Assembly: GCF_016744155.1 (NCBI RefSeq)
Contig: NZ_JADGEW010000026.1
Span: 1-64,000, forward strand
DNA from: Amphritea sp.
GTDB lineage: Bacteria; Pseudomonadota; Gammaproteobacteria; Pseudomonadales; Balneatricaceae
Reading direction: 5' to 3'
DNA length: 64,000 nt
The notes under the pieces are model-generated. The model saw only the letters and a program-made list of their open reading frames with translations, did no database searches and was not told the origin of the DNA. The position numbers and the translations under genes were made by a program. Below, piece after piece: positions 1 through 64,000 of the stretch; the first letter of the stretch is position 1; the number at the start of each line of letters is the position of its first letter.

Positions 1-1069
1 CACCTGTAACAGCTGTCATAATGGCACCATTGCATTAGGTAAATCAGCTAATCATATCCAGAGCGGCAATACCTGTGACGACTGTCACAATACCAACAGT
101 TTCACTGGTGCGACATTTGATCACAGCGGTGTCACCGGCAGCTGCTCTAGCTGTCATAACGGCACTATTGCCACAGGCAAAAACGGCAATCACATCAATA
201 CAACCAACAGTTGTGAATCCTGCCATGCCACCTTCGGCTGGACTCCAACCACCCGGGTAGACCACACCGAAGTAATCGGCACCTGTAACAGTTGCCATAA
301 CGGTTCAATCGCTATGGGCAAATCTAACAACCATATCCAGAGTGGCAACACCTGTGATGACTGTCATAACACCAACAACTGGGCTGATGCGATCTTCGAT
401 CACAGCGGCGTTACAGCTACCTGTATCACCTGTCATAACGGGACAACGGCAACAGGTAAAAATCCGGCTCATATAAATACGTCAAATAACTGCGATGCAT
501 GTCACTCGTCCGTAGGCTGGGAGCCTGCGATACGGGTCGACCATGCGGAGGTAAATGGAGTCTGTAGCAGCTGCCATAATGGCTCAATTGCGATGGGTAA
601 GTCAGCGAACCATATCCAAAGCAGTAACTCCTGTGATGACTGCCACAGCACCAATACCTGGTTAGGCGCATCATTCAATCACGACAATGTATCACCGGGC
701 ACCTGCAGCAGCTGTCACAATGGCAACACGGCTACTGGAAAACCAGGTAACCACTTTGTTACTTCTCTACAGTGTGATGAGTGCCATAACACAACCACCT
801 TTACTGGCATTTCTTTCAATCACAGCTCAGGCGCCTACCCTGGTGACCACGGAGTTAACCTGAGCTGTAATGATTGCCATACCAATAATAATCAAGCCTT
901 GTCATGGCCGACACCAACTTATAAACCGGATTGTGCAGGCTGCCACGCAAGCGATTTCAGACAAAATAAGCATGAAAAAGATACTCTTTCCGAAGTGCGC
1001 GACTGTGCTGGCAGCTGCCACGAGAAAAGCAGTTTTCACCGAGTGACTGATCGAGACTGGGATAGATAA
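1..1069 (+). CDS. Multihaem cytochrome c, 3' part (5' end outside window)
   Basis: The reading frame is open from the first bases, so the N-terminus and any signal peptide lie upstream of the window. The visible 355 residues hold 14 CxxCH haem motifs plus one CxxxCH (CAGSCH) near the C-terminus. They sit in a repeated pattern CxxCH-NGxxAxGK-xxHI...CxxCH, about 46 residues with two haems per unit. Scattered His residues (NHI, FDH, VDH) are likely distal ligands. Such proteins carry electrons across the periplasm or at the cell surface. The next genes encode an exported protein and an outer-membrane barrel with gaps of 3 and 27 bp, which suggests an electron conduit operon. That function is inferred; the haem-binding family is clear. 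Confidence 0.93.
   Translation, partial: TCNSCHNGTIALGKSANHIQSGNTCDDCHNTNSFTGATFDHSGVTGSCSSCHNGTIATGKNGNHINTTNSCESCHATFGWTPTTRVDHTEVIGTCNSCHNGSIAMGKSNNHIQSGNTCDDCHNTNNWADAIFDHSGVTATCITCHNGTTATGKNPAHINTSNNCDACHSSVGWEPAIRVDHAEVNGVCSSCHNGSIAMGKSANHIQSSNSCDDCHSTNTWLGASFNHDNVSPGTCSSCHNGNTATGKPGNHFVTSLQCDECHNTTTFTGISFNHSSGAYPGDHGVNLSCNDCHTNNNQALSWPTPTYKPDCAGCHASDFRQNKHEKDTLSEVRDCAGSCHEKSSFHRVTDRDWDR
2..838 (+). repeat. 279-bp tandem repeat inside the cytochrome gene
   Basis: Three copies of a 279-bp (93-residue, four-haem) unit start at about 2, 281 and 560, each made of two diverged half-units of about 140 bp. Copies begin with a codon followed by TGT-N6-TGYCAYAAYGG (the CxxCHNG motif). Since the frame is open leftwards, more copies probably lie outside the window. 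The array implies growth of the cytochrome by tandem duplication. Confidence 0.85.
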
Positions 1070-1072
1070 CTA

Positions 1073-1531
1073 ATGAAAAAATTAATCCAATCAATAGTGT
1101 TAATTACATCTATTCTGCCAATTAGCCTGGTTCAGGCACAGCCCGTTGGCGAAAGAATTATGGAAGGGGTCGAACTAATTCGGAGCAAGTCGCCCTGCGA
1201 CCCTGATTTGGCAATCATCCGTATGCATTACCCAGTGCGCTACATCACTCATTATCCTCAGGAACCCAGTCATGAGCTACGGATCCAAATAAGACATATC
1301 CGCTTAGCTGTGATTGATGAAAGCTCGCAAGACCAACGCGAGTCTACTTCTCCAGAAGATCATGATCTGCTCGACGAGGTTGTTTATGAAGGAGACTTCT
1401 CCGGCGGCCCCTATCTGACTCTGGAGTATAACGAAACCGTTCAATCTGAAGTCATTCAGGGTAGCGATTACCGCACTATCAAAGTGCTGATCTACCCCTC
1501 TAACCGCATTCAGCAAGCTAAATGCCAGTAA
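1073..1531 (+). CDS. Small exported protein of unknown function
   Basis: This 152-residue protein starts 3 bp after the cytochrome stop and has a typical signal peptide (MKKLIQSIVLITSILPI..., probable cleavage after LVQA near residue 22). The mature part holds two Cys, one near the middle (SPCDPD) and one two residues from the end (AKCQ), which could form a disulfide. It is rich in acidic residues and beta-prone stretches. I do not recognise the family. Its place between a multihaem cytochrome and an outer-membrane barrel suggests a periplasmic accessory role. The start has only a weak Shine-Dalgarno sequence, so translational coupling to the cytochrome gene is likely. Confidence 0.75.
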   Translation: MKKLIQSIVLITSILPISLVQAQPVGERIMEGVELIRSKSPCDPDLAIIRMHYPVRYITHYPQEPSHELRIQIRHIRLAVIDESSQDQRESTSPEDHDLLDEVVYEGDFSGGPYLTLEYNETVQSEVIQGSDYRTIKVLIYPSNRIQQAKCQ

Positions 1532-1558
1532 TCCGACATTTAAACCGAGTAAAACATA

Positions 1559-3787
1559 ATGCATAACCCGACCAAAACTCTGTTATCCACACTTATTACT
1601 GCTGTCATAGCTAGCGGATCATTCACCATAATGCCTAGTTATGCTGCAGATCAGGTCTTGGGCGCTGAAAGCTCAGCTATACAGATGAGTGGCCGGTATG
1701 CAATTCATGTCGCATCACTGCTTAAACAGTCAGACGCAGAAAAAGTAATACGCGAGCTGCCCTTCAAGAGTCACCCCGCTTATATCACTACTTCAATTGT
1801 AAAAAACACAACCTGGTATAGGGTAAGAATCGGTTTCTTCCCAACAGCGAAAGACGCTGAAGTTCTGGCCAATTCGATACGCAACAGGCATCCCGATCTT
1901 TGGATTACGAAGGTTGCCAATAGCGAAAGACTGGCTGCATTTACGGAAGCGACAAGATTGAGCACACCTCCACCCATTAAGGCTGGAGAAGACCTGATTG
2001 AACCGGAGTCTGCAGAAAACCTACCCACTGCAGGCGAAGCCTCAACAACGAAGCCACTGGCTCAAGCCAACAATACAGAACGAACGACAAGTTCTACACC
2101 ACCCACTCCCAGTAAGCCAATTACTGTTATATCGTCTTCCCGTTCACCTCAATCTACCTCAGAAAGCGACGATCCTCTTGAAAAAATAATGATTCAGGCT
2201 GAGCAATCTATGATTGCTCAGGAATATGATCGCGCAATCCAACTATATACAAAAATACTTCGTGAGCCAGAAAATCAACACAGTCGCCAGGCCCTTGAAT
2301 TTACCGGCGTGGCTCGCGAGCGTAAAGGCCAACAAGCACAAGCAAAAGCGGTCTGGGATCAGTATCTGGAAACATATCCCGACGGGGCCGACGCATTACG
2401 TGTTCGCCAACGTATCACCGCGATGATCACCGCAGCAGATACGCCAACCGAAAGAACTAAAAGCACAGCCCGTAAACAGCCTTCTCGCTGGGATGTATAT
2501 GGCGGCATATCTCAATTCTACCGTCGGGACGAATTCTCTACTGAGACCGAAGACTTTAAAACTTCCTCAGTTAATCGTGAAGCACTATCAAACGATCTAT
2601 ACCTGACTGGCCGGTACCGGGGTGATGAATACGATATCCGTACTCGGTTCTCCGGCGGTTACGAGGAAGATTTCCTCGACGAAGGTGAAAGTGAAACACG
2701 GATAAGTACTCTGTATATAGATCTACAAGATAAGCAGGCAACTAATACATTACGGCTGGGAAGACAGTCCAGCAGCTCTGGTGGTGTTTTGGGGCGCTTT
2801 GATGGGTTTGTGGCCGGACACTCTCTCAATGAAACAATTAAGCTGAACGCTGTCGCGGGTTTTCCAGTGGACTCTTCCACTTACAACGAAATCAATCAGG
2901 ATCGCTGGTTCTACGGCCTGAATGTCGATCTAGGTACTTTCAATGATGCCTGGGACTACAACCTATTTATCATCGAACAAAGAAACGAAGACATACTTGA
3001 CCGGCGAGCGGTGGGTGGCGAAGTCCGCTATTTTCAACCGGGTAGAACACTGTTTACGCTGCTGGATTACGATATTTCCTACAACGAGCTGAATACCCTG
3101 TTTGCTCTAGGCAGCTGGACAAATAAGAAAGATCAGACATTCAACCTGTCTGTCGATTATCGGTTCAGTCCTGTTCTAATGACAACCACAGCGATTCAGA
3201 GCCAGTCAGTGAATACTCTAAGCGAACTACTGGCAAAAGGCATCACCGAAGATGAAGCTCGACAATACGCGCTTGATCGTACCACCCGAAGCTTCACCAC
3301 CACGCTTGGAATGGTGCAGCCGATCACCGATGATTTCCAGGTCAGCGGGGATCTGACAGTCACTAAACAAGGCGATAGTGAAACATCAGGTGGCGTTGAG
3401 GGTTTCGAGGGCACAGATTATGAATACTCACTATTTATTCAAGCGATCGGAAATAACCTTATTAAACAGGGCGATCTGGGCATTGTTGGTATACGTCTGA
3501 CCGATGCAACCACCAGCCAGCGAATAGGGCTTACGTTTAACAGTCGCTATCCGGTCAATGATAAGTTACGAATCAATCCACGGTTTCAAACAGAATTCCG
3601 TGAAAACACCGACGACAGCACCTCTCAGTGGTATGTCCGCCCCTCTGTTCGCTTTGAATATCGATGGACACGGAAAACTCGCTTCGAATTTGAGACCGGT
3701 GGAGAGATATCTAACCGCGAGTTGACAGACGATACCAGTGAAACAAACAGCTATTACATTAACTTAGGCTATCGGCACGACTTTTAA
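1559..3787 (+). CDS. Outer-membrane beta-barrel protein with SPOR and TPR domains
   Basis: The protein has 742 residues, with a signal peptide (cleavage near SYAA, residue 30). A SPOR-like domain follows at about 46-121 (YAIHVASL...WYRVRIGFF), then a Ser/Thr/Pro-rich linker, TPR-like helices at about 207-290 and a long beta-barrel from about 309 to the end. The barrel has alternating aromatic strands and ends in YRHDF, a terminal Phe typical of BAM-inserted proteins. SPOR domains bind peptidoglycan, so the protein may link wall and outer membrane. Encoded directly after a multihaem cytochrome, it could be the porin of a porin-cytochrome conduit, but it is not recognisably MtrB/PioB and that role is inference. 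It is the last gene of its unit. Confidence 0.85.
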   Translation: MHNPTKTLLSTLITAVIASGSFTIMPSYAADQVLGAESSAIQMSGRYAIHVASLLKQSDAEKVIRELPFKSHPAYITTSIVKNTTWYRVRIGFFPTAKDAEVLANSIRNRHPDLWITKVANSERLAAFTEATRLSTPPPIKAGEDLIEPESAENLPTAGEASTTKPLAQANNTERTTSSTPPTPSKPITVISSSRSPQSTSESDDPLEKIMIQAEQSMIAQEYDRAIQLYTKILREPENQHSRQALEFTGVARERKGQQAQAKAVWDQYLETYPDGADALRVRQRITAMITAADTPTERTKSTARKQPSRWDVYGGISQFYRRDEFSTETEDFKTSSVNREALSNDLYLTGRYRGDEYDIRTRFSGGYEEDFLDEGESETRISTLYIDLQDKQATNTLRLGRQSSSSGGVLGRFDGFVAGHSLNETIKLNAVAGFPVDSSTYNEINQDRWFYGLNVDLGTFNDAWDYNLFIIEQRNEDILDRRAVGGEVRYFQPGRTLFTLLDYDISYNELNTLFALGSWTNKKDQTFNLSVDYRFSPVLMTTTAIQSQSVNTLSELLAKGITEDEARQYALDRTTRSFTTTLGMVQPITDDFQVSGDLTVTKQGDSETSGGVEGFEGTDYEYSLFIQAIGNNLIKQGDLGIVGIRLTDATTSQRIGLTFNSRYPVNDKLRINPRFQTEFRENTDDSTSQWYVRPSVRFEYRWTRKTRFEFETGGEISNRELTDDTSETNSYYINLGYRHDF

Positions 3788-4357
3788 TATAAAAAACGCC
3801 TTTGCACCTTTAAAGAAAGCCAGGGATGGCTATGGTGTGAACAGAACTAATTCCTTCCCCGACAAACCTATCTCACAAGCTTAGAGTTTCATCCACCGTA
3901 AAAATAGGTGCACAAATCACCCCTTTTTTATTCAACACCAAAACTCTCTCTAAAGTTAGTAAAAACATAACCATCAGCATATTATTTCAAACACTAACCT
4001 TTAATTATTTTAGAAAATCTCTGGCTACACCTAGATTAATTTTTCTCTATGACAGAACGCTATGAATTCTTTTGCAAAAATGAGAACCACAATAAAATCT
4101 GAGCAATCAATTTCGAGGCATACAAAAAAAAATACATTACTATCATATAGTTATACTATTTTTTTATAAAATTCTCACTATTGAGAAAAACTCTCAAATT
4201 TAAAAACAATTATAAGAACCGCTTTTTTATCATAAATATTCATATGAATTAGTTAAATTATGACTATTTTCTCATTGTTTATTTCCTATTTTCTCATCTA
4301 AACTAAACAAACGATTAATATTCATAGTAAGGGACTTACTGAGTATTTTAGATTCAG
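3788..4357 (+). promoter_or_regulatory. AT-rich regulatory gap upstream of gspE
   Basis: These 570 bp hold no credible gene and are much richer in A+T than the flanking genes. From 4081 to 4296 there are five copies of TTCTCA or its complement TGAGAA: 4081-4086, 4172-4177, 4182-4187, 4269-4274 and 4291-4296. Two of them form the palindrome at 4172-4187. No sigma-54 -24/-12 element and no strong terminator after the barrel gene were found. The promoter of the gspE operon must lie here, but its position is uncertain. Confidence 0.55.
4172..4187. promoter_or_regulatory. Perfect palindrome TTCTCA-N4-TGAGAA, putative operator
   Basis: TTCTCACTATTGAGAA is a perfect 6-bp inverted repeat with a 4-bp spacer, about 170 bp upstream of gspE. 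Its TGAGA half resembles the TGAGAGA half of the conserved upstream elements at 17549 and 29030, though the dyad spacing differs by 2 bp. It may be an activator or repressor site. Confidence 0.45.
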
Positions 4358-6121
4358 ATGAATGGAACACAAAAGGAAATGGCGATGGGAAATGCCGTAG
4401 TGTTAAATAACAATGATGACGCGTTAATTCATCAGCAGATACAAGAATGGTTTACGTCCCGCAAAAAAATCACAGCGGAAATTTTTAATCGTTCTTTATC
4501 GTTAGTGAAGGAACAGGGTGAAACAACCAGCCTGCCACTAATGCTGCTTAAACTTGGTCAAGTAAGTGCTGAAGACTTAGCCGCTTGCTTTGCTGATATC
4601 CTAAATCTACGACAAGTTTCATTCGAAGACTTCCCCGCTTCCCTAGCTTGCTCCGATCTGATCGCAGAAAATTTCCTTAAGCAAAACTCAGTTCTTCCAT
4701 TAGCGTTTAAAGACAACACGCTGATACTCGCCATGCTCGATCCCAGCGACCAATTCGTCATTAAAAGCATTAAGCTCGCCTCTGGCGCTGAACAAGTAGA
4801 ATCAGTCGTCATCAGCAAGACAGATCTCGACTCGTTGTACGAGCAGTTTTATGGCAACGGTCAGTCTCAACTAGGAAAGATTGCTGATCAGATTGAGACC
4901 TCTGCCGAGAGTAATGATGCTGATGTAGAGCAACTTCGGGATATGGCCAGTGAAGCTCCAGTTATTCGCATGGTCAATCTGTTAATACAACGCGCTTGTA
5001 AGAGTAACGCTTCCGATATTCATATAGAGCCTTTTCATGATTCGCTCAAAGTACGCTTTCGTTGTGATGGTTTACTACAGGAGGTTGAAGCGCCCCCAGC
5101 GCATCTGAGCGCAGCCGTGATCTCCCGCATTAAAATAATGGCACATATGAATATAGCAGAACGCAGATTACCTCAGGATGGCCGAATTGATCTGCGGGTA
5201 CAAGGTCAGCCGATCGATATCAGGGTATCCAGTATCCCTACTGTGCACGGTGAAAGCGTAGTTATGCGTTTATTACAACGGGATAGTCTTGCACTGGACT
5301 TTGAAAGCTTAGGTCTGACCGGGGAGCCTCTTGCTCGCTTGAAAACAGCGTTGAATAAGCCCAATGGAATGATACTGGTTACCGGCCCTACAGGAAGCGG
5401 AAAATCGACTACTCTCTATACTGCTTTACAGGGCCTCAATACAGAACAACGCAAAATCATTACAGTAGAAGACCCCGTTGAATATCAGCTGGAAGGTGTA
5501 AATCAGATACAAGTCCGCTCATCTATTGGCTTGGACTTTTCCACCACTCTCCGCTCCATTGTTCGACAGGACCCAGATATAATCATGGTCGGAGAGATGC
5601 GTGACCTGGAAACGGCCCGTATATGCATTCAGTCCGCCCTAACCGGTCATTTAGTGTTATCTACTCTGCATACGAACGAAGCAGCTGGCAGTATTATCCG
5701 CTTACTGGACATGGGTGTAGAAGACTATCTATTAACATCCACTCTCCTTTGTGTGGTCAGCCAGCGTTTGGTTCGAAAATTATGTCCGCACTGCGCAAAA
5801 TCATACCATCCGATGCCAGAGCTGCTGCAAAGATTAAGTAAGCATAGCGGTTTAACCATTGCTCCCAACAGTACCCTTTTCAAACCTATAGGTTGCGAAC
5901 ATTGTCGTAATACGGGTTATAGCGGACGAATTGCTATTTGTGAGGTACTGCCTGTTGATGACCCTATCCGTCAGCAGATAATGCAGAACTGCGACGCCAG
6001 AGAGCTTCAAAAACTGGCGATCAAGCTTGGAATGCAAACCATGTATACCGATGGTTGCAGCAAAGCACTCGCAGGGCTTACAACCCTGAAAGAAGTTCTT
6101 CGAGTTACTCAGGAGAGCTGA
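4358..6121 (+). CDS. gspE: Type II secretion ATPase GspE
   Basis: GspE is the cytoplasmic hexameric ATPase that powers pseudopilus assembly. The 587-residue protein has the N-terminal GspE domain, Walker A GPTGSGKSTT at about 343-352, a Walker B region IIMVGEMRD near 408, the His box TGHLVLSTLHT, and a zinc tetracysteine made of CPHC (about 476) and CEHC (about 513). All these are intact. The first ATG at 4358 lacks a good Shine-Dalgarno sequence, whereas the in-frame ATG at 4385 has AAGGA 7 bp upstream and may be the true start. The stop is 1 bp from gspF, starting an operon that runs through gspK into regulators. Confidence 0.96.
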   Translation: MNGTQKEMAMGNAVVLNNNDDALIHQQIQEWFTSRKKITAEIFNRSLSLVKEQGETTSLPLMLLKLGQVSAEDLAACFADILNLRQVSFEDFPASLACSDLIAENFLKQNSVLPLAFKDNTLILAMLDPSDQFVIKSIKLASGAEQVESVVISKTDLDSLYEQFYGNGQSQLGKIADQIETSAESNDADVEQLRDMASEAPVIRMVNLLIQRACKSNASDIHIEPFHDSLKVRFRCDGLLQEVEAPPAHLSAAVISRIKIMAHMNIAERRLPQDGRIDLRVQGQPIDIRVSSIPTVHGESVVMRLLQRDSLALDFESLGLTGEPLARLKTALNKPNGMILVTGPTGSGKSTTLYTALQGLNTEQRKIITVEDPVEYQLEGVNQIQVRSSIGLDFSTTLRSIVRQDPDIIMVGEMRDLETARICIQSALTGHLVLSTLHTNEAAGSIIRLLDMGVEDYLLTSTLLCVVSQRLVRKLCPHCAKSYHPMPELLQRLSKHSGLTIAPNSTLFKPIGCEHCRNTGYSGRIAICEVLPVDDPIRQQIMQNCDARELQKLAIKLGMQTMYTDGCSKALAGLTTLKEVLRVTQES

Positions 6122-6122
6122 T

Positions 6123-7337
6123 ATGACAACTTTCTTTTACAAGGCCATTAGCAGCAGCGGAGAACTGACAGAAGGAAGTATCATCGCTGAAAACCGTGAA
6201 GAGGTCGTCAACCAACTACAAGCCAATGGCAAGGTGCCGATCTATGCCGATATTCATCAACCTAAAGGCAAGAAGCTACACCGAAAGACATCACTGATTA
6301 AATCACACAGCAGTGAACTGATTTTTGAATTTACTCAAGAGCTGATGTATCTGGTAGAAGCAGGCATTACTCTGGATCGCAGCCTGGAAATTCTACAACA
6401 AGGCACTCCTTCGACAGCTTTACAAAGCCTGATAAACGAACTGCGCCAGCAACTCCACGGCGGCCAGACCTTCAGTCAAGCTTTAGAGAAATTCCCAGGC
6501 TATTTCACTCCCCTGTATATAAGCCTCATTCGTGCCGCTGAAGCCAGTGGCCAGATAGCACGAGGTCTTGAAACTCTCTGCCAGCACCTTGAGCGCAGCC
6601 GACAACTTAAAGAGAAAGTTTCAGCTGCTTTGCTCTATCCACTCATTCTTTTAGGTGTCTCGCTGCTTTCAATATTGATGATACTCCTCTACGTCGTGCC
6701 ACAATTTGCCGACATTATCGCCGGGTTTAGCAAGGAACTTCCTCCGGAAACTCGCTTTGTTATGTGGCTTAGCCAGATGTGTATCGATTATGGCGTCTAC
6801 TTTCTGAGCGCATTATCACTACTGCTAATTATCGCCTATAGAACAATTTCAAGCGGTTCAAATGCCGCTTGGTGGGACGCTTTACGACTCAATTCACCAT
6901 TGATTGGGCCGCTCCATATTAAGATTGAGTACACCCGTTTCTGTCGCAGCCTAGGTAACCTGATCAATAGTGGTGTACCGATGCTTAGCAGTATTGAGAT
7001 GGCCAGCGCTGCCTTCAGTAATGGAATATTAAAGAGCGAGATCTCTCAAGCAGCTACCCATCTGCGAGAAGGTGGACGTTTATCTGATCAGCTGAGAAAC
7101 AGCAAACGAGTCCCGCCTCTCGTCGTTCAACTAAGCCAAGTGGGTGAAGAAACCGGTAAATTGCCCGATATGTTACTGAAAACAGCCGACATCTATGACC
7201 GCCAAATTGAAACACAAACCCAGAAACTACTGCAAATTTTGGAACCGGCATTAATCTTATCGCTGGGTTTGATTATAGCTGTACTGATTCTTTCACTTTT
7301 ATCCGCGATCATCGGTATTAACGACATTGCATTGTAG
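6123..7337 (+). CDS. gspF: Type II secretion inner-membrane platform protein GspF
   Basis: This 404-residue polytopic protein has two T2SSF domains: residues about 70-195, ending in a hydrophobic hairpin (LLYPLILLGVSLLSILMILL), and about 270-395, ending in a second membrane segment near the C-terminus. GspF is the platform around which GspE works. Length and domain layout are standard. It starts 1 bp after gspE and is followed by gspG after 14 bp, so all three are co-transcribed. Confidence 0.96.
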   Translation: MTTFFYKAISSSGELTEGSIIAENREEVVNQLQANGKVPIYADIHQPKGKKLHRKTSLIKSHSSELIFEFTQELMYLVEAGITLDRSLEILQQGTPSTALQSLINELRQQLHGGQTFSQALEKFPGYFTPLYISLIRAAEASGQIARGLETLCQHLERSRQLKEKVSAALLYPLILLGVSLLSILMILLYVVPQFADIIAGFSKELPPETRFVMWLSQMCIDYGVYFLSALSLLLIIAYRTISSGSNAAWWDALRLNSPLIGPLHIKIEYTRFCRSLGNLINSGVPMLSSIEMASAAFSNGILKSEISQAATHLREGGRLSDQLRNSKRVPPLVVQLSQVGEETGKLPDMLLKTADIYDRQIETQTQKLLQILEPALILSLGLIIAVLILSLLSAIIGINDIAL

Positions 7338-7351
7338 CCAAGGAGAGATAT

Positions 7352-7780
7352 GTGAGTAAGCGCACAAAATATACCCAAAGCGGTTTTACCCTACTAGAGA
7401 TTCTCGTCGTTCTGGTCATCCTGGGCCTGCTTGCCGGTTTGGTTGGCCCAAGAGTCCTGAAGCACCTTGACAGCTCTAAAACCAAAACGGCCATGCTGCA
7501 GATACAGGAATTAGGGGCCGCTCTAGACCTTTACCGACTGGAAGTTGGCCGTTACCCAGACTCTGAGCAAGGCCTGGACGCATTGATTAATCAACCAGAA
7601 GGCATCAGCAGCTGGAACGGCCCCTATTTGAAGAAGAAAGTGATTCGCTTGGATCCATGGGGACAGAGTTATCACTACAAATTCCCAGGAGAATTTGGAG
7701 AGTACGATCTGTTCTCGCTAGGAGCCGATAACAATGAAGGCGGCGATAGCGAAAACGCAGACATCGTTAGCTGGAAATAA
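7352..7780 (+). CDS. gspG: Major pseudopilin GspG
   Basis: The 142-residue protein has the type IV pilin-like leader ending in G|FTLLEI, with Glu5, followed by a hydrophobic helix. The globular part has the GspG signature: RYPDSEQGLDAL, LDPWGQSYHY and an acidic calcium-binding C-terminal loop (GADNNEGGDSENADI). It is the main subunit of the pseudopilus. The start is GTG at 7352, preceded by AGGAGAG. A prepilin peptidase (GspO/PilD) is needed for maturation and is not in this window. Confidence 0.96.
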   Translation: MSKRTKYTQSGFTLLEILVVLVILGLLAGLVGPRVLKHLDSSKTKTAMLQIQELGAALDLYRLEVGRYPDSEQGLDALINQPEGISSWNGPYLKKKVIRLDPWGQSYHYKFPGEFGEYDLFSLGADNNEGGDSENADIVSWK

Positions 7781-7805
7781 GAGCACCAATAAGCAGGGGG
7801 ATTGA

Positions 7806-8276
7806 ATGGCACAACAATCAGCTCATTTACAGCAACAAACCGGCTTTACATTGCTGGAGCTGCTGGTCGTTATGGCCATTGCAGGAATGTTGCTTGCGCT
7901 GATTGTTCCCCGGTTCAGCGCTGCCTTTGCGGGAGCAAGGTTTCAACAACAGGCACAAACATTAAATACAACCTTAAAACAAGCACGATACAGTGCTGTG
8001 AAAACAGGAGAGATCCTTCGGCTGGAGCTGTCCAACACAGGTAACAGTCTCCTTAATGCTGAAGGCGATGTAATCTTTAGCTGGCCCGATGATACCGAGT
8101 TAATCTTTATTGACCAGAAGGAAGAGCTCGTCAGCAACGGCTATGTTTTGTTTATCCCTGGCGCAGGCAGTAATGGTGCAACACTTCGCCTGACTCAACG
8201 GGAAAAAGGACTGCGTCGCCAGGCGACGTTCCAGGTCAGCTGGCTGACAGGAGGAGTTAGCTATGAAACGCTCTAA
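7806..8276 (+). CDS. gspH: Minor pseudopilin GspH
   Basis: The 156-residue protein has a prepilin cleavage site G|FTLLELLV and a hydrophobic N-terminal helix. It then shows the GspH pattern (LNTTLKQARYSAVKTGEILRL) and a C-terminal beta-rich region. It is a minor pseudopilin near the pseudopilus tip. A GGGGG tract with short spacing precedes the ATG. It overlaps gspI by 14 bp. Confidence 0.9.
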   Translation: MAQQSAHLQQQTGFTLLELLVVMAIAGMLLALIVPRFSAAFAGARFQQQAQTLNTTLKQARYSAVKTGEILRLELSNTGNSLLNAEGDVIFSWPDDTELIFIDQKEELVSNGYVLFIPGAGSNGATLRLTQREKGLRRQATFQVSWLTGGVSYETL

Positions 8277-8649
8277 GCGGCAACAGGGGTTTTCTCTGCT
8301 GGAAGTTCTGGTAGCAATGATTATCGCCGCCCTCACCCTGGGTGTAATTCTCAACCTGTTCTCCAGTGCCTCAAAGAGTGCCACTATAAACTCCGACTAT
8401 CGAAGCGCAATCCAGGTGGCTGAAAGCACTATCGAGCAGCTGGCCAGTAATCCGCTCCGCTCAAGTGAACTTGAGGGCAGCGAATCCGGATATCGCTGGC
8501 GAGCCAGTATTACGCCGTGGGAAACGGCTGATACTCAGCCCTTGCGATCACCTTTCGTGCTCTATGAAGTTGAGGTCCGGGTCAGCTGGGGCAACCGACA
8601 AGACTACCCGGTCACGTTAAAGACACTTCGCATGGGTGCCCGCTCATGA
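8263..8649 (+). CDS. gspI: Minor pseudopilin GspI
   Basis: The 128-residue protein has the prepilin motif G|FSLLEVLVAM, a hydrophobic helix, and the short globular domain of GspI. With GspJ and GspK it forms the trimeric pseudopilus tip. It overlaps gspH by 14 bp and gspJ by 4 bp (ATGA), a sign of tight translational coupling. Its C-terminal part is a little unusual in sequence, but position and length fit. Confidence 0.9.
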   Translation: MKRSKRQQGFSLLEVLVAMIIAALTLGVILNLFSSASKSATINSDYRSAIQVAESTIEQLASNPLRSSELEGSESGYRWRASITPWETADTQPLRSPFVLYEVEVRVSWGNRQDYPVTLKTLRMGARS

Positions 8650-9245
8650 ATAAGCACCTAAATAAAGGTTCCGGCTTTACTCTACTGGAAATGCTGGTAG
8701 CCATGGCCATCACTAGCGTATTACTAACTGTGATATATGGCAGTTTTTATCAGGGCATTCGTAGCTGGCAGAGCATTTCAGCTCACAACGAGGCGGAGCA
8801 ACAACAGTTTCTGCTGCGCCAGCACTTACGACAGCAGTTACAAAGCTCTTTACTGATAAACACCAGTCAGGACCGCAACAGCAACATTGAGTTTATCGGT
8901 CGTGAGGATCACTTGGAATTCATCGCTCAGCTTTCCCCTCTACAGGGAAATGCCGGACTGTATAACTACCGCATAACATTGCAAGACGAACCTGCAGCAA
9001 TTCATATTCAGATATCCCCTTATGGGATAGAAAATGAATCCCAGCTTCAACAGCATTCATTAAAGGCCGATAGCACCCTGCGAATAGAGTACAGCGACTC
9101 ATCAGGTAGCTCTGTGAACTGGATAGATCGCTGGCCTTATCAAAACCGACTACCCCAACTCATACGCATCTATCAACCCGACACACTGCATCCGGAATGG
9201 CTCCCATTGACCGTTGAAGTGAGGAGGCACCGCCATGCGATCTGA
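8646..9245 (+). CDS. gspJ: Minor pseudopilin GspJ
   Basis: The 199-residue protein has the prepilin site G|FTLLEMLVAM followed by a hydrophobic helix. A beta-rich globular domain of the size expected for GspJ ends in LTVEVRRHR. It is a tip component of the pseudopilus. It overlaps both gspI and gspK, in the usual H-I-J-K order. Confidence 0.92.
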   Translation: MNKHLNKGSGFTLLEMLVAMAITSVLLTVIYGSFYQGIRSWQSISAHNEAEQQQFLLRQHLRQQLQSSLLINTSQDRNSNIEFIGREDHLEFIAQLSPLQGNAGLYNYRITLQDEPAAIHIQISPYGIENESQLQQHSLKADSTLRIEYSDSSGSSVNWIDRWPYQNRLPQLIRIYQPDTLHPEWLPLTVEVRRHRHAI

Positions 9246-10116
9246 CAACATGCAGAAAGGCATTGCTCTGCTAAGCGTTCTTTGGGTTACAACGGTTCTC
9301 ACTATACTTGCTGGTAGTCTCGTGGCTAATCAACATCAAAGCTCAGACACGACCCGCCAGTGGCTTAATCAGGCTCAGGCTCGCTACGCAGCAGAGGCGG
9401 CGATACACATTGCACTCTACAACCTGTTTACACACCAGACTCAACCCGGATCAGAAAATGCAGAAGAAATAGAACCTGTTTTTTACGCCGACTTTCAGCT
9501 AACGAGTAATATTTACAGCGAAGCAGGAAAAGCTGATATCAACAAAATTTCTGACCCATTACTACGCAAACTGATTCACGGAATTCTTGAGAATCCGCAA
9601 CAAGCAGACAAGCTTACAGACCAAATTCTAGACTGGCGTGATGGCGATGATTTAGTGCGTTTAAACGGCGCTGAACGACGAGACTACCTTATGGCTGAAA
9701 GTGAGTTTTTACCGACGAACCAACCCTTTAAAAACACCTCAGAGCTACAGCGTTTAATGGAGATGAGCCCTCTTACCTACATAAAGCTTCAGCCTCTACT
9801 GACAACGCATTCTGGCCAAAGTAACATTGATATGGCAGCTGCACGCCCAGAGCTTCTACAAGCGATGGGAGTCAATACTGACCAGACACGTCGCTTTTTT
9901 AATGCCGCAAGCAGTCGCCTGCTAGAGATCTCTGCGCAAGCAGACAAACCTGATCTTAGTAGCATTCAACTTACAACCATTGTTTCACTTCAGCCTGGAA
10001 ATACCCGCGAGCCTTTTCGATTGCTAGCTTGGGAGTATGCAGTACCCGGATTAACGGAAATGGCAGCCAGTTTTTTGCCTGATCAAGGAGGAATAGATGC
10101 AAACCAGCACAACTAG
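9235..10116 (+). CDS. gspK: Minor pseudopilin GspK
   Basis: The 293-residue protein starts with the GspK-type leader G|IALLSVLWV, which lacks Glu5 as is normal for this subunit. It is the largest minor pseudopilin and caps the tip. The conserved QARYAAEAAIHIALY and ILDWRDGDD motifs are present; the latter resembles the SAM-like region of GspK. Its end overlaps the next gene, a sensor kinase, by 20 bp. This is unusual, because gspL is expected here. Confidence 0.94.
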   Translation: MRSDNMQKGIALLSVLWVTTVLTILAGSLVANQHQSSDTTRQWLNQAQARYAAEAAIHIALYNLFTHQTQPGSENAEEIEPVFYADFQLTSNIYSEAGKADINKISDPLLRKLIHGILENPQQADKLTDQILDWRDGDDLVRLNGAERRDYLMAESEFLPTNQPFKNTSELQRLMEMSPLTYIKLQPLLTTHSGQSNIDMAAARPELLQAMGVNTDQTRRFFNAASSRLLEISAQADKPDLSSIQLTTIVSLQPGNTREPFRLLAWEYAVPGLTEMAASFLPDQGGIDANQHN

Positions 10117-11158
10117 ACCATTAGATGAGCCTGACCTTCTCGGCTGGAACCTTCTATTCCAGAAAAGCAATGATGCTATGTTAATGGTCGATAATGACCT
10201 TAATGTAATAGATGCTAACGATACTGGTCTTAAGGTTTGCTCTATCGGCCATAATCTAAGTCAGATTGACTCTATGAGCAGCCAGGAAGATGAACGTCGT
10301 ACCATCACCGGCAACGTCCGCTGGTCACTTGATCAGATGATCAGCTCAGAAGACAGAGTCATCTTTCTGAAACAAAACAATGCCGATGTTGAAGTGGATA
10401 TCTATCCTGTCACCCACCCGCTTCAAGGGGCAGTGATCATTATAAAAGAACCGACCGAATCACTGAACCACAAAGAGATAAAGGGCGAACCTGAAAAGCT
10501 ATATCGACTTGGAATGACTGCAGCAGGAATTACCCATGAGTTAAGTAATCCAGTCAGTTCGCTTTACAGCCAGCTTGAGCTGATGCAAAGCCAGCGAGAG
10601 AAGCCTGATATTCAGTTACAAACTTGCCTCGAACTGGTGGTCAGAATTCGAAACATTTTGCGAGAACTATCAGGCATTATGGAAGAAAACTCAGCCTTGG
10701 ATTCCAAAAATATAGATTTGGCAGAAATTATCCCGCGCACTATGAACCTTCTGAAATTCTGTCCGCAGGGCCGGGAAGCGAATATATCACATTCAATTGA
10801 AAGCCAAATACCGCTGCTTAATATAAGCGAGAAGCACCTAAGCCTATTGCTCGATAACGTTTGTGACAATGCACTCAAAGCGGCCGGGAAAGGAGGTCAA
10901 ATTGAGATAAAGGCACACACATCCGCGACTGGAGGCATCGAGCTAAGCTGCAAAAACAATGGAAAAGGCCTCAAATATAAAGAACTGATTCAACACGATA
11001 TTTATACACAGGGAATGGGGGTGGGTTTGATGATCACACGCCAGATTGTAGAGAGTTATCAAGGCACAATAAATATATCCAGAACCGCTGACGGCGGCAC
11101 TGAAGTACGACTCAGTTTCCCGGCCCAATGCTGCCGGGATAGGCTTGATAGTGAATAA
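10097..11158 (+). CDS. Soluble PAS-domain sensor histidine kinase (NtrB-like)
   Basis: The 353-residue protein has no membrane segment. A PAS domain (about 12-125, QKSNDAMLMVDNDLNVIDAN) precedes a phospho-acceptor region with THELSNPVSS (His of the H box). An HATPase domain follows, with N box DNVCDNALKAAG and G box GMGVGLMITRQIVES. It should phosphorylate the NtrC-type protein encoded immediately downstream. It overlaps gspK, so secretion genes and regulator are co-expressed. The signal is unknown; PAS domains may bind haem, flavin or small ligands, and no telling ligand motif is visible. Confidence 0.92.
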   Translation: MQTSTTRPLDEPDLLGWNLLFQKSNDAMLMVDNDLNVIDANDTGLKVCSIGHNLSQIDSMSSQEDERRTITGNVRWSLDQMISSEDRVIFLKQNNADVEVDIYPVTHPLQGAVIIIKEPTESLNHKEIKGEPEKLYRLGMTAAGITHELSNPVSSLYSQLELMQSQREKPDIQLQTCLELVVRIRNILRELSGIMEENSALDSKNIDLAEIIPRTMNLLKFCPQGREANISHSIESQIPLLNISEKHLSLLLDNVCDNALKAAGKGGQIEIKAHTSATGGIELSCKNNGKGLKYKELIQHDIYTQGMGVGLMITRQIVESYQGTINISRTADGGTEVRLSFPAQCCRDRLDSE

Positions 11159-11186
11159 ATCCGAGAATCAAGGCGGGAAATTTGTA

Positions 11187-12596
11187 ATGAGCAATATACT
11201 GATAATCGAAGACGAACCTGTTCTCAATGAGAACCTGAATCAGTTTCTGAGTAGCAAAGGCCATCAAGTCTACTCAGCAGAATCCAAAGCAACAGCTAAA
11301 GTTCAGCTTTCCGAGCATCTGTTTGATGTCATTCTCAGTGACTTACGTCTACCCGATACGAACGGTACTGAGCTGATTGAATATATCAAAGAGGTAGCCC
11401 CTGCCAGTATCATTCTGGTTATGACCGCTTACAGCTCACTTGAAACAGCATTAGATGTATTTCACTGCGGTGCTCATGATTACATTATCAAGCCATTTCC
11501 TTTGCAAGAGATCGAGCATAAAGTTGATAACGCACTGCAATACAAACAGCTGCTTAACGAAAATGCGAACTTACGTAACCGCCTTCAACATGACTCAGAA
11601 AACATTGAAACACTGGCCGGCAATAGCGCACAAATGTGTGAGTTGCGGCGGCTAATTGAAAAGGTAGCGATGACTAACACTAACGTACTGATACAAGGCG
11701 AGAGTGGTACCGGGAAGGAGTTAGTCGCTCAATCATTACATGCGAAGTCACTTAATAATGACGGCCTATTCGTACCTGTTAATGTTGCTGCTATTCCAGA
11801 CGGCCTGGTGGAAAGTTACTTATTTGGCCATACTAAAGGTTCTTTCACCGGCGCAAACCAAACGCGTGAAGGCGCATTTAGAATGGCCTCCGGTGGTACT
11901 CTCTTCCTCGACGAGATAGGAGAAATGCCACTACAGATTCAAAGTAAACTTCTGCGTGTATTAGAGGATAGCCAAGTCTATCCTGTCGGTAGTGATACGC
12001 CGGTGCCCGTTGATACACGTATCATCTGTGCAACCCATCGTGACCTTGACAAGATGGTCATCGATGGCGAGTTTCGTGAAGACCTCTGGTATCGCCTCAA
12101 TGTGGTTAATCTAACAACACCGCCTCTAAGAAAGCGTATGGAAGACATTCCCGCTTTAGTTTCACTCATACTGAAACGACTTCAGAGTGAACTCAAACGC
12201 CCTATCATGGAAATTGATAATGATGTTATTCATCATCTGATGAATTTGCCTCTCAAAGGCAACGTCAGAGAACTGAAAAACATTCTTGAACGAGCGGCAG
12301 TGCTTTGCGATGACAACACCATTCGAGTTAAAGACCTAGCTTTACAATCTGGAGACTTAGCCAACTTACAGCTGGATGAAACAGGTACACTTTCGGATCT
12401 AAATTCCGCCGTAGAGAAATTCAAGCAACAGCACATTGTAGCCGCTCTGGAAAATACTGAAGGATGCAGAGAGTCCGCTGCACGTTTATTGGGTTTGTCT
12501 ACCGCTACCCTTTACCGTCAGTTAGATAAACTAGGGCTAAAAGGATACGTCGCCCGTTCGGCCAAAAGTAACCCCCTTCATTCCGGTGATAACTAA
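11187..12596 (+). CDS. NtrC-family sigma-54-dependent response regulator
   Basis: A receiver domain (residues 1-120, Asp52 in ILSDLRLPD, Lys in KPFPL) is followed by an AAA+ domain with Walker A GESGTGKE. The sigma-54 contact loop reads GSFTGA (Ala to Ser variant of GAFTGA), and Walker B is GGTLFLDEIGEM. A Fis-type helix-turn-helix (about 425-465, ESAARLLGLSTATLYRQL) ends the protein. The ATG at 11187 has AGGCGGG 9 bp upstream; an upstream TTG at 11145 in the same frame is less likely. It is the obvious activator for the sigma-54 promoters at 17663 and 29143. The downstream kinase overlaps it (TAATGA). Confidence 0.95.
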   Translation: MSNILIIEDEPVLNENLNQFLSSKGHQVYSAESKATAKVQLSEHLFDVILSDLRLPDTNGTELIEYIKEVAPASIILVMTAYSSLETALDVFHCGAHDYIIKPFPLQEIEHKVDNALQYKQLLNENANLRNRLQHDSENIETLAGNSAQMCELRRLIEKVAMTNTNVLIQGESGTGKELVAQSLHAKSLNNDGLFVPVNVAAIPDGLVESYLFGHTKGSFTGANQTREGAFRMASGGTLFLDEIGEMPLQIQSKLLRVLEDSQVYPVGSDTPVPVDTRIICATHRDLDKMVIDGEFREDLWYRLNVVNLTTPPLRKRMEDIPALVSLILKRLQSELKRPIMEIDNDVIHHLMNLPLKGNVRELKNILERAAVLCDDNTIRVKDLALQSGDLANLQLDETGTLSDLNSAVEKFKQQHIVAALENTEGCRESAARLLGLSTATLYRQLDKLGLKGYVARSAKSNPLHSGDN

Positions 12597-14440
12597 TGAC
12601 CCGACCTCCGACCGAGTTACAAGGTAAAGCGATGGGGGCGTCCGTTAACTCTCAGGCACCGAGCAAATCCCTAAGTAACAAGTTGTTTATCCATCTAACA
12701 ACCGATCTAGAGCGGACCTTTACATTACTCAGCCTAATTACCATCATGATAATTAGTACCGCCGGCGCTTTAATACTGTCTGAAATTGTAACGATGAAGA
12801 TGCTTCGACAAGATGCCCGTATTACCCAGCAGTTTATACAAAGCGCCGCAGGAACAGAGCGGTTACCTGACACGCCTTATCAAAAAGAATTTCTAAATAG
12901 TAAGCGTTGGTTAGCTGGCTATCTTCAGCGCATAGGCCGATTTCCAGATACGCCTCTGGTAAAGATTTATGCCCCCGACTATACAATTGTCTGGGCATCC
13001 GACCATAATCTGATCGGCGAGAGTTTTGAAAATAATATTGAGTTAAAAGCAGCGTTACAAGGGCATCTCAAGTTCAAACAGGAAGGCGTAGGCGAACTGA
13101 ATGAAAGCAATGATAAAACAGATCTAAGCTATTTCGCAAAAGACCTGGAACAGGTTATCGAAATTTATGTACCCCTGTGGAATTCAGACCAGACTGAAGT
13201 TATCGCTGTTGTAGAACTTTATAAGACCTCAGATTACCTGTTTCAGAGTATCTATGAAATCAAGGTTTATATCTGGTCTGGAGCGATTGTGGGCGGTAGC
13301 ATCCTGTTTATCGTATTGTTTTCCCTTGTCAGAAAAACCAATAAGACCCTTCGAAGACAGCGAAAAGCGATCGTAGAATCTGAAGCACTGGACACTATCG
13401 GTGAAATGACCTCGGCGATGGCCCACGGTATACGTAACCCATTGGCATCCATACGATCCAGTGCTGAATTAGCCCTCTTAGTTCCTGATAATTCGCCACG
13501 TATGTCTGAGAATATTATCGCCTCTGTTGATAAGCTGCAGGAATGGATTGGTGAGTTTATTCAATTTACTGAAACTGAATCTCGCTTTGACAACCAAATC
13601 GTCGTGTTTGACCGGCTGGTTGAAGAGAGCCTGCAATTAATCAGCGAACAAGCCAACCACCAAAATATTGTGATTGAACCCCTGCCCTTTGAAACCTACG
13701 CTCCAGTCAATGGAGACCCAGCATTATTGCGTCAGTTACTGGGGATTATTCTAGATAACTGTCTTGAAGCGATGCCTGATGGCGGAATAATCACCGTTCG
13801 ACAGCAAAACCACGACCAGCATCACTTGCGACTTGAGATCAGTGATAACGGAGTGGGTATCCCGAAAGAACAGCTTAAAAATGTATTTCGTCCTTTTACC
13901 AGTAATAAAAAGCATGCGTTGGGCTTAGGGCTAATGATGGCGCAAAGGATCGCAGTCCACCATAACGGACAGATTGAACTCTTTAGTCACGAAGGAGAAG
14001 GTACTACTGTTTCAGTTATTCTGCCGACTATTTCCGATAAACTCGCCAAAATACTGGTCATCGATGATGAACACACCTTTGCTGACAACCTTAAAGTCTA
14101 TCTTGAGCAATATGAATTTGAAGTCAGGTTAACGGACAATGCTGCCGATGGGCTAACGGCTGTTAGCCAATGGATGCCCGATATCGTATTAATCGAGATA
14201 AAGCTCAGCGACATGGATGGCATAAATTTAAGCCAAGAGATTCTCAAGCGCTATTCACAAACGACTGTCATCGCGCTAACCGGCCAAGCCAATGATAACA
14301 GAGATAAAAAGCTGGACATTATCAGCCGCCTACAACAGGCAGGAGTGAGTAAAGTAATAACTAAACCAGTACCCTTAGCTGACATCCGAACGGTTCTTGA
14401 ACAGGCAAGGCCTGCTGCCCATGCCGCTTCGCATAAATGA
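12596..14440 (+). CDS. Membrane hybrid histidine kinase with degenerate receiver
   Basis: The 614-residue protein has two membrane segments (about 38-62 and 222-245) bracketing a roughly 160-residue periplasmic sensor region. A kinase core follows: H box SAMAHGIRNPLASIRSS, N box LDNCLEAMPDGG and G box LGLGLMMAQRIAVHH. The C-terminal receiver starts with KILVIDDE. At the phospho-acceptor position Asp is replaced by Glu534 (VLIEIKLSDMDG), so the receiver probably cannot be phosphorylated and may mimic the active form. It could sense periplasmic redox or metal state and feed into the NtrC-type regulator. It is the last gene of the gspE operon. Confidence 0.92.
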   Translation: MTRPPTELQGKAMGASVNSQAPSKSLSNKLFIHLTTDLERTFTLLSLITIMIISTAGALILSEIVTMKMLRQDARITQQFIQSAAGTERLPDTPYQKEFLNSKRWLAGYLQRIGRFPDTPLVKIYAPDYTIVWASDHNLIGESFENNIELKAALQGHLKFKQEGVGELNESNDKTDLSYFAKDLEQVIEIYVPLWNSDQTEVIAVVELYKTSDYLFQSIYEIKVYIWSGAIVGGSILFIVLFSLVRKTNKTLRRQRKAIVESEALDTIGEMTSAMAHGIRNPLASIRSSAELALLVPDNSPRMSENIIASVDKLQEWIGEFIQFTETESRFDNQIVVFDRLVEESLQLISEQANHQNIVIEPLPFETYAPVNGDPALLRQLLGIILDNCLEAMPDGGIITVRQQNHDQHHLRLEISDNGVGIPKEQLKNVFRPFTSNKKHALGLGLMMAQRIAVHHNGQIELFSHEGEGTTVSVILPTISDKLAKILVIDDEHTFADNLKVYLEQYEFEVRLTDNAADGLTAVSQWMPDIVLIEIKLSDMDGINLSQEILKRYSQTTVIALTGQANDNRDKKLDIISRLQQAGVSKVITKPVPLADIRTVLEQARPAAHAASHK

Positions 14441-14529
14441 TAAAAGAAGACATATTTAACCATCAGAGATGCGAAGAAAGAATATTTATAAATCTAAATA
14501 ACCATTAAAAAACATATAGTTAAACTTTA

Positions 14530-14545
14530 AGGAACAGGTATTGCT
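14530..14545 (+). promoter_or_regulatory. Possible sigma-54 promoter (-24/-12) for the SCO unit
   Basis: AGGAACAGGTATTGCT places GG (14531) and GC (14543) exactly 12 bp apart, as in TGGCACG-N4-TTGCW. The -12 half is perfect and the -24 half is weaker. It lies about 165 bp upstream of the receiver-like gene. Unlike the elements at 17663 and 29143, no clear CTGTCGC-type upstream site is seen. Confidence 0.45.
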
Positions 14546-14635
14546 TTGCACTAACTGATTAGAACTTTTATCTGATTAACAAGTTCAATCAACGGTGATT
14601 TTCATAGTAGAAACACGACAAGATACAAACCTCAG

Positions 14636-14660
14636 GGTATAGGCATGGAATGCCTATACC
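14636..14660 (+). promoter_or_regulatory. Perfect 11-bp inverted repeat with GGA loop in the leader
   Basis: GGTATAGGCAT-GGA-ATGCCTATACC is a perfect 11-bp dyad with a 3-nt spacer. It lies downstream of the possible sigma-54 element and 35 bp before the ATG at 14696. It has no T-tract, so it is not a normal terminator. As RNA it would show GGA in a hairpin loop, the feature bound by CsrA/RsmA; as DNA it could be an operator. Confidence 0.5.
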
Positions 14661-14695
14661 GCTGTAATATCATTCGGGGGGATGATCAGTAAAAA

Positions 14696-15157
14696 ATGAG
14701 AACGGTGGGTAAAGGTATGAGATCAACAATTTTGGTTATTGATTCATCTCCTTCTAACCAACAGAAAATTTTCAATTGGTTAAGACCCACCGGGAATCAA
14801 TTATCTTTCGCCAAAGACTTACACTCTGCGATGAGGATTTTGAACCAGAACCAGCCTCAACTGATAATTTTTTCAGTTGCACAGCCTGGAGTTTCTCCTA
14901 AACGACTGATCAGAAGATTAAATGCCAGAGCACCTATGGCAAAGCTTATCGGGATTCTGCCCGCTGCAGGACATCCGGTTAAATCTACCCCTGAATTTGC
15001 GCAACTGATTGATGCTTTTCTAATTGCACCTTTGTGCCAGGAAGAAGTACTGATCAATGTTTCGCAACTGCTCAGATTTCAACGTCTAAGCATGGAAAAC
15101 AGCTATCTGAGAGAGGAGTTAGCGTTTTCAACGCTGGCAGCACACTGGCATTCATAG
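14696..15157 (+). CDS. Receiver-like protein lacking the phospho-acceptor
   Basis: The 153-residue protein follows the receiver fold (TILVIDSSPSNQQKI at the start). The phospho-acceptor Asp is replaced by Ser60 (LIIFSVAQPG), and the conserved Lys-Pro near the end reads APL. It is therefore a pseudo-receiver, perhaps a protein-protein regulator of the kinases encoded upstream. The ATG at 14696 lies 14 bp after a GGGGGG tract. The in-frame ATG at 14717, preceded by GGTGGG, would trim 7 residues and is equally plausible. The SCO gene follows after 11 bp. Confidence 0.75.
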   Translation: MRTVGKGMRSTILVIDSSPSNQQKIFNWLRPTGNQLSFAKDLHSAMRILNQNQPQLIIFSVAQPGVSPKRLIRRLNARAPMAKLIGILPAAGHPVKSTPEFAQLIDAFLIAPLCQEEVLINVSQLLRFQRLSMENSYLREELAFSTLAAHWHS

Positions 15158-15168
15158 GGGGTTTTGCC

Positions 15169-15846
15169 ATGAACAGGACGTACTTAACACCAGCAATGAA
15201 AATTGCTTTGGCAGCAACGCTTTTAACCATTTTCCACCTACCATTACAAGCAGATGAAATGGATCATAGCAGCCACCAAAAGCACGCTATGACCGCTGAA
15301 TCAGATGACCCACATGCACAACATAAAGCAATGATGGCAAGTTCTGATAAAGACAAAGTCAAACGCAGCAACCAAACTTATAATGTCCCTCCACTGACAA
15401 TGGTTAATCAGACATCAGATGCAGTGAATATTCAGCAACTGTTGAATAGCGACAAACCGATGATGGTTAATTTTATTTTTACCACCTGCCCTACGATTTG
15501 CCCCGTTCTAAGCTCCACATTCTCAGTTGTAAACCGTAAGCTGGCTGAAGAGAAAGAGCTTACTATGATCTCAATATCAATAGACCCTGAGGAAGATACA
15601 CCTGCCGCTTTACAACGATACGCCAGGAAATTTGAAGCCAGAGACAACTGGATTTTTATCACCGGAGCAATAGAAGACAGCATCGAACTTCAAAAAGCTT
15701 TTGACATCTATCGTGGTAGTAAAATGAACCATGAACCGGTCACTTATCTGCGATCCAGAGCTGATAAACCCTGGACGCGATTAGATGGTTTTCCCAGCAG
15801 CGAACAGCTGATTAGCGAATATCACCATATGAAAATGGGTCATTAG
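15169..15846 (+). CDS. SCO1/SenC-family copper chaperone
   Basis: This exported 225-residue protein has a signal peptide (cleavage near LQADE, residue 25) and then a His/Met-rich stretch (HSSHQKHAM, HAQHKAMM) likely to bind copper. The thioredoxin-like SCO domain carries C107-PTI-C111 and a distal His188 (MNHEPVTY). SCO proteins deliver copper or reduce Cys ligands in copper enzymes. Here the likely client is the multicopper oxidase encoded downstream, an inference from context. GGGGG precedes the ATG at 15169; the frame extends upstream to 15034 but overlaps the preceding gene. Confidence 0.92.
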   Translation: MNRTYLTPAMKIALAATLLTIFHLPLQADEMDHSSHQKHAMTAESDDPHAQHKAMMASSDKDKVKRSNQTYNVPPLTMVNQTSDAVNIQQLLNSDKPMMVNFIFTTCPTICPVLSSTFSVVNRKLAEEKELTMISISIDPEEDTPAALQRYARKFEARDNWIFITGAIEDSIELQKAFDIYRGSKMNHEPVTYLRSRADKPWTRLDGFPSSEQLISEYHHMKMGH

Positions 15847-15859
15847 TCAGGTCTTATCG

Positions 15860-17500
15860 ATGAATAGACTAAAGCCTTTTAAGAACTGGGCTGTTTTGCC
15901 GGTTATTCTGATGCTAACAATGCCGAGTCAGGCTCAAGAAAGCCAAAAAAGTCTCCAGCTGCAGGAAGGTCGCTCGCTGTTTGTATCAGGCCTTTCCAAA
16001 GATGGCACGCCAACCGTAGCCATTAGTCAGGGTCAACCATTAGCCGGAGAACTATTTGCCTGCGTCAACTGTCACAGACATAGCGGTCTAGGCACCAGCG
16101 AAGGGGGATATCAGATTCCAGATATTACCGGCCCTACCCTGTTTGCTCCGATAGAGGTAAGGCAGAAAGAGCTGTACGCCGTGCGAACAGAGGGATTCTA
16201 TACACGGCCAGCCTACACCCGTGAAACCCTGCGCAAAGCTATTACTGAAGGTATTGGAGCCAGCGGCAGACCATTAAGTAAAATTATGCCTCGCTACCTG
16301 TTCAACCAGTCTCAAACAGACGCATTGATCGACTATATTAACAGTCTGGATTATTCCCAGCCCCCGGGTGTCGGTACTGAGAACCTGCAACTGGCCACCA
16401 TCATTACTGAAAACACTGAACCCGCCAAAAAACAGGCGTTTCTGACAACATTCCATCAGTTTTTTAAAGAGAAAAACGCACAGACACGCCATGAAGTAAG
16501 GCGAGTAAAATACTCCCCCTGGCATAAAAACTGGCAATACGATAACTACCGAAAATGGAAACTCAATGTCTGGGAGCTAAAAGGCGATCCCTCGACTTGG
16601 TTTGACCAGCTGAAGCAGTATTATGATAGCAACCCCGTATTCGCCGTTGTCGGAGGGTCGAGTGAGGAAAGCTGGCAACCGATTGATCATTTTTGTGAAG
16701 CTCAACAACTCCCTTGCCTGTTTCCAGACACCGATCTTCCGGTTCAGAAACCGGGCCATTACAGCCTCTATTTTTCAGCGGGCATGAACCTTGAAACGCG
16801 CCGAGTTATCCATTATCTGAAGCAAAATCCTCAGTTCACAAATATCATCCAGCTGGTCGGAGAGGACTTTCGCAGTCAGTTCGCCGCCAATGATATTACA
16901 AAGCGAACAGCGGCACTTAAGCACCCGATAAACGCCACATCGATAAGCTTGGCAGGCAGTTTAAAAGGCACTCTTCGCATTCCTGAGAATGATGCTAATA
17001 CCTTGTACCTGCTGTGGCTGACAAACGATGAGTTACAGAATTTACCCGTAGATTTCGCACACTCAAAATCCCCTTTATTACTATCATCGACTCTGCTACA
17101 ACGGCAATTTGATCAAATTCCCGAGCATATTAAACATCAAAGCTGGCTGATTCACCCCTTCAGTTTACCCAGTGAACCTAGCCACAACGTTCGCAGCAGA
17201 GCCTGGCTGAATGCCCGTGGAATCAAAACCCCCTATCTAAAACTTCAATCCAATACCTACCTGTCACTCAGTATTCTCACTGAAGCGATGATGCATATTC
17301 GAAGTAATTTTTCTCAGGACTACCTGATTGAACGTATCGAACATATGTTAGAGAACAGCCCGGAAACCTCCGTATACCCACGTCTTAGCTTAGCACCTGG
17401 CCAACGCTTTGCAGCCAAAGGAAGTTATCTAATCCCTCTCGAAAAAATCAACAGCAGCAGTGTTCAGGCTCGATCATACTGGGCTGTCCCTGAACACTAA
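15860..17500 (+). CDS. Cytochrome c fused to a periplasmic-binding-like domain
   Basis: The 546-residue exported protein has a signal peptide (cleavage near SQAQE, residue 26). A class I cytochrome c domain (about 30-170) carries the haem motif C68-VN-CH72 and probable Met ligand M143 (IMPRY). A C-terminal domain of about 370 residues resembles type 1 periplasmic-binding proteins (FAVVGGSSEESWQPI, LPCLFPDTDLP). Such a fusion could couple ligand sensing or substrate capture to electron transfer. It starts 13 bp after the SCO gene and ends the unit. The binding-domain assignment is by pattern and less certain than the cytochrome. Confidence 0.85.
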   Translation: MNRLKPFKNWAVLPVILMLTMPSQAQESQKSLQLQEGRSLFVSGLSKDGTPTVAISQGQPLAGELFACVNCHRHSGLGTSEGGYQIPDITGPTLFAPIEVRQKELYAVRTEGFYTRPAYTRETLRKAITEGIGASGRPLSKIMPRYLFNQSQTDALIDYINSLDYSQPPGVGTENLQLATIITENTEPAKKQAFLTTFHQFFKEKNAQTRHEVRRVKYSPWHKNWQYDNYRKWKLNVWELKGDPSTWFDQLKQYYDSNPVFAVVGGSSEESWQPIDHFCEAQQLPCLFPDTDLPVQKPGHYSLYFSAGMNLETRRVIHYLKQNPQFTNIIQLVGEDFRSQFAANDITKRTAALKHPINATSISLAGSLKGTLRIPENDANTLYLLWLTNDELQNLPVDFAHSKSPLLLSSTLLQRQFDQIPEHIKHQSWLIHPFSLPSEPSHNVRSRAWLNARGIKTPYLKLQSNTYLSLSILTEAMMHIRSNFSQDYLIERIEHMLENSPETSVYPRLSLAPGQRFAAKGSYLIPLEKINSSSVQARSYWAVPEH

Positions 17501-17548
17501 TTGATCTCATCCCCTTTTTACAAAGTTAAGAAAAACCTCTTCCTACCT

Positions 17549-17565
17549 CTGTCGCTAATGAGAGA
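17549..17565 (+). promoter_or_regulatory. Conserved upstream element (putative NtrC-type activator site)
   Basis: CTGTCGCTAATGAGAGA matches 16 of 17 bases of the element at 29030 and lies 99 bp before the GG of the sigma-54 element at 17663. It has an imperfect dyad, TNTCNCA-N2-TGNGANA. Position and duplication fit an enhancer for a sigma-54 activator. Confidence 0.7.
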
Positions 17566-17662
17566 AATAGACTGTTTCTGAACAGCAACAAAAACACTTT
17601 CACACATAAAAAACCAATTAAGCATATGTTTTTAAATGATTTTTTAAAAACAACATCAGACA

Positions 17663-17677
17663 TGGTTCGTTTTTTGC
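17663..17677 (+). promoter_or_regulatory. Sigma-54 promoter (-24/-12) of the beta-helix/oxidase operon
   Basis: TGGTTCGTTTTTTGC has GG and GC 12 bp apart and matches the TGG-N9-TTGC frame of sigma-54 promoters. Flanks CA and GTA are shared with the element at 29143. The predicted start near 17689 gives a leader of about 100 nt, ending in a GGGGGG ribosome-binding tract (17776-17781). Confidence 0.75.
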
Positions 17678-17790
17678 GTAGTAAGCAGACAAGGCTAACC
17701 AATTTTTCGTCGCAGTATCCGGACAATTTTTTTCATAAGCCGAAATAACGAAGACTCATACAGAGATTAACAAGAGGGGGGCTTAACGCC

Positions 17791-20700
17791 ATGTCTTGTT
17801 TCAAAAAGCTTAAACGACAATCCAGTGACGGAGCACATAAAGCAGCATTTGGCTGCTCTCTGCTCTTCGCCAGTATTTTCGCAATTTCAACGGTGCAGGC
17901 TCAACCGGTTAATATAAACGTAGTAACACCGGACCCTGCGAATCCTGCTAACTTTTTGCCCGTGGACGGTTTCCGCTGGCTTATCGAGGAAGACAACACT
18001 TGGGATATCAAACCTGGAGTCCCTCTCGGTGAAACCCTGGCAACAGGCTTTCATAGCAGCTACTCACCACTAGCAGCTAAAGGCGAATCAGCTATAGGCA
18101 ATACTGCTCAGGTTGTATCAGATAACCTGGACGATACCAAACGCTACTTCATTAGCGTTACGCCCCATCAGGGCTATACCATCGGTGGCGCAGAAATTGA
18201 GGCTGGCGATAGTGAAGTTCAGGTAATTGTAAATGCACTGCCCATTCCAACAGCGCAGTTCTCAGTATTCGTCTTCGAAGATTTCAGTCCGATCAACGGT
18301 GCACCAGACCTGCCTGAAGAAAATCCGGCAATCAGTGTTAACCCTTCCCGTATCAATGAGCCAGATCTTGGCCACTTTGATCCAACGCAATTTCATATCG
18401 TTGTTGAAGAAGCGGGTGGTCGTTACGGTGCCACTGGCGGACCGGTAACTCAGGACGCTTTCGGTAACCCTCTGGGTACTGATTATCTCTATGATGCTCA
18501 GGGCAATGCCGTCTTAGATATCGATGGGGCTCCCTCGGTAGTGACAATGGGTGACGGTATTATCAACCCAGCCGCCGACGGTAGCGTGCTGATAAAAAAC
18601 CTGGCACCTGCTAAGTATGGCATTCTAATCACGCCGCCTGCAGGCGGAGGCTGGGTTCAAACCTCAACGATCGAAGGTAGTAAAGTCATCGACATTTGGC
18701 CGTCGGCTAACGAACCTTCTTACTTCACTGAGTTCGGCCCTCCAGGGTTCCATGCATTTGTTGGCTTCACTAAGGAAAGTGAAGATACTGCATTCAAAAC
18801 AGATAACGCCGGTAGCGCGACAATTCTGGGACAGGTCATGAACAACCATATGACCCGCCCACCGGAGTCTGGTTTTTTCAATGGCGACCCCTTCCCAAGT
18901 TGCTGGGTTGGTCTGAACCGCACCGGTGGTCAGACAGCTATTGACGTCCAACCATGCGATGAAAACAGTAACTTCACCTTTAACAATATTCCTCCTGGCA
19001 GCTACAGCGTAGCTATTTGGGATGCCAACCTTGATGTTGTTATTGCACAGCAGACGGTCACCGTGCCTAATACACCAAATGCCGTTATCGATCTGGCTGA
19101 TATTGCAGTATTCGGCTGGTTCGCCAAGCTCAGTACCAGCATATTTAACGACATGAACCAAAATGGTTTTCGCGATCCAGGTGAAACAAATCTTGGGGCT
19201 GACTCCTCTGCTGTCAACCTACGCTTCAGGAACGGTACCATTTATCAGTCTTTTGCTGTCGATACCGAAGGTGAAGCACCATTCGATGAAATATTCCCAT
19301 TCTTCCACTGGATAGTCGCCGAAGTCGATTTCGCAACATTGAAAGCGACAGGTGTTACCTATGTAGTGGATAACGGTGGCGAAGTACGCCCTGATAATGG
19401 CTGGGATGACCCAACTTTTGATAAGTTGAACCCACAACCACAGTTCTGTACTCAAGCACGTATCGATATTGCAGCGGATGCCGGCGATGCAGCTTGTGTT
19501 GGCGCAGCAGTTGGTGATCCTGCCATTAACCCTAATACGGCTAACAATCTGTCGACGACATTAACAGGACCAGTACTAACATTAGGTATGCAGGGTTTCC
19601 TGGGCCAGACAAGCCGTCTGGAATTCGGTAAAACCTTCTACGACTTTGCTTCCAAAGAAAACGGTGGCGTCTCCGGGATGGTCTTCTACGCAATTACACG
19701 GGCAGAAGATGACCCTCGCTATGCAGCTGCCGAAGAGTGGGAACCTGGTGTACCTCGGGTACAGCTAAACCTATACCGTGATGCGCTTAACGATGACATC
19801 ATTGATAGCGCTGCCGGTGGCAATGTCAGCACCAACGCATTAACCGGTGCATCTGAACATGTTCGCCCAGACGTTGACCGCTATCCACTGGGTAACTTCC
19901 CAGGTACAGAAGATACCGACCACAACGGTAACGGCACATTCGATCTCGGTGACGCTATTCAGGTAACCTGGACCGATAGCTGGGATGACTCAAACCCAAC
20001 CGCTTGTCAGGGTGACAACTTTACAGCCCACCCAGAACTGGCAACTCAAGGCGGTGACTTTACAACGGACTGTCACGATGGTCTGCGTAATTTCAATCAG
20101 GTCACCAACGGCGTCTTTGACGGTGGTTATGCCTTCGATTCCTATATTGATGCGACTACAGGCGAAGAAATCGACGGTTTACCCGTTGGAAAATATATCG
20201 TAGAGGCCGTTACTCCTCCAGGCTACGAGCTGATGAAAGAAGAGGATCGTAACGTCGACTATGGCGACAGCTATACTCCTGCGCCTCTGCAACTGCCACC
20301 TGAGTGTGTCGGTGACAATCACATAGTTCCTCCTTACATGAGCTATCAGACCGACGGCAATGGTAACCCTCTAGTTGGCACAACAGCTGATCCAGCACCA
20401 TTTGCCGGACAGAACAAGCCATTTTGTGATCGTAAATCAGTAGCACTAACCCGCGGCAAGAACGCTGCAGCGGACTTCTTCCTGTTCACCGACGTACCCA
20501 TTGCTGCTCATGTAGTGGGTGGTATTCTGGATGACATTGCTAACGAGTTCGACCCTAATTCACCAAACTTCGGTGAAAAGTATGCACCACCATGGCTACC
20601 TGTTTCTTTCCGTGACTGGACTGGCCGTGAGATCCTGCGTACCTATTCCGATGAATGGGGTAAGTTCAACGCACTGCTGCCTTCAAGCTACTCTGTGCAT

Positions 20701-23700
20701 CTACCCATGCCTACAGGCCTGTCACCTAACATGATTACAGCCTGTATGAATGACGCCAGCCCAGTTTTCAATTCGGTGTCTGGTCGCTTAGAGAAAGATC
20801 CATTCCATAATCCTCAGTACAGCCAGTTCTGTTATACCTTCCAGTATCTGGCGGGTTCCACAACCTACCTGGATACTCCGGTAATACCTGTATCTGCGTT
20901 TGCCGGTCCAGACCAGTTCCCACTGGATTGCGCCCTGCCTACAGCAACACCTGGTATCTATACAGTTAACAGCAATAGTCTTGGAGGTCCTGTAGCCGCT
21001 ATTGGCGAGACAGTGACTATCACATCTCAGGGTGCGGCTGTTGAAGTTGCAAACCCAGAGTACGATAGTACAGCGTCTACGACTAAGACTATCCTGAGAG
21101 ATTACAGTTTCGGAACATCCGGCACTGTATCTCTGAATGGTACTGATATTCCTGTTGCTAGCTGGAGCCCAGACACTATTACGTTTGTTGTTCCCGTCGG
21201 TGCATCTACCGGTCAATTGGAAGTTATTAGTGCTGCGGGCGTTGAATCAGTTAACGCTGTAACCCTTAACATTGTTACCCCTGGTGACAATGTGGTTCAC
21301 GTTTACCCTTCTAATAGCCTGACCGATACGCCTATTCAGGATGCTATTGATGCGCTTACCACTCAACCAGGTGATCTGATTCTGGTTCATCCAGGTGATT
21401 ACCATGAAATGGTCATTATGCATAAACCGGTACGCCTGCAAGGCTTCGGTGCAGCATCCACGACTATAAACGCTGTCCGGGCTCCGGCTGCCAAGCTAGA
21501 TACCTGGCGCGAGAAAGTCTACAACATGGCGGGTGTTGAATACGATCTGCTACCAGGTCAGGTACTGGGCGCGGCTAACACTGCTGGCCAGCTACCAGTC
21601 TTCGGCAACGAAGAAGGCCCTGGTATTCTAGTACTAGGTAACATTGGCGAATACGCTGCCAGCCAGTCCCGTATCGATGGTTTCGGTATTACTGGCGCCG
21701 TTCAGGGCGGTGGTATTCTGCTCGGTGGCTACATCGAAAATATGGAGATCAGTAACAACGATGTCTACACCAATTCCGGTAACTTCGGTGGTGGTATCCG
21801 CGTCGGTTACCCAACCCTGACCAACACTATCAATGATGCTTTGGTCCATGTTGATGCTGACAACAACAATGTCAACATACACAACAACCAGATCAGTCGA
21901 AACGGTGGTATGGGTGGTGCCGGTGGTGGTATAGCACTCTACACAGGTAGTGATAACTACCAGATCACTGACAACATGATCTGCGGTAACTTTGCTGCCG
22001 GTAACGGCGCTGGTATTGGTCATCAGGGCCTGAGTAACAACGGTCTTATCGCTGATAACACAATTGCTTACAACCAGTCCTTTACTCAGGGTCTGGAGAA
22101 GCATGGTGGTGGTATCTTCTTAGGTGGTAAGGAAGGCCTGGAAGGCGCTAACGGTGTTCAACAAACACCAGGTAGCGGGTCAGTCCTGATCGAAGGCAAT
22201 ATGATCATGGGCAACCAGGCTGGCGCTGGTAGCGGTGGTGGTATTAGTCTGGCGTTTGTTAACGGTGCTGATGTAGAAGCTAACCCTTTGCTTAGCAGTC
22301 TATGGCACAACATCAAACTGTATGACAATATCATTGTAAATAATATGGCTGGTCGTGATGGTGGCGGTGTTTCCATGCATGATGCCAGCGCTGTAAGCAT
22401 GATTCATAATACCATCGCTTATAACGACAGCACTGCAACCGTTGCTGCTACTATTAACCCTGCTTTGAACGGTATTAGCGACTCTACACCTCAACCGGGT
22501 GCAGGTATCGCTTCCCATCGTCACACTGCAGCACTGGCAACTTCAGCCGCTCAAACCCACTCCGATCCAGAGCTGGTAAACAATATTATCCTGCGTAACC
22601 GCAGTTTCTTCTGGCGTATAGATACCCTGGCCTCTCCACAGGTCTTTAGTCTGGTACCTAACATCGCCAACAATGAAGCACCGGTTTACAGCGATATCGC
22701 CGTTGTAGATGATCTTGGACTGTTCCTAAATCCGAAGAACTCTCTGCTAACTGATATCCTTGAAAACGCAGGCTATGCAGGCAATCAATTAGCTGCAAAT
22801 ACTGATGTAGTCTTCACCGATCCCCTTGCAAATGGTCAGCCTGGCCAGACTCTGGTTATGCAAGAACAGACGACCAACATCAATGTTGCAGCCGCCTTGG
22901 ATGAAGGAGGCAATTTCATCGATGTTCGCTTTGGCCCGCTAACTCTGGATACAGCCCTGCGTGGCAACTATCGCCTGGCTGACAACGCCAGTAACGACGC
23001 AATCGATAATGGTTTAATCGATATCTTGGTTAGCAACGACAATCTGGTTAATGATGATTTCTACGGTACACCACGTTATTACAACGGCGGCCCTGAAATC
23101 GGCGCAGAGGAACTACCCAACGGCATTCTGACAACGCCAACCGCAACACCTCTGCCTGTTGCTGTAGATGACATTCGCCGAGTTGTTCGTTCCGGTCCTG
23201 CAGGTGATCTTCAGGCATTTACTCTGAATATCAACAACCTGCTGCGTAACGACATCGATGCGACTGGCTGGGGTAATGCTGCACCTGTTGTTGGCAGTGA
23301 AACCGGTGGTAGTGTCTTAACCTGGGGTTCACCAACCGCTAGAAAGTTCACGCTGCGCACGCCAGCAGGGCGTCGTTCAGTAGGACAGTTTAGCTTCCAG
23401 TACAAGGCTTCTCACGACCCTGCCGCTAATGCTGCAACCGTGGTGGTGAACAAAGATATTTCTGTTCGCCGCGCCTTTGCCCGGGTCCGTAACAACGGTG
23501 ATGTGCGCTGGCGCTTCAACGGCTGGACAACCTTCCCTGCCGATACTCGCATCCGCTTGTATATGAATGGTAATGCCTCTGGTACTCCATTTGCTGACTG
23601 GGATCTTGATCGAGCCGATGGTCGCTGGATCTACGCTGAAAACCAAGGTCCAAACCCAACCGGGGTTACTGAAGTAAGTGTTCGAATCGGTAACCGTACA

Positions 23701-23730
23701 CTCAAACATATTCCACTGGATATCCGATAA
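17791..23730 (+). CDS. Giant secreted multidomain protein with beta-helix
   Basis: The 1979-residue protein has a long signal peptide (cleavage near VQAQP, residue 38). The N-terminal 1000 residues hold prealbumin/SdrD-B-like Ig modules, with calcium-loop sequences such as NDMNQNGFRDPGE and DHNGNGTFDLGD. An IPT/TIG-like domain follows at about 1068-1165. A right-handed parallel beta-helix at about 1167-1600 has repeats such as GGGI...ISNND and IADNTIAYN. A C-terminal beta domain spans about 1787-1979. No multicopper oxidase His motifs were found. As first gene of the sigma-54 operon with three cupredoxin genes, it is probably a scaffold or partner of the oxidase and a substrate of the type II system. 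Function is inferred. Confidence 0.85.
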   Translation: MSCFKKLKRQSSDGAHKAAFGCSLLFASIFAISTVQAQPVNINVVTPDPANPANFLPVDGFRWLIEEDNTWDIKPGVPLGETLATGFHSSYSPLAAKGESAIGNTAQVVSDNLDDTKRYFISVTPHQGYTIGGAEIEAGDSEVQVIVNALPIPTAQFSVFVFEDFSPINGAPDLPEENPAISVNPSRINEPDLGHFDPTQFHIVVEEAGGRYGATGGPVTQDAFGNPLGTDYLYDAQGNAVLDIDGAPSVVTMGDGIINPAADGSVLIKNLAPAKYGILITPPAGGGWVQTSTIEGSKVIDIWPSANEPSYFTEFGPPGFHAFVGFTKESEDTAFKTDNAGSATILGQVMNNHMTRPPESGFFNGDPFPSCWVGLNRTGGQTAIDVQPCDENSNFTFNNIPPGSYSVAIWDANLDVVIAQQTVTVPNTPNAVIDLADIAVFGWFAKLSTSIFNDMNQNGFRDPGETNLGADSSAVNLRFRNGTIYQSFAVDTEGEAPFDEIFPFFHWIVAEVDFATLKATGVTYVVDNGGEVRPDNGWDDPTFDKLNPQPQFCTQARIDIAADAGDAACVGAAVGDPAINPNTANNLSTTLTGPVLTLGMQGFLGQTSRLEFGKTFYDFASKENGGVSGMVFYAITRAEDDPRYAAAEEWEPGVPRVQLNLYRDALNDDIIDSAAGGNVSTNALTGASEHVRPDVDRYPLGNFPGTEDTDHNGNGTFDLGDAIQVTWTDSWDDSNPTACQGDNFTAHPELATQGGDFTTDCHDGLRNFNQVTNGVFDGGYAFDSYIDATTGEEIDGLPVGKYIVEAVTPPGYELMKEEDRNVDYGDSYTPAPLQLPPECVGDNHIVPPYMSYQTDGNGNPLVGTTADPAPFAGQNKPFCDRKSVALTRGKNAAADFFLFTDVPIAAHVVGGILDDIANEFDPNSPNFGEKYAPPWLPVSFRDWTGREILRTYSDEWGKFNALLPSSYSVHLPMPTGLSPNMITACMNDASPVFNSVSGRLEKDPFHNPQYSQFCYTFQYLAGSTTYLDTPVIPVSAFAGPDQFPLDCALPTATPGIYTVNSNSLGGPVAAIGETVTITSQGAAVEVANPEYDSTASTTKTILRDYSFGTSGTVSLNGTDIPVASWSPDTITFVVPVGASTGQLEVISAAGVESVNAVTLNIVTPGDNVVHVYPSNSLTDTPIQDAIDALTTQPGDLILVHPGDYHEMVIMHKPVRLQGFGAASTTINAVRAPAAKLDTWREKVYNMAGVEYDLLPGQVLGAANTAGQLPVFGNEEGPGILVLGNIGEYAASQSRIDGFGITGAVQGGGILLGGYIENMEISNNDVYTNSGNFGGGIRVGYPTLTNTINDALVHVDADNNNVNIHNNQISRNGGMGGAGGGIALYTGSDNYQITDNMICGNFAAGNGAGIGHQGLSNNGLIADNTIAYNQSFTQGLEKHGGGIFLGGKEGLEGANGVQQTPGSGSVLIEGNMIMGNQAGAGSGGGISLAFVNGADVEANPLLSSLWHNIKLYDNIIVNNMAGRDGGGVSMHDASAVSMIHNTIAYNDSTATVAATINPALNGISDSTPQPGAGIASHRHTAALATSAAQTHSDPELVNNIILRNRSFFWRIDTLASPQVFSLVPNIANNEAPVYSDIAVVDDLGLFLNPKNSLLTDILENAGYAGNQLAANTDVVFTDPLANGQPGQTLVMQEQTTNINVAAALDEGGNFIDVRFGPLTLDTALRGNYRLADNASNDAIDNGLIDILVSNDNLVNDDFYGTPRYYNGGPEIGAEELPNGILTTPTATPLPVAVDDIRRVVRSGPAGDLQAFTLNINNLLRNDIDATGWGNAAPVVGSETGGSVLTWGSPTARKFTLRTPAGRRSVGQFSFQYKASHDPAANAATVVVNKDISVRRAFARVRNNGDVRWRFNGWTTFPADTRIRLYMNGNASGTPFADWDLDRADGRWIYAENQGPNPTGVTEVSVRIGNRTLKHIPLDIR

Positions 23731-23798
23731 CAGTCATTGCGGCCGATATACCGGCCGCAACCTGACAGGTATCAGCTCAAGTTCAAAGGAGCGAAACC

Positions 23799-25055
23799 AT
23801 GAACAAGAAAGCAATAAGTCTGATGGTCAGAACCGTTATTGCCGGTGCGATGATCAGCAGCGCGGGCATCGCCAGCGCTACCGTCTATTCACAATGTCCC
23901 GGCGACCTGAACGGCGATGGTGACAATATTGATGCCGGAGAAAACTCAACGGCAAAATGTATGCACTTAACCGGTGGTGATGGTTATATTCAAATGGCTG
24001 ATGATAGCCCCCACCCCTTATATATGTTCGGCTTTGCTGATTTAACCGGCACCCCTGATGATCAAATCATGACAGAAGGTGTATTAGCTGCGGAGTTCCC
24101 TGCCCCTAATATCGTACTAGACCAAGGGGAAGAATTTTACCTAACCCTGTCTAACGTAGGCATGGTAATGCGGCCAGACCTGTTCGATCCACATACCGTT
24201 CACTTCCACGGTTTTCCTAACGCATCTTCAATTTTTGATGGTCTACCGGATACCGCTGTGTCCATCAACATGGGTGCAAGCCTGACCTATTACTACAATG
24301 TGCAAGAACCCGGCACCTATATGTATCACTGTCACGTAGAGGCAACTGAGCATATGCAGATGGGTATGTTGGGTAACCTATATGTGCACCCGGCGCAAAA
24401 TAAGAACTATAGCCCGGCGGCTCCACTGGAGTACCCCGTGGGGTCAGGACGGCAATATCACAAATTCGTATACAACGATGGTGATGGTTCCACCGGCTAC
24501 GATGTTGAAGTACCAATCCAGATGGGCTCTTTCGACTCCGCTTTCCATGATGCCAGTGAATCAGTGCAACCTCTACCTTTCGCAGAGATGGCTGATAACT
24601 ACCCGATGCTGAATGGGCGGGGTTATCCAGACACTGTTATTCAAGGTGATCTGCCCTCTGTTGATATTCACCTAACCGATGGACAGCCATTCAAACCTGG
24701 CCGGACAACACAAAAGGTTTCTAGCCATATTGAAGCGGACCAGGGTGAAAAAATATTAGTCCGTCTGTCAAACCTGAATGTCACCCGTTTCTACTCTCTG
24801 AATACTCTGGGTATTCCGATGCAGGTAGTCGGGGTTGGTGCGAAACAGCATATCGGGCCCACCGGTAAAAAACTGTATTACAAAACCAATTCCGTCACTC
24901 TTGGTGGCGGTGAGGCGCTCGACATAATGCTGGATACTGCTGATGTCTCACCAGGCAAATATTATCTTTACACCGGTAATTTAAATTATCTGAGCAATGG
25001 TAATGAAGACTTTGGTGGAATGATGACCGAAATCATAGTCAACGCACCTATCTAA
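23799..25055 (+). CDS. Multicopper oxidase subunit 1 (type 1 copper and half of the trinuclear site)
   Basis: The 418-residue protein has a signal peptide (cleavage near IASA, residue 27), then a calcium-loop motif DLNGDGDNIDAGE and two cupredoxin domains. Domain 1 holds H132-xx-H135-x-H137 (HTVHFHG) and H177-C178-H179, with H185 and M190 in the same loop. H132, C178, H185 and M190 fit a type 1 copper site, with a loop two residues longer than in classic enzymes. H135, H137, H177 and H179 give half of a trinuclear cluster. Domain 2 lacks ligands. The missing four His are found in the next gene. RBS AAAGGAG precedes the ATG. Confidence 0.9.
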   Translation: MNKKAISLMVRTVIAGAMISSAGIASATVYSQCPGDLNGDGDNIDAGENSTAKCMHLTGGDGYIQMADDSPHPLYMFGFADLTGTPDDQIMTEGVLAAEFPAPNIVLDQGEEFYLTLSNVGMVMRPDLFDPHTVHFHGFPNASSIFDGLPDTAVSINMGASLTYYYNVQEPGTYMYHCHVEATEHMQMGMLGNLYVHPAQNKNYSPAAPLEYPVGSGRQYHKFVYNDGDGSTGYDVEVPIQMGSFDSAFHDASESVQPLPFAEMADNYPMLNGRGYPDTVIQGDLPSVDIHLTDGQPFKPGRTTQKVSSHIEADQGEKILVRLSNLNVTRFYSLNTLGIPMQVVGVGAKQHIGPTGKKLYYKTNSVTLGGGEALDIMLDTADVSPGKYYLYTGNLNYLSNGNEDFGGMMTEIIVNAPI

Positions 25056-25079
25056 GTTGAGCAGGCAAGGAGAACTATT

Positions 25080-26438
25080 ATGAAATTATTACGCAGCTTT
25101 GCCGCGCTGACCAGCACTCTGGTGCTGACAGCCGCCAGCTGGACGGCGCAGGCAGAGATAATCGGCATCGAGGGTACTACCACCGATGGCCACCAGAAAA
25201 TCTTTAACCTTGAAGCTGGTAACGCCGCCATCAGCACACCTGATGGTGACAGTCTTCTAATCTGGGCATACGGCGATATGGATAACTCAGCATCAGCAGT
25301 GCAATATCCAGGTCCGACAATTATTGTCCATGAAGGTGATGCGGTCACGATAAACCTGACGAACAAAGATATCGGCGAGCCCGTATCTATTGTGTTCCCG
25401 GGACAAACCAACATCGCAGCTGTAGTTTCCAATGACCTTGGTATAGACGGCACGGGCGATCGGGTAGTACTGACAGAGGAAGCCAGTATGGGTGAAACTG
25501 TCACTTATAGCTTTACTGCCAGTAAGCCTGGTACCTACCTCTACCACAGCGGTTCAAATCCTGATCTACAGGTTGAAATGGGGTTAACCGGTGCCATGAT
25601 CATACGTCCTGCTGTCAACCCTGACACCCAGGCATATAACAGCGCAGACACTACCTATGATCATGAATACCTTTACTTCCTGACTGAGATGGATCCCTCT
25701 ATCCACCAGGCAATGGATTTTGGCCTAACGCCAGATACCAGTAACTATAAGCCGGTACTCTGGTTTATGAATGGCCGTAATGGCCCCGATACCTTGTTTG
25801 ATAACAATGTCGGCTGGATGCCTCATCAACCTTACAGTTCTCTGACTAGAATGCACCCCGGTGACAAAGTCTTGTTACGCATTATCGGAGCTGGCCATGA
25901 TATGCATCCTCTGCATACCCATGGTAACCACTTCTTGCAGGTTGCCCGTGACGGTCAGGTTCTTACCAGTGATCCAGTCAACGTAAATACCGTCGGTGCT
26001 GACCTGGCCTTTAGTGATTACACTCAACAGGTTCTACCTGGCGCAACTTACGATGCCATTTTCGAATGGACCGGCAGAAATATGGGCTGGGACATCTATG
26101 GTCATACCGATGGTAGCGGCGCTCTTTGTGATGGTTTGCCAGGCCCTAGCAACGGAACAGACCCGGTATCCTTTGAGGATTGCCGATACCACAACGTGCC
26201 TGTCCCCGTTACGCTTCCGGAAAATCTTGACCTTACTTTCGGTGGTTTTTACAGCGGTAGTCCCTTCCTCGGCGCCATGGAGTCTCTGCCTCCCGGTGAA
26301 GGTGGACTGAACCTGAACGGTGGCCTGTTCTTCATGTGGCATTCCCACACTGAGAAAGAGCTGGTCAATAACGACATATTCCCAGGCGGCATGATGACCA
26401 TGCTGATTATTGAACCACCTGGCGTACCAATCCCTTAG
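25080..26438 (+). CDS. Multicopper oxidase subunit 2 (other half of the trinuclear site)
   Basis: The 452-residue protein has its own signal peptide (cleavage near AQAE, residue 24) and two cupredoxin domains. The first is degenerate (TYLYHSGSN in place of an HxH motif). The second carries H276-xx-H279-x-H281 (HPLHTHG) and H421-S422-H423. Ser replaces the type 1 copper Cys, so this chain has no type 1 site but supplies H279, H281, H421 and H423 for a trinuclear cluster. Together with subunit 1 the full set of eight trinuclear His and one type 1 site is present. The genes are 24 bp apart, with an AAGGAG ribosome-binding site. Confidence 0.9.
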   Translation: MKLLRSFAALTSTLVLTAASWTAQAEIIGIEGTTTDGHQKIFNLEAGNAAISTPDGDSLLIWAYGDMDNSASAVQYPGPTIIVHEGDAVTINLTNKDIGEPVSIVFPGQTNIAAVVSNDLGIDGTGDRVVLTEEASMGETVTYSFTASKPGTYLYHSGSNPDLQVEMGLTGAMIIRPAVNPDTQAYNSADTTYDHEYLYFLTEMDPSIHQAMDFGLTPDTSNYKPVLWFMNGRNGPDTLFDNNVGWMPHQPYSSLTRMHPGDKVLLRIIGAGHDMHPLHTHGNHFLQVARDGQVLTSDPVNVNTVGADLAFSDYTQQVLPGATYDAIFEWTGRNMGWDIYGHTDGSGALCDGLPGPSNGTDPVSFEDCRYHNVPVPVTLPENLDLTFGGFYSGSPFLGAMESLPPGEGGLNLNGGLFFMWHSHTEKELVNNDIFPGGMMTMLIIEPPGVPIP

Positions 26439-26474
26439 GGTTGGCATCAGAGAACAAGGATAAGGAGTCTTATT

Positions 26475-28904
26475 ATGAATACCTTGAGATACTCCGCTTT
26501 GCTAATCGGATCCCTGATGCTGACATCTGGTTCGGTTCAAGCGGTAACCTACGACATCTGTGTAGGTACAACATCAACAATAGTCCCGTCGGGTGATGGT
26601 TCACCTGATATAGGGATTCCAATGTGGGGTTATGGTATAGAAGACGGAGGTAGCTGCAGTAGCGCTTCCGTACCTGGACCACAAATCATCGTGCCTGAAG
26701 GCGATACCTCACTAACAATAAATCTGCGTAATACACTGACAAGTGCTGCCACCTCGATAATGATTCCTGGACAAGGCCTGCCTGATATAGGCGGTGTTCC
26801 GGTAACCTTTACCGATGCTCAGTCGCGCCAACGGGTTAGCTCATTTGTTTCTCAGGTGAACTCCGGCGGCGGTACTGGCACCTATACCTGGAATAATATC
26901 AGGCCAGGCACTTATCCCTATCAGTCCGGCACCCATGTTCAAGTGCAGGTACAGATGGGTCTGTATGGAGCAATGACTCAAAAAGACAGTGCTACCACGG
27001 CCTATCCAGGCATCAACTATGATCAAGAAAGCCTACTGATCTACAGTGCAATCGATCCTGTTCTGCATTCAACAGTCGATGCCGGAAACTACGGACCAAC
27101 TGGCACTATGACCAGTACCATTAACTATCAGCCTAAATACTTCCTCGTGAATGGCCAGCCTTATACTACAGGTAGCTTACCTGCAGATATCGGTCCTTCA
27201 GGCAGTACTACGCTATTACGAATGATCAATATGGATCTGGATACCCATGCACCAATGCTGCTGGGGGGCTACATGGATGTGATAGCCGAATCAGGCTATC
27301 CATATCCGTACCCTCGTCGTCAGTATTCAGTGAATTTGGCTCCCGGACAGTCCAAAGACGCTCTACTGACTCTCGGTGAGGGCTCAACGGTACTATCGCT
27401 GTTTGACCGACGTCTGAATACCACCAATGCCGGTGGCACCGGTGGTGGTTTGGTGAATCAGTTCTCAGTTTCGGGTAGCGCAGCGGGTACTGATCCATTG
27501 TATTACTTCTCGCTGTTCAGAGGACTAAATGCTGGCGGAGTAACCGCCGTACCTGGACTGGGTAATGTCGAAAACCGAGATATTGTCAGCTATAACCCTG
27601 CCGATGGCACCTGGGCAACTGTACTGGATGGTTCTGACTTCAATCTAGTTCGTTCCAATGGATCAACCATGGCGAACATCGATGCTCTGCATGTATTTGC
27701 TGATGGTCGCATGTTGCTGTCGTTCGACACGCCAACCATTGTGCCCGGAGTCGGTGGGACCGGTGTTGTCGATGATTCAGATCTGGTGATATTTGATCCT
27801 TCACTGACTAGTAACAGTTTCAGCATCGCCTACACTGGTACCCAGTTACAACTGACCAGTGGTGCTGAAGATATCAATGCACTCAGTCTTGATGTTAACG
27901 GTGATCTGCAGGTTTCAACTATCGGTAATGTCATTATCGATGGTGTGACCATCGCCACGGATGAAGATGTTATACGCTTCAGTCAGGCAACCCGAACCTG
28001 GGAAGTGATGTTTGATGGTAGCGATCTAAGCACTGACTTCACGGCCAACGCTGCAGATATCGATGCATTATCGCATCCGGATGCAAATCAGCTGCTGATG
28101 AGCATTTTAGGCAATAAAAACCCGCTTGCGGGGGTTAATGCTAGGGATGAAGATGTACTGCTTTACAGCGGCAGCTTCGGCCTTAACAATACGACTGGTC
28201 TATTGGAGACCCGGTTGGATATGACGGCTGTCACTGGGGCTTTACCTGGCAATGCAGATATCAGCGCAATGAGCTGGAGTAACGGTTTGCCATACGATAA
28301 CAGCCCGCCAATACCTGCTGATGACAGCTATTCGCTGGATCTGCGGCTTAATCCGACACTCATTGTTACTGCACCCGGTGTACTGGCAAACGATATGGAT
28401 CCGGACATGAACAGCCTCTCTGTTCAACCGGCAGTTGTCACCACTACGCTAGGCGGTAGTCTGGATATCGCTATCAACGGTAGCTTCACTTATACACCAG
28501 CGATAACCGCTGGAGTTGATAGTGCAGACTACACAGTGATCGATGGGGTTGGTGGTTCAGAAGTGGGAAGTATTACCTTCAATGTTGAGACCTCAGCGGC
28601 TCCAACGAATGAACCTCCTGTTGGTAAAATTGACCGGGTATCTACGCCTAAAAATATCACTCTGGTGATTGATGTACTGGCGAACGATACCGATACCACC
28701 GGCGTAATCGATCCCGCATCTGTTGTGATCACTTTGCAACCTAAGCGTGGCGGTACAATCAATGGTATCAATACGTCTACCGGCGAAATCACCTTCACTC
28801 CTGCAGTAAACTTTATAGGTACTGATGTGTTCAAGTACAAAGTTAGTGATGACGGTGGTCTTACTTCTACTGCGGTGAAAGTCCGTGTCAACGTAACCAA
28901 CTAA
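26475..28904 (+). CDS. Degenerate cupredoxin protein with propeller-like and Ig domains
   Basis: The 809-residue protein has a signal peptide (cleavage near VQAV, residue 23) and two cupredoxin-like domains in which copper ligands are lost (TYPYQSGTHVQVQVQMG in place of an HCH loop; HAPMLLGGYM in place of HPxHxHG). A central region of about 280 residues has repeats around DIDAL/DINAL and DEDV, perhaps a beta-propeller. Two C-terminal cadherin/Ig-like domains follow, the last (about 715-809) close to the last domain of the subtilase at 29704. It may be a structural third subunit, giving six cupredoxin domains in all. It is the last gene of the operon. Confidence 0.82.
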   Translation: MNTLRYSALLIGSLMLTSGSVQAVTYDICVGTTSTIVPSGDGSPDIGIPMWGYGIEDGGSCSSASVPGPQIIVPEGDTSLTINLRNTLTSAATSIMIPGQGLPDIGGVPVTFTDAQSRQRVSSFVSQVNSGGGTGTYTWNNIRPGTYPYQSGTHVQVQVQMGLYGAMTQKDSATTAYPGINYDQESLLIYSAIDPVLHSTVDAGNYGPTGTMTSTINYQPKYFLVNGQPYTTGSLPADIGPSGSTTLLRMINMDLDTHAPMLLGGYMDVIAESGYPYPYPRRQYSVNLAPGQSKDALLTLGEGSTVLSLFDRRLNTTNAGGTGGGLVNQFSVSGSAAGTDPLYYFSLFRGLNAGGVTAVPGLGNVENRDIVSYNPADGTWATVLDGSDFNLVRSNGSTMANIDALHVFADGRMLLSFDTPTIVPGVGGTGVVDDSDLVIFDPSLTSNSFSIAYTGTQLQLTSGAEDINALSLDVNGDLQVSTIGNVIIDGVTIATDEDVIRFSQATRTWEVMFDGSDLSTDFTANAADIDALSHPDANQLLMSILGNKNPLAGVNARDEDVLLYSGSFGLNNTTGLLETRLDMTAVTGALPGNADISAMSWSNGLPYDNSPPIPADDSYSLDLRLNPTLIVTAPGVLANDMDPDMNSLSVQPAVVTTTLGGSLDIAINGSFTYTPAITAGVDSADYTVIDGVGGSEVGSITFNVETSAAPTNEPPVGKIDRVSTPKNITLVIDVLANDTDTTGVIDPASVVITLQPKRGGTINGINTSTGEITFTPAVNFIGTDVFKYKVSDDGGLTSTAVKVRVNVTN

Positions 28905-28947
28905 CCCCCCCCAGCAAGCAGCGTCCAAGGCTGGACAACTGTTTGCC

Positions 28948-28979
28948 AAAGGGGAGCCTTTCGGCTCCCCTTTTTTTTT
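28948..28979 (+). terminator. Strong rho-independent terminator after the oxidase operon
   Basis: The stem GGGGAGCC/GGCTCCCC (28951-28958 and 28963-28970) with loop TTTC is followed by nine T. Flanking AAA/TTT can extend the stem. It closes the operon before the next sigma-54 promoter. Confidence 0.95.
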
Positions 28980-29029
28980 GGCAAAAAAAAAGATCAATTC
29001 TCAAAAGTAAAAAAAACGGCTGATAACGC

Positions 29030-29046
29030 CTGTCGCAAATGAGAGA
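29030..29046 (+). promoter_or_regulatory. Conserved upstream element (second copy)
   Basis: CTGTCGCAAATGAGAGA matches the element at 17549 except for one base. It lies 98 bp before the GG of the sigma-54 element at 29143. The near-equal distance argues for a functional activator site. Together with the terminator and promoter it accounts for most of the 321-bp gap between genes at 28905-29225. Confidence 0.7.
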
Positions 29047-29142
29047 TGCTTCACCTAAATCACAGAGCAAGACTAATGTCTCCAAAAAACAACATACCTA
29101 AGGCACTGATTTAAAAAGAAAAACAAAACAAAATCAACAACA

Positions 29143-29157
29143 TGGCCTATTATTTGC
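29143..29157 (+). promoter_or_regulatory. Sigma-54 promoter (-24/-12) of the subtilase/gspLMCD unit
   Basis: TGGCCTATTATTTGC has GG and GC 12 bp apart, with TGGC and TTTGC intact. The flanks CA and GTA match those of the promoter at 17663. The predicted start is near 29169. An ATG at 29142 overlaps this element, so it is not the gene start. Confidence 0.78.
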
Positions 29158-29175
29158 GTATATTTTATAAAGCAG

Positions 29176-29198
29176 ACTGTCAGGGAAATAGAGACAGT
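29176..29198 (+). promoter_or_regulatory. 5'-leader hairpin with AGGGA loop
   Basis: ACTGTC (29176-29181) pairs with GACAGT (29193-29198) around a loop containing AGGGA, close to the predicted transcript start. It could stabilise the mRNA or bind a CsrA/RsmA-type regulator. Confidence 0.35.
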
Positions 29199-29225
29199 TT
29201 GAGATTATTACTAGGGGGGAAAGCG

Positions 29226-29687
29226 ATGAACAGCTTTTTCAAGATCAAAAAAAATTCCTGGCTGAACCTAATACTGCTCTGTTTCGCGGTACAGCTTTTT
29301 CAGCCTGCAGTTGCATCTGAGATATTACCAGAGCAAGCACAGACAGCTCTGGAGGAAGAATGGGGTATCAGAGTGATGTCTCTACGCCATTCAGCCGCAG
29401 GTTATATGCTGGACTTCCGCTATCGTGTTACCGACCCGGTCAAAGCAAAGGAAATCCTTAACCGAAAAATCAAACCTCAGTTGATTGTCAGCAGCACCGG
29501 TAATCATTTGCAGGTACCCGCACCATCAAAACTAGGCCCCTTACGTCAGGCATCCAGAGTGCCCAGGGCAGACACAAACTACTTCATCTTCTTTGCCAAC
29601 CCAAGTCGCCAGGTAAAAGCCGGCGATAAGGTAAGTATCCAGATCGGTAAACTGGAAATTTCTGGCTTGAAGGTCAGCAGTAGCTGA
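29226..29687 (+). CDS. Small exported protein of unknown function
   Basis: The 153-residue protein starts at the ATG at 29226 after a GGGGGG tract (29214-29219). The frame stays open upstream to 29142, but that ATG lies in the sigma-54 promoter. A signal peptide (cleavage near AVASE, residue 30) is followed by a soluble domain with WGIRVMSLRHSAAGYMLDFR and a basic C-terminal half. I do not recognise a named family. Being first in a unit with a subtilase and gspL-M-C-D, it may be an accessory of secretion or oxidase maturation. Confidence 0.75.
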   Translation: MNSFFKIKKNSWLNLILLCFAVQLFQPAVASEILPEQAQTALEEEWGIRVMSLRHSAAGYMLDFRYRVTDPVKAKEILNRKIKPQLIVSSTGNHLQVPAPSKLGPLRQASRVPRADTNYFIFFANPSRQVKAGDKVSIQIGKLEISGLKVSSS

Positions 29688-29703
29688 ATACGGAGATATC
29701 AGC

Positions 29704-31731
29704 ATGAACTCACTTATCCGACCACTCTGCTTTTCCTCTGCACTACTGTTTGCAGCAGTTAGTAACGCAGCTATTGTGTCAGAAGATCTGCAACAGCGCC
29801 TGGACTCAACGGGCAGTTTTGACTCCGTCGCAGTTATTCTTCAATTTAATGACCAGGTAAAAAATCAAAAGGCGCTACGTAAAGTTCGTAAAGCGATACG
29901 TCAACAATTAAGAGCTGACACCGATCTTACGAAAGCAGAAAAAAAGAAGCTACGTAAACTATTACGTTCACAGGTCATCAAGTCTCTGCGTCAGCAACTT
30001 AATACATCCAGAAAAAACCTGGATCCGTTGCTAGACTTTGCAGCCCAAGGGCAGATAAAAGACTTATGGCTAATAAACTCAGTGGCACTTACCCTGCCCG
30101 CCTATATGGTTGAGGCATTAGCTCAATTACCACAAATAAACACGCTTAGATCTGACCTCCTGACGGCAGCGCCAGGACAGATTTACACACCACCTTCTCC
30201 ACCGGAATGGAACCTCGAGAGCATTAATGTTCCAAGCCTTTGGAGCCAGGGTATCACCGGCGATAGTGTTGTGGTCGCGATTATTGATACAGGTGTTGAT
30301 GGTTCTCATCCAGATCTGATTACCCGCTTCCGTGGCGGCAGTAATGATTGGCTGGACATGCATGGTACCAGCACAACTCCAACCGACGGCTTTGGCCATG
30401 GTACCAACGTTACCGGCCTTATTCTCGGAGGTGACAGCTCTGGTACCGCAGTTGGTATGGCACCTAACGCTCAATGGATCGCTGCACGAGTGTTCGACAA
30501 CTCAGGCTACGGATCACTGAGTGATCTGCACGCAGGCCTCCAGTGGGCACTGGACCCCGATGGCAACCCTAACACTGATGATGCACCCGATATTGTCAAT
30601 AATTCTTGGGGGTTGCTCGATACAGTCGATACCTGTAATACTGAATTCCAAGCGGATATACAGTCCCTCAAAGATTCCGGCATCGCTGTTACCTTTGCTG
30701 CAGGAAACTCAGGACCGAACTCCAGCAGCAGCCTAAGCCCAGCCAACTTACCGGGAGTCATGTCAGTTGGTGCAGTAGATAATACTCTGACGGTCGCCAA
30801 CAGCAGTAGTCGAGGGCCATCTCCTTGCGACATAACCGCAGTATTCCCAACGGTTTCGGCTCCCGGCATCGATGTGCAGACCACAGACCTATCCTACGGA
30901 ACAGGCTACCCCGCCACGGCATGGGTCGGCGGTAGCTCATTCGCAGTCGCTCACGCCTCAGGTGTGATGGCACTGCTTAAAAGCGCAGTCCCAACAGCAA
31001 CAGTTGCCAAGATGGAACAAGCCATCCGTGAAACTGCGGTTGATCTTGATGTTCCTGGTGTTGATGGTAATACCGGACATGGCTTGATCGATGCCCAAGC
31101 GGCATTAGTTAAACTTATAGAGATCACCACTCCTCCTGGCCCAACAAATACGGCACCACTTGGAACGGCTGATCAGTATGACGTTGACGAATCCTCAGTT
31201 TTTGTTGTGGCGACCGGCAGCGGTCTATTAAGCAATGACAGTGATCCAGACCAGGATAGTCTTAGCGCGCACCTGATTACACCACCTTTATATGGCAATG
31301 TAGTACTCAACACCGATGGTAGCTTTATCTATCAACACGGTGGCGGCACACAAACTGATATTTTTACCTATGTAGCGAATGATGGTTTAGCAGATAGTAA
31401 TGCAACAACTGTGACATTGAATATTATTCCGACACCCATTGTAAATACCGCGCCTACTGCCGTGAAGGATGTATTTCGTGTGGCGAAAAACAGTACAACC
31501 GTACTGAATATTCTCACCAATGACACTGACGCTGAAAACAACATCAACCCAACATCAATAAAAATAGTACGTCAACCGACTAAAGGAGGAGCTGTTTCAG
31601 TCAATAACAACGGAACGGTCACCTATACTCCTAAGGAAGGTTTCAGAGGACGTGAAGTGTTTAAATATAAGATTTGGGATGATCTGGGCCTTCGTTCTAA
31701 CGCTGGCAAAGTAGTGATACGAGTGAAATAA
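29704..31731 (+). CDS. Secreted subtilisin-like (S8) protease with C-terminal Ig-like domains
   Basis: The 675-residue protein has a signal peptide (cleavage near SNAA, residue 23). A very basic, helical pro-region (about 30-160) precedes the S8 catalytic domain with D195 (IIDTGVDG), H232 (GHGTNVTG) and S412 (GGSSFAVAHASG). The usual GTS reads GSS and the usual Pro after Ala is lost. Oxyanion Asn lies in AAGNSG. Two Ig/cadherin-like domains follow, the last (about 585-675) related to the end of the third cupredoxin protein. It may process the secreted oxidase or scaffold, or be a co-secreted enzyme. It lies 75 bp before gspL. Confidence 0.93.
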   Translation: MNSLIRPLCFSSALLFAAVSNAAIVSEDLQQRLDSTGSFDSVAVILQFNDQVKNQKALRKVRKAIRQQLRADTDLTKAEKKKLRKLLRSQVIKSLRQQLNTSRKNLDPLLDFAAQGQIKDLWLINSVALTLPAYMVEALAQLPQINTLRSDLLTAAPGQIYTPPSPPEWNLESINVPSLWSQGITGDSVVVAIIDTGVDGSHPDLITRFRGGSNDWLDMHGTSTTPTDGFGHGTNVTGLILGGDSSGTAVGMAPNAQWIAARVFDNSGYGSLSDLHAGLQWALDPDGNPNTDDAPDIVNNSWGLLDTVDTCNTEFQADIQSLKDSGIAVTFAAGNSGPNSSSSLSPANLPGVMSVGAVDNTLTVANSSSRGPSPCDITAVFPTVSAPGIDVQTTDLSYGTGYPATAWVGGSSFAVAHASGVMALLKSAVPTATVAKMEQAIRETAVDLDVPGVDGNTGHGLIDAQAALVKLIEITTPPGPTNTAPLGTADQYDVDESSVFVVATGSGLLSNDSDPDQDSLSAHLITPPLYGNVVLNTDGSFIYQHGGGTQTDIFTYVANDGLADSNATTVTLNIIPTPIVNTAPTAVKDVFRVAKNSTTVLNILTNDTDAENNINPTSIKIVRQPTKGGAVSVNNNGTVTYTPKEGFRGREVFKYKIWDDLGLRSNAGKVVIRVK

Positions 31732-31750
31732 CGATTAAAGCAACAGGGAC

Positions 31751-31769
31751 CGTCGGCAGGATGCCAACG
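31751..31769 (+). promoter_or_regulatory. GGA-loop inverted repeat upstream of gspL
   Basis: CGTCGGCA-GGA-TGCCAACG is an 8-bp dyad with one mismatch and a GGA spacer, the same loop as at 14647-14649. It lies 37 bp before the gspL start, whose ribosome-binding site is GGGGGG (31793-31798). Confidence 0.35.
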
Positions 31770-31806
31770 ATGCCCTACTAATGCTGAATACCGGGGGGTT
31801 AACAGC

Positions 31807-32916
31807 ATGACAACAGACAGATCAACAACGAGTTCGTCAGCTAAGCGACTTCAGGAAGCAACCACTTCCCTTTCAAAGGGGCTGAATTGGTGGTTTGGCA
31901 AACTTAATGAGGCATTACCAGCCCGGGTTAGATCCGGGTTACAGCAAGATAGGCTGAACCTTGTACTCGAATTTCAGGAACAACAACTGAAACTCAGCTC
32001 AGGAGGGCAACAGTGGCTATTATCTTCACCCTGGGACTCCAAAACGCTCCCTGAAGCACTGAAGAAAGTCATTTCCAAGGCCCAGTTCGTTACCCTGACC
32101 CTACCTCAGGATATGACCCTGAAAACCAGCATTTCGGTTCCCAGAAGTGCCCGGAACTATATTGATAATGTAGTGCGCTTCGAAATGGATCGTGTGACAC
32201 CGTTCAAAGCTGACCAGGTTTATTATGATACTGGCGCTGTTATTGACGAACCTGGAACTGAGCAGTGTAGTGTTGAGCTCTATCTGGTACCTATTGATCA
32301 ACTAAAAACCATTCTTGATCAGCTTAATCAGCTGAACATACAAGCTGATCGTGTGATCCCCCATGAATTCTTAAACAAACCAGCAAGTAACTTCAATCTG
32401 CTTTCTAAATCTGAAGAAACGGCGGTAAAAGCCAGATACCAACGTTTTCAATTTTCTCTTTTACTTATCAATTTACTGCTATTAGTAGCTGTTGTCTCAC
32501 TACCTTTAATGGAAAAACAAAATCGTATTGACCAGCTCAAAGATCAAGTTGCTCAATTACGTTTACAGGCTGATGAGGTTTTCGATATTCGTGAAGAGCG
32601 CCAAATCCTTTTTAAGCAACAACAGGATTATGTTGAACTCAGACAACAACAAAACTCTACACTAAAGCTTATAGCGGAACTGACTCGCCTTCTGCCCGAT
32701 ACCGTCTGGCTTAACAAGATAGCGATGCAGGAAAGTGGCCTACGAATTCAAGGAGAATCGGGTAATGCATCAGAGTTAATCGCCCTGCTTCAGAACTCTG
32801 GCCAACTAACTGATGTAAGTTTCTTTTCACCGGTTACCCAGAACCCCCGCTCCGGTAAAGAGCGTTTCATGATCTCTGCACAACTGATGGAGAGAATAAA
32901 TGATGCAGCTGAGTAA
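31807..32916 (+). CDS. gspL: Type II secretion protein GspL
   Basis: The 369-residue protein has a cytoplasmic N-terminal part (LTLPQDMTLKTSISVPRSARNYIDNVVRFEMDR pattern of the PilM/GspL actin-like domain, shortened). One membrane segment lies at about 216-234 (FSLLLINLLLLVAVVSLPL). A coiled coil and a PilN-like ferredoxin-fold domain (LPDTVWLNKIAMQESGLRI) follow. GspL recruits GspE to the membrane. The gene overlaps gspM by 17 bp. Confidence 0.88.
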   Translation: MTTDRSTTSSSAKRLQEATTSLSKGLNWWFGKLNEALPARVRSGLQQDRLNLVLEFQEQQLKLSSGGQQWLLSSPWDSKTLPEALKKVISKAQFVTLTLPQDMTLKTSISVPRSARNYIDNVVRFEMDRVTPFKADQVYYDTGAVIDEPGTEQCSVELYLVPIDQLKTILDQLNQLNIQADRVIPHEFLNKPASNFNLLSKSEETAVKARYQRFQFSLLLINLLLLVAVVSLPLMEKQNRIDQLKDQVAQLRLQADEVFDIREERQILFKQQQDYVELRQQQNSTLKLIAELTRLLPDTVWLNKIAMQESGLRIQGESGNASELIALLQNSGQLTDVSFFSPVTQNPRSGKERFMISAQLMERINDAAE

Positions 32917-33490
32917 TCAACAACAACGTATTTTAGCATGGGGTATTCTCGGCGTTTTATTGCTGTTAATTTACCTTTTGCTAATAGGCCCTGTGCTGAG
33001 TAAATATCAATTAGAGAATGAACGTATTGAAACGCTCACTGATCAGTTACAGCGTTATCAACGGCTAAGCGATAGTAAAGAGGGAGAGAAAGCACTGCTT
33101 AAACAAGTCAAGCAGGACTCTCCTCTTAATAGCTTTTTTCTAGCTGGAGAAACCCGTTCAGTGGTATCAGCAAAACTGCAGCAAAACCTAAAACAGATAA
33201 TTTCCCAGACCGGTGGTCAGATAGTCAGCACACAAGGGCTACCTCAAACCTCTGATGATTACCAAAGCCTTCCAAGTGTGACACTTAAAGTGCAGCTTAA
33301 AGCGGGAATCGATGAACTTAAACTAATTCTATTTGCTCTGGAAACCAGCCGTCCCGGGCTCTATGTAGAAAATATCAGCATTAGCTCAACGCCAGTGCGC
33401 AACTCCAGTTATGCAAAAAGACAAGTCATGCGCCCTTTGGATATTAGGTTCAATCTAACAGGCTACACAACGGGGACGGATACGCTATGA
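32900..33490 (+). CDS. gspM: Type II secretion protein GspM
   Basis: The 196-residue bitopic protein has a short cytoplasmic N-terminus, one membrane helix (LAWGILGVLLLLIYLLLIG pattern at about 12-30), a coiled region and a periplasmic ferredoxin-like domain. It partners GspL. It overlaps gspL by 17 bp and the next gene by 4 bp. Identification rests on topology and position, since GspM sequences vary widely. Confidence 0.85.
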   Translation: MMQLSNQQQRILAWGILGVLLLLIYLLLIGPVLSKYQLENERIETLTDQLQRYQRLSDSKEGEKALLKQVKQDSPLNSFFLAGETRSVVSAKLQQNLKQIISQTGGQIVSTQGLPQTSDDYQSLPSVTLKVQLKAGIDELKLILFALETSRPGLYVENISISSTPVRNSSYAKRQVMRPLDIRFNLTGYTTGTDTL

Positions 33491-34068
33491 AAACCGTAGG
33501 CTATCTTACCCCGCTGACTTACCTGCAATTGGCATTGATGGCTATATTGTTATTAGTACTTATCGCTCAGGCTTTCCTTCCCGCTACAGAACCTGAGCCC
33601 CTACCGGTCAATCAAACAATAACAGCCTCCCAACCAAGCAGTCTGCCCGCATTGTCAGACAATGAGTTTGAAATTGAGCAATTTGAAGAAATCAGTGAAC
33701 GTCCGCTGTTTTATTCAACCCGTAGACCTCAGGAAATAAGTACGGCCATGACCGCCACCCGAAGCCCTAAAAGAACACCACAGCAAGACTGGACGCTTAC
33801 TGGAATCATTCTTAACGGTGATAAGAACATCGCCCTTTTCAGCGCTATTCGTAAGAAAAAAAATGAATCATTGAGACACGGCATGAAATTGGGTGACTGG
33901 ACCCTCGATCAGATTAATCCAGAAAGCGTCAGGTTTACTAAAGAAGGCCGCAAGATCGAAATGCAACTTATAAAACCTAGCCCTTCAAGGGCGCAGAACA
34001 GCGGTAGGTCATCATCACTGTTTATCAACCAAAGTCAGTACGGAAAAGTCGTACGACCAATGGAATAA
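33487..34068 (+). CDS. GspC/XpsN-like type II secretion protein
   Basis: The 193-residue protein has one N-terminal membrane helix (LQLALMAILLLVLIAQAF), a Pro-rich periplasmic linker and a homology-region domain (WTLTGIILNG...HGMKLGDWTLDQINPESVRF) like that of GspC, which contacts the secretin. It has no PDZ domain and is shorter than classic GspC. Its place between gspM and gspD matches XpsN of Xanthomonas-type systems. It starts inside the gspM stop region (4-bp overlap). Confidence 0.78.
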   Translation: MKTVGYLTPLTYLQLALMAILLLVLIAQAFLPATEPEPLPVNQTITASQPSSLPALSDNEFEIEQFEEISERPLFYSTRRPQEISTAMTATRSPKRTPQQDWTLTGIILNGDKNIALFSAIRKKKNESLRHGMKLGDWTLDQINPESVRFTKEGRKIEMQLIKPSPSRAQNSGRSSSLFINQSQYGKVVRPME

Positions 34069-34088
34069 CGGCTTAGCAGGAGAATGTA

Positions 34089-36182
34089 ATGAATAGTAAA
34101 AGCATAAGGATTGTACTGCCTCTGCTAGTCGCCATACTGGGTCTGACAGGATGTAATACCTCTCCAATTAACTCTGAAGAAGGCCTGCAACCAAACCAAC
34201 CGATTGGGCAAACAATAAAGCAACGTAATGCAGCCAGGCAGATGGCGACGACAAGTAATCGCCAACAGATAAGTAATCTCAACCAGATTACACAAACTAA
34301 AAGTACTCCCAAGCGTTTTGAGATTGTATCCCAGGCTCGCCCGGCAATTAATAGCAGTAACAGAACCGAAAAAGGCAGTTCTGAGGGGAATATCACCCTG
34401 AATTTTAATAACACCGATATTCATGAAGTAGCAAAAACTATTCTGGGGGATATTCTTAACCGAAACTATTCTATCAATCCGGCTGTACAGGTAAAAGTAT
34501 CTCTGCATACCAGCCAACCTCTTAACCGCGATGCATTGATACCGACTCTGGATTCTCTGCTCTTTATGCACGGAGCTGTCTTAAGGGATAACGGTAGCCT
34601 TATCGAAATAGTGCCACAGAGTAATACGTTGTCCGGAGGTGCTCCTCAATTTTCACTGAGTAATGATAAGGGCTTTCAAACCCTGGTAACGCCATTACGC
34701 TATATCTCCGCAAAAGAGATGGAAAAGATCCTCAAATCAGTTGCATCTGAAGGCGCACGGATTTCGGTAGATGAGCCCCATAACCTATTGATTATGACCG
34801 GCTCAAGAACTGAACTAAACACCCTACTTTCTACCATTGAGACTTTTGATGTAAATCAATTACGGGGAATGTCTATTGGATTGTTCCGACTGCAGTCCGT
34901 TGATACGCGAACAATATTGAGTGAACTGGAAAGCATTTTTGGTGACAGAGCATCTGGCCCAATGGCAGGATTAGTCAAATTTGTACCCATCGAACGACTC
35001 AATACAATTATGATCATTACTCCACAACAACAGTATCTTAAAAGCGCTCAACAGTGGATTGAACGACTAGACAAAATGGATAATTTAGCAAGCACCTCTC
35101 TCCATGTTTATAAGGTCAAATACGGTAAAGCTGAACACCTGGCCAGTATGCTTGATCAGCTATTTGAAGGTCAGCGCTCTTCGAACCAGGGTAGCGGACC
35201 CCGTTCTCCATCTCCTACGGTTGCAGCACCCGGAACTCCAAATGCTGCAATTAACAGTCTGGGTCAATTAACGCCTATCGCGCGTCAGGGATCTCTACAA
35301 AACCTTGGGGATATCAGTATTATTGCTGATCAGGAAAATAATTCTCTATTGGTTCTAGCAACTCAGGCAGACTATTCAGTCGTTGAATTGGCACTACAAA
35401 AACTAGATGTATTGCCGCAGCAAGTATTAGTAGAAGCGACAATCGTGGAAGTTAAGCTCTCCGGTGACTTGAAATATGGTATCGATTGGTTCTTTAAGAA
35501 CGGTTTTGGTAACGGCGATACTGGCAACGGATCCCTGACCAGCCCACAGAGCTCTACCGGTTTCAAATATCAGGTATTGGACAAGTTAAATAATCCTCTG
35601 GCCTTGTTAACAGCCCTGGCATCGGATAGCCGAATAAATGTTATCTCCTCTCCTTCTCTGATGGTAATGGACAACCAGTCCGCCTCTATAAAAGTAGGAG
35701 ACCAGGTACCCATCTCTACATCTGAAACAACTAATACCTCTAATAACAGCAGTAATCTGATCACAACCTCAGTTCAGTATCGAGATACCGGTGTTCTACT
35801 GGAAGTAACACCGCAAATCAAAGAGGGTGGAATGGTTGTGCTTGAGATCAATCAGGATGTCAGTGACGCCTCTGTTACTACCTCGTCAGGCATTCAGTCA
35901 CCAACTATTAATCAACGCCAAATTAAAACTACAGTAGCAGTACAAAGTGGTGAAACGCTGGTACTCGGCGGGCTGATTCGAGAAAACAAAGATTTGGGCA
36001 ACGCAGGCGTTCCTGGAATTAAGGATGTACCCGTCCTTGGTTTCTTCTTCGGTTCTTCCAGTGAAACCAGCCGTCGAACTGAACTTGTTGTGATGATCAC
36101 ACCAACAGCCATTAAAGGACGTAATCAAGCCAGAGAAGTCACGGAAGAGTTCAAACGCCAGATGAAAGAACTTAACCTTTGA
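34089..36182 (+). CDS. gspD: Type II secretion secretin GspD (lipoprotein signal)
   Basis: The 697-residue outer-membrane channel has a lipoprotein signal (ILGLTGC, Cys22). An N0 domain (ITLNFNNTDIHEVAKTILG) and N1-N3 repeats come next, then the secretin core (VISSPSLMVMDNQSASI, VPVLGFFFGSSS, TELVVMITPT). The Ser/Asn-rich loop in N3 is normal for the family. A lipid anchor means it may reach the outer membrane without a separate pilotin. It ends the gspL-M-C-D block. GspO and GspS are not in the window. Confidence 0.95.
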   Translation: MNSKSIRIVLPLLVAILGLTGCNTSPINSEEGLQPNQPIGQTIKQRNAARQMATTSNRQQISNLNQITQTKSTPKRFEIVSQARPAINSSNRTEKGSSEGNITLNFNNTDIHEVAKTILGDILNRNYSINPAVQVKVSLHTSQPLNRDALIPTLDSLLFMHGAVLRDNGSLIEIVPQSNTLSGGAPQFSLSNDKGFQTLVTPLRYISAKEMEKILKSVASEGARISVDEPHNLLIMTGSRTELNTLLSTIETFDVNQLRGMSIGLFRLQSVDTRTILSELESIFGDRASGPMAGLVKFVPIERLNTIMIITPQQQYLKSAQQWIERLDKMDNLASTSLHVYKVKYGKAEHLASMLDQLFEGQRSSNQGSGPRSPSPTVAAPGTPNAAINSLGQLTPIARQGSLQNLGDISIIADQENNSLLVLATQADYSVVELALQKLDVLPQQVLVEATIVEVKLSGDLKYGIDWFFKNGFGNGDTGNGSLTSPQSSTGFKYQVLDKLNNPLALLTALASDSRINVISSPSLMVMDNQSASIKVGDQVPISTSETTNTSNNSSNLITTSVQYRDTGVLLEVTPQIKEGGMVVLEINQDVSDASVTTSSGIQSPTINQRQIKTTVAVQSGETLVLGGLIRENKDLGNAGVPGIKDVPVLGFFFGSSSETSRRTELVVMITPTAIKGRNQAREVTEEFKRQMKELNL

Positions 36183-36587
36183 ACCCAAGAGTTCCACACA
36201 ACTTACTGACTCAAATAAGAGACATTTTATTTATGCAGCCGTTAACAATAAGTATTGAACAACTGGTGTAATCTTTATAAAGGCGGCGTATTTCGGGCTT
36301 TTTACTACATTTAGGCAACCAGACAGATACCCAAAATGAGATGTCTCTTTTTTGCAACATAGCATCCATTGCGTTATAGTGAATGTAATTATGAAAGAAG
36401 AAAGAGACTTTCTCAGTCCCATGCAGATTTGACCAGATCATAATCTATCTGCGTCAGAAAAGTGCTCTAGTTAACAGTAAAAAAACATACCGAAACCTGT
36501 TTGATCATTTACACAAACAGATTTCTATAGCCTTATAAAAAACTGTGCTGCCTTCTCCTTAAAGCAAGCAGCACTGGGAGTACCTCA
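36183..36587 (+). promoter_or_regulatory. Gap upstream of the adhesin gene
   Basis: These 405 bp hold no credible gene. CAAAATGAGATG at 36332-36343 weakly resembles the CAAATGAGAGATG part of the conserved upstream elements. No sigma-54 -24/-12 element was found and no convincing terminator follows gspD. The adhesin promoter must lie here unless transcription reads through. Confidence 0.4.
36545..36574 (+). promoter_or_regulatory. Hairpin directly before the adhesin ribosome-binding site
   Basis: GTGCTGC (36545-36551) is complementary to GCAGCAC (36568-36574) with a 16-nt loop. The Shine-Dalgarno GGGAG (36576-36580) starts 2 bp after it and the ATG is at 36588. It could affect mRNA stability or translation of the giant gene. 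Confidence 0.4.
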
Positions 36588-39500
36588 ATGAACGGCACCA
36601 TTACCCTCATTCTGACTAACGATCAGGAGCAGGAAGTTCAGATCAGTAATAACTCACAGATTGATCTTTCTGGTGTAGCCCGCGCCATGTTGCCTTTCAA
36701 TCGAAATGATCTCACTGATATTACATTTAATGGTGAAACACTGGAGCTTACCCTAGAGGGAGGCACCCAGCTAACGTTCGACAATTTCATTCAAGAAGAT
36801 GGCGTAATGGTGCCGCTAATTGATCCAAGCGGCACTCTGATTTTCTCTAACATTTCTGCCCTTCTGGAATCGCTACAGGCTACCGCCGCAGGTAATCAGG
36901 AAACCGAACTGGGTAATGGTTCAGGGTTCTTCCCCGCCGAAGAAGATACAAGCCAGTCTCAAGATGACGCAAATAGCTATCGAAATCTGCGAGGTAGCGG
37001 CACGGGTACCAATGGAGATAACGACGACGGTCAAGGTGGCACTACTTTTCTTGCAGCGCCCAATATTGCCCCGGTAGCTGGTGATGATGAGTTTTCTTTT
37101 ACCGAGGCCCAGCAGGAATCGAATCAACTATTCGGCAACCTACTCTCAAACGATACCGATATCGATAGCAATGCTGAACTGTTCGTGACCTCTGTAAACG
37201 GAGAAGCACTCACCGGCGATTTTATAACAGCTATTCTTGAGTCCGGTGTACAGGTCACTGTGTTTAAAAATGGCTTATTTACTGCCAATAACTATGAAGT
37301 CCACGGCGATCTCGCTGAGGGGGAAGTGGTAACTGAAAACTTTGTATATGAAGTTTCTGACGGGCAGAATACTACAGAAGCTAACGTTTCAGTTACCGTT
37401 ACAGGCACCAATGACATCCCTGAAATTTACTTTGATAAAGGCGAAAACCAGGGCCAAGTCATCGAAGATGTTACCGCTTTACCACCTCAAGGCCCGCCAG
37501 CGATAGACGAACTAGTTCCGCAAGATGCACCATTACAGCAATTTCCCGATATTAAGGCTACCGGCCAACTTTCTGTTTTTGATCCCGATAACGGCGCAAC
37601 GGCTGCGTGGAGCGTTTCTGCGCCCAATGGCAACTACGGTACACTTAGCGTTGATCCATCAGGCCAGTGGAGCTATGCCCTTTATAGTGGCAATGATGCA
37701 GGGGCTTCTGATGTGCAAGCGCTCAACAGCGGCCAGACTGAAACAGAAACATTTACAGTTGTTGTGACCGACGACCAAGGCGCAACTGATAATGCCGAAA
37801 TCACTATCACTGTCATCGGCACCAATGATCAACCCATCGTTACTAATCCGCAGGTGAACTATAAAGGTGTTGAAGCCATAGATGGTCTCAATAACTTTAC
37901 TAATATGGCTTTTTCAGATGCAACTGATGCCGATGCTGAAGATACTGATCTGACCTATCACCTTTATAGTCAGGGAGTCTCCACTGACAATGCGTTAGCA
38001 ACTAACTTATCGGTTTCTTTAAATAACGACGGAACCTTTAACCTTAGCGGTGATTTCAATGCTCTCGCTGTAGGTGAAACTGCCACAGTCAGTTTCCAAT
38101 ATTATGTCGATGACAATAATGGTTTTAATGGTCTGAACGGACTGGATAAATCCTCTAAGTCTGCACCTGCTATCGTCTCTATCACTGTCGCTGGCACCAA
38201 TGACGCCCCTGAAATTCACTTTGATAAAGGCGAAAACCAGGGCCAAGTCATCGAAGATGTTACCGCTTTACCACCTCAAGGCCCGCCAGCGATAGACGAA
38301 CTAGTTCCGCAAGATGCACCATTACAGCAATTTCCCGATATTAAGGCTACCGGCCAACTTTCTGTTTTTGATCCCGATAACGGCGCAACGGCTGCGTGGA
38401 GCGTTTCTGCGCCCAATGGCAACTACGGTACACTTAGCGTTGATCCATCAGGCCAGTGGAGCTATGCCCTTTATAGTGGCAATGATGCAGGGGCTTCTGA
38501 TGTGCAAGCGCTCAACAGCGGCCAGACTGAAACAGAAACATTTACAGTTGTTGTGACCGACGACCAAGGCGCAACTGATAATGCCGAAATCACTATCACT
38601 GTCATCGGCACCAATGATCAACCCATCGTTACTAATCCGCAGGTGAACTATAAAGGTGTTGAAGCCATAGATGGTCTCAATAACTTTACTAATATGGCTT
38701 TTTCAGATGCAACTGATGCCGATGCTGAAGATACGGATCTGACCTATCACCTTTATAGTCAGGGAGTCTCCACTGACAATGCGTTAGCAACTAACTTATC
38801 GGTTTCTTTAAATAACGACGGAACCTTCAACCTTAGCGGTGATTTCAATGCTCTCGCTGTAGGTGAAACTGCCACAGTCAGTTTCCAATATTATGTCGAT
38901 GACAATAATGGCTTTAATGGTCTGAACGGACTGGATAAATCCTCTAAGTCTGCACCTGCTATCGTCTCTATCACTGTCGCTGGCACCAATGATTTCCCAA
39001 CGGTTAAAGGTATTGTAAAACTTAACCTTGACGAAGACCGTAGTAGCTTGAAAAAGGTATCTCTGCTTAAAAAATCCGCAGATGTCGATGACAGCGATGT
39101 GCTGAATGTTGACTTCAATACGGTGAATCTAGTGCGGGGGAATGATACCGGTATCGATTTCGATCAGGCCAATAACCAGCTTATTGTAGATCCAGCTAAA
39201 TACCAATATCTTGCCCTGGGTGAAACCGAAACAGTTGTATACAGTTACACCATTACCGATGGCAATGGCGGTACCGTTGAGCAAAAAGTCAGGATCAAGG
39301 TTAAAGGCCGCAACGATGCGCCCGAGATTACTGTAGATACAGGCGATAGTATCGCTGAGTCCCTGACTGAAACCGACGCTGGACTAGACATTAGCGGTAC
39401 GCTTTCAGTCACTGATGTCGATATCTCTGATATTGTTTCAGCTTCTGTGTCATCGGTATCAGTAACAGGTTTTAACAACGGCATAGACAGTCCCGCTTTA

Positions 39501-42500
39501 TTAGCGATGATGAGCGTTAATGCCGCACCTGTCATTGATGGGAACAACGACCGCGGCACCCTTAGCTGGTCATTTGACAGTAATAGTGAAGCATTCGATT
39601 ACCTGGGTCTGGGTGAGTCGCTAGAGCTAACCTATACCCTTCAGGTTAGCGATGACGCCAACCCTGCAGCCACTGTTGACCAAACAGTGACAGTAACCAT
39701 CAACGGCAGTAACGACACACCAACAGTCAGCACTCCTCTGTCCAAAACACTGAATGAAGATGTCCGTGGTATTAAAAAGCTGAACTTGCTCAAAGGTGCC
39801 GATGACGATGATCTGAACGATACGCTTCACATCGAAAACCTGACCCCTGTCAGCGGTGATGCATCAGGCATCTCTCAGTCAAGGAATGGTAACAAGCTAT
39901 TGATCGATCCAGCCGACTATCAACACCTGGCCATCGGCGAACAAGCGATTGTGGAGTTCACCTATGATGTTGTTGATAACCATGGGGCAAGCGTTACTCA
40001 AACAGCAACGGTTACCATCAACGGGCGCAATGACATCCCTACCGTTGACGGTATCGTCAAACTTACCCTGAATGAAGATCTAGGCAGCATCAAGGAAGTA
40101 TCACTGCTTGAAAACGTTAGCGATTTAGATACCTCAGATGTGCTTCGGGTGAAGTTCGGTACACTTGAGCTGCTCTCCGGTAACGATGAAGGTATCAGTT
40201 TTGACCGTGCCAACAACATGTTGCAGGTTGACCCTGACGTATACCAATATTTGGCTGCCGGTGAAACTGATGTAATCAAATATACTTACACTGTGGCCGA
40301 CGGCCACGGCGGTAAAGTGCAGCAGAACGCAAAAGTCGTTATTAAAGGCCGCAATGATGCGCCCGAGATCACTGTAGAGACTGGCGATAGTATCGCTGAA
40401 ACCCTGACTGAAACCGACACTGGATTAGACATTACCGGTACGCTTTCAGTCGCTGATGTCGATATCTCTGATATTGTTTCAGCTTCGGTTGCATCGGTAT
40501 CAGCGACAGGTTTTAACAACGGCATAGACAGTCCTGCTTTACTAGCGATGATGAGCGTTAACGCCGCACCTGTCATTGATGGGAACAACGACCGCGGCAC
40601 CCTTAGCTGGTCATTTGACAGTAATAGTGAAGCATTCGATTACCTGGGTCTGGGTGAGTCGCTAGAGCTAACCTATACCCTTCAGGTTAGCGATGACGCC
40701 AACCCTGCAGCCACTGTTGACCAAACAGTGACAGTAACCATCAACGGCAGTAACGACACACCAACAGTCAGCACTCCTCTGTCCAAAACACTGAATGAAG
40801 ATGTCCGTGGTATTAAAAAGCTGAACTTGCTCAAAGGTGCCGATGACGATGATCTGAACGATACGCTTCACATCGAAAACCTGACCCCTGTCAGCGGTGA
40901 TGCATCAGGCATCTCTCAGTCAAGGAATGGTAACAAGCTATTGATCGATCCAGCCGACTATCAACACCTGGCCATCGGCGAACAAGCGATTGTGGAGTTC
41001 ACCTATGATGTTGTTGATAACCATGGGGCAAGCGTTACTCAAACAGCAACGGTTACCATCAACGGGCGCAATGACATCCCTACCGTTGACGGTATCGTCA
41101 AACTTACCCTGAATGAAGATCTAGGCAGCATCAAGGAAGTATCACTGCTTGAAAACGTTAGCGATTTAGATACCTCAGATGTGCTTCGGGTGAAGTTCGG
41201 TACACTTGAGCTGCTCTCCGGTAACGATGAAGGTATCAGTTTTGACCGTGCCAACAACATGTTGCAGGTTGACCCTGACGTATACCAATATTTGGCTGCC
41301 GGTGAAACTGATGTAATCAAATATACTTACACTGTGGCCGACGGCCACGGCGGTAAAGTGCAGCAGAACGCAAAAGTCGTTATTAAAGGCCGCAATGATG
41401 CGCCCGAGATCACTGTAGAGACTGGTGACAGCAGCAAGGTATTACTCACTGAAGATAACTCAACCCAAACCGTGACCGGAACACTCAGCGTCACCGATGT
41501 TGACCTGTCTGACATAGTCACAGCCAAAGTTGTTTCACTCTCAATTAAAGGTGAAAGCGGTACACTAAATCCTTTTGATCTTTTGGATATGCTGAGTGTA
41601 AGTAGAGGCGTAGTTATCGGAGATAATACCGATACTGGTGCTATCAACTGGAGTTTCGATAGCAACAGCGAAGCATTTAACTACCTGGGCGATCAGGAGT
41701 CCTTAGTTCTCACTTACCGTATTCGGGCAACTGATGATAGTAACGACAGCGCATTTGACCGCCAGACAGTTAAAATTATTGTTAATGGCACTAACGATGC
41801 CCCAGTAATAACCGCAGCACCTGCCGATACATTCGCCACTGTTCAAGAGAGCAATAGCGGTATTTCCGTAGAAGGCAACTTCAGTGTTGAGGATTTAGAC
41901 CTGTCTGACAGCGTTTCAGCTTCTGTCAGCCTAACTAATGTCACCGGTAGTGATAACGGGCTTGGCAATGCTGCTCTGGAAGCGATGATGAAGGTTTCCC
42001 CCGCGGATATTATCGCTTCAGGTGCAACCACCGGCACACTCAACTGGGATTTCAATAGCGATACCGAAGCTTTTGATTACCTGGCTGTCGGCGAAGCGTT
42101 ACAACTAACCTTTACCGTTACCGTCGATGATGGCTTAGCGCAGGATACACAGGCTGTCACTATCACTGTGCAAGGTACAAATGATGACCCACAGGTCGTT
42201 GGGAGTATTAATAAATCAGTCAATGAAGACCGCTCCGCTATACGAGTAATCGATCTGTTGGATAAGACCTCCGATGCAGACGTGAGCGACACTCTCTCCG
42301 TTGATGCAAGCTCTGTTCAGCGCTTAACAGGTAACCCAGCCGGAGTTACCCTTGATGGCAATACCCTTCGAATAGACGCTCATGCCTACCAAAACTTGGA
42401 TGCCGGTGATCGCCATGTACTGAAATATCGATACGATATTGTCGATGGACATGGTGGTGTAGTAACGCAAACAGCAAGAATAGTTATCATCGGAGAAAAC

Positions 42501-44861
42501 GACACCCCCACTGTAAAAGCCGTTACCCGTAGCTATAGCGAAGACATCCAGGGTAATAAAGCGATAAATCTACTAAATTTTGCCAAGGATGTTGATGACG
42601 ATGCCCAGCTCAGCATCAATAGTGTCACCCTGCGAAACACCGCTGCTGACGACAGTGGTGTACGCCTGAATAATGCAGGTAACAAACTGATCATCACACC
42701 TTCAGATTATGACTACCTGGCAGAAGGGGAACAGGTACAGCTTATCTACGAGTTTGTTGTAAGCGACGGTCTGGGTGGAAACATTCTCAGCACAGCAACG
42801 ATCAATATCGTTGGTCATAATGACCAGCCTGAAATTCTAGAGCCTGTGATTACATTACCTACGGTTATGGAAGAAAATACAGGGCTAAACACCCTTTCAG
42901 GCGTTGCTCTTTCAGGAGCCACAGATCCTGATTCTAGTGATAATTCACTTGAGTATAAAATCGATACTTTCAGCAGTGATAACATAAAAGTAACAGATCT
43001 TTCAGTGACCGTTAATGCCAATGGCACTTTTGATCTTAGTGGCGACTTTAACGCTCTGGCAGTCGGTGAGACTGCAACCATTACACTTAATTATTACGTC
43101 ACTGATGGTCATGGCTTTGACGGCACTAATGGCGTGGATGAAAAATCAGATTCTGATCTGGCCACTGTTTCAGTAACAATCACTGGAGGTAATGAAGCGC
43201 CTGTTATCGCCAACCTTACACAGTTCCAGGACGGAGCAGACACCTTTACCGGCAAAACCACATTACTGGTAAATACTGATGCGCGCTGGACCAACGGTGA
43301 TATCGTTGATCCTGACAACACCGACACCCGCAACACACTAAAAATTGCTGACGGTGATAATGCACCTGCTATTTCTGAAATTAGTTTCAGCAAAGATCTG
43401 AATCTATCTGCTCAAGAGCTCGACGCCCTCCAAGCGAATATTATACTGGGGGTTAAAGAGACCACAAAAGGTGGAGATAGCATCTCTCTGGACTACAACA
43501 AACTGTTCTACTTCCTGCCTGCCGGAGTTAATGCGGTTATTAGTGTTACTTACATGCTTGAAGATAGCTTCGGAGATCTGAGTAATCAGGCAATCGCAAC
43601 CTTAGTCGTTAACGGCACCGATCAGCCAACCTTGTTAAAAAATGATATCTATACCAACAACAGTACTAAGCTCTTTGAAAATGGTGCAGATACTGACTTC
43701 GATATACTGGCTAACGATATAGATCCTGACCTGGGCGATCTGAGATTGCTGAAGATTAATCAGAATAACCATGTAACTCTTCGCGATGGCGCAAATGAAA
43801 CCAGTGATGAAATAACTCACCATACGCTTCAGAATGGTACTATTTCCCGGGTAGATGGCCAGCTACATGTCGGTAATCTAGACCAGTTTGATTATCTGCA
43901 AAAGGGTGAATCTGACTATCTGCATGTAACTTACCGCACTAAGGATACCGCGGGTATAAAGCATGATGCTAAAGCAGTTATAAAAATTGAAGGGACAAAT
44001 GACCTTCCAGAGCTAACACTTAATGTCACAAATATTGACAGCCCAGCACTGACTGCATCAGGTTCATTGTCGATCAGTGATGTAGATATCAAAGATACAG
44101 TCACCGCTAAGTTAATCAATAGCGTTTCAGTAAGTGGCAATGTTGAGTCGTTGACCCCTAACGCCAACCTGAACCATTTGAAAGTAATGCTTCGCTTGCT
44201 GAATGATACTGGCGCAGAAAAGACCAGCGTGGTTGCGCTAGACAACACAGAAACTACCGGTTCAGTTAACTGGGAATTTGAAACTTCCAACCGACCTGCT
44301 GCATTTGATAACTTACAAAATGGAGAGCAGGTCACCCTGACTTACCAGGTTTATGCTCAGGATAATAAAGGTGGCTTCACTCCCGTGCACGAGATAAGCA
44401 TCATTATTGATGGCGTAGCTGGCGGTGGCGGACAAATTGCTTCTGTAACCACCAGTGAGTCCCTAATCAGTAAGGGTGATGATACTGTACTCTTAAGTGA
44501 TACTCTTGCACTTGAAACGCTGGATGCTATGAGTGGTACAGACACTCTGCTTTTGGATGACGATATCGATCTGATCGATTTTGCTGTGCAGCCTGATGTT
44601 CTAGCCGGATTGACTAATTTTGAGCAGATAGATCTATCAGTAGGTGACACTGGCAAATCCTTGCTGAATATCAGTGCAGATGACGTCTTAAATCTTAGTT
44701 CAAATAATGAAATCACAATTCTCGGCGATGCTAATGATCACGTCACACTAGATGCCCGCTGGACGGATACTGGAAGCGATGGAAGTGGCTTCAATGTATA
44801 TCAACAGCTAGATTCTATCGTCAGAGTGGACGAAGATATCCCTACTGATATCCTCGTATAA
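36588..44861 (+). CDS. Giant Ig/cadherin-repeat adhesin (probable type I secretion substrate)
   Basis: The 2757-residue protein has no signal peptide. An N-terminal domain (about 1-95) is followed by an acidic/Gly linker and then some 20 VCBS/cadherin-like repeats marked by GTNDxP or GRNDxP, DVD and VTITVxGTND motifs. The C-terminal 120 residues (LDAMSGTDTLLLDDDIDLIDF, FEQIDLS, VDEDIP) resemble C-terminal regions of large type I secreted adhesins. Residues 99-102 read TAAG, the di-alanine type cleaved by LapG proteases in LapA-like adhesins. No exporter, lapG or lapD is in the window. It probably holds cells to surfaces or to mineral products. Confidence 0.88.
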   Translation: MNGTITLILTNDQEQEVQISNNSQIDLSGVARAMLPFNRNDLTDITFNGETLELTLEGGTQLTFDNFIQEDGVMVPLIDPSGTLIFSNISALLESLQATAAGNQETELGNGSGFFPAEEDTSQSQDDANSYRNLRGSGTGTNGDNDDGQGGTTFLAAPNIAPVAGDDEFSFTEAQQESNQLFGNLLSNDTDIDSNAELFVTSVNGEALTGDFITAILESGVQVTVFKNGLFTANNYEVHGDLAEGEVVTENFVYEVSDGQNTTEANVSVTVTGTNDIPEIYFDKGENQGQVIEDVTALPPQGPPAIDELVPQDAPLQQFPDIKATGQLSVFDPDNGATAAWSVSAPNGNYGTLSVDPSGQWSYALYSGNDAGASDVQALNSGQTETETFTVVVTDDQGATDNAEITITVIGTNDQPIVTNPQVNYKGVEAIDGLNNFTNMAFSDATDADAEDTDLTYHLYSQGVSTDNALATNLSVSLNNDGTFNLSGDFNALAVGETATVSFQYYVDDNNGFNGLNGLDKSSKSAPAIVSITVAGTNDAPEIHFDKGENQGQVIEDVTALPPQGPPAIDELVPQDAPLQQFPDIKATGQLSVFDPDNGATAAWSVSAPNGNYGTLSVDPSGQWSYALYSGNDAGASDVQALNSGQTETETFTVVVTDDQGATDNAEITITVIGTNDQPIVTNPQVNYKGVEAIDGLNNFTNMAFSDATDADAEDTDLTYHLYSQGVSTDNALATNLSVSLNNDGTFNLSGDFNALAVGETATVSFQYYVDDNNGFNGLNGLDKSSKSAPAIVSITVAGTNDFPTVKGIVKLNLDEDRSSLKKVSLLKKSADVDDSDVLNVDFNTVNLVRGNDTGIDFDQANNQLIVDPAKYQYLALGETETVVYSYTITDGNGGTVEQKVRIKVKGRNDAPEITVDTGDSIAESLTETDAGLDISGTLSVTDVDISDIVSASVSSVSVTGFNNGIDSPALLAMMSVNAAPVIDGNNDRGTLSWSFDSNSEAFDYLGLGESLELTYTLQVSDDANPAATVDQTVTVTINGSNDTPTVSTPLSKTLNEDVRGIKKLNLLKGADDDDLNDTLHIENLTPVSGDASGISQSRNGNKLLIDPADYQHLAIGEQAIVEFTYDVVDNHGASVTQTATVTINGRNDIPTVDGIVKLTLNEDLGSIKEVSLLENVSDLDTSDVLRVKFGTLELLSGNDEGISFDRANNMLQVDPDVYQYLAAGETDVIKYTYTVADGHGGKVQQNAKVVIKGRNDAPEITVETGDSIAETLTETDTGLDITGTLSVADVDISDIVSASVASVSATGFNNGIDSPALLAMMSVNAAPVIDGNNDRGTLSWSFDSNSEAFDYLGLGESLELTYTLQVSDDANPAATVDQTVTVTINGSNDTPTVSTPLSKTLNEDVRGIKKLNLLKGADDDDLNDTLHIENLTPVSGDASGISQSRNGNKLLIDPADYQHLAIGEQAIVEFTYDVVDNHGASVTQTATVTINGRNDIPTVDGIVKLTLNEDLGSIKEVSLLENVSDLDTSDVLRVKFGTLELLSGNDEGISFDRANNMLQVDPDVYQYLAAGETDVIKYTYTVADGHGGKVQQNAKVVIKGRNDAPEITVETGDSSKVLLTEDNSTQTVTGTLSVTDVDLSDIVTAKVVSLSIKGESGTLNPFDLLDMLSVSRGVVIGDNTDTGAINWSFDSNSEAFNYLGDQESLVLTYRIRATDDSNDSAFDRQTVKIIVNGTNDAPVITAAPADTFATVQESNSGISVEGNFSVEDLDLSDSVSASVSLTNVTGSDNGLGNAALEAMMKVSPADIIASGATTGTLNWDFNSDTEAFDYLAVGEALQLTFTVTVDDGLAQDTQAVTITVQGTNDDPQVVGSINKSVNEDRSAIRVIDLLDKTSDADVSDTLSVDASSVQRLTGNPAGVTLDGNTLRIDAHAYQNLDAGDRHVLKYRYDIVDGHGGVVTQTARIVIIGENDTPTVKAVTRSYSEDIQGNKAINLLNFAKDVDDDAQLSINSVTLRNTAADDSGVRLNNAGNKLIITPSDYDYLAEGEQVQLIYEFVVSDGLGGNILSTATINIVGHNDQPEILEPVITLPTVMEENTGLNTLSGVALSGATDPDSSDNSLEYKIDTFSSDNIKVTDLSVTVNANGTFDLSGDFNALAVGETATITLNYYVTDGHGFDGTNGVDEKSDSDLATVSVTITGGNEAPVIANLTQFQDGADTFTGKTTLLVNTDARWTNGDIVDPDNTDTRNTLKIADGDNAPAISEISFSKDLNLSAQELDALQANIILGVKETTKGGDSISLDYNKLFYFLPAGVNAVISVTYMLEDSFGDLSNQAIATLVVNGTDQPTLLKNDIYTNNSTKLFENGADTDFDILANDIDPDLGDLRLLKINQNNHVTLRDGANETSDEITHHTLQNGTISRVDGQLHVGNLDQFDYLQKGESDYLHVTYRTKDTAGIKHDAKAVIKIEGTNDLPELTLNVTNIDSPALTASGSLSISDVDIKDTVTAKLINSVSVSGNVESLTPNANLNHLKVMLRLLNDTGAEKTSVVALDNTETTGSVNWEFETSNRPAAFDNLQNGEQVTLTYQVYAQDNKGGFTPVHEISIIIDGVAGGGGQIASVTTSESLISKGDDTVLLSDTLALETLDAMSGTDTLLLDDDIDLIDFAVQPDVLAGLTNFEQIDLSVGDTGKSLLNISADDVLNLSSNNEITILGDANDHVTLDARWTDTGSDGSGFNVYQQLDSIVRVDEDIPTDILV
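37404..38981 (+). repeat. Two near-identical 789-bp tandem repeats in the adhesin
   Basis: Copies at 37404-38192 and 38193-38981 are in frame (263 residues each) and differ at only a handful of bases, for example ACTGATC/ACGGATC and GGTTTT/GGCTTT. Such identity implies a recent duplication or gene conversion. Confidence 0.93.
39303..41384 (+). repeat. Two near-identical 1041-bp tandem repeats in the adhesin
   Basis: Copies at 39303-40343 and 40344-41384 (347 residues each) are almost identical from about 240 bp into the unit; the first 240 bp carry most of the differences. A third, diverged start of the unit follows at 41385. Confidence 0.92.
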
Positions 44862-44870
44862 AGGAAACTA

Positions 44871-44896
44871 AAAAGCCGGGCATGTGCCCGGCTTTT
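44871..44896. terminator. Bidirectional terminator after the adhesin
   Basis: AAAAGCCGGGCA and TGCCCGGCTTTT form a perfect GC-rich hairpin with A- and T-tracts on both sides. It serves the adhesin gene and the convergent small gene that ends at 44919. Confidence 0.93.
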
Positions 44897-44918
44897 AATT
44901 GTTCAAACATAAAGAATC

Positions 44919-45134
44919 TCAACTCCAACCCTGCTGCCAACAGTCGCTATCTTTGAGTTGCTGCCAGGGAAGCATCTGCTGACGATGAGTCAGCACCGCT
45001 TCCAACACACACTGCTGCACAACACCCTCTTCGTCTCTTATGAGCTCTGTCACCAGAAAATGCTTCTCCCGGTTTTGAGGGCTAACCGCTGTCCATTTAC
45101 TCAGATTCAGCTTATTGGGATTCAACTGGTTCAT
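44919..45134 (-). CDS. Small Trp-rich protein (TIGR02450-like)
   Basis: The 71-residue protein has the pattern NPNKLNLSKWTAVSP, REKHFLVTE, CVLEAVLTHR and WQQLKDSDCWQQGW, which I recognise as the TIGR02450 Trp-rich family. Function is unknown. It lies 13 bp beyond the chrR stop and is transcribed with or just after chrR, which fits its frequent occurrence near stress genes. Confidence 0.85.
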   Translation of the reverse strand: MNQLNPNKLNLSKWTAVSPQNREKHFLVTELIRDEEGVVQQCVLEAVLTHRQQMLPWQQLKDSDCWQQGWS

Positions 45135-45147
45135 AATAAAATACTTA

Positions 45148-45801
45148 TTAAAATCCGGTTATTGGCTGAACTAATTTACCAAACAACGTGGTAAATCGCA
45201 GTGGCGCATCGGTTGCAATCAAACAGATACAGTCTTCCTCACTATCCACCAGCGGCTGATGCTCTATCTGATCATCCAAATCAGCAACATCACCCCGGCA
45301 GAACCGCCCTACTTCATCTGAAAACGAACCACGCAAAACCATTGTCAGCTCATTACCATCGTGGGTATGGGCCAGCATCGACTTACCCGGGGCTATTCTC
45401 AGCAAACGGGAAACCCCACGACCTTCCCAGGGCATATCATAGTACGCCACGCCCGGAACGATACGCTTCCACTCCAGCTGATCCAGAGAACCATCAATAT
45501 AGTCGCTCAAAGGTGCCGGAATTTCCGGGTCACGTTTTACAGGAGCCAAAGTCACTATTTCAGATGGCTGATCATCAAGCTGCGATAGTAGATTAGCCAG
45601 CATAGTGTCACCTACCTTCTCAGATTCAAGAGACTCAAGCAGTGCCCCTCCAAGAGCGTCATTAGCCTCTGCCAGTTGACGACACTGGTCACAAATAGAA
45701 ATATGCGTCGCTACCACCAGCGCCATTCCCTGAGATAGAGCGCCTGCTGAATAGCTAATAAGGGTTGCTTCGTCCAGATGGTGATTAATGTTCACACTCA
45801 C
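45148..45801 (-). CDS. chrR: Zinc-dependent anti-sigma factor ChrR
   Basis: The 217-residue protein has an N-terminal zinc anti-sigma domain (about 1-90) with HxxxCxxC (HISICDQC). A C-terminal cupin domain (about 105-200) carries HTHDGNE and EHQP metal-ligand motifs. In Rhodobacter, ChrR holds its ECF sigma factor inactive and releases it on singlet-oxygen or organic hydroperoxide stress. Here it overlaps the sigma gene by 17 bp, so the two are made together. Confidence 0.93.
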   Translation of the reverse strand: MSVNINHHLDEATLISYSAGALSQGMALVVATHISICDQCRQLAEANDALGGALLESLESEKVGDTMLANLLSQLDDQPSEIVTLAPVKRDPEIPAPLSDYIDGSLDQLEWKRIVPGVAYYDMPWEGRGVSRLLRIAPGKSMLAHTHDGNELTMVLRGSFSDEVGRFCRGDVADLDDQIEHQPLVDSEEDCICLIATDAPLRFTTLFGKLVQPITGF

Positions 45802-46387
45802 CTCCCCAGATCTGTTTCAATTTCTCTGATGCCAGACGAATCCTGGACTTAACACTTCCCAAAGGGATATCGAGACGGCTGGCGATGTCACCATGTGACC
45901 GCCCTTCGAAATATGACATATAGATAACCTGTGACTGTTTTTCCGGTAGTAAACTTATTGCCTTCGCTACACGATCAGACAGTACTTCTTGTTCACCCTG
46001 GCCTGGTTCTGCAGCGGTTTCGCTCCATTCCTCGAGACTATATAGGGGGTATTTCTGTTTACGCATCCAGTCAATACTCTGGTTACGCGCTAATCTGAAT
46101 ATCCAGGTGCTGGCAGCAGCTTTCTCCGGATGATACATATGCGCCTTGCGCCATATAGACAGCATCACTTCCTGAGTCACCTCTTCAGCAGCTCCACCAT
46201 TTACCCCAAGACGGACAACATATGCCTTTACCTTGGGGGCAAAATGATGAAACAGCCTGGCATAAACCCGCTTATCGTTATTCTCTGACAAACTGGCCAA
46301 CAGATCGCTCCAATCAGAACTGCCCATATCGGCTTGGCTGATTTGTACGATATTTTCCAAATCTTCACCCGGTGGTCTGTTATTCAT
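45785..46387 (-). CDS. ECF sigma factor of the RpoE/ChrR type
   Basis: The 200-residue protein has sigma region 2 (about 45-105, EEVTQEVMLSIWRKAH, TWIFRLARNQSIDWMRKQK) and region 4 (about 140-195, LPEKQSQVIYMSYFEGRSHGDIASRL, LGSVKSRIRLASEKLK). Together with ChrR it forms a singlet-oxygen-type stress switch. The ATG at 46387 lies only about 7 bp after a -10-like TATAG, with AGGG overlapping, so the leader is very short or the true transcript starts farther upstream. Confidence 0.93.
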   Translation of the reverse strand: MNNRPPGEDLENIVQISQADMGSSDWSDLLASLSENNDKRVYARLFHHFAPKVKAYVVRLGVNGGAAEEVTQEVMLSIWRKAHMYHPEKAAASTWIFRLARNQSIDWMRKQKYPLYSLEEWSETAAEPGQGEQEVLSDRVAKAISLLPEKQSQVIYMSYFEGRSHGDIASRLDIPLGSVKSRIRLASEKLKQIWGGECEH

Positions 46388-46393
46388 ATAGCC

Positions 46394-46423
46394 CTATACG
46401 TATTAATTGTTATACCCGGATCA
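46394..46423 (-). promoter_or_regulatory. ECF-type promoter of the sigma/chrR operon
   Basis: On the minus strand TGATCC (46423-46418) is followed after 19 bp by TATAG (46398-46394). This fits autoregulation by the ChrR-linked sigma factor, whose known -35 is TGATCC. Confidence 0.6.
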
Positions 46424-46476
46424 CTAAGTTTTAAAAAAACAATTACTCTGTAAGCTGTTATTCACAAAAGAAATTG

Positions 46477-46505
46477 TGATCCTATTTGAAATAGGTCACG
46501 TAAAG
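46477..46505 (+). promoter_or_regulatory. ECF-type promoter of the amine oxidase operon
   Basis: TGATCC (46477-46482), an 18-bp spacer and TAAAG (46501-46505) match the RpoE/ChrR promoter pattern. An open GTG at 46476 overlaps the -35 element and cannot be the start of the gene. Confidence 0.72.
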
Positions 46506-46538
46506 TCTTTCAAACAGATCACAGTATGGACTGATCAG

Positions 46539-47915
46539 ATGAATATTGCCGCCATTCGCCCAAGAAAAATTGCCGTTGTAGGATCAGGTATAGCAGGTCT
46601 GAGTTGCGCCTGGCTCCTGAATAAAGCCCACCAGGTAACCCTCTATGAAAAAGACGACCGACTCGGTGGCCACTCAAATACGGTTAGTTTTGATCTCAAA
46701 GGTCAGCAGATCAATGTAGACACAGGTTTTATTGTCTTTAACCCGGTTAACTACCCTAACCTGGTGAAATTTTTTGAGCATATTAATCTGCCAACCTGTG
46801 AAACGGATATGACTTTTGCAGTTTCTATCAATGATGGTCAATTAGAATACAGTGGTTCGGGCCTGGGTGGTTTGTTTGCTCAGAAACGTAATTTGATCAG
46901 TCCGCCTTTCTGGTCGATGCTCAAAGACCTGATGCGGTTTTACCGCAATGCCGACAATATGATGCTTGATTCATCACTTGCTGAGATCAGTTTGGGCGAG
47001 TTGCTACAACGACAGGGCTACGGAGATCGTTTTATTTATGATCACCTCTTACCTATGGGGGCAGCGATATGGTCTACCCCGATCAAACAGATGCTGGACT
47101 ATCCGGCACTGAGCTTCCTTCGATTCTGTAAGAACCATGGCCTACTTCAGGTTAGTGACCGCCCCCAATGGCATACCATTCCCGGCGGAAGTATCGGATA
47201 TGTTCGTAAAATTGCTGCCGAGCTAGACGGCAAAGTAAGGCTAAACAGTCGTATTCATAAAGTAATACGTCAGCCCGAAGGTGTCATTATTGAAGACCTG
47301 CACGGTGCCCGAGAACATTATGACGATGTTGTACTGGCCTGCCATGCAGATCAGGCCTTGGCCCTGTTAGCCAACCCTACCCCCGAAGAGCAACAACTAT
47401 TGAGTAGTTTTCCCTATCAACGTAATCAGGCTTTTCTTCATCTAGATCAAAGCTTACTGCCAAAAGACCGGAAAACCTGGTCTAGCTGGAACTATATGGC
47501 TTCTGGTAGTGGACTCGACGACCGACAGGTATCCGTTAGTTACTGGATGAACTGCCTACAGCCACTAGCCACAGAAGAACCTATCATCGTTTCGCTTAAC
47601 CCGCTGAGAGAGCCGGCTCCCGAGAAGATGATACGTAGTTTTTTCTACGACCATCCCGCTTTTGGGCGAGATTCACTGGCGAATCAGAAAAGGCTTTGGA
47701 GCCTTCAGGGGCATCAGAACACCTGGTTCTGTGGCGCCTGGTTTGGCTATGGTTTCCATGAAGATGGTATTCAATCAGGCCTGGCCCTCGCTGAACAGTT
47801 AGGAGGAATCCCCCGCCCCTGGCAGCTGGAAGAGCCCAGCAGCAGAATATTTGTGACCGATCTGCTAACCCAAGAAAACGACGGAACTGAACGTATGGAG
47901 CAGATTAATGGATGA
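46539..47915 (+). CDS. FAD-dependent amine-oxidase-like protein of the ChrR regulon
   Basis: The protein has 458 residues from the ATG at 46539. It opens with a Rossmann FAD motif (KIAVVGSGIAGLSCAWLL, EKDDRLGGHSNT) and has the C-terminal FAD motif FCGAWFGYGFHEDGIQSG. Members of this family sit with DUF1365 and cyclopropane-synthase-like genes in ChrR regulons, where related genes act in making modified (furan-type) fatty acids. It overlaps the next gene by 8 bp. An upstream GTG start is excluded by the promoter. Substrate is unknown. Confidence 0.88.
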   Translation: MNIAAIRPRKIAVVGSGIAGLSCAWLLNKAHQVTLYEKDDRLGGHSNTVSFDLKGQQINVDTGFIVFNPVNYPNLVKFFEHINLPTCETDMTFAVSINDGQLEYSGSGLGGLFAQKRNLISPPFWSMLKDLMRFYRNADNMMLDSSLAEISLGELLQRQGYGDRFIYDHLLPMGAAIWSTPIKQMLDYPALSFLRFCKNHGLLQVSDRPQWHTIPGGSIGYVRKIAAELDGKVRLNSRIHKVIRQPEGVIIEDLHGAREHYDDVVLACHADQALALLANPTPEEQQLLSSFPYQRNQAFLHLDQSLLPKDRKTWSSWNYMASGSGLDDRQVSVSYWMNCLQPLATEEPIIVSLNPLREPAPEKMIRSFFYDHPAFGRDSLANQKRLWSLQGHQNTWFCGAWFGYGFHEDGIQSGLALAEQLGGIPRPWQLEEPSSRIFVTDLLTQENDGTERMEQING

Positions 47916-48720
47916 GTTTAATTCAGCGGTCTATACCGGCGTGGTGATGCACCATCGATTTACGCCTAAACAGCATCGTTTCATCTATCGTGTATTCTCA
48001 CTCTGTCTCGATCTGGATGAACTTCCTGCCCTGCACAAAAAATTCAGACTCTTTAGTCGCAGTCGCTTCAGTCTGTTCTCATTCAGAGAGAGTGACCACG
48101 GACGAGGAGACGGACAGCTACGTAAAGAGATAACTGGGCTGCTATCAGAACGGGGTTATGCCTCGGCAACCAGTCGCATAGAGCTACTCTGTTATCCAAG
48201 AATCCTGGGATACAGTTTCAATCCGCTGAGCGTCTACTTTTGCTATAACCATAAGAATGAGCCCGAAGTAATCCTCTATGAAGTCAGCAACACCTTTGGC
48301 CAGCGACATTGCTACCTATTAGTAAACGACAAGCCAGCAGAAAAGATCGTCCGACATAACTGCCATAAACTAATGTATGTCAGCCCGTTTATGCCGATGG
48401 ACACCGCCTACAGCTTCAGAATCCTTCCCCCCAAAGAGAGTGTCTCTGTCTGCATTCGACAAAGCCGTAAAGAGGATAACGAAGATGTTCCTATTTTAAA
48501 TGCAACATTTACAGGACAGCGATTAGAGATCTCCGACCCAGGCCTGCTAAAGCTTTTTTTCACTCACCCATTGATGACTCTGAAAGTTATAGGCGCAATT
48601 CACTGGGAAGCTCTGCGGCTCTTGATAAAGGGGCTTAAGTTACAACCGAGAAATACTTCTAAAAGTTACAGCATAAGCTGGTCAGATCGTCATGGAGAAA
48701 GTCACTATGAAAACCTGTAA
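47908..48720 (+). CDS. DUF1365 family protein
   Basis: The 270-residue protein shows the DUF1365 pattern (YTGVVMHHRFTPKQHRF, LLCYPRILGYSFNPLSVYFCY, VYEVSNTFGQRH-like segment). It is the usual partner of the flanking FAD oxidase and cyclopropane-synthase-like genes. Biochemical function is not settled; a lipid-modifying role is inferred. It overlaps both neighbours. Confidence 0.9.
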   Translation: MDEFNSAVYTGVVMHHRFTPKQHRFIYRVFSLCLDLDELPALHKKFRLFSRSRFSLFSFRESDHGRGDGQLRKEITGLLSERGYASATSRIELLCYPRILGYSFNPLSVYFCYNHKNEPEVILYEVSNTFGQRHCYLLVNDKPAEKIVRHNCHKLMYVSPFMPMDTAYSFRILPPKESVSVCIRQSRKEDNEDVPILNATFTGQRLEISDPGLLKLFFTHPLMTLKVIGAIHWEALRLLIKGLKLQPRNTSKSYSISWSDRHGESHYENL

Positions 48721-49984
48721 TTCCACGGCTACTGCAGTCACAGGCAACTCACAGATAAAGCCAGGCTATAAGCTCGATTACAAGCTAAACGAGAACAAAG
48801 CCAGCTGGCTGGAGCAAAAAATACTCAATAGGTTTAAAGCGCCTCTTAACAAATCCAAAGGCAGGCTTCACATGGTTATGCCAAGCGGCTACCACACCAG
48901 CTTTGGTGATCAGCAAGGATTCGAAGTCACCGTTAAATTGAATAACCTACGCTGCCTTTTAAGACTTTTTACGGGCGGCTCAACCGGATGGTCTGAAGGC
49001 TATATAGCTGGAGAATGGGACACTCAGGATCTGACTACTCTGCTTCGCTGGGGGCTACAAAATGAGGCCATTCTTGAAGGCATTGCTAAAGCAGGTCATC
49101 TGAAAAAGCTAGCACATAATATCTATCACTGGCGTAATCAAAATAGCCGTGCTGGTAGCCGTCGCAACATAGCGGCTCACTATGATTTAGGAAACGATTT
49201 CTATAAGCTTTGGCTGGACAAGACTATGTCTTACTCAGCCGCTCTATTTGATTCGGATGAACAATGCCTCGAAGCGGCTCAGACCGCTAAATACCAACAG
49301 ATTATCGACATGCTTGGCCCACAAAAAAACGATCATATTGTTGAGATCGGTTGTGGCTGGGGCGGGTTTGCTGAGCAGTTACTACAGCAACATAACGTTA
49401 GAGTTCATGGGGTAACTCTTTCGGAAGAACAGCTGCAGTGGAGCCGTGACCGACTGGCATCAGCAGGCCTGGAAAAGCGGTCAAACATTAGCCTGACCGA
49501 TTACCGGGACCTGATCACCCGATACGATGGTGTAGTTTCCATCGAAATGTTTGAAGCGGTGGGTGAAAAATATTGGGATGCCTACTTTGAAACCCTTAAA
49601 AACTGCCTCAAACCTAACGGCAAAGCGGTCCTTCAGGTCATCAGTATTGAAGACCAACGATTTGAGACCTACCGGGAACAAGCTGATTTTATTCAACGGT
49701 ATATATTCCCGGGTGGCATGTTGCCTAGTATCAGCCGTCTGAAACAAAAGTTTGAAGAACACGGATTTGATCTTCAGCATAAACAACTATTCGGTAAGGA
49801 TTATGCGCTTACTCTGAGGCACTGGCGTGAAAGCTTTGAGCAACAAACTGAAGCCCTGGAAAAGCTGGGCTATGATGAACGATTCAGGCGTTTATGGCGC
49901 TACTATCTTTGCTACTGTGAAGCGGGTTTCGAAGAGGGATCTATAGATGTCGGTCTATACCAAATTGTGAACCGCAATCCTTGA
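48707..49984 (+). CDS. Cyclopropane-fatty-acyl-phospholipid synthase-like methyltransferase
   Basis: The 425-residue protein has the AdoMet-binding motif VEIGCGWGGFAEQLL at about 210, the family motif AHYDLGNDFYKLWLDKTMSYSAALF and a C-terminal DYALTLRHWRESF. Family members methylate unsaturated acyl chains of membrane lipids. In a ChrR-controlled operon it likely alters lipids in response to singlet oxygen. GGAGAAAG lies 5 bp before the ATG at 48707; a more upstream ATG at 48692 is less likely. Confidence 0.93.
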   Translation: MKTCNSTATAVTGNSQIKPGYKLDYKLNENKASWLEQKILNRFKAPLNKSKGRLHMVMPSGYHTSFGDQQGFEVTVKLNNLRCLLRLFTGGSTGWSEGYIAGEWDTQDLTTLLRWGLQNEAILEGIAKAGHLKKLAHNIYHWRNQNSRAGSRRNIAAHYDLGNDFYKLWLDKTMSYSAALFDSDEQCLEAAQTAKYQQIIDMLGPQKNDHIVEIGCGWGGFAEQLLQQHNVRVHGVTLSEEQLQWSRDRLASAGLEKRSNISLTDYRDLITRYDGVVSIEMFEAVGEKYWDAYFETLKNCLKPNGKAVLQVISIEDQRFETYREQADFIQRYIFPGGMLPSISRLKQKFEEHGFDLQHKQLFGKDYALTLRHWRESFEQQTEALEKLGYDERFRRLWRYYLCYCEAGFEEGSIDVGLYQIVNRNP

Positions 49985-50079
49985 TTTTGTAGAGATATGG
50001 GACGGACCTTATATCTCTATTCACTCTCTATTCATTAGATGTAGCCAATAATCACTACTTAAAACCCTGAGTTCACCTA

Positions 50080-50922
50080 TTAAGTTTGCTGTTCTAATTC
50101 TGCTAAATAATCATCACGAATATCCAGATAGTCCATCTCAGGTAACCCCAGATACTCCAACACTCCTTTCAGCTCATAATTTTCATTACGGGGACTATCC
50201 AGTCGCCAAAAGCGGCGATACCTGTCGCTGATAGCTTTAGCAATAAAAACTAAACAAAATAGCATCTTGCTTCTATCCCCCACCTCATCGAGTTGAGTTA
50301 GTGATTCTGCTGGATAGTTAAGTTGTAGCCTGATCGCATCACATATATCTTTAGGCATCTGCCATGACTCAGCAATTTCAGCACCTACTGTAAAGTGATC
50401 AACGCCGAAAAGTTCTATTTCTTTCATGCTAAGCGCAGAATGGTTCAGGCCTTCATTTGAGTTGAGAAACTCACGATAGTCCGGAAAGTTTTCCATCATT
50501 AGCGACACGCCACAATCGTGTAACATCCCCAAAGCATATGCCTGATCAGGATTTTCTTTAGACAATTTAGGTGCTAGCTCTGCAGCAAGTTCAGCAACTT
50601 CTAGCGCAGTATCCCAAAACCGGTCCAGACGACCCGTCTTTGAAAGAGACTTTCTTAATAATATAAGCTCTGTAAGGGTATAAAGACGTTTCAGACCCAA
50701 TCGCATAACCGCCTGATGCAGCGTTTTAAATGTACTAGCGCCTGAAAAAACAGGGCTGTTAGCCGTCGACATAACCACAGTAAACAATGACACGTCTGCT
50801 TTAATAACATTTACAACGGCATCCAGGTTCGGTTCACTCTGCTTCAATAGGGAAGATAACGTTATAAGTGTCTCGGGACGGGGGGGAATAAGGTAGGGTT
50901 TCGAACGCATATAAGCTGCCAT
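50080..50922 (-). CDS. HDOD-domain signalling protein
   Basis: The 280-residue protein is an HDOD domain throughout (LSSLLKQSEPNLDAVVNVIKADVSLFTVVMSTANS, MLHDCGVSLMMENFPDY). HDOD proteins resemble HD phosphohydrolases but usually lack full metal sites. Here HDCG is present but the family often acts by protein contact in second-messenger or stress control. It is a single gene between the two ChrR-type operons. The N-terminal coding sequence has a 7-G tract on the plus strand near 50880. Confidence 0.85.
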   Translation of the reverse strand: MAAYMRSKPYLIPPRPETLITLSSLLKQSEPNLDAVVNVIKADVSLFTVVMSTANSPVFSGASTFKTLHQAVMRLGLKRLYTLTELILLRKSLSKTGRLDRFWDTALEVAELAAELAPKLSKENPDQAYALGMLHDCGVSLMMENFPDYREFLNSNEGLNHSALSMKEIELFGVDHFTVGAEIAESWQMPKDICDAIRLQLNYPAESLTQLDEVGDRSKMLFCLVFIAKAISDRYRRFWRLDSPRNENYELKGVLEYLGLPEMDYLDIRDDYLAELEQQT

Positions 50923-51079
50923 ACGTAATTCTGAATGTGAGCTTTATTGTAACATTGCTTTGTTATCACAGGTTTAAGTGATCCCCCCCAGAATGGGTAA
51001 TGGCAGCAGCGTTATAGAGTGTATGGTAAGACAGGCCTATCGCAAATTTTAGTCGCGCCACCACTCCGACACTTTTTCA

Positions 51080-51544
51080 TTATGCCGCTTTGTAAGCAGC
51101 CCTCTTTCGTATCATTCGAATCACCTTTCCTAATAAGGGAAACTGCTGCATCAATGCGCTGGCGTCCCAAAAGTCCTGATGACTTGTCACCAGCCAGGTT
51201 TCATTAAAACAGATGCGGCTGCAACCTTCGGTAGAGAAACCTCCCGTTAAAGATGAAGCAGCAGAGAAACGCCAGTAAAGATAACCAACGCTGCCTTGTA
51301 TCTGGGAGTCCAATAAATCAAAACGCACATCATCCAACTGCTCAAACATCTCAGCCATCACACCAATAAAAAGATCCTTTCCCTGAACCTTATTAAACGG
51401 GTCACTAAAACACATCTCATCGGTAACCAACCTACCTAACGCCTCAAGGTTGTTCGGTGTTAGTTGCGTTAGCTGAGTTCCATAACAGTCTAGGGCTTCT
51501 CTATTGAGTAGAGGTATATTTAAAGAATCGCAGAATTCAGACAT
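51080..51544 (-). CDS. NTF2-like/SnoaL-type protein
   Basis: The 154-residue protein fits the cone-shaped NTF2-like fold (YGTQLTQLTPNNLEALGRLVTDEMCFSDPFNKVQG start, CSRICFNETWLVTSHQDFWD end). It is the last gene of a five-gene operon with an SDR, a DUF3833 lipoprotein, a chalcone-isomerase-like gene and DUF2878. This set commonly follows ChrR regulons. Function is unknown; a small-molecule isomerase or binding role is possible. Confidence 0.8.
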   Translation of the reverse strand: MSEFCDSLNIPLLNREALDCYGTQLTQLTPNNLEALGRLVTDEMCFSDPFNKVQGKDLFIGVMAEMFEQLDDVRFDLLDSQIQGSVGYLYWRFSAASSLTGGFSTEGCSRICFNETWLVTSHQDFWDASALMQQFPLLGKVIRMIRKRAAYKAA

Positions 51545-52370
51545 TTTTACCCGCTCCGGTAGCTCGGCCTATCAGTTTAAAGTACCAGCTGTAGGGCAAC
51601 AACCTGAAGAGCTTTAGCCAATAAACAAAGCGACGTGGAAATACGATCTCAAAGCGCTTGCTCAAAAGCCCCTGAACTATTCGTCTGGCAGCTTCATCCG
51701 GCTCCATCAACGCAGGCATCGGAAACTCATTCTTATCCGTAAGCGGCGTACGAACAAAACCAGGATTGATCAACTGTATCCTGACGCCAGTACCTTGCAA
51801 ATCAAGATAAAGGGACTCACAAAGATTGATCAGTGCCGCCTTCCCCGCCCCATAAGCTGCGGCAGTTGGAAGGCCCCGATAACCGGCAACAGATGAAACC
51901 ACCGCGATATGGCCTTTTAATTCAGGTATAAACACGCGATCAGATTCACCGGTAGCTTGTTCAGATACCCTACCAAGATAACGGTATAAAATAGGTTCAA
52001 GGCAATTAGCGGTGCCCTGTAGGTTAATATCAAGCAGCGCTTTACAACGCTGCGCAGAAAACTCAGCAGCAGAAAAAGGGTCATGACTGCCCGCATTTAA
52101 TACCACGAGATCAGGTAATATCCCCTCACTGTCCCACATATTAAACTGCTCTTGTACCGCCGCTAAGTCACGAATATCCAGCGGTACCACTATTAACTTG
52201 CCGGAACACTCTGCCAGTTCCTGCTGTAGCAGCTCTAGCTGCTCTGTTGTTCGGGCTGACCCATACACAGTAACGCCGTTACGACACAACAAGCGCGCAA
52301 CCTCAGCACCTATGCCTCTTCCTGCACCTGTCACCCAGGCGCTCTTCCAGGGCAGATCCATCGAGTTCAT
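51537..52370 (-). CDS. Short-chain dehydrogenase/reductase
   Basis: The 277-residue protein has the nucleotide motif TGAGRGIGAEVARLL, NAGS, catalytic Ser (VVSSVAGYRG) and YGAGKAAL (Tyr-x3-Lys). It is a classical SDR; the substrate is unknown. It overlaps both neighbours (8 and 4 bp) in the five-gene operon and may act on a lipid or carbonyl product of oxidative stress. Confidence 0.93.
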   Translation of the reverse strand: MNSMDLPWKSAWVTGAGRGIGAEVARLLCRNGVTVYGSARTTEQLELLQQELAECSGKLIVVPLDIRDLAAVQEQFNMWDSEGILPDLVVLNAGSHDPFSAAEFSAQRCKALLDINLQGTANCLEPILYRYLGRVSEQATGESDRVFIPELKGHIAVVSSVAGYRGLPTAAAYGAGKAALINLCESLYLDLQGTGVRIQLINPGFVRTPLTDKNEFPMPALMEPDEAARRIVQGLLSKRFEIVFPRRFVYWLKLFRLLPYSWYFKLIGRATGAGKNV

Positions 52371-52972
52371 ACGTCCTCCGCTGGGTTGCAGGCCGGCTCA
52401 ACGGCTTCAACTAAAGCGGTTTCTGCATCTGATAGCTTACGAATATGCAACGTCAGCTCACCAACCGTAAGACCAAACTTTTTCATTTTAGTCCGGTTGA
52501 TCAGGTTGTTCTCATCAATCAGGTAGAGCCAATCATCCAGGTATATATCCCATACCTTTCCATTCACCGGGACTTGCAGAGTATAACGCCAGTTTAGGGT
52601 ATTGCCCTGAGCTTCACCTAACGCCTCACCTACAATATCTCCGGCTGTACCTCGATAGCTATTACCCTGTTTAACTAATTTCCAGCAACGGCTCTGCTGC
52701 TCTCCATCACTGAAAAAAAACTGTTCATCCAGTGTTCCTCGGTCATCCTGCCACTGACCGATGATATCGGCTTTAAAGCGTCGGGTTACCTTGCCTGAAA
52801 AGCTCTGAACCATGCCATAAGCCACCAGACGTCCATCAAAAAAACGATCTAATTCCAGAACAGGCTTATCATTCCTATAATCATCAACGCTGGCCGCGCA
52901 ACCTGGCAGTATCAGTAAAATAGGCAATGCCAGGGGCAAAAACGTTGTCATATTAATCATATCCATCTCCAC
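52367..52972 (-). CDS. DUF3833 lipoprotein
   Basis: The 201-residue protein has a lipoprotein signal (LLILPGC) followed by the DUF3833 pattern (LELDRFFDGRLVAYGMVQSFSGKVTRRF, DWLYLIDENNLINRTKMKKFGL). The start codon at 52972 is GTG, spaced 6 bp after GGAG. An ATG at 52960 is an alternative. It is periplasmic or outer-membrane bound. A lipocalin-like binding role is likely but unproved. Confidence 0.88.
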   Translation of the reverse strand: MEMDMINMTTFLPLALPILLILPGCAASVDDYRNDKPVLELDRFFDGRLVAYGMVQSFSGKVTRRFKADIIGQWQDDRGTLDEQFFFSDGEQQSRCWKLVKQGNSYRGTAGDIVGEALGEAQGNTLNWRYTLQVPVNGKVWDIYLDDWLYLIDENNLINRTKMKKFGLTVGELTLHIRKLSDAETALVEAVEPACNPAEDV

Positions 52973-52973
52973 A

Positions 52974-53489
52974 TTAATCTCCGGATTTACCGGTTAGCGC
53001 TTTTGTGAGTTGCGGAAAATTACTGTTATCCGATAACCAGATATTCAGAAATGCCTGGCAAAACATCTCATCTGCCAGAGTGCCGATATACCCTTGGTTA
53101 TAATAAAAATGCCCATCCCCCTCTACATTCTGATAAAACGTCAGGGAATCCCCTTCACTGATATCTGGCCAGATTTCCTTTAGTTTCAACAACCAGGGGG
53201 CGTATTTATCTAACTCAATACCGGCCTGATCCCACTGTTGCTCCGTCTCATCAAGGAGATCCTGTCTACTGATGGTGCGTTTGTATTTAAGCGTCAATAG
53301 CAGCGGCTCTGAAACCGATATAAAGCGCCCGTCAGGGCTTGCCAATGTTGCTGTATAAACGCTAAACCAAAGTACTTTCAGTTCCGCCTGTCCAATCGGT
53401 TTCATAAAGCTAGGCAGAGACTGAGACTTCGCATGAACAGCCCCAGCCACGAAAATCATTAAAACGATAAATAAAAGATTAAGTCGCAT
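52974..53489 (-). CDS. Exported chalcone-isomerase-like protein
   Basis: The 171-residue protein has a signal peptide (cleavage near VHAK, residue 21) and a chalcone-isomerase-like fold pattern (GQAELKVLWFSVYTATLASPDG, LLTLKYKRTISRQDLLDET). Bacterial members bind fatty acids or related ligands rather than flavonoids. It belongs to the ChrR-linked five-gene operon and overlaps the DUF2878 gene by 11 bp. Confidence 0.85.
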   Translation of the reverse strand: MRLNLLFIVLMIFVAGAVHAKSQSLPSFMKPIGQAELKVLWFSVYTATLASPDGRFISVSEPLLLTLKYKRTISRQDLLDETEQQWDQAGIELDKYAPWLLKLKEIWPDISEGDSLTFYQNVEGDGHFYYNQGYIGTLADEMFCQAFLNIWLSDNSNFPQLTKALTGKSGD

Positions 53490-54012
53490 CAGAAAATTTC
53501 TCCGAAAATCGCTGGCCGCTTAGCCAAAGCAGCAATGGGAAAAGCACCATCCACACCAGCATCAGAAGCAGGAAGGTTTGTAAAAGGGGCAAACCAAACA
53601 CCACTGCTCCAAAGTTACCTGCGGCAATATATGTCAGGCTGCCAAATATTCCGCCGCAGATTGCAGCGAGAACCCACCGTCCATGGAAATAGGTCATGCT
53701 TTGTCGCAACGTGGCGCTAAAGCAGAACCAGAGAAACAATAACCAAAGCGGTGGAAACGCAGAAATACCGAAACGAAACACCCCGGTAGCAGTCAATAGC
53801 AGATCAACCGCAAACCCAGTTAGTCCGCAACTCAGCAACACCGCCGTTTCATGTGCGGGATGCCTGTGGAACAACAGATGCAAAATTATCAAGGCCGCAA
53901 GTATCATCAGGCTTGAATCGGCCAACAAGATGGCGCACCACCAGCACAGTTGCCCCCCCCCCAGGTTGACCCAGAGAATTTGTGAATGGCCTGATCGAAT
54001 TAAATATTTCAT
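53479..54012 (-). CDS. DUF2878 membrane protein
   Basis: The 177-residue protein has several membrane helices (LLADSSLMILAALIILHLL, LLLMLVWMVLFPLLLW). DUF2878 members occur in ChrR regulons. It is the first gene of the operon, with the promoter at 54047-54019 only about 7 bp upstream, so the transcript may be leaderless. A run of ten G (minus strand) lies early in the coding region and could cause slippage. Another start downstream cannot be excluded. Confidence 0.83.
   Translation of the reverse strand: MKYLIRSGHSQILWVNLGGGQLCWWCAILLADSSLMILAALIILHLLFHRHPAHETAVLLSCGLTGFAVDLLLTATGVFRFGISAFPPLWLLFLWFCFSATLRQSMTYFHGRWVLAAICGGIFGSLTYIAAGNFGAVVFGLPLLQTFLLLMLVWMVLFPLLLWLSGQRFSEKFSDAT
53953..53962. 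repeat. Ten-base C/G homopolymer inside the DUF2878 gene
   Basis: The plus strand reads TG followed by ten C, giving codons for Gly-Gly-Gly at about residue 18-20 of the minus-strand gene. Slippage by one base would shift the frame. Long G-tracts in coding regions are typical of phase-variable genes. Confidence 0.75.
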
Positions 54013-54018
54013 ACAGTC

Positions 54019-54047
54019 TGTTACGTAAGCAGGACAAAGAAAGATCA
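54019..54047 (-). promoter_or_regulatory. ECF-type promoter of the DUF2878 operon
   Basis: TGATCT (54047-54042, minus strand), an 18-bp spacer and TAACA (54023-54019) match the pattern found at 46477 with one base change in the -35. It supports control of this operon by the ChrR-linked sigma factor. Confidence 0.6.
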
Positions 54048-54252
54048 GTAAGTATTAGTTCAGTCGTAAAACGAGTCCTACAGCAACCAGAAACAGCGCT
54101 AAACAATTGATATATAACAACGATTGTTTTGTTTAAATAATTATTTAAAAACCACTCAATCTGGGGAATCACAGACTATTATCGTTTGAATTGTACGTGT
54201 TAATATAGCCCTACATTACCCACATAATCTCTGGTAGAAAAAGGTCACATTC

Positions 54253-56766
54253 TTGATTTCCAGCCTTCCCCAAATTAAGAGCCAGCTTCGAGTCAGGCAT
54301 ATTGCTCAATCGGACTTGATCACCAGCACTCCAGATGCTCCGGCTATATCTCTAATAGAAACAATGGCTAACAAACGAATTGGCTGTATTGTTATCTGCG
54401 AGAATCATTACCCTGTTGGAATCGTTACCCGTCGAGATCTGATTAAACTCTGGTTAGACAAGAATCAAATAGCGCCCGCGGCACAGTTTATGACCTCGCC
54501 GGTCCTGACCATCTCAGAAGATGAGTCAGTAGACAAAGCGGGCCTCCGATTTATATCGGACGATGTGCGCCACTTAGTAGTGACAAATGCTGCCGGTGAA
54601 GCCTGCGGTATCATCTCGGAAACAGATGTCGTCAACAGTCACGGAATGGAACATGACCTTTTTCTCCGCTCTGTAATGGATATTGCAGACCAGTCTCCGG
54701 AAAGCATCAACGGGAATGAGACAGTTCTCTCAGCGCTCAAAATTTTAAAAGAATCCGGTCGCTCAGCGCTATTTATAAGTCTGAAAGACAAAATCTGCGG
54801 TATTTTTACAGAGCGTGATGCTATCGCTCTTCTTGCAAGCAAGAAACAGAATGATTCAATCGCAGAATTATGCAGCCATACGCTGGTCACCATTGAACAG
54901 GATTTGAGCTTATATAACGCTCGTAAAGTGTTCCATGAGCACCAGTTTCAACATCTGGCAACCACTGATTTACAGGGAGAGATAACCGGCCTTATCTCAT
55001 ACTCTGATATTCTCAACAGCGTTGAGCACGATTATGTTTATCGTCTACGCGAACTGTTAAACGAGCGGGATATAGCGCTAGAGCAATCACAACATAACCT
55101 GCGCTTAGCGGACAAAGTAATAGAAGCTTCGATGGAAGCTATTGTTATCTGTAACCGTGATGCGCAAATTCTGCGGGTTAACCCATCATTTACTGAGATT
55201 ACCGGCTATCTGAGCGATGAGGTTCTGGGCAAGAACCCAAACATTCTCAGTTCCGGGCGTCACAACGATGAATTCTATCAGCAGATGTGGCAAAGCCTGC
55301 TTAAGAAGGGGCTCTGGCAAGGAGAGATCTGGAACAAACGTAAAGATGGCACTGTCTATCCCGAATGGCTCAGCATTACAGCTATCACCGATGAAAACGG
55401 AGATATCTCTCAGTACGCGTCAATCTTTTCTGACCTGACTGAGATGAAAAAGTCGGAGGCACGCATTAAGCGGCTCGCCTATTTCGATGAACTAACTAAA
55501 CTCCCCAACCGTAAGCTATTTAACGACCGCCTGCAGCTATCTTTAGGCTATGCCCGGGAGCACGAGCACCGAGTTGCAGTGGCCTATATCGACGTCGACT
55601 TCTTCCAGCAGATAAATGATCTGCATGGTCATGACATCGGCGATAAGGTGCTAAAAGAGATAGGACGACGAGTCGAAGCCCAACTGGATGACGGCGATAC
55701 CGTTGCCCGGTTCGGAGGAGATGAATTCAACCTTATCCTAACCGATGTCGATAACAACCCTCACATCAGTGAATTTCTTAATCGGCTTCTGAACACTATC
55801 AGTCAGCCTATTCTGATTGAAGATACCGAGTTAAAGGCCACCGTTAGCATCGGTGTCAGCTTCTTTCCGACCGATGCAACCGATGCAGAGACGCTGCTTA
55901 AATGTGCCGACTCGGCGGTACATCTGGCAAAAGATTCCGGCCGCAACAGCTTGCGATTTTTCTCTTTAGAACAACACAAACTAATCCATTCCCGTTATCA
56001 GCTAGGCAGCGATCTTCAAGCAGCAATTAGTAACGGTGAGTTCCAACTGTACTACCAACCAAAAATTGATCTAAGAGATGGTCAATCGACTGCGTGTGAA
56101 GCGCTGATTCGATGGTTACATCCTCAGTTAGGCTACGTCTCACCCGCTGAATTTATTCCTCTGGCTGAAGATATGGGCCTAATCACCCGTATCGGCGAAT
56201 TCGTCATTGAGGAAGCCTGCCTGCAGATATCCGAGTGGTGTAAGCATGGTCTGGAGACTACCGTTGCGATCAATATTTCGGCGAAGCAATTTTTGCATGT
56301 TGATATCGCCTTTCAGATTATGACAATGCTTGATCGCTACAATATCCCCCCTCACCTACTCTCAATTGAATTAACTGAGTCATGCTTCCTGCACTGTCTG
56401 GAAGAAACACAGAAAGGTATTAATACCCTTCGCAATCAGGGTATTCAGGTGGCTATTGATGATTTCGGAACAGGCTACTCAAGCCTGAGTTATCTCCGCA
56501 ACATTGCCTTAGATATCCTTAAGATAGACCGAAGCTTCCTGGTGGATATTGAACAATCAGATGTGGATCGTTCCATCGTCTCATCCATTATTGAGATGAG
56601 CCATGTACTCGGCCTCAAGGTTGTTGCTGAGGGTATTGAGTCTCGAGCACAGTTGGAGATTCTCAGGGACATGGGGTGCGACCAGATGCAGGGCTTTCTT
56701 CTCGCCCGGCCAATGCCTGCCGAAGCCTTCGCTCACTGGTACTTGCATCAACCGGATACTCTCTAA
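54253..56766 (+). CDS. CBS-PAS-GGDEF-EAL cyclic-di-GMP protein
   Basis: The 837-residue protein has four CBS domains (about 14-265), a PAS domain (about 285-400), a GGDEF domain with intact RFGGDEF and an EAL domain with intact [15 protein letters not shown] and AEGIE. Both synthase and phosphodiesterase activities are therefore possible. CBS pairs bind adenine nucleotides such as AMP or ATP, suggesting energy-dependent control. The start appears to be TTG at 54253, with AAGGT upstream; the next ATG would cut into the first CBS domain. It is a single gene followed by a terminator. Confidence 0.95.
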
Positions 56767-56786
56767 AACATCCAATTTAAAAGTAT

Positions 56787-56814
56787 AAAACCAGTCTTTT
56801 GACTGGTTTTTTTT
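56787..56814 (+). terminator. Rho-independent terminator after the GGDEF-EAL gene
   Basis: AAAACCAGTC and GACTGGTTTT form a 10-bp stem with a TTTT loop, followed by further T. Confidence 0.9.
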
Positions 56815-56852
56815 ACTCTCTAGCGTCCTTTTCTCATGTATTGCGCTAGGTT

Positions 56853-56996
56853 TCATCTCTTCTGATTAGCTCTACTCATGCGGATATCGAGTCGCTTTAA
56901 GGCCCTCTTTAGCCTTCTTAATATGCTGATCAAAATAGACTCCGGAATCTGGAGTAGCAGCTTACCCAGAAAAGCTAATTGGCCAACGCTAAACAT
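56853..56996 (-). CDS. Possible small ORF of 47 residues
   Basis: The ATG at 56996 opens a short frame ending at 56853. Its product would be basic and amphipathic (ILISILRRLKRALKRLDIR), vaguely like small DUF1127-type proteins. No strong ribosome-binding site and no family match are seen. It may be only a chance frame. Confidence 0.22.
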   Translation of the reverse strand: MFSVGQLAFLGKLLLQIPESILISILRRLKRALKRLDIRMSRANQKR

Positions 56997-57049
56997 CGCC
57001 GTATAAGCCTACCTTACTGCACACCCTATAGAGGCACCTGGCTTTCGAT

Positions 57050-57946
57050 TTATGAAATGTCATTTTGAAGCCACTCGATGAAAGAGCGGATGTTATTTTG
57101 CTCCCGCATATCCCTTCGACATATAAGCCCCCATTCACCGAACTCTTCAATGCCATGAGGCGTAGGCCTGATCAGTCGCCCCGCAGCCAGATCACGCTCC
57201 GCAAAGGGGCCATTAACCAAGGCAATTCCCTCTCCGTCCATCGCCATCTCTAAAGCCATCGCAGTGCTATCAACGCTGATGTTACTACCTGATATATTTT
57301 CGACTCCCAGCGGTTCAAAAAAATCATGCCACTTCCAGGATTCTGAGGTGACTGAAATTAAGGGATACTGTAATAATTCCTCCGGGTGCAAGTTAGTTTT
57401 ATGCTTGGTTAACGTCGGGCTACAGACAGGAAACAGCGTTGGCTTAAACAGAGGAATCCAACAAAAGTGGCTCTCAGGAGGCTGACGACAAAATATGAAC
57501 CCTATATCTGCAGTCGCTTCATCAAAGTTTTGTTCTTCGATACATGAGATCAACTGTACGTCGAACTCAGGATGAAGCTTTCTGAAACGGGGTAACTTAC
57601 GCGAAAACCAACGAATCGATATCGATATATAAGTTTGTACCCGCAGTGATGCAGGGTTGGCACTTCGCCGCATCATTTCACTACCGTTGATTAATAGATC
57701 TAATGCTTCCCTGACGATTGGATAGTAACGATGCCCCTCTGGAGTGAGGGTCATCTGTCGGTTGTGTCGATAGAAAAGCTTAACCCCTAAATCTTCTTCC
57801 AGACTCTGTATCTGATGACTGATCGCCGGATGTGAAAGGTTTAACTCTTCAGCAGCTTTGCGAAAACTGAGTTGCCTCGCAGTACTTTCAAAGCCTTTTA
57901 GCGCTTTGAGCGGGGGAAGTTTTCTGTGACTTAAAGGTTTATTCAT
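57050..57946 (-). CDS. LysR-type regulator (GcvA-like)
   Basis: The 298-residue protein has an N-terminal winged helix-turn-helix (LKALKGFESTARQLSFRKAAEELNLSHPAISHQIQSLEEDLG) and a substrate-binding domain. It is most like the GcvA group by its N-terminal sequence. It is divergent from the dimethylglycine dehydrogenase/purU genes and probably controls them. The gap of 175 bp between the genes would hold the operator. Confidence 0.92.
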   Translation of the reverse strand: MNKPLSHRKLPPLKALKGFESTARQLSFRKAAEELNLSHPAISHQIQSLEEDLGVKLFYRHNRQMTLTPEGHRYYPIVREALDLLINGSEMMRRSANPASLRVQTYISISIRWFSRKLPRFRKLHPEFDVQLISCIEEQNFDEATADIGFIFCRQPPESHFCWIPLFKPTLFPVCSPTLTKHKTNLHPEELLQYPLISVTSESWKWHDFFEPLGVENISGSNISVDSTAMALEMAMDGEGIALVNGPFAERDLAAGRLIRPTPHGIEEFGEWGLICRRDMREQNNIRSFIEWLQNDIS

Positions 57947-58121
57947 AGTCAGACATATCTTACTTAATATATTTTTTCTTACGCTTAATGGTAAGAAAAC
58001 TTACCACTGTTAAATTTTTTGTCAATTGTCGACTTCTACTTCATATGTAAGTATCAGCCTAAGATGCAATGAATCGACCGTTGTTAATCACATTCCTGAT
58101 GATGCAAATTTAGGCTCTAAT

Positions 58122-60563
58122 ATGACAGATAAAAAGGCACTACCCTCTAAATCTAAAGTTGTCATCATAGGTGGTGGAATAGTCGGCTGCTCAATCGCCT
58201 ACCACCTGGCTAAACAGGGAGTTAAAGATGTTGTGGTGCTGGAACGGAAACAGTTAACCTGCGGCACAACCTGGCATGCTGCCGGATTGGTAAGTTTACT
58301 TTGGCCGACCCCATATTTAACCAGCCTTGCCAAATATAGCCATGAGCTCTACGCCTCTCTGGAGGAGGAAACAGGCCAGGCGACCGGCTACCGCCAGATA
58401 GGCAGTTTATCTATAGCGCGTAATGAAGAACGCCTGGAGGAGTTAAAAAGAACATCATCAATGGCAAGTGTTTTTGGCGTCGAGTCTGAGATGATTGATA
58501 ACGATCGTCTTGAGGAACTATACCCAGGAATAGATACCAACGGTGTTATAGGTGCCTTATATATAGAAAAGGATGGGCAGACTAACCCGGTTGACACCAC
58601 GATGGCTTTGTCCAAGGGGGCTAAGTTACATGGGGCTAAGGTCTTTGAGAATGTAAAAGTCGAAGAGATTCTCACCGACAATGGCAAAGCCGTCGGTGTT
58701 CAAACTGACCAGGGTATGATCACCGCAGACACGGTCGTACTAGCCGGTGGATTATGGTCCCGTGATATTGCAGCCAAAATTGGTGTCGACCTACCCCTAT
58801 ATGCCTGCGAACATTTTTATGTGGTAACCGACGATATGAAGGGGCTGAGTAAGCGCCCCGTTCTGCGTGACTTTGATAAAGGCGTCTATTTCAAAGAAGA
58901 TGCCGGCAAGATGTTGGTCGGCTGGTTTGAGCATAATGCACGTGGATGCTCAATGGACCGGATTGCCGAAGACTTCTGCTTTGATGAATTCCCCTGTGAC
59001 CTGGATCATATTGAAGAATACTTGCTGCGCAGCATGGAAACATTCCCCGCATTGGAAGAAACAGGTATTCGTACTTTCTTTAATGGACCAGAAAGCTTCA
59101 CACCAGATAACCTTCACTTGCTTGGGCCAACACCAGAAGTAGATAACTTCTTTGTCGCCTGTGGCCTAAACTCGAAAGGAATTGGTGCGGGGGGTGGTTT
59201 AGGCAAGCTGATGGCTGACTGGATTATCAATGGTCATCCATCAGGTGATATTTGGGAGTGTGATCTGCGGCGTCTCAATTCAGTCCAGCGTGAACAGTCT
59301 TATATTGAAGAGCGTATTCCCGAAGCACTGGGTCACACCTATGCGATGCACTGGCCATTTTATCAATATAAAACCGCACGGGACCGCATTCAATCACCTC
59401 TCTATGACGTATTGAAAGAACAAGGTGCCTGTTACGGCGAAGTCGCCGGCTATGAACGACCAAACTGGTTCGCAAAGCACGGAGCTAAGGCTGAATATTG
59501 CTACAGTTATAAGCGCCAAAACTGGTTTGATTTTTATGCTCAGGAACATATGGCGGTACGTCAAAATGTCGGAATTTACGACATATCATCTTTCGGCAAG
59601 TTTGAAGTCTCTGGTCCAGATGCATTAAAAGCACTTCAGTGGATTTGTGCTGGAGATCTGTCAGGGGAAACCGGCTCGCTCACTTACACCCAATGGCTGA
59701 ATGCTCGTGGCGGCATTGAAGCTGATGTCACAGTATCCAGAACCGGTAAAGACAGTTTTATGATTACCACCGGTATCGGATCTGTATACCGTGATTGGTG
59801 GTACCTGAAGAAGAACCTGAAAGGCAATGTTCAGCTACGGGATATAAGTGCTGATTACTCTTGTCTTGCATTACAAGGTCCGAATGCACGGTTAGTGTTA
59901 GAAAAAGTAGCCGACACTGATCTGGGGGCTGACGCATTTGTATTTGGCACGGGCCGTTATGCGAATGTAGCAGGTGTAACTGTCTGGCTTCAGCGGTTGT
60001 CCTACGTTGGTGAACTAGGGTGGGAAATATTTGTACCTAAAGCTGATTCCGTAAGAGTCTTTGCTGAGTTGCAAAAAGCCGGGGCTGAATTTGAAATTAG
60101 CAATATCGGGTTGCACGCCGTAAACAGCCTTCGATTAGAAAAAGGCTTCCGTCACTGGGGCCATGATATTGGGGCAACTGACAACCTGATCCAGGCGGGG
60201 CTCAGCTTTGCTGCAAAGCCTGATGCGGGAGACTTCATCGGTAGGGACGCCTTTATCAAAGCCAAAGCTGCCGGATTACCCGATCGCCGTATAGTCCAGT
60301 TTCAGCTAAAAGATCCAGAACCGCTTTTGTATCATAACGAACCGATTATCATGGATGGCCGTATTGTCGGCTATCTAGCATCCGGTATGTACGGCCATGC
60401 TGTTAAATCTGCTATTGGTATGGGCTACGTAACGGTAGCGGATCTATCCGCAGATCGAATTAAGGAGGGACACTTTGAGATAGAGATCGCCAAAACACGT
60501 TTTGAAGCGCAAGCGTCGCTACGCCCCTTCTATGATCCATCCAGCAGCCGAATGAAAGCTTAA
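58122..60563 (+). CDS. Dimethylglycine/sarcosine dehydrogenase-type flavoprotein with GcvT domain
   Basis: The protein has 813 residues from the ATG at 58122. An N-terminal FAD domain opens with VVIIGGGIVGCSIAYHLAKQG and carries TTWHAAG, whose His52 is the likely covalent FAD site. A C-terminal aminomethyltransferase-like domain (about 430-810, GPDALKALQWICAGD, YVGELGWEIFVP) binds tetrahydrofolate in the family. It demethylates an N-methylglycine in betaine breakdown. The frame is open to 58026, but TAGG precedes the chosen ATG. PurU downstream fits one-carbon handling. Confidence 0.9.
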   Translation: MTDKKALPSKSKVVIIGGGIVGCSIAYHLAKQGVKDVVVLERKQLTCGTTWHAAGLVSLLWPTPYLTSLAKYSHELYASLEEETGQATGYRQIGSLSIARNEERLEELKRTSSMASVFGVESEMIDNDRLEELYPGIDTNGVIGALYIEKDGQTNPVDTTMALSKGAKLHGAKVFENVKVEEILTDNGKAVGVQTDQGMITADTVVLAGGLWSRDIAAKIGVDLPLYACEHFYVVTDDMKGLSKRPVLRDFDKGVYFKEDAGKMLVGWFEHNARGCSMDRIAEDFCFDEFPCDLDHIEEYLLRSMETFPALEETGIRTFFNGPESFTPDNLHLLGPTPEVDNFFVACGLNSKGIGAGGGLGKLMADWIINGHPSGDIWECDLRRLNSVQREQSYIEERIPEALGHTYAMHWPFYQYKTARDRIQSPLYDVLKEQGACYGEVAGYERPNWFAKHGAKAEYCYSYKRQNWFDFYAQEHMAVRQNVGIYDISSFGKFEVSGPDALKALQWICAGDLSGETGSLTYTQWLNARGGIEADVTVSRTGKDSFMITTGIGSVYRDWWYLKKNLKGNVQLRDISADYSCLALQGPNARLVLEKVADTDLGADAFVFGTGRYANVAGVTVWLQRLSYVGELGWEIFVPKADSVRVFAELQKAGAEFEISNIGLHAVNSLRLEKGFRHWGHDIGATDNLIQAGLSFAAKPDAGDFIGRDAFIKAKAAGLPDRRIVQFQLKDPEPLLYHNEPIIMDGRIVGYLASGMYGHAVKSAIGMGYVTVADLSADRIKEGHFEIEIAKTRFEAQASLRPFYDPSSSRMKA

Positions 60564-60583
60564 TGAGCAATACCATTAAGGGT

Positions 60584-60615
60584 GTTGCTGCTGCGCAAAT
60601 TTTCAACGCAGCAAC
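60584..60615 (+). other. Hairpin between the dehydrogenase and purU
   Basis: GTTGCTGC (60584-60591) pairs with GCAGCAAC (60608-60615) around a 16-nt loop. There is no T-tract after it. It may modulate transcript stability between the two genes. Confidence 0.3.
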
Positions 60616-60710
60616 ATTGATATCGTAAATATTGATCGGGGTTCCACCCTGATTGAATGCCGTTCTTTTTAAGAACAACGAAAGATAAACAACTCTCTAT
60701 TGGATACCAA

Positions 60711-61571
60711 ATGAAAAACAAACCTTCATTTAATCTAAAAATCAGTTGCCCTGGTCGATCAGGCATCATTGCAGCTATTGGTAATTTTTTTGTCGACAGC
60801 GGTTGCTTCATAAAAGAGCTGCATCAGTTTGATGATTTAGATTCAAAACGTTTTTTTTCATCTATTGAGTTTGTCTTTGAAGGTGATAAAAAACCAAGTG
60901 TTGAACAATTGAAAGCGGCATTCGAGGTAACTGCCTTGCGATTCGACATGGAATGGGCGATTCATGACATGACCGAGCCGACTAAAGTATTAATCATGGT
61001 TTCTAAATACGACCACTGCCTTCGCGATCTCTTATATCGGCGTTCAACCAATGAGCTCAACATAGAAATTACAGCAGTGGTTTCTAACCATGAAGAGTTG
61101 CGTTACCTGGTTGAACGAGAAGGTATACCGTACATCTATTTACCGGTAACGAAAGACACCAAGGTTCAGCAGGAAGCTCGGCTGTTAGAAATCGTTAAAG
61201 AAACACATAGCGAACTTGTCGTGCTTGCCCGCTATATGCAGATACTTACAGATAACATATGTACCACTCTTGCTGGGCGCTGTATCAATATCCATCACTC
61301 TTTTTTACCAGGTTTTAAAGGCGCAAAACCTTATTACCAGGCATATTCAAGAGGTGTGAAGTTGATCGGGGCAACTGCCCACTATGTGACACCAGACTTA
61401 GATGAAGGCCCTATCATTGAGCAGATGGTTGAACGGGTAAATCATGCATGTGACGCAGAGACCTTAACCCTGGTAGGGCGTGATATTGAAGCCCAGACGC
61501 TTGCCCGCGCAGTTAAATATCATGTAAACCATAGAGTTTTTCATAATAGTTTACGTACGGTTGTCTTTTAA
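60711..61571 (+). CDS. purU: Formyltetrahydrofolate deformylase PurU
   Basis: The 286-residue protein has an N-terminal ACT domain (about 8-85, KISCPGRSGIIAAIGNFF) and a formyltransferase-like catalytic domain with INIHHSFLPGFKGAKPY and DLDEGPIIEQ. It hydrolyses formyl-THF to formate and THF, balancing one-carbon units. The ATG at 60711 gives a length close to the E. coli enzyme; an upstream start at 60657 is possible but would add 18 residues before the ACT domain. With the dehydrogenase upstream it fits methyl-group oxidation. Confidence 0.94.
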   Translation: MKNKPSFNLKISCPGRSGIIAAIGNFFVDSGCFIKELHQFDDLDSKRFFSSIEFVFEGDKKPSVEQLKAAFEVTALRFDMEWAIHDMTEPTKVLIMVSKYDHCLRDLLYRRSTNELNIEITAVVSNHEELRYLVEREGIPYIYLPVTKDTKVQQEARLLEIVKETHSELVVLARYMQILTDNICTTLAGRCINIHHSFLPGFKGAKPYYQAYSRGVKLIGATAHYVTPDLDEGPIIEQMVERVNHACDAETLTLVGRDIEAQTLARAVKYHVNHRVFHNSLRTVVF

Positions 61572-61721
61572 TAGAAGTAATACTCAGGGCGCATGCTGCT
61601 GACTTGTCAGCAACAGAGTAACCAATAAGGTTCTGGAGCTTACGAAAGTGCCATAACTTAAAATATTCAGAAGATAACCTTTAGCCAGCACTTGCTAAGC
61701 TATGCAGTTCGGGCATCCAGT

Positions 61722-62351
61722 TCAAATATTTTCATCTGGATGGGCCCTTGAAAAGGCATCTATTTTTTGGCAGTTGGACTCAATACGTTTAATAACTTTC
61801 AACTGATCCGTTTCAATCTTGAATCGCTGTGCATTATATAACTGAGGAATAAGGCAGATATCAGCCAGGGTCGGCTGGTCTCCAATGCAGAAATCACCCG
61901 TCTTATTAGAGGCGCTGAGGAACTCCTCTAATGATTCCAACCCCACTAACATCCAATGTCGGTACCATGCTTTTCGCTGCTCACCGGTAATCCCCACCTC
62001 ATCCGACAGGTAGTTCAACACCCTGAGATTATTAATCGGGTGGATATCGGACGCGATCATACCCACGATTGAGCGCATCATCGCCCGCTCGTTGATATCC
62101 GTAGGAATAATAGATGGCTCAGTTACCTTTTCATCAAGGTATTCACAGATAGCAATTGACTGATGAATAAGCTGACCATCATCTTCAAGAAGAGGCACTA
62201 AACCCTGGGGGTTTTTTAGCAGATAATCCCTGTTCCGCTGCGCGCCTTGTACTAGATCAACCGGGATTTGTGTATACGCAATTTTCTTTAGATTCAGCGC
62301 AATCCGAACTCTATAAGCTGCAGATGAACGAAAATAGTCATATAAAATCAT
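61722..62351 (-). CDS. maiA: Maleylacetoacetate isomerase (zeta-class GST)
   Basis: The 209-residue protein has a thioredoxin-like N-terminal domain with YFRSSAAYRVRIALNLK (SSxxxRVRI is the zeta signature), QSIAICEYL, and a C-terminal helical domain (IGDQPTLADICLIPQLYNAQRF). It isomerises maleylacetoacetate to fumarylacetoacetate with glutathione. It lies in one unit with a VOC gene and fahA. Confidence 0.94.
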   Translation of the reverse strand: MILYDYFRSSAAYRVRIALNLKKIAYTQIPVDLVQGAQRNRDYLLKNPQGLVPLLEDDGQLIHQSIAICEYLDEKVTEPSIIPTDINERAMMRSIVGMIASDIHPINNLRVLNYLSDEVGITGEQRKAWYRHWMLVGLESLEEFLSASNKTGDFCIGDQPTLADICLIPQLYNAQRFKIETDQLKVIKRIESNCQKIDAFSRAHPDENI

Positions 62352-62400
62352 CTCGAAACCTTAATGAAAATTATCATAAATGACGATTAAGCTAGTCGAT

Positions 62401-62937
62401 CTAAGAGAACTCTTCATCATGTAACCAGGCGGCATGCTTAGGTGCCTTTTTAGTCTGGCTCCACTCCTCTAACATTAATGGAGCCACTTCTGCCAACTGC
62501 TTCATCTGCTCTGGAGTGCCTGAACGATAGGTCAATTCCAAACGATGACCATTAGGATCAAAGAAATAGATTGAGTGTATGATGCCGTGGTTTGTTACCC
62601 CTAAAACATCAAGCCCTTTAGATTCAAGCTCTGCTTGTGCTTCAAGTAGGGCATCCCGATCTTCCACTTCGAAAGCGATATGCTGAACCCATTCAGGAGT
62701 ATTAAGATCTCTGCTCATTCTCGGAGAGTTGGGCAATTCAAAAAAAGCCAAAATATTGCCATGGCCTGCATCCAGAAACAGATGCATATAAGGATCTGGC
62801 TCTTTAGTCGAGGGGACTTTGTCTTCAGCAATCGCAACTAAAAAGTCCATATTCAGATAATACTTATAAAACTCTACCGTTTCTTTTGCATCGTTGCAGC
62901 GGTACGCAACATGATGAATCTGCTTAATGTTTATCAT
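62401..62937 (-). CDS. VOC-family (glyoxalase/dioxygenase fold) protein
   Basis: The 178-residue protein has VOC modules with the metal-ligand pattern IHHVAYRCND (His), HLFLDAGHG, HIAFEVED and GHRLELTY. It may be a metal-dependent isomerase, lyase or dioxygenase. Set between maiA and fahA, it probably acts in aromatic amino-acid breakdown or in detoxifying a side product. I cannot assign a reaction. The gene is 83 bp from fahA. Confidence 0.85.
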   Translation of the reverse strand: MINIKQIHHVAYRCNDAKETVEFYKYYLNMDFLVAIAEDKVPSTKEPDPYMHLFLDAGHGNILAFFELPNSPRMSRDLNTPEWVQHIAFEVEDRDALLEAQAELESKGLDVLGVTNHGIIHSIYFFDPNGHRLELTYRSGTPEQMKQLAEVAPLMLEEWSQTKKAPKHAAWLHDEEFS

Positions 62938-63020
62938 GGGGGTTCCTTATCTTTGAATTTTTCTTATTTTTTAAAGAAATAGAATACTTAAATCAATTAC
63001 TCAAAACCGGGCCACTATCC

Positions 63021-64000
63021 CTAAGAAATAACGGCTCCAGACACTTCACCAAAACCTATCCGACGAGCACTGTTGCCACTGCACCAGCCTTTAAGAATGA
63101 CTTTGTCTCCATCTGCCAGGAAGGTTCGCTGTTCACCATTAGGCAAGGTGAAAGGTTTTTTCCCACCGGAACTCAGCTCTAACATAGAACCTGTTTCACC
63201 TTCACTCGCACCTGACTGAGTTCCTGTACCCAGGAAATCACCTGTTCTCAGGTTACAGCCGGTAAGCGTGTGGTGAGCAATCATCTGAGACAGAGTCCAG
63301 TAAGACTGAACGAAATTCGATTCCGCTAGCCGTACAGCTGGAGAAGAAGTCTCGCGCATTTTTTCAGTTTCCAGATACACTTCTAACTTGATATCTATCG
63401 CACCCGAATCTCTTAGTGAATCAGAGTCCAGATAAGCTAAGGGTTGTGGATCATCTGAGTCCCTTGTCCATTGCGCTCGAAATGGCGCCAGTGCTTCCAT
63501 AGTTACGATCCATGGCGATACCGATGAAATAAAGTTTTTAGAAAGAAAAGGCCCCAGCGGCTGGTATTCCCACGCCTGAATATCTCTGGCTGACCAATCA
63601 TTCAACAGACTCACACCAAAAGCGTGATCTTCTGCACTGTCCAAATCGATCGGAGTCCCGAGGTTATTACCTACGCCCATATAAACACCCAGTTCAAGCT
63701 CATAATCCAAACGCTTACAAGGGCCTAACGTTGGCGCATCAGCATCGGGCAGTTTTGTTTGACCTATAGGTCTGGGGAAGTTAACGCCTGAAACAACAAT
63801 TGACGAAGCCCTGCCATGATATCCAATCGGTACCCACTTATAGTTGGGTAACAACGGATTATCAGGCCTGAAAAGAGAGCCTACCGTAGTGGCGTGATGT
63901 ATCGATGTATAAAAATCAGTGTAGTCTCCAATAGTGCAAGGCAGAGAAAATTCAATCTGATCCTGAGGCACTAAACATTCAACAAGCGCCCCTTTCATCT
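63021..64000 (-). CDS. fahA: Fumarylacetoacetase (5' end beyond window)
   Basis: The visible 325 or so residues lack the N-terminal ~100 of the usual ~430. The catalytic region is present: DYTDFY, the His of HHATTVG, PIGYHGRASS, ELELG, NDWSARDIQAW and FLSKNF. It splits fumarylacetoacetate to fumarate and acetoacetate, the last step of tyrosine degradation. The ATG at 63998 is internal; the frame stays open to the window edge. Confidence 0.95.
   Translation of the reverse strand, partial: MKGALVECLVPQDQIEFSLPCTIGDYTDFYTSIHHATTVGSLFRPDNPLLPNYKWVPIGYHGRASSIVVSGVNFPRPIGQTKLPDADAPTLGPCKRLDYELELGVYMGVGNNLGTPIDLDSAEDHAFGVSLLNDWSARDIQAWEYQPLGPFLSKNFISSVSPWIVTMEALAPFRAQWTRDSDDPQPLAYLDSDSLRDSGAIDIKLEVYLETEKMRETSSPAVRLAESNFVQSYWTLSQMIAHHTLTGCNLRTGDFLGTGTQSGASEGETGSMLELSSGGKKPFTLPNGEQRTFLADGDKVILKGWCSGNSARRIGFGEVSGAVIS

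Follow-up and report, generated by a model that had tools for sequence, protein, structure and literature searches.

Two adjacent genes, A and B, in the stretch of Amphritea sp. DNA analysed here (64,000 nucleotides; referred to as the window hereafter) divide between them the copper ligands of what appears to be one multicopper oxidase. Together with the product of a third gene, C, which has kept no copper ligands, the two chains quite probably form a heterotrimer built like the two-domain homotrimers, in which one site, made of domain 1 of A (A1) against domain 2 of B (B2), would work instead of three. From the ligand, homology, linkage, and fold evidence described below, we infer the A1–B2 contact, the trimer, the copper content, the oxidase activity, the role of an adjoining large protein D, and the substrate.

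Structures of the genes

On the + strand, to which all coordinates below refer, the genes are arranged in the order D (1979 aa), A (418 aa), B (452 aa), and C (809 aa). The host genome is 4.15 Mb, and the closest relatives by A are three Amphritea records with 78–83% identity. From the ORFs, the Pfam matches, and a ligand comparison over 124 rows, A (23799–25055) and B (25080–26438) are each a two-domain cupredoxin chain, and both exceed the Pfam cut-off for multicopper oxidase families. Domain 1 of A carries a type 1 (T1) site and four trinuclear His, while its domain 2 is ligand-free; conversely, domain 1 of B is ligand-free and its domain 2 carries four trinuclear His. The ORF positions and every residue of A and B named in the initial annotation of this DNA were all found as given there.

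That annotation also held that each ORF has its own signal and ribosome-binding site (RBS) and that no frameshift is involved, and the present data agree with it. A GGAG lies shortly 5′ of the ATG in A, B, and C, and each N-terminus has a signal-like stretch by eye, of the Sec type for A and B. The gap between A and B consists of TAA and 24 bases, and the two are in one frame, but no A–B fusion was found among the 144 loci that have both. As B carries a signal and an RBS of its own and such fusions are absent from these loci, A and B are two genes, and a frameshift or a broken single gene is ruled out. The two Sec-type signals point to assembly after export.

Distribution of the copper ligands

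The homologues came from 80 loci, kept of 127 relatives from genome contigs, and from further genomes. For conservation, the 145 A loci and 151 B loci that reach 150 bits were reduced to 124 distinct rows per chain; the window's own loci (L001–L004) and weaker matches, including a two-chain family described later, were left out. In A, H132 (T1) and the trinuclear H135 and H137 (24192–24209) are His in 122 of the 124 rows, the region being absent in the remaining two (L022 and L125), and the motif H177-C178-H179 with H185 and M190 (24327–24368), which supplies T1 and trinuclear ligands, is kept in all 124. In B, the first motif (25905–25922) retains H279 and H281 in 123 rows, the exception (L088) being cut, and H276 in 122. 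The second motif, H421-S422-H423 (26340–26348), has both His in 119 rows; the other five end before it, two of them (L049 and L088) at the locus end and three (L030, L053, and L098) early inside longer loci. The T1 Cys position is occupied in B by Ser (S422), which is found in 117 of 124 rows, the exceptions being the same five short rows, one Asp, and one Asn.

Thus, among the 124 A and 124 B homologues, only rows that start or end short miss ligands, and the ligand split is not a product of chance. The ligands are fixed in distant hosts. Two acidic residues of A are also conserved: E184, next to the T1 His, is invariant (124/124), and E181 is found in 115 of 124 rows. A Glu adjoining the T1 His is a feature of ferroxidases. 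NirK was considered as a candidate identity and rejected: the TIGR02376 scores (28.4 bits for A and 44.9 bits for B) are far from the cut-off of 296.3, and the eight His do not make a type 2 site.

The third chain and the homology among the chains

Directly downstream of B lies C (26475–28904), which the initial annotation did not mention, as it did not mention the large D upstream. C has two cupredoxin domains (about 26475–27449) followed by Big_9/cadherin-like repeats, and it was recognized as a third paralogue, with no copper ligands, by Pfam, profile comparison, and trees. Its Pfam score for Cu-oxidase is 23.0 against a cut-off of 21, and that for Cu-oxidase_3 is just under the cut-off. 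In the profile comparison, the domains 1 matched one another with probabilities of 99.3% (A1–B1), 98.2% (A1–C1), and 100% (B1–C1), and the domains 2 with 99.5% (B2–A2), 99.8% (B2–C2), and 99.3% (A2–C2), whereas A1–B2 gave only 7.8%. Judged by these profiles, the three chains share a homologous domain 1 and likewise a homologous domain 2.

Against this common background, the ligands are distributed very unevenly. Neither B1 nor C1 has ligands at the ligand positions of A1 in the profile comparison. The comparisons with B2, which cover its first half only, found no His in A2 opposite that half; C2 has no His at the places of H279 and H281 there, and often keeps one at the place of H276. From the list of conserved His, no pair of the H421/H423 type exists in A2 or C. 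Among the six domains of the three chains, the full ligand set is therefore kept by A1 and B2 only, as one complete set spread over the two. C is the sister of B in all three trees that were built, and it is the most divergent chain, with a median identity of 0.43 as compared with 0.57 and 0.52 for the other two.

Gene linkage and hosts

B was found in all 145 A loci, and A in 147 of the 151 B loci, the remaining four (L019, L023, L024, and L135) ending there. C follows in 134 of the 144 loci with A and B, and nine of the ten exceptions have less than 550 bases after B. The tenth (L150) has A and B but no C at 50 bits within the 1.2 kb after B, an observation against the heterotrimer. The distance correlation is 0.82 for A and B over 108 loci, 0.62 for A and C, and 0.66 for B and C, with a permuted maximum of 0.30; common inheritance alone also raises the A–B value.

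According to their records, the 80 loci belong to Pseudomonadota (29), Myxococcota (13), Thermodesulfobacteriota (12), Nitrospirota (8), Acidobacteriota (6), and Planctomycetota (5), with one locus each from Bdellovibrionota, candidate division CSSED10-310, and Chloroflexota and four with no phylum assigned. Most of them are metagenome bins, and the single-locus phyla are therefore unsure. Genome counts for B at E ≤ 1e-60, each of which includes the seed genome, were 13/297 in the phylum of a Desulfuromonas MAG, 11/195 in that of a Myxococcota MAG, 13/198 in that of a Nitrospirae MAG, 9/247 in that of an Acidobacteria MAG, 4/349 in the order of a Gallionellaceae MAG, and 3/5 in the order of G318. 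At E ≤ 1e-20, B was found in 13 of 369 genomes of the window's class, including its own genome, and three of these (G035, G045, and G099) were reached through two-chain relatives. Thiobacillus, Gallionellaceae, Geobacter, and Nitrospirae are among the hosts, and many hosts are, judging from the record names, sulfate reducers or other likely anaerobes.

Fold models and the proposed assembly

The best PDB sequence match of both A and B is 3g5w, which we take to be a type C two-domain oxidase, as fits the alignment. Domain 1 of 3g5w has the HCH motif, and its domain 2 has HAIHTHG and IHDH opposite the HPLHTHG and WHSH of B2. The three genes share a reading frame in the window, so a tethered construct can be obtained by translating across the TAA and TAG; it ran from residue 28 of A to residue 325 of C. 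The tethered A+B+C fold (36 rows, 12 of which include C) gave a mean pLDDT of 81.8 and a pTM of 0.84, and the tethered A+B fold (41 rows) 84.2 and 0.86; the low-confidence parts are mainly linker and signal stretches. These pTM values suggest that the relative placement of the domains is predicted confidently, although the tethering by read-through may favour contact between the chains. A separate alignment of 145 rows (single A, B, and C with the read-through) was discarded because its consensus suggested that the B and C rows had been aligned to A.

In the Foldseek search with A+B+C, six-domain proteins (ceruloplasmin, factors V and VIII, and MnxG) matched all six domains, in the order of the sequence. 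Ranks 1–18 had E values of 9e-46 to 4e-35, TM scores by query of 0.19–0.21, and rmsd of 33–37 Å; A+B against ceruloplasmin gave TM scores of 0.26–0.28. The low TM scores and the large rmsd indicate that the spatial order of the units in the models differs from that of ceruloplasmin. An order of this kind is predicted by a ring B-A-C, and other arrangements might give the same low TM. Mutual information provided a weak and mixed signal: among the top 100 inter-chain pairs, A1–B2 accounted for 18 (9.6 expected) and A2–B2 for 24 (14.8 expected), while A1–C2 had 3 (5.9 expected), and the remaining two interfaces that the ring would have showed no enrichment (A2–C1, 5 against 8.1; B1–C2, 4 against 6.2).

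The assembly that we propose is as follows. A, B, and C would be three diverged copies of one two-domain multicopper oxidase chain, arranged in the ring order B-A-C, with each ancestral trinuclear centre lying between a domain 1 and the domain 2 of the neighbour. Two of the three centres would have been lost, and the one kept would be that of A1, with the T1 copper and four His, against B2, with the other four His. C, having lost all its ligands, may serve as a structural third unit and as the carrier of the adhesin-like repeats. The T1 copper of A would take up electrons and hand them on via C178 to H177/H179 and the trinuclear centre, the presumed place of O2 reduction. D probably anchors the complex outside the cell, and the likeliest role is the extracellular oxidation of a metal, for example, Fe(II) or Mn(II).

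The initial annotation had proposed one copper centre split over two exported chains. The ligand, homology, linkage, and fold evidence fits the split, and the sharing of a centre between protomers is in itself already normal in homotrimers. The division of the ligands over two polypeptides thus stands, while the unit is probably not two chains but A, B, and C with the scaffold-like D.

Genes around A, B, and C

D (17791–23730) is a large exported protein, SdrD_B-like with a weak NosD-like match, and a probable scaffold. It forms one ORF with A in four loci (L051, L059, L072, and L091), where inspection by eye shows no signal-like stretch separating the two parts, and one ORF with C in another (L080). 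These single ORFs make it likely that D is part of the complex.

Downstream of C, a small exported protein with no Pfam match (29142–29687) is present in 46 of the 48 loci with more than 5.5 kb after B. The next gene encodes an S8-like protein (subtilisin-type by eye) with a cadherin-like tail (29704–31731); relatives above 250 bits occur in 34 of these 48 loci and in 39 of the 80 loci, and the count of 51/80 obtained without the 250-bit cut is inflated by the cadherin-like repeats of C. Upstream of D are a SCO1/SenC copper-chaperone-like protein (15034–15846; Pfam SCO1-SenC), with relatives in 18 of the 80 loci, and an exported protein with one CxxCH that is mofC-like by layout only (15860–17500), with relatives in 22 of the 80, both counts being within the flanks covered.

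The module in the window sits within a type II secretion cluster, in which T2SSK, PilN, T2SSM_b, and the secretin were found by Pfam, T2SSC is just under the Pfam cut-off, and GspE, F, H, and J were assigned by reading the sequence itself. Relatives of GspL and GspE were each found in only 3 of the 80 loci, so the link to type II secretion is not general within the stretch covered. According to the title of Mehta 2006, cited in PMC5566968, an atypical type II system secretes OmpB, a multicopper protein discussed below.

Two-chain family

In seven loci (L014, L015, L016, L020, L162, L164, and L167), a B-like chain is paired with an A-like neighbour, and no third chain corresponding to C is visible. 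The B-like chain has a twin-arginine signal, no domain 1 ligand set, and four His in domain 2, while the A-like chain carries the T1 site together with four His in domain 1, and no signal is visible in it. These are the pairs that are clear by eye out of nine; L170 is less canonical and L171 unclear. In L166, two A-like chains occur with no B-like chain in view. The A-like chain of this family was found in 7 of 143 genomes at E ≤ 1e-40. The Tat system exports some heterodimers that carry the signal on one partner, as described in the available text of PMC10924467. If such export applies to the two-chain pair, its halves must meet before export.

Whether the three-chain and two-chain (A′, B′) families arose by one split or two was examined with trees. 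The full tree of 70 rows separates {A, A′} from {B, B′, C} at 99/96, with the bootstrap not settled. After removal of 47 columns at and around the ligands, the LG+F+G4 model grouped {A, B, C} apart from {A′, B′} with SH-aLRT/UFBoot values of 66/92, and a site-heterogeneous model recovered {A, A′} again at 94/78.

Comparison with known oxidases

In the trimers formed by two-domain oxidases, two protomers contribute His to the trinuclear centre, and the T1 site of type C lies in the first domain (PMC13151041, available part). By Pfam, profiles, and folds, the present chains resemble type C enzymes (3g5w and the two-domain laccase 2zwn) in having two cupredoxin domains per chain. Domain 1 of A with its T1 site and HCH, and the four His of B2 that align with 3g5w, are also as in type C. 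The trinuclear site is expected between protomers in A/B/C as well, in an arrangement derived by elimination from the models. Type C homotrimers, however, have the full ligand set in each chain and three sites, whereas A and B divide one set and C has none. No chain combines the T1 site with the four domain 2 His: A has no domain 2 His, and B and C lack the domain 1 set. The complex would thus work like a type C two-domain oxidase, yet is not a member of that type, its defining ligands standing on no single chain.

Like ceruloplasmin and MnxG, the three chains would comprise six cupredoxin domains with one trinuclear site, and Foldseek pairs all six; unlike them, they are encoded by three ORFs and not as one polypeptide. 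The order of the units in space also differs from that of ceruloplasmin (TM about 0.2), in which successive units would bring A2 against B1. Six-domain oxidases are thought to have arisen by fusion of two-domain chains, after which surplus copper centres were lost (PMC3600357, in the part available).

The module is also similar to the Slit_1812-1818 cluster of Sideroxydans lithotrophicus ES-1, in which tandem extracellular cupredoxin/multicopper genes occur with SCO1 and a cytochrome gene (PMC5566968 and PMC12016527, available parts). That cluster is described there as separate multicopper proteins, two with motifs and one without, unlike A, B, and C as read here. Likened by description only, it probably belongs to the A/B/C family. 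A likeness by description is likewise seen with OmpB of Geobacter and MofA of Leptothrix, extracellular multicopper proteins with mofC-like and SCO1 neighbours (PMC5566968, available part), although these are treated as single multicopper proteins. A Nitrospina multicopper protein has been compared with the Mn oxidase of Bacillus SG-1 in the part available of PMC3578206, and Amphritea is not mentioned in the available part of PMC9861301.

Alternative explanations

The evidence bears on three other readings of the locus. The least probable of them, which we regard as very improbable, has no shared centre at all: A would carry electrons by its blue type 1 copper, B would bind metal separately as a His-rich protein, and the two would be neighbours by chance. 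Type 1 sites can indeed work alone, but the four trinuclear His of A and the four of B are kept in all rows that reach them, and neither job needs these residues. Moreover, A never occurs without B, the A+B fold is confident, and the division is identical in the two-chain family. It is rather unlikely, though less so, that A and B alone make the enzyme, as a dimer or an alternating A/B ring, with C a separate adhesin of the same fold ancestry. The A+B fold is already confident without C (pTM 0.86), no C is visible in the Tat family, C has diverged the most of the three chains, and L150 lacks it within the stretch covered. Against these points stand the position of C after B in 134 of 144 loci with nearly all exceptions short, its sister relation to B with both cupredoxin domains kept, and the equally confident A+B+C fold.

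The divided enzyme could serve another job than metal oxidation: it might be a laccase, oxidize Cu(I), or scavenge O2 at the cell surface, and the chance of this falls just short of even. Two-domain oxidases include laccases (PMC13151041, available part), SCO1-like genes lie nearby in 18 of 80 loci, and O2 removal could help the many hosts that are likely anaerobes, a host range that is odd for an O2-reducing role and is poorly explained by it. On the other side, the Slit_1812-1818 cluster, in which two of the three cupredoxin proteins have multicopper motifs, is higher in late cultures on magnetite than in those on Fe(II)-citrate (PMC12016527, available part). Further points in the same direction are Thiobacillus, Gallionellaceae, Geobacter, and Nitrospirae among the hosts, the invariant, ferroxidase-like E184 of A, and the proximity of one two-chain relative to an Nramp-family transporter and to a metal-dependent regulator. 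Extracellular metal oxidation as the role of the enzyme is itself a reading of about even standing at best.

A more far-reaching picture is that of an obligate heterotrimer of paralogues, or "ceruloplasmin in three pieces", that kept one of three ancestral trinuclear centres by divergence and not by fusion, across many phyla, and that oxidizes metal facing the mineral while tied to a giant scaffold outside the cell, with a two-chain cousin whose signal-less half is exported by Tat with its partner. As a whole, this picture is tentative, and we hold it slightly more doubtful than probable.

Implications

Among the titles and beginnings of abstracts listed by searches of the open-access literature on this point, none describes a two-domain oxidase whose site is split between unlike chains. 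A trinuclear site between protomers is already known from homotrimers (PMC13151041, available part), and what is new is the difference between the chains, whose losses complement each other. Centres were seemingly lost here without fusion, the chains being free to diverge, and a step of the ceruloplasmin line may thereby be open to direct study. Where annotation lists two or three separate multicopper oxidase genes together, their products may belong to a single enzyme, and testing or deleting any one of them would then mislead. Finally, because iron and sulfur bacteria are among the hosts and magnetite raises the abundance of a similar cluster, the module is a concrete candidate for copper-based extracellular metal oxidation.

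Two-chain pairs and plasmid-borne loci

In the second family, the two-chain multicopper pairs, each of which comprises a B-like and an A-like chain, the ligands are divided as between A and B, two exported cupredoxin chains of the window, at loci L014, L015, L016, L020, L162, L164 and L167, and in these pairs the twin-arginine signal is confined to the B-like chain. Domain 2 of the B-like chains in L164, L170 and L171 carries HCH instead of HSH or HLH, and the type 1 His pattern after HCH is absent from these three chains. L171 (1-4840) belongs to an Arthrobacter plasmid; genes for a metal transporter of the Nramp family and for a transcriptional regulator that depends on metal lie close to its two-chain pair. 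A and B also occur on plasmids, together with a giant protein (about 2700 aa) resembling the ligand-free paralogue C: on the Cupriavidus metallidurans CH34 megaplasmid (L168, 11368-23112) and on a Paraburkholderia plasmid (L169, 9779-21213), all three being annotated as hypothetical in the latter.

Other genes of the window

A small exported protein with no Pfam match (29142-29687) follows C in 46 of the 48 loci with enough sequence. Downstream of the secretin gene, a 2757 aa protein with cadherin-like and Big_9 repeats is encoded (36588-44861). Three proteins are encoded at the window start (2-3787). The first is a multihaem cytochrome of tandem repeats, truncated by the contig start, whose remaining terminal part has 14 CxxCH motifs over 355 aa; the second is another small exported protein; the third, 742 aa long, matches SPOR and TPR and has a tail that looks barrel-like by eye. 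These three proteins perhaps form an outer-membrane electron conduit close to the oxidase.
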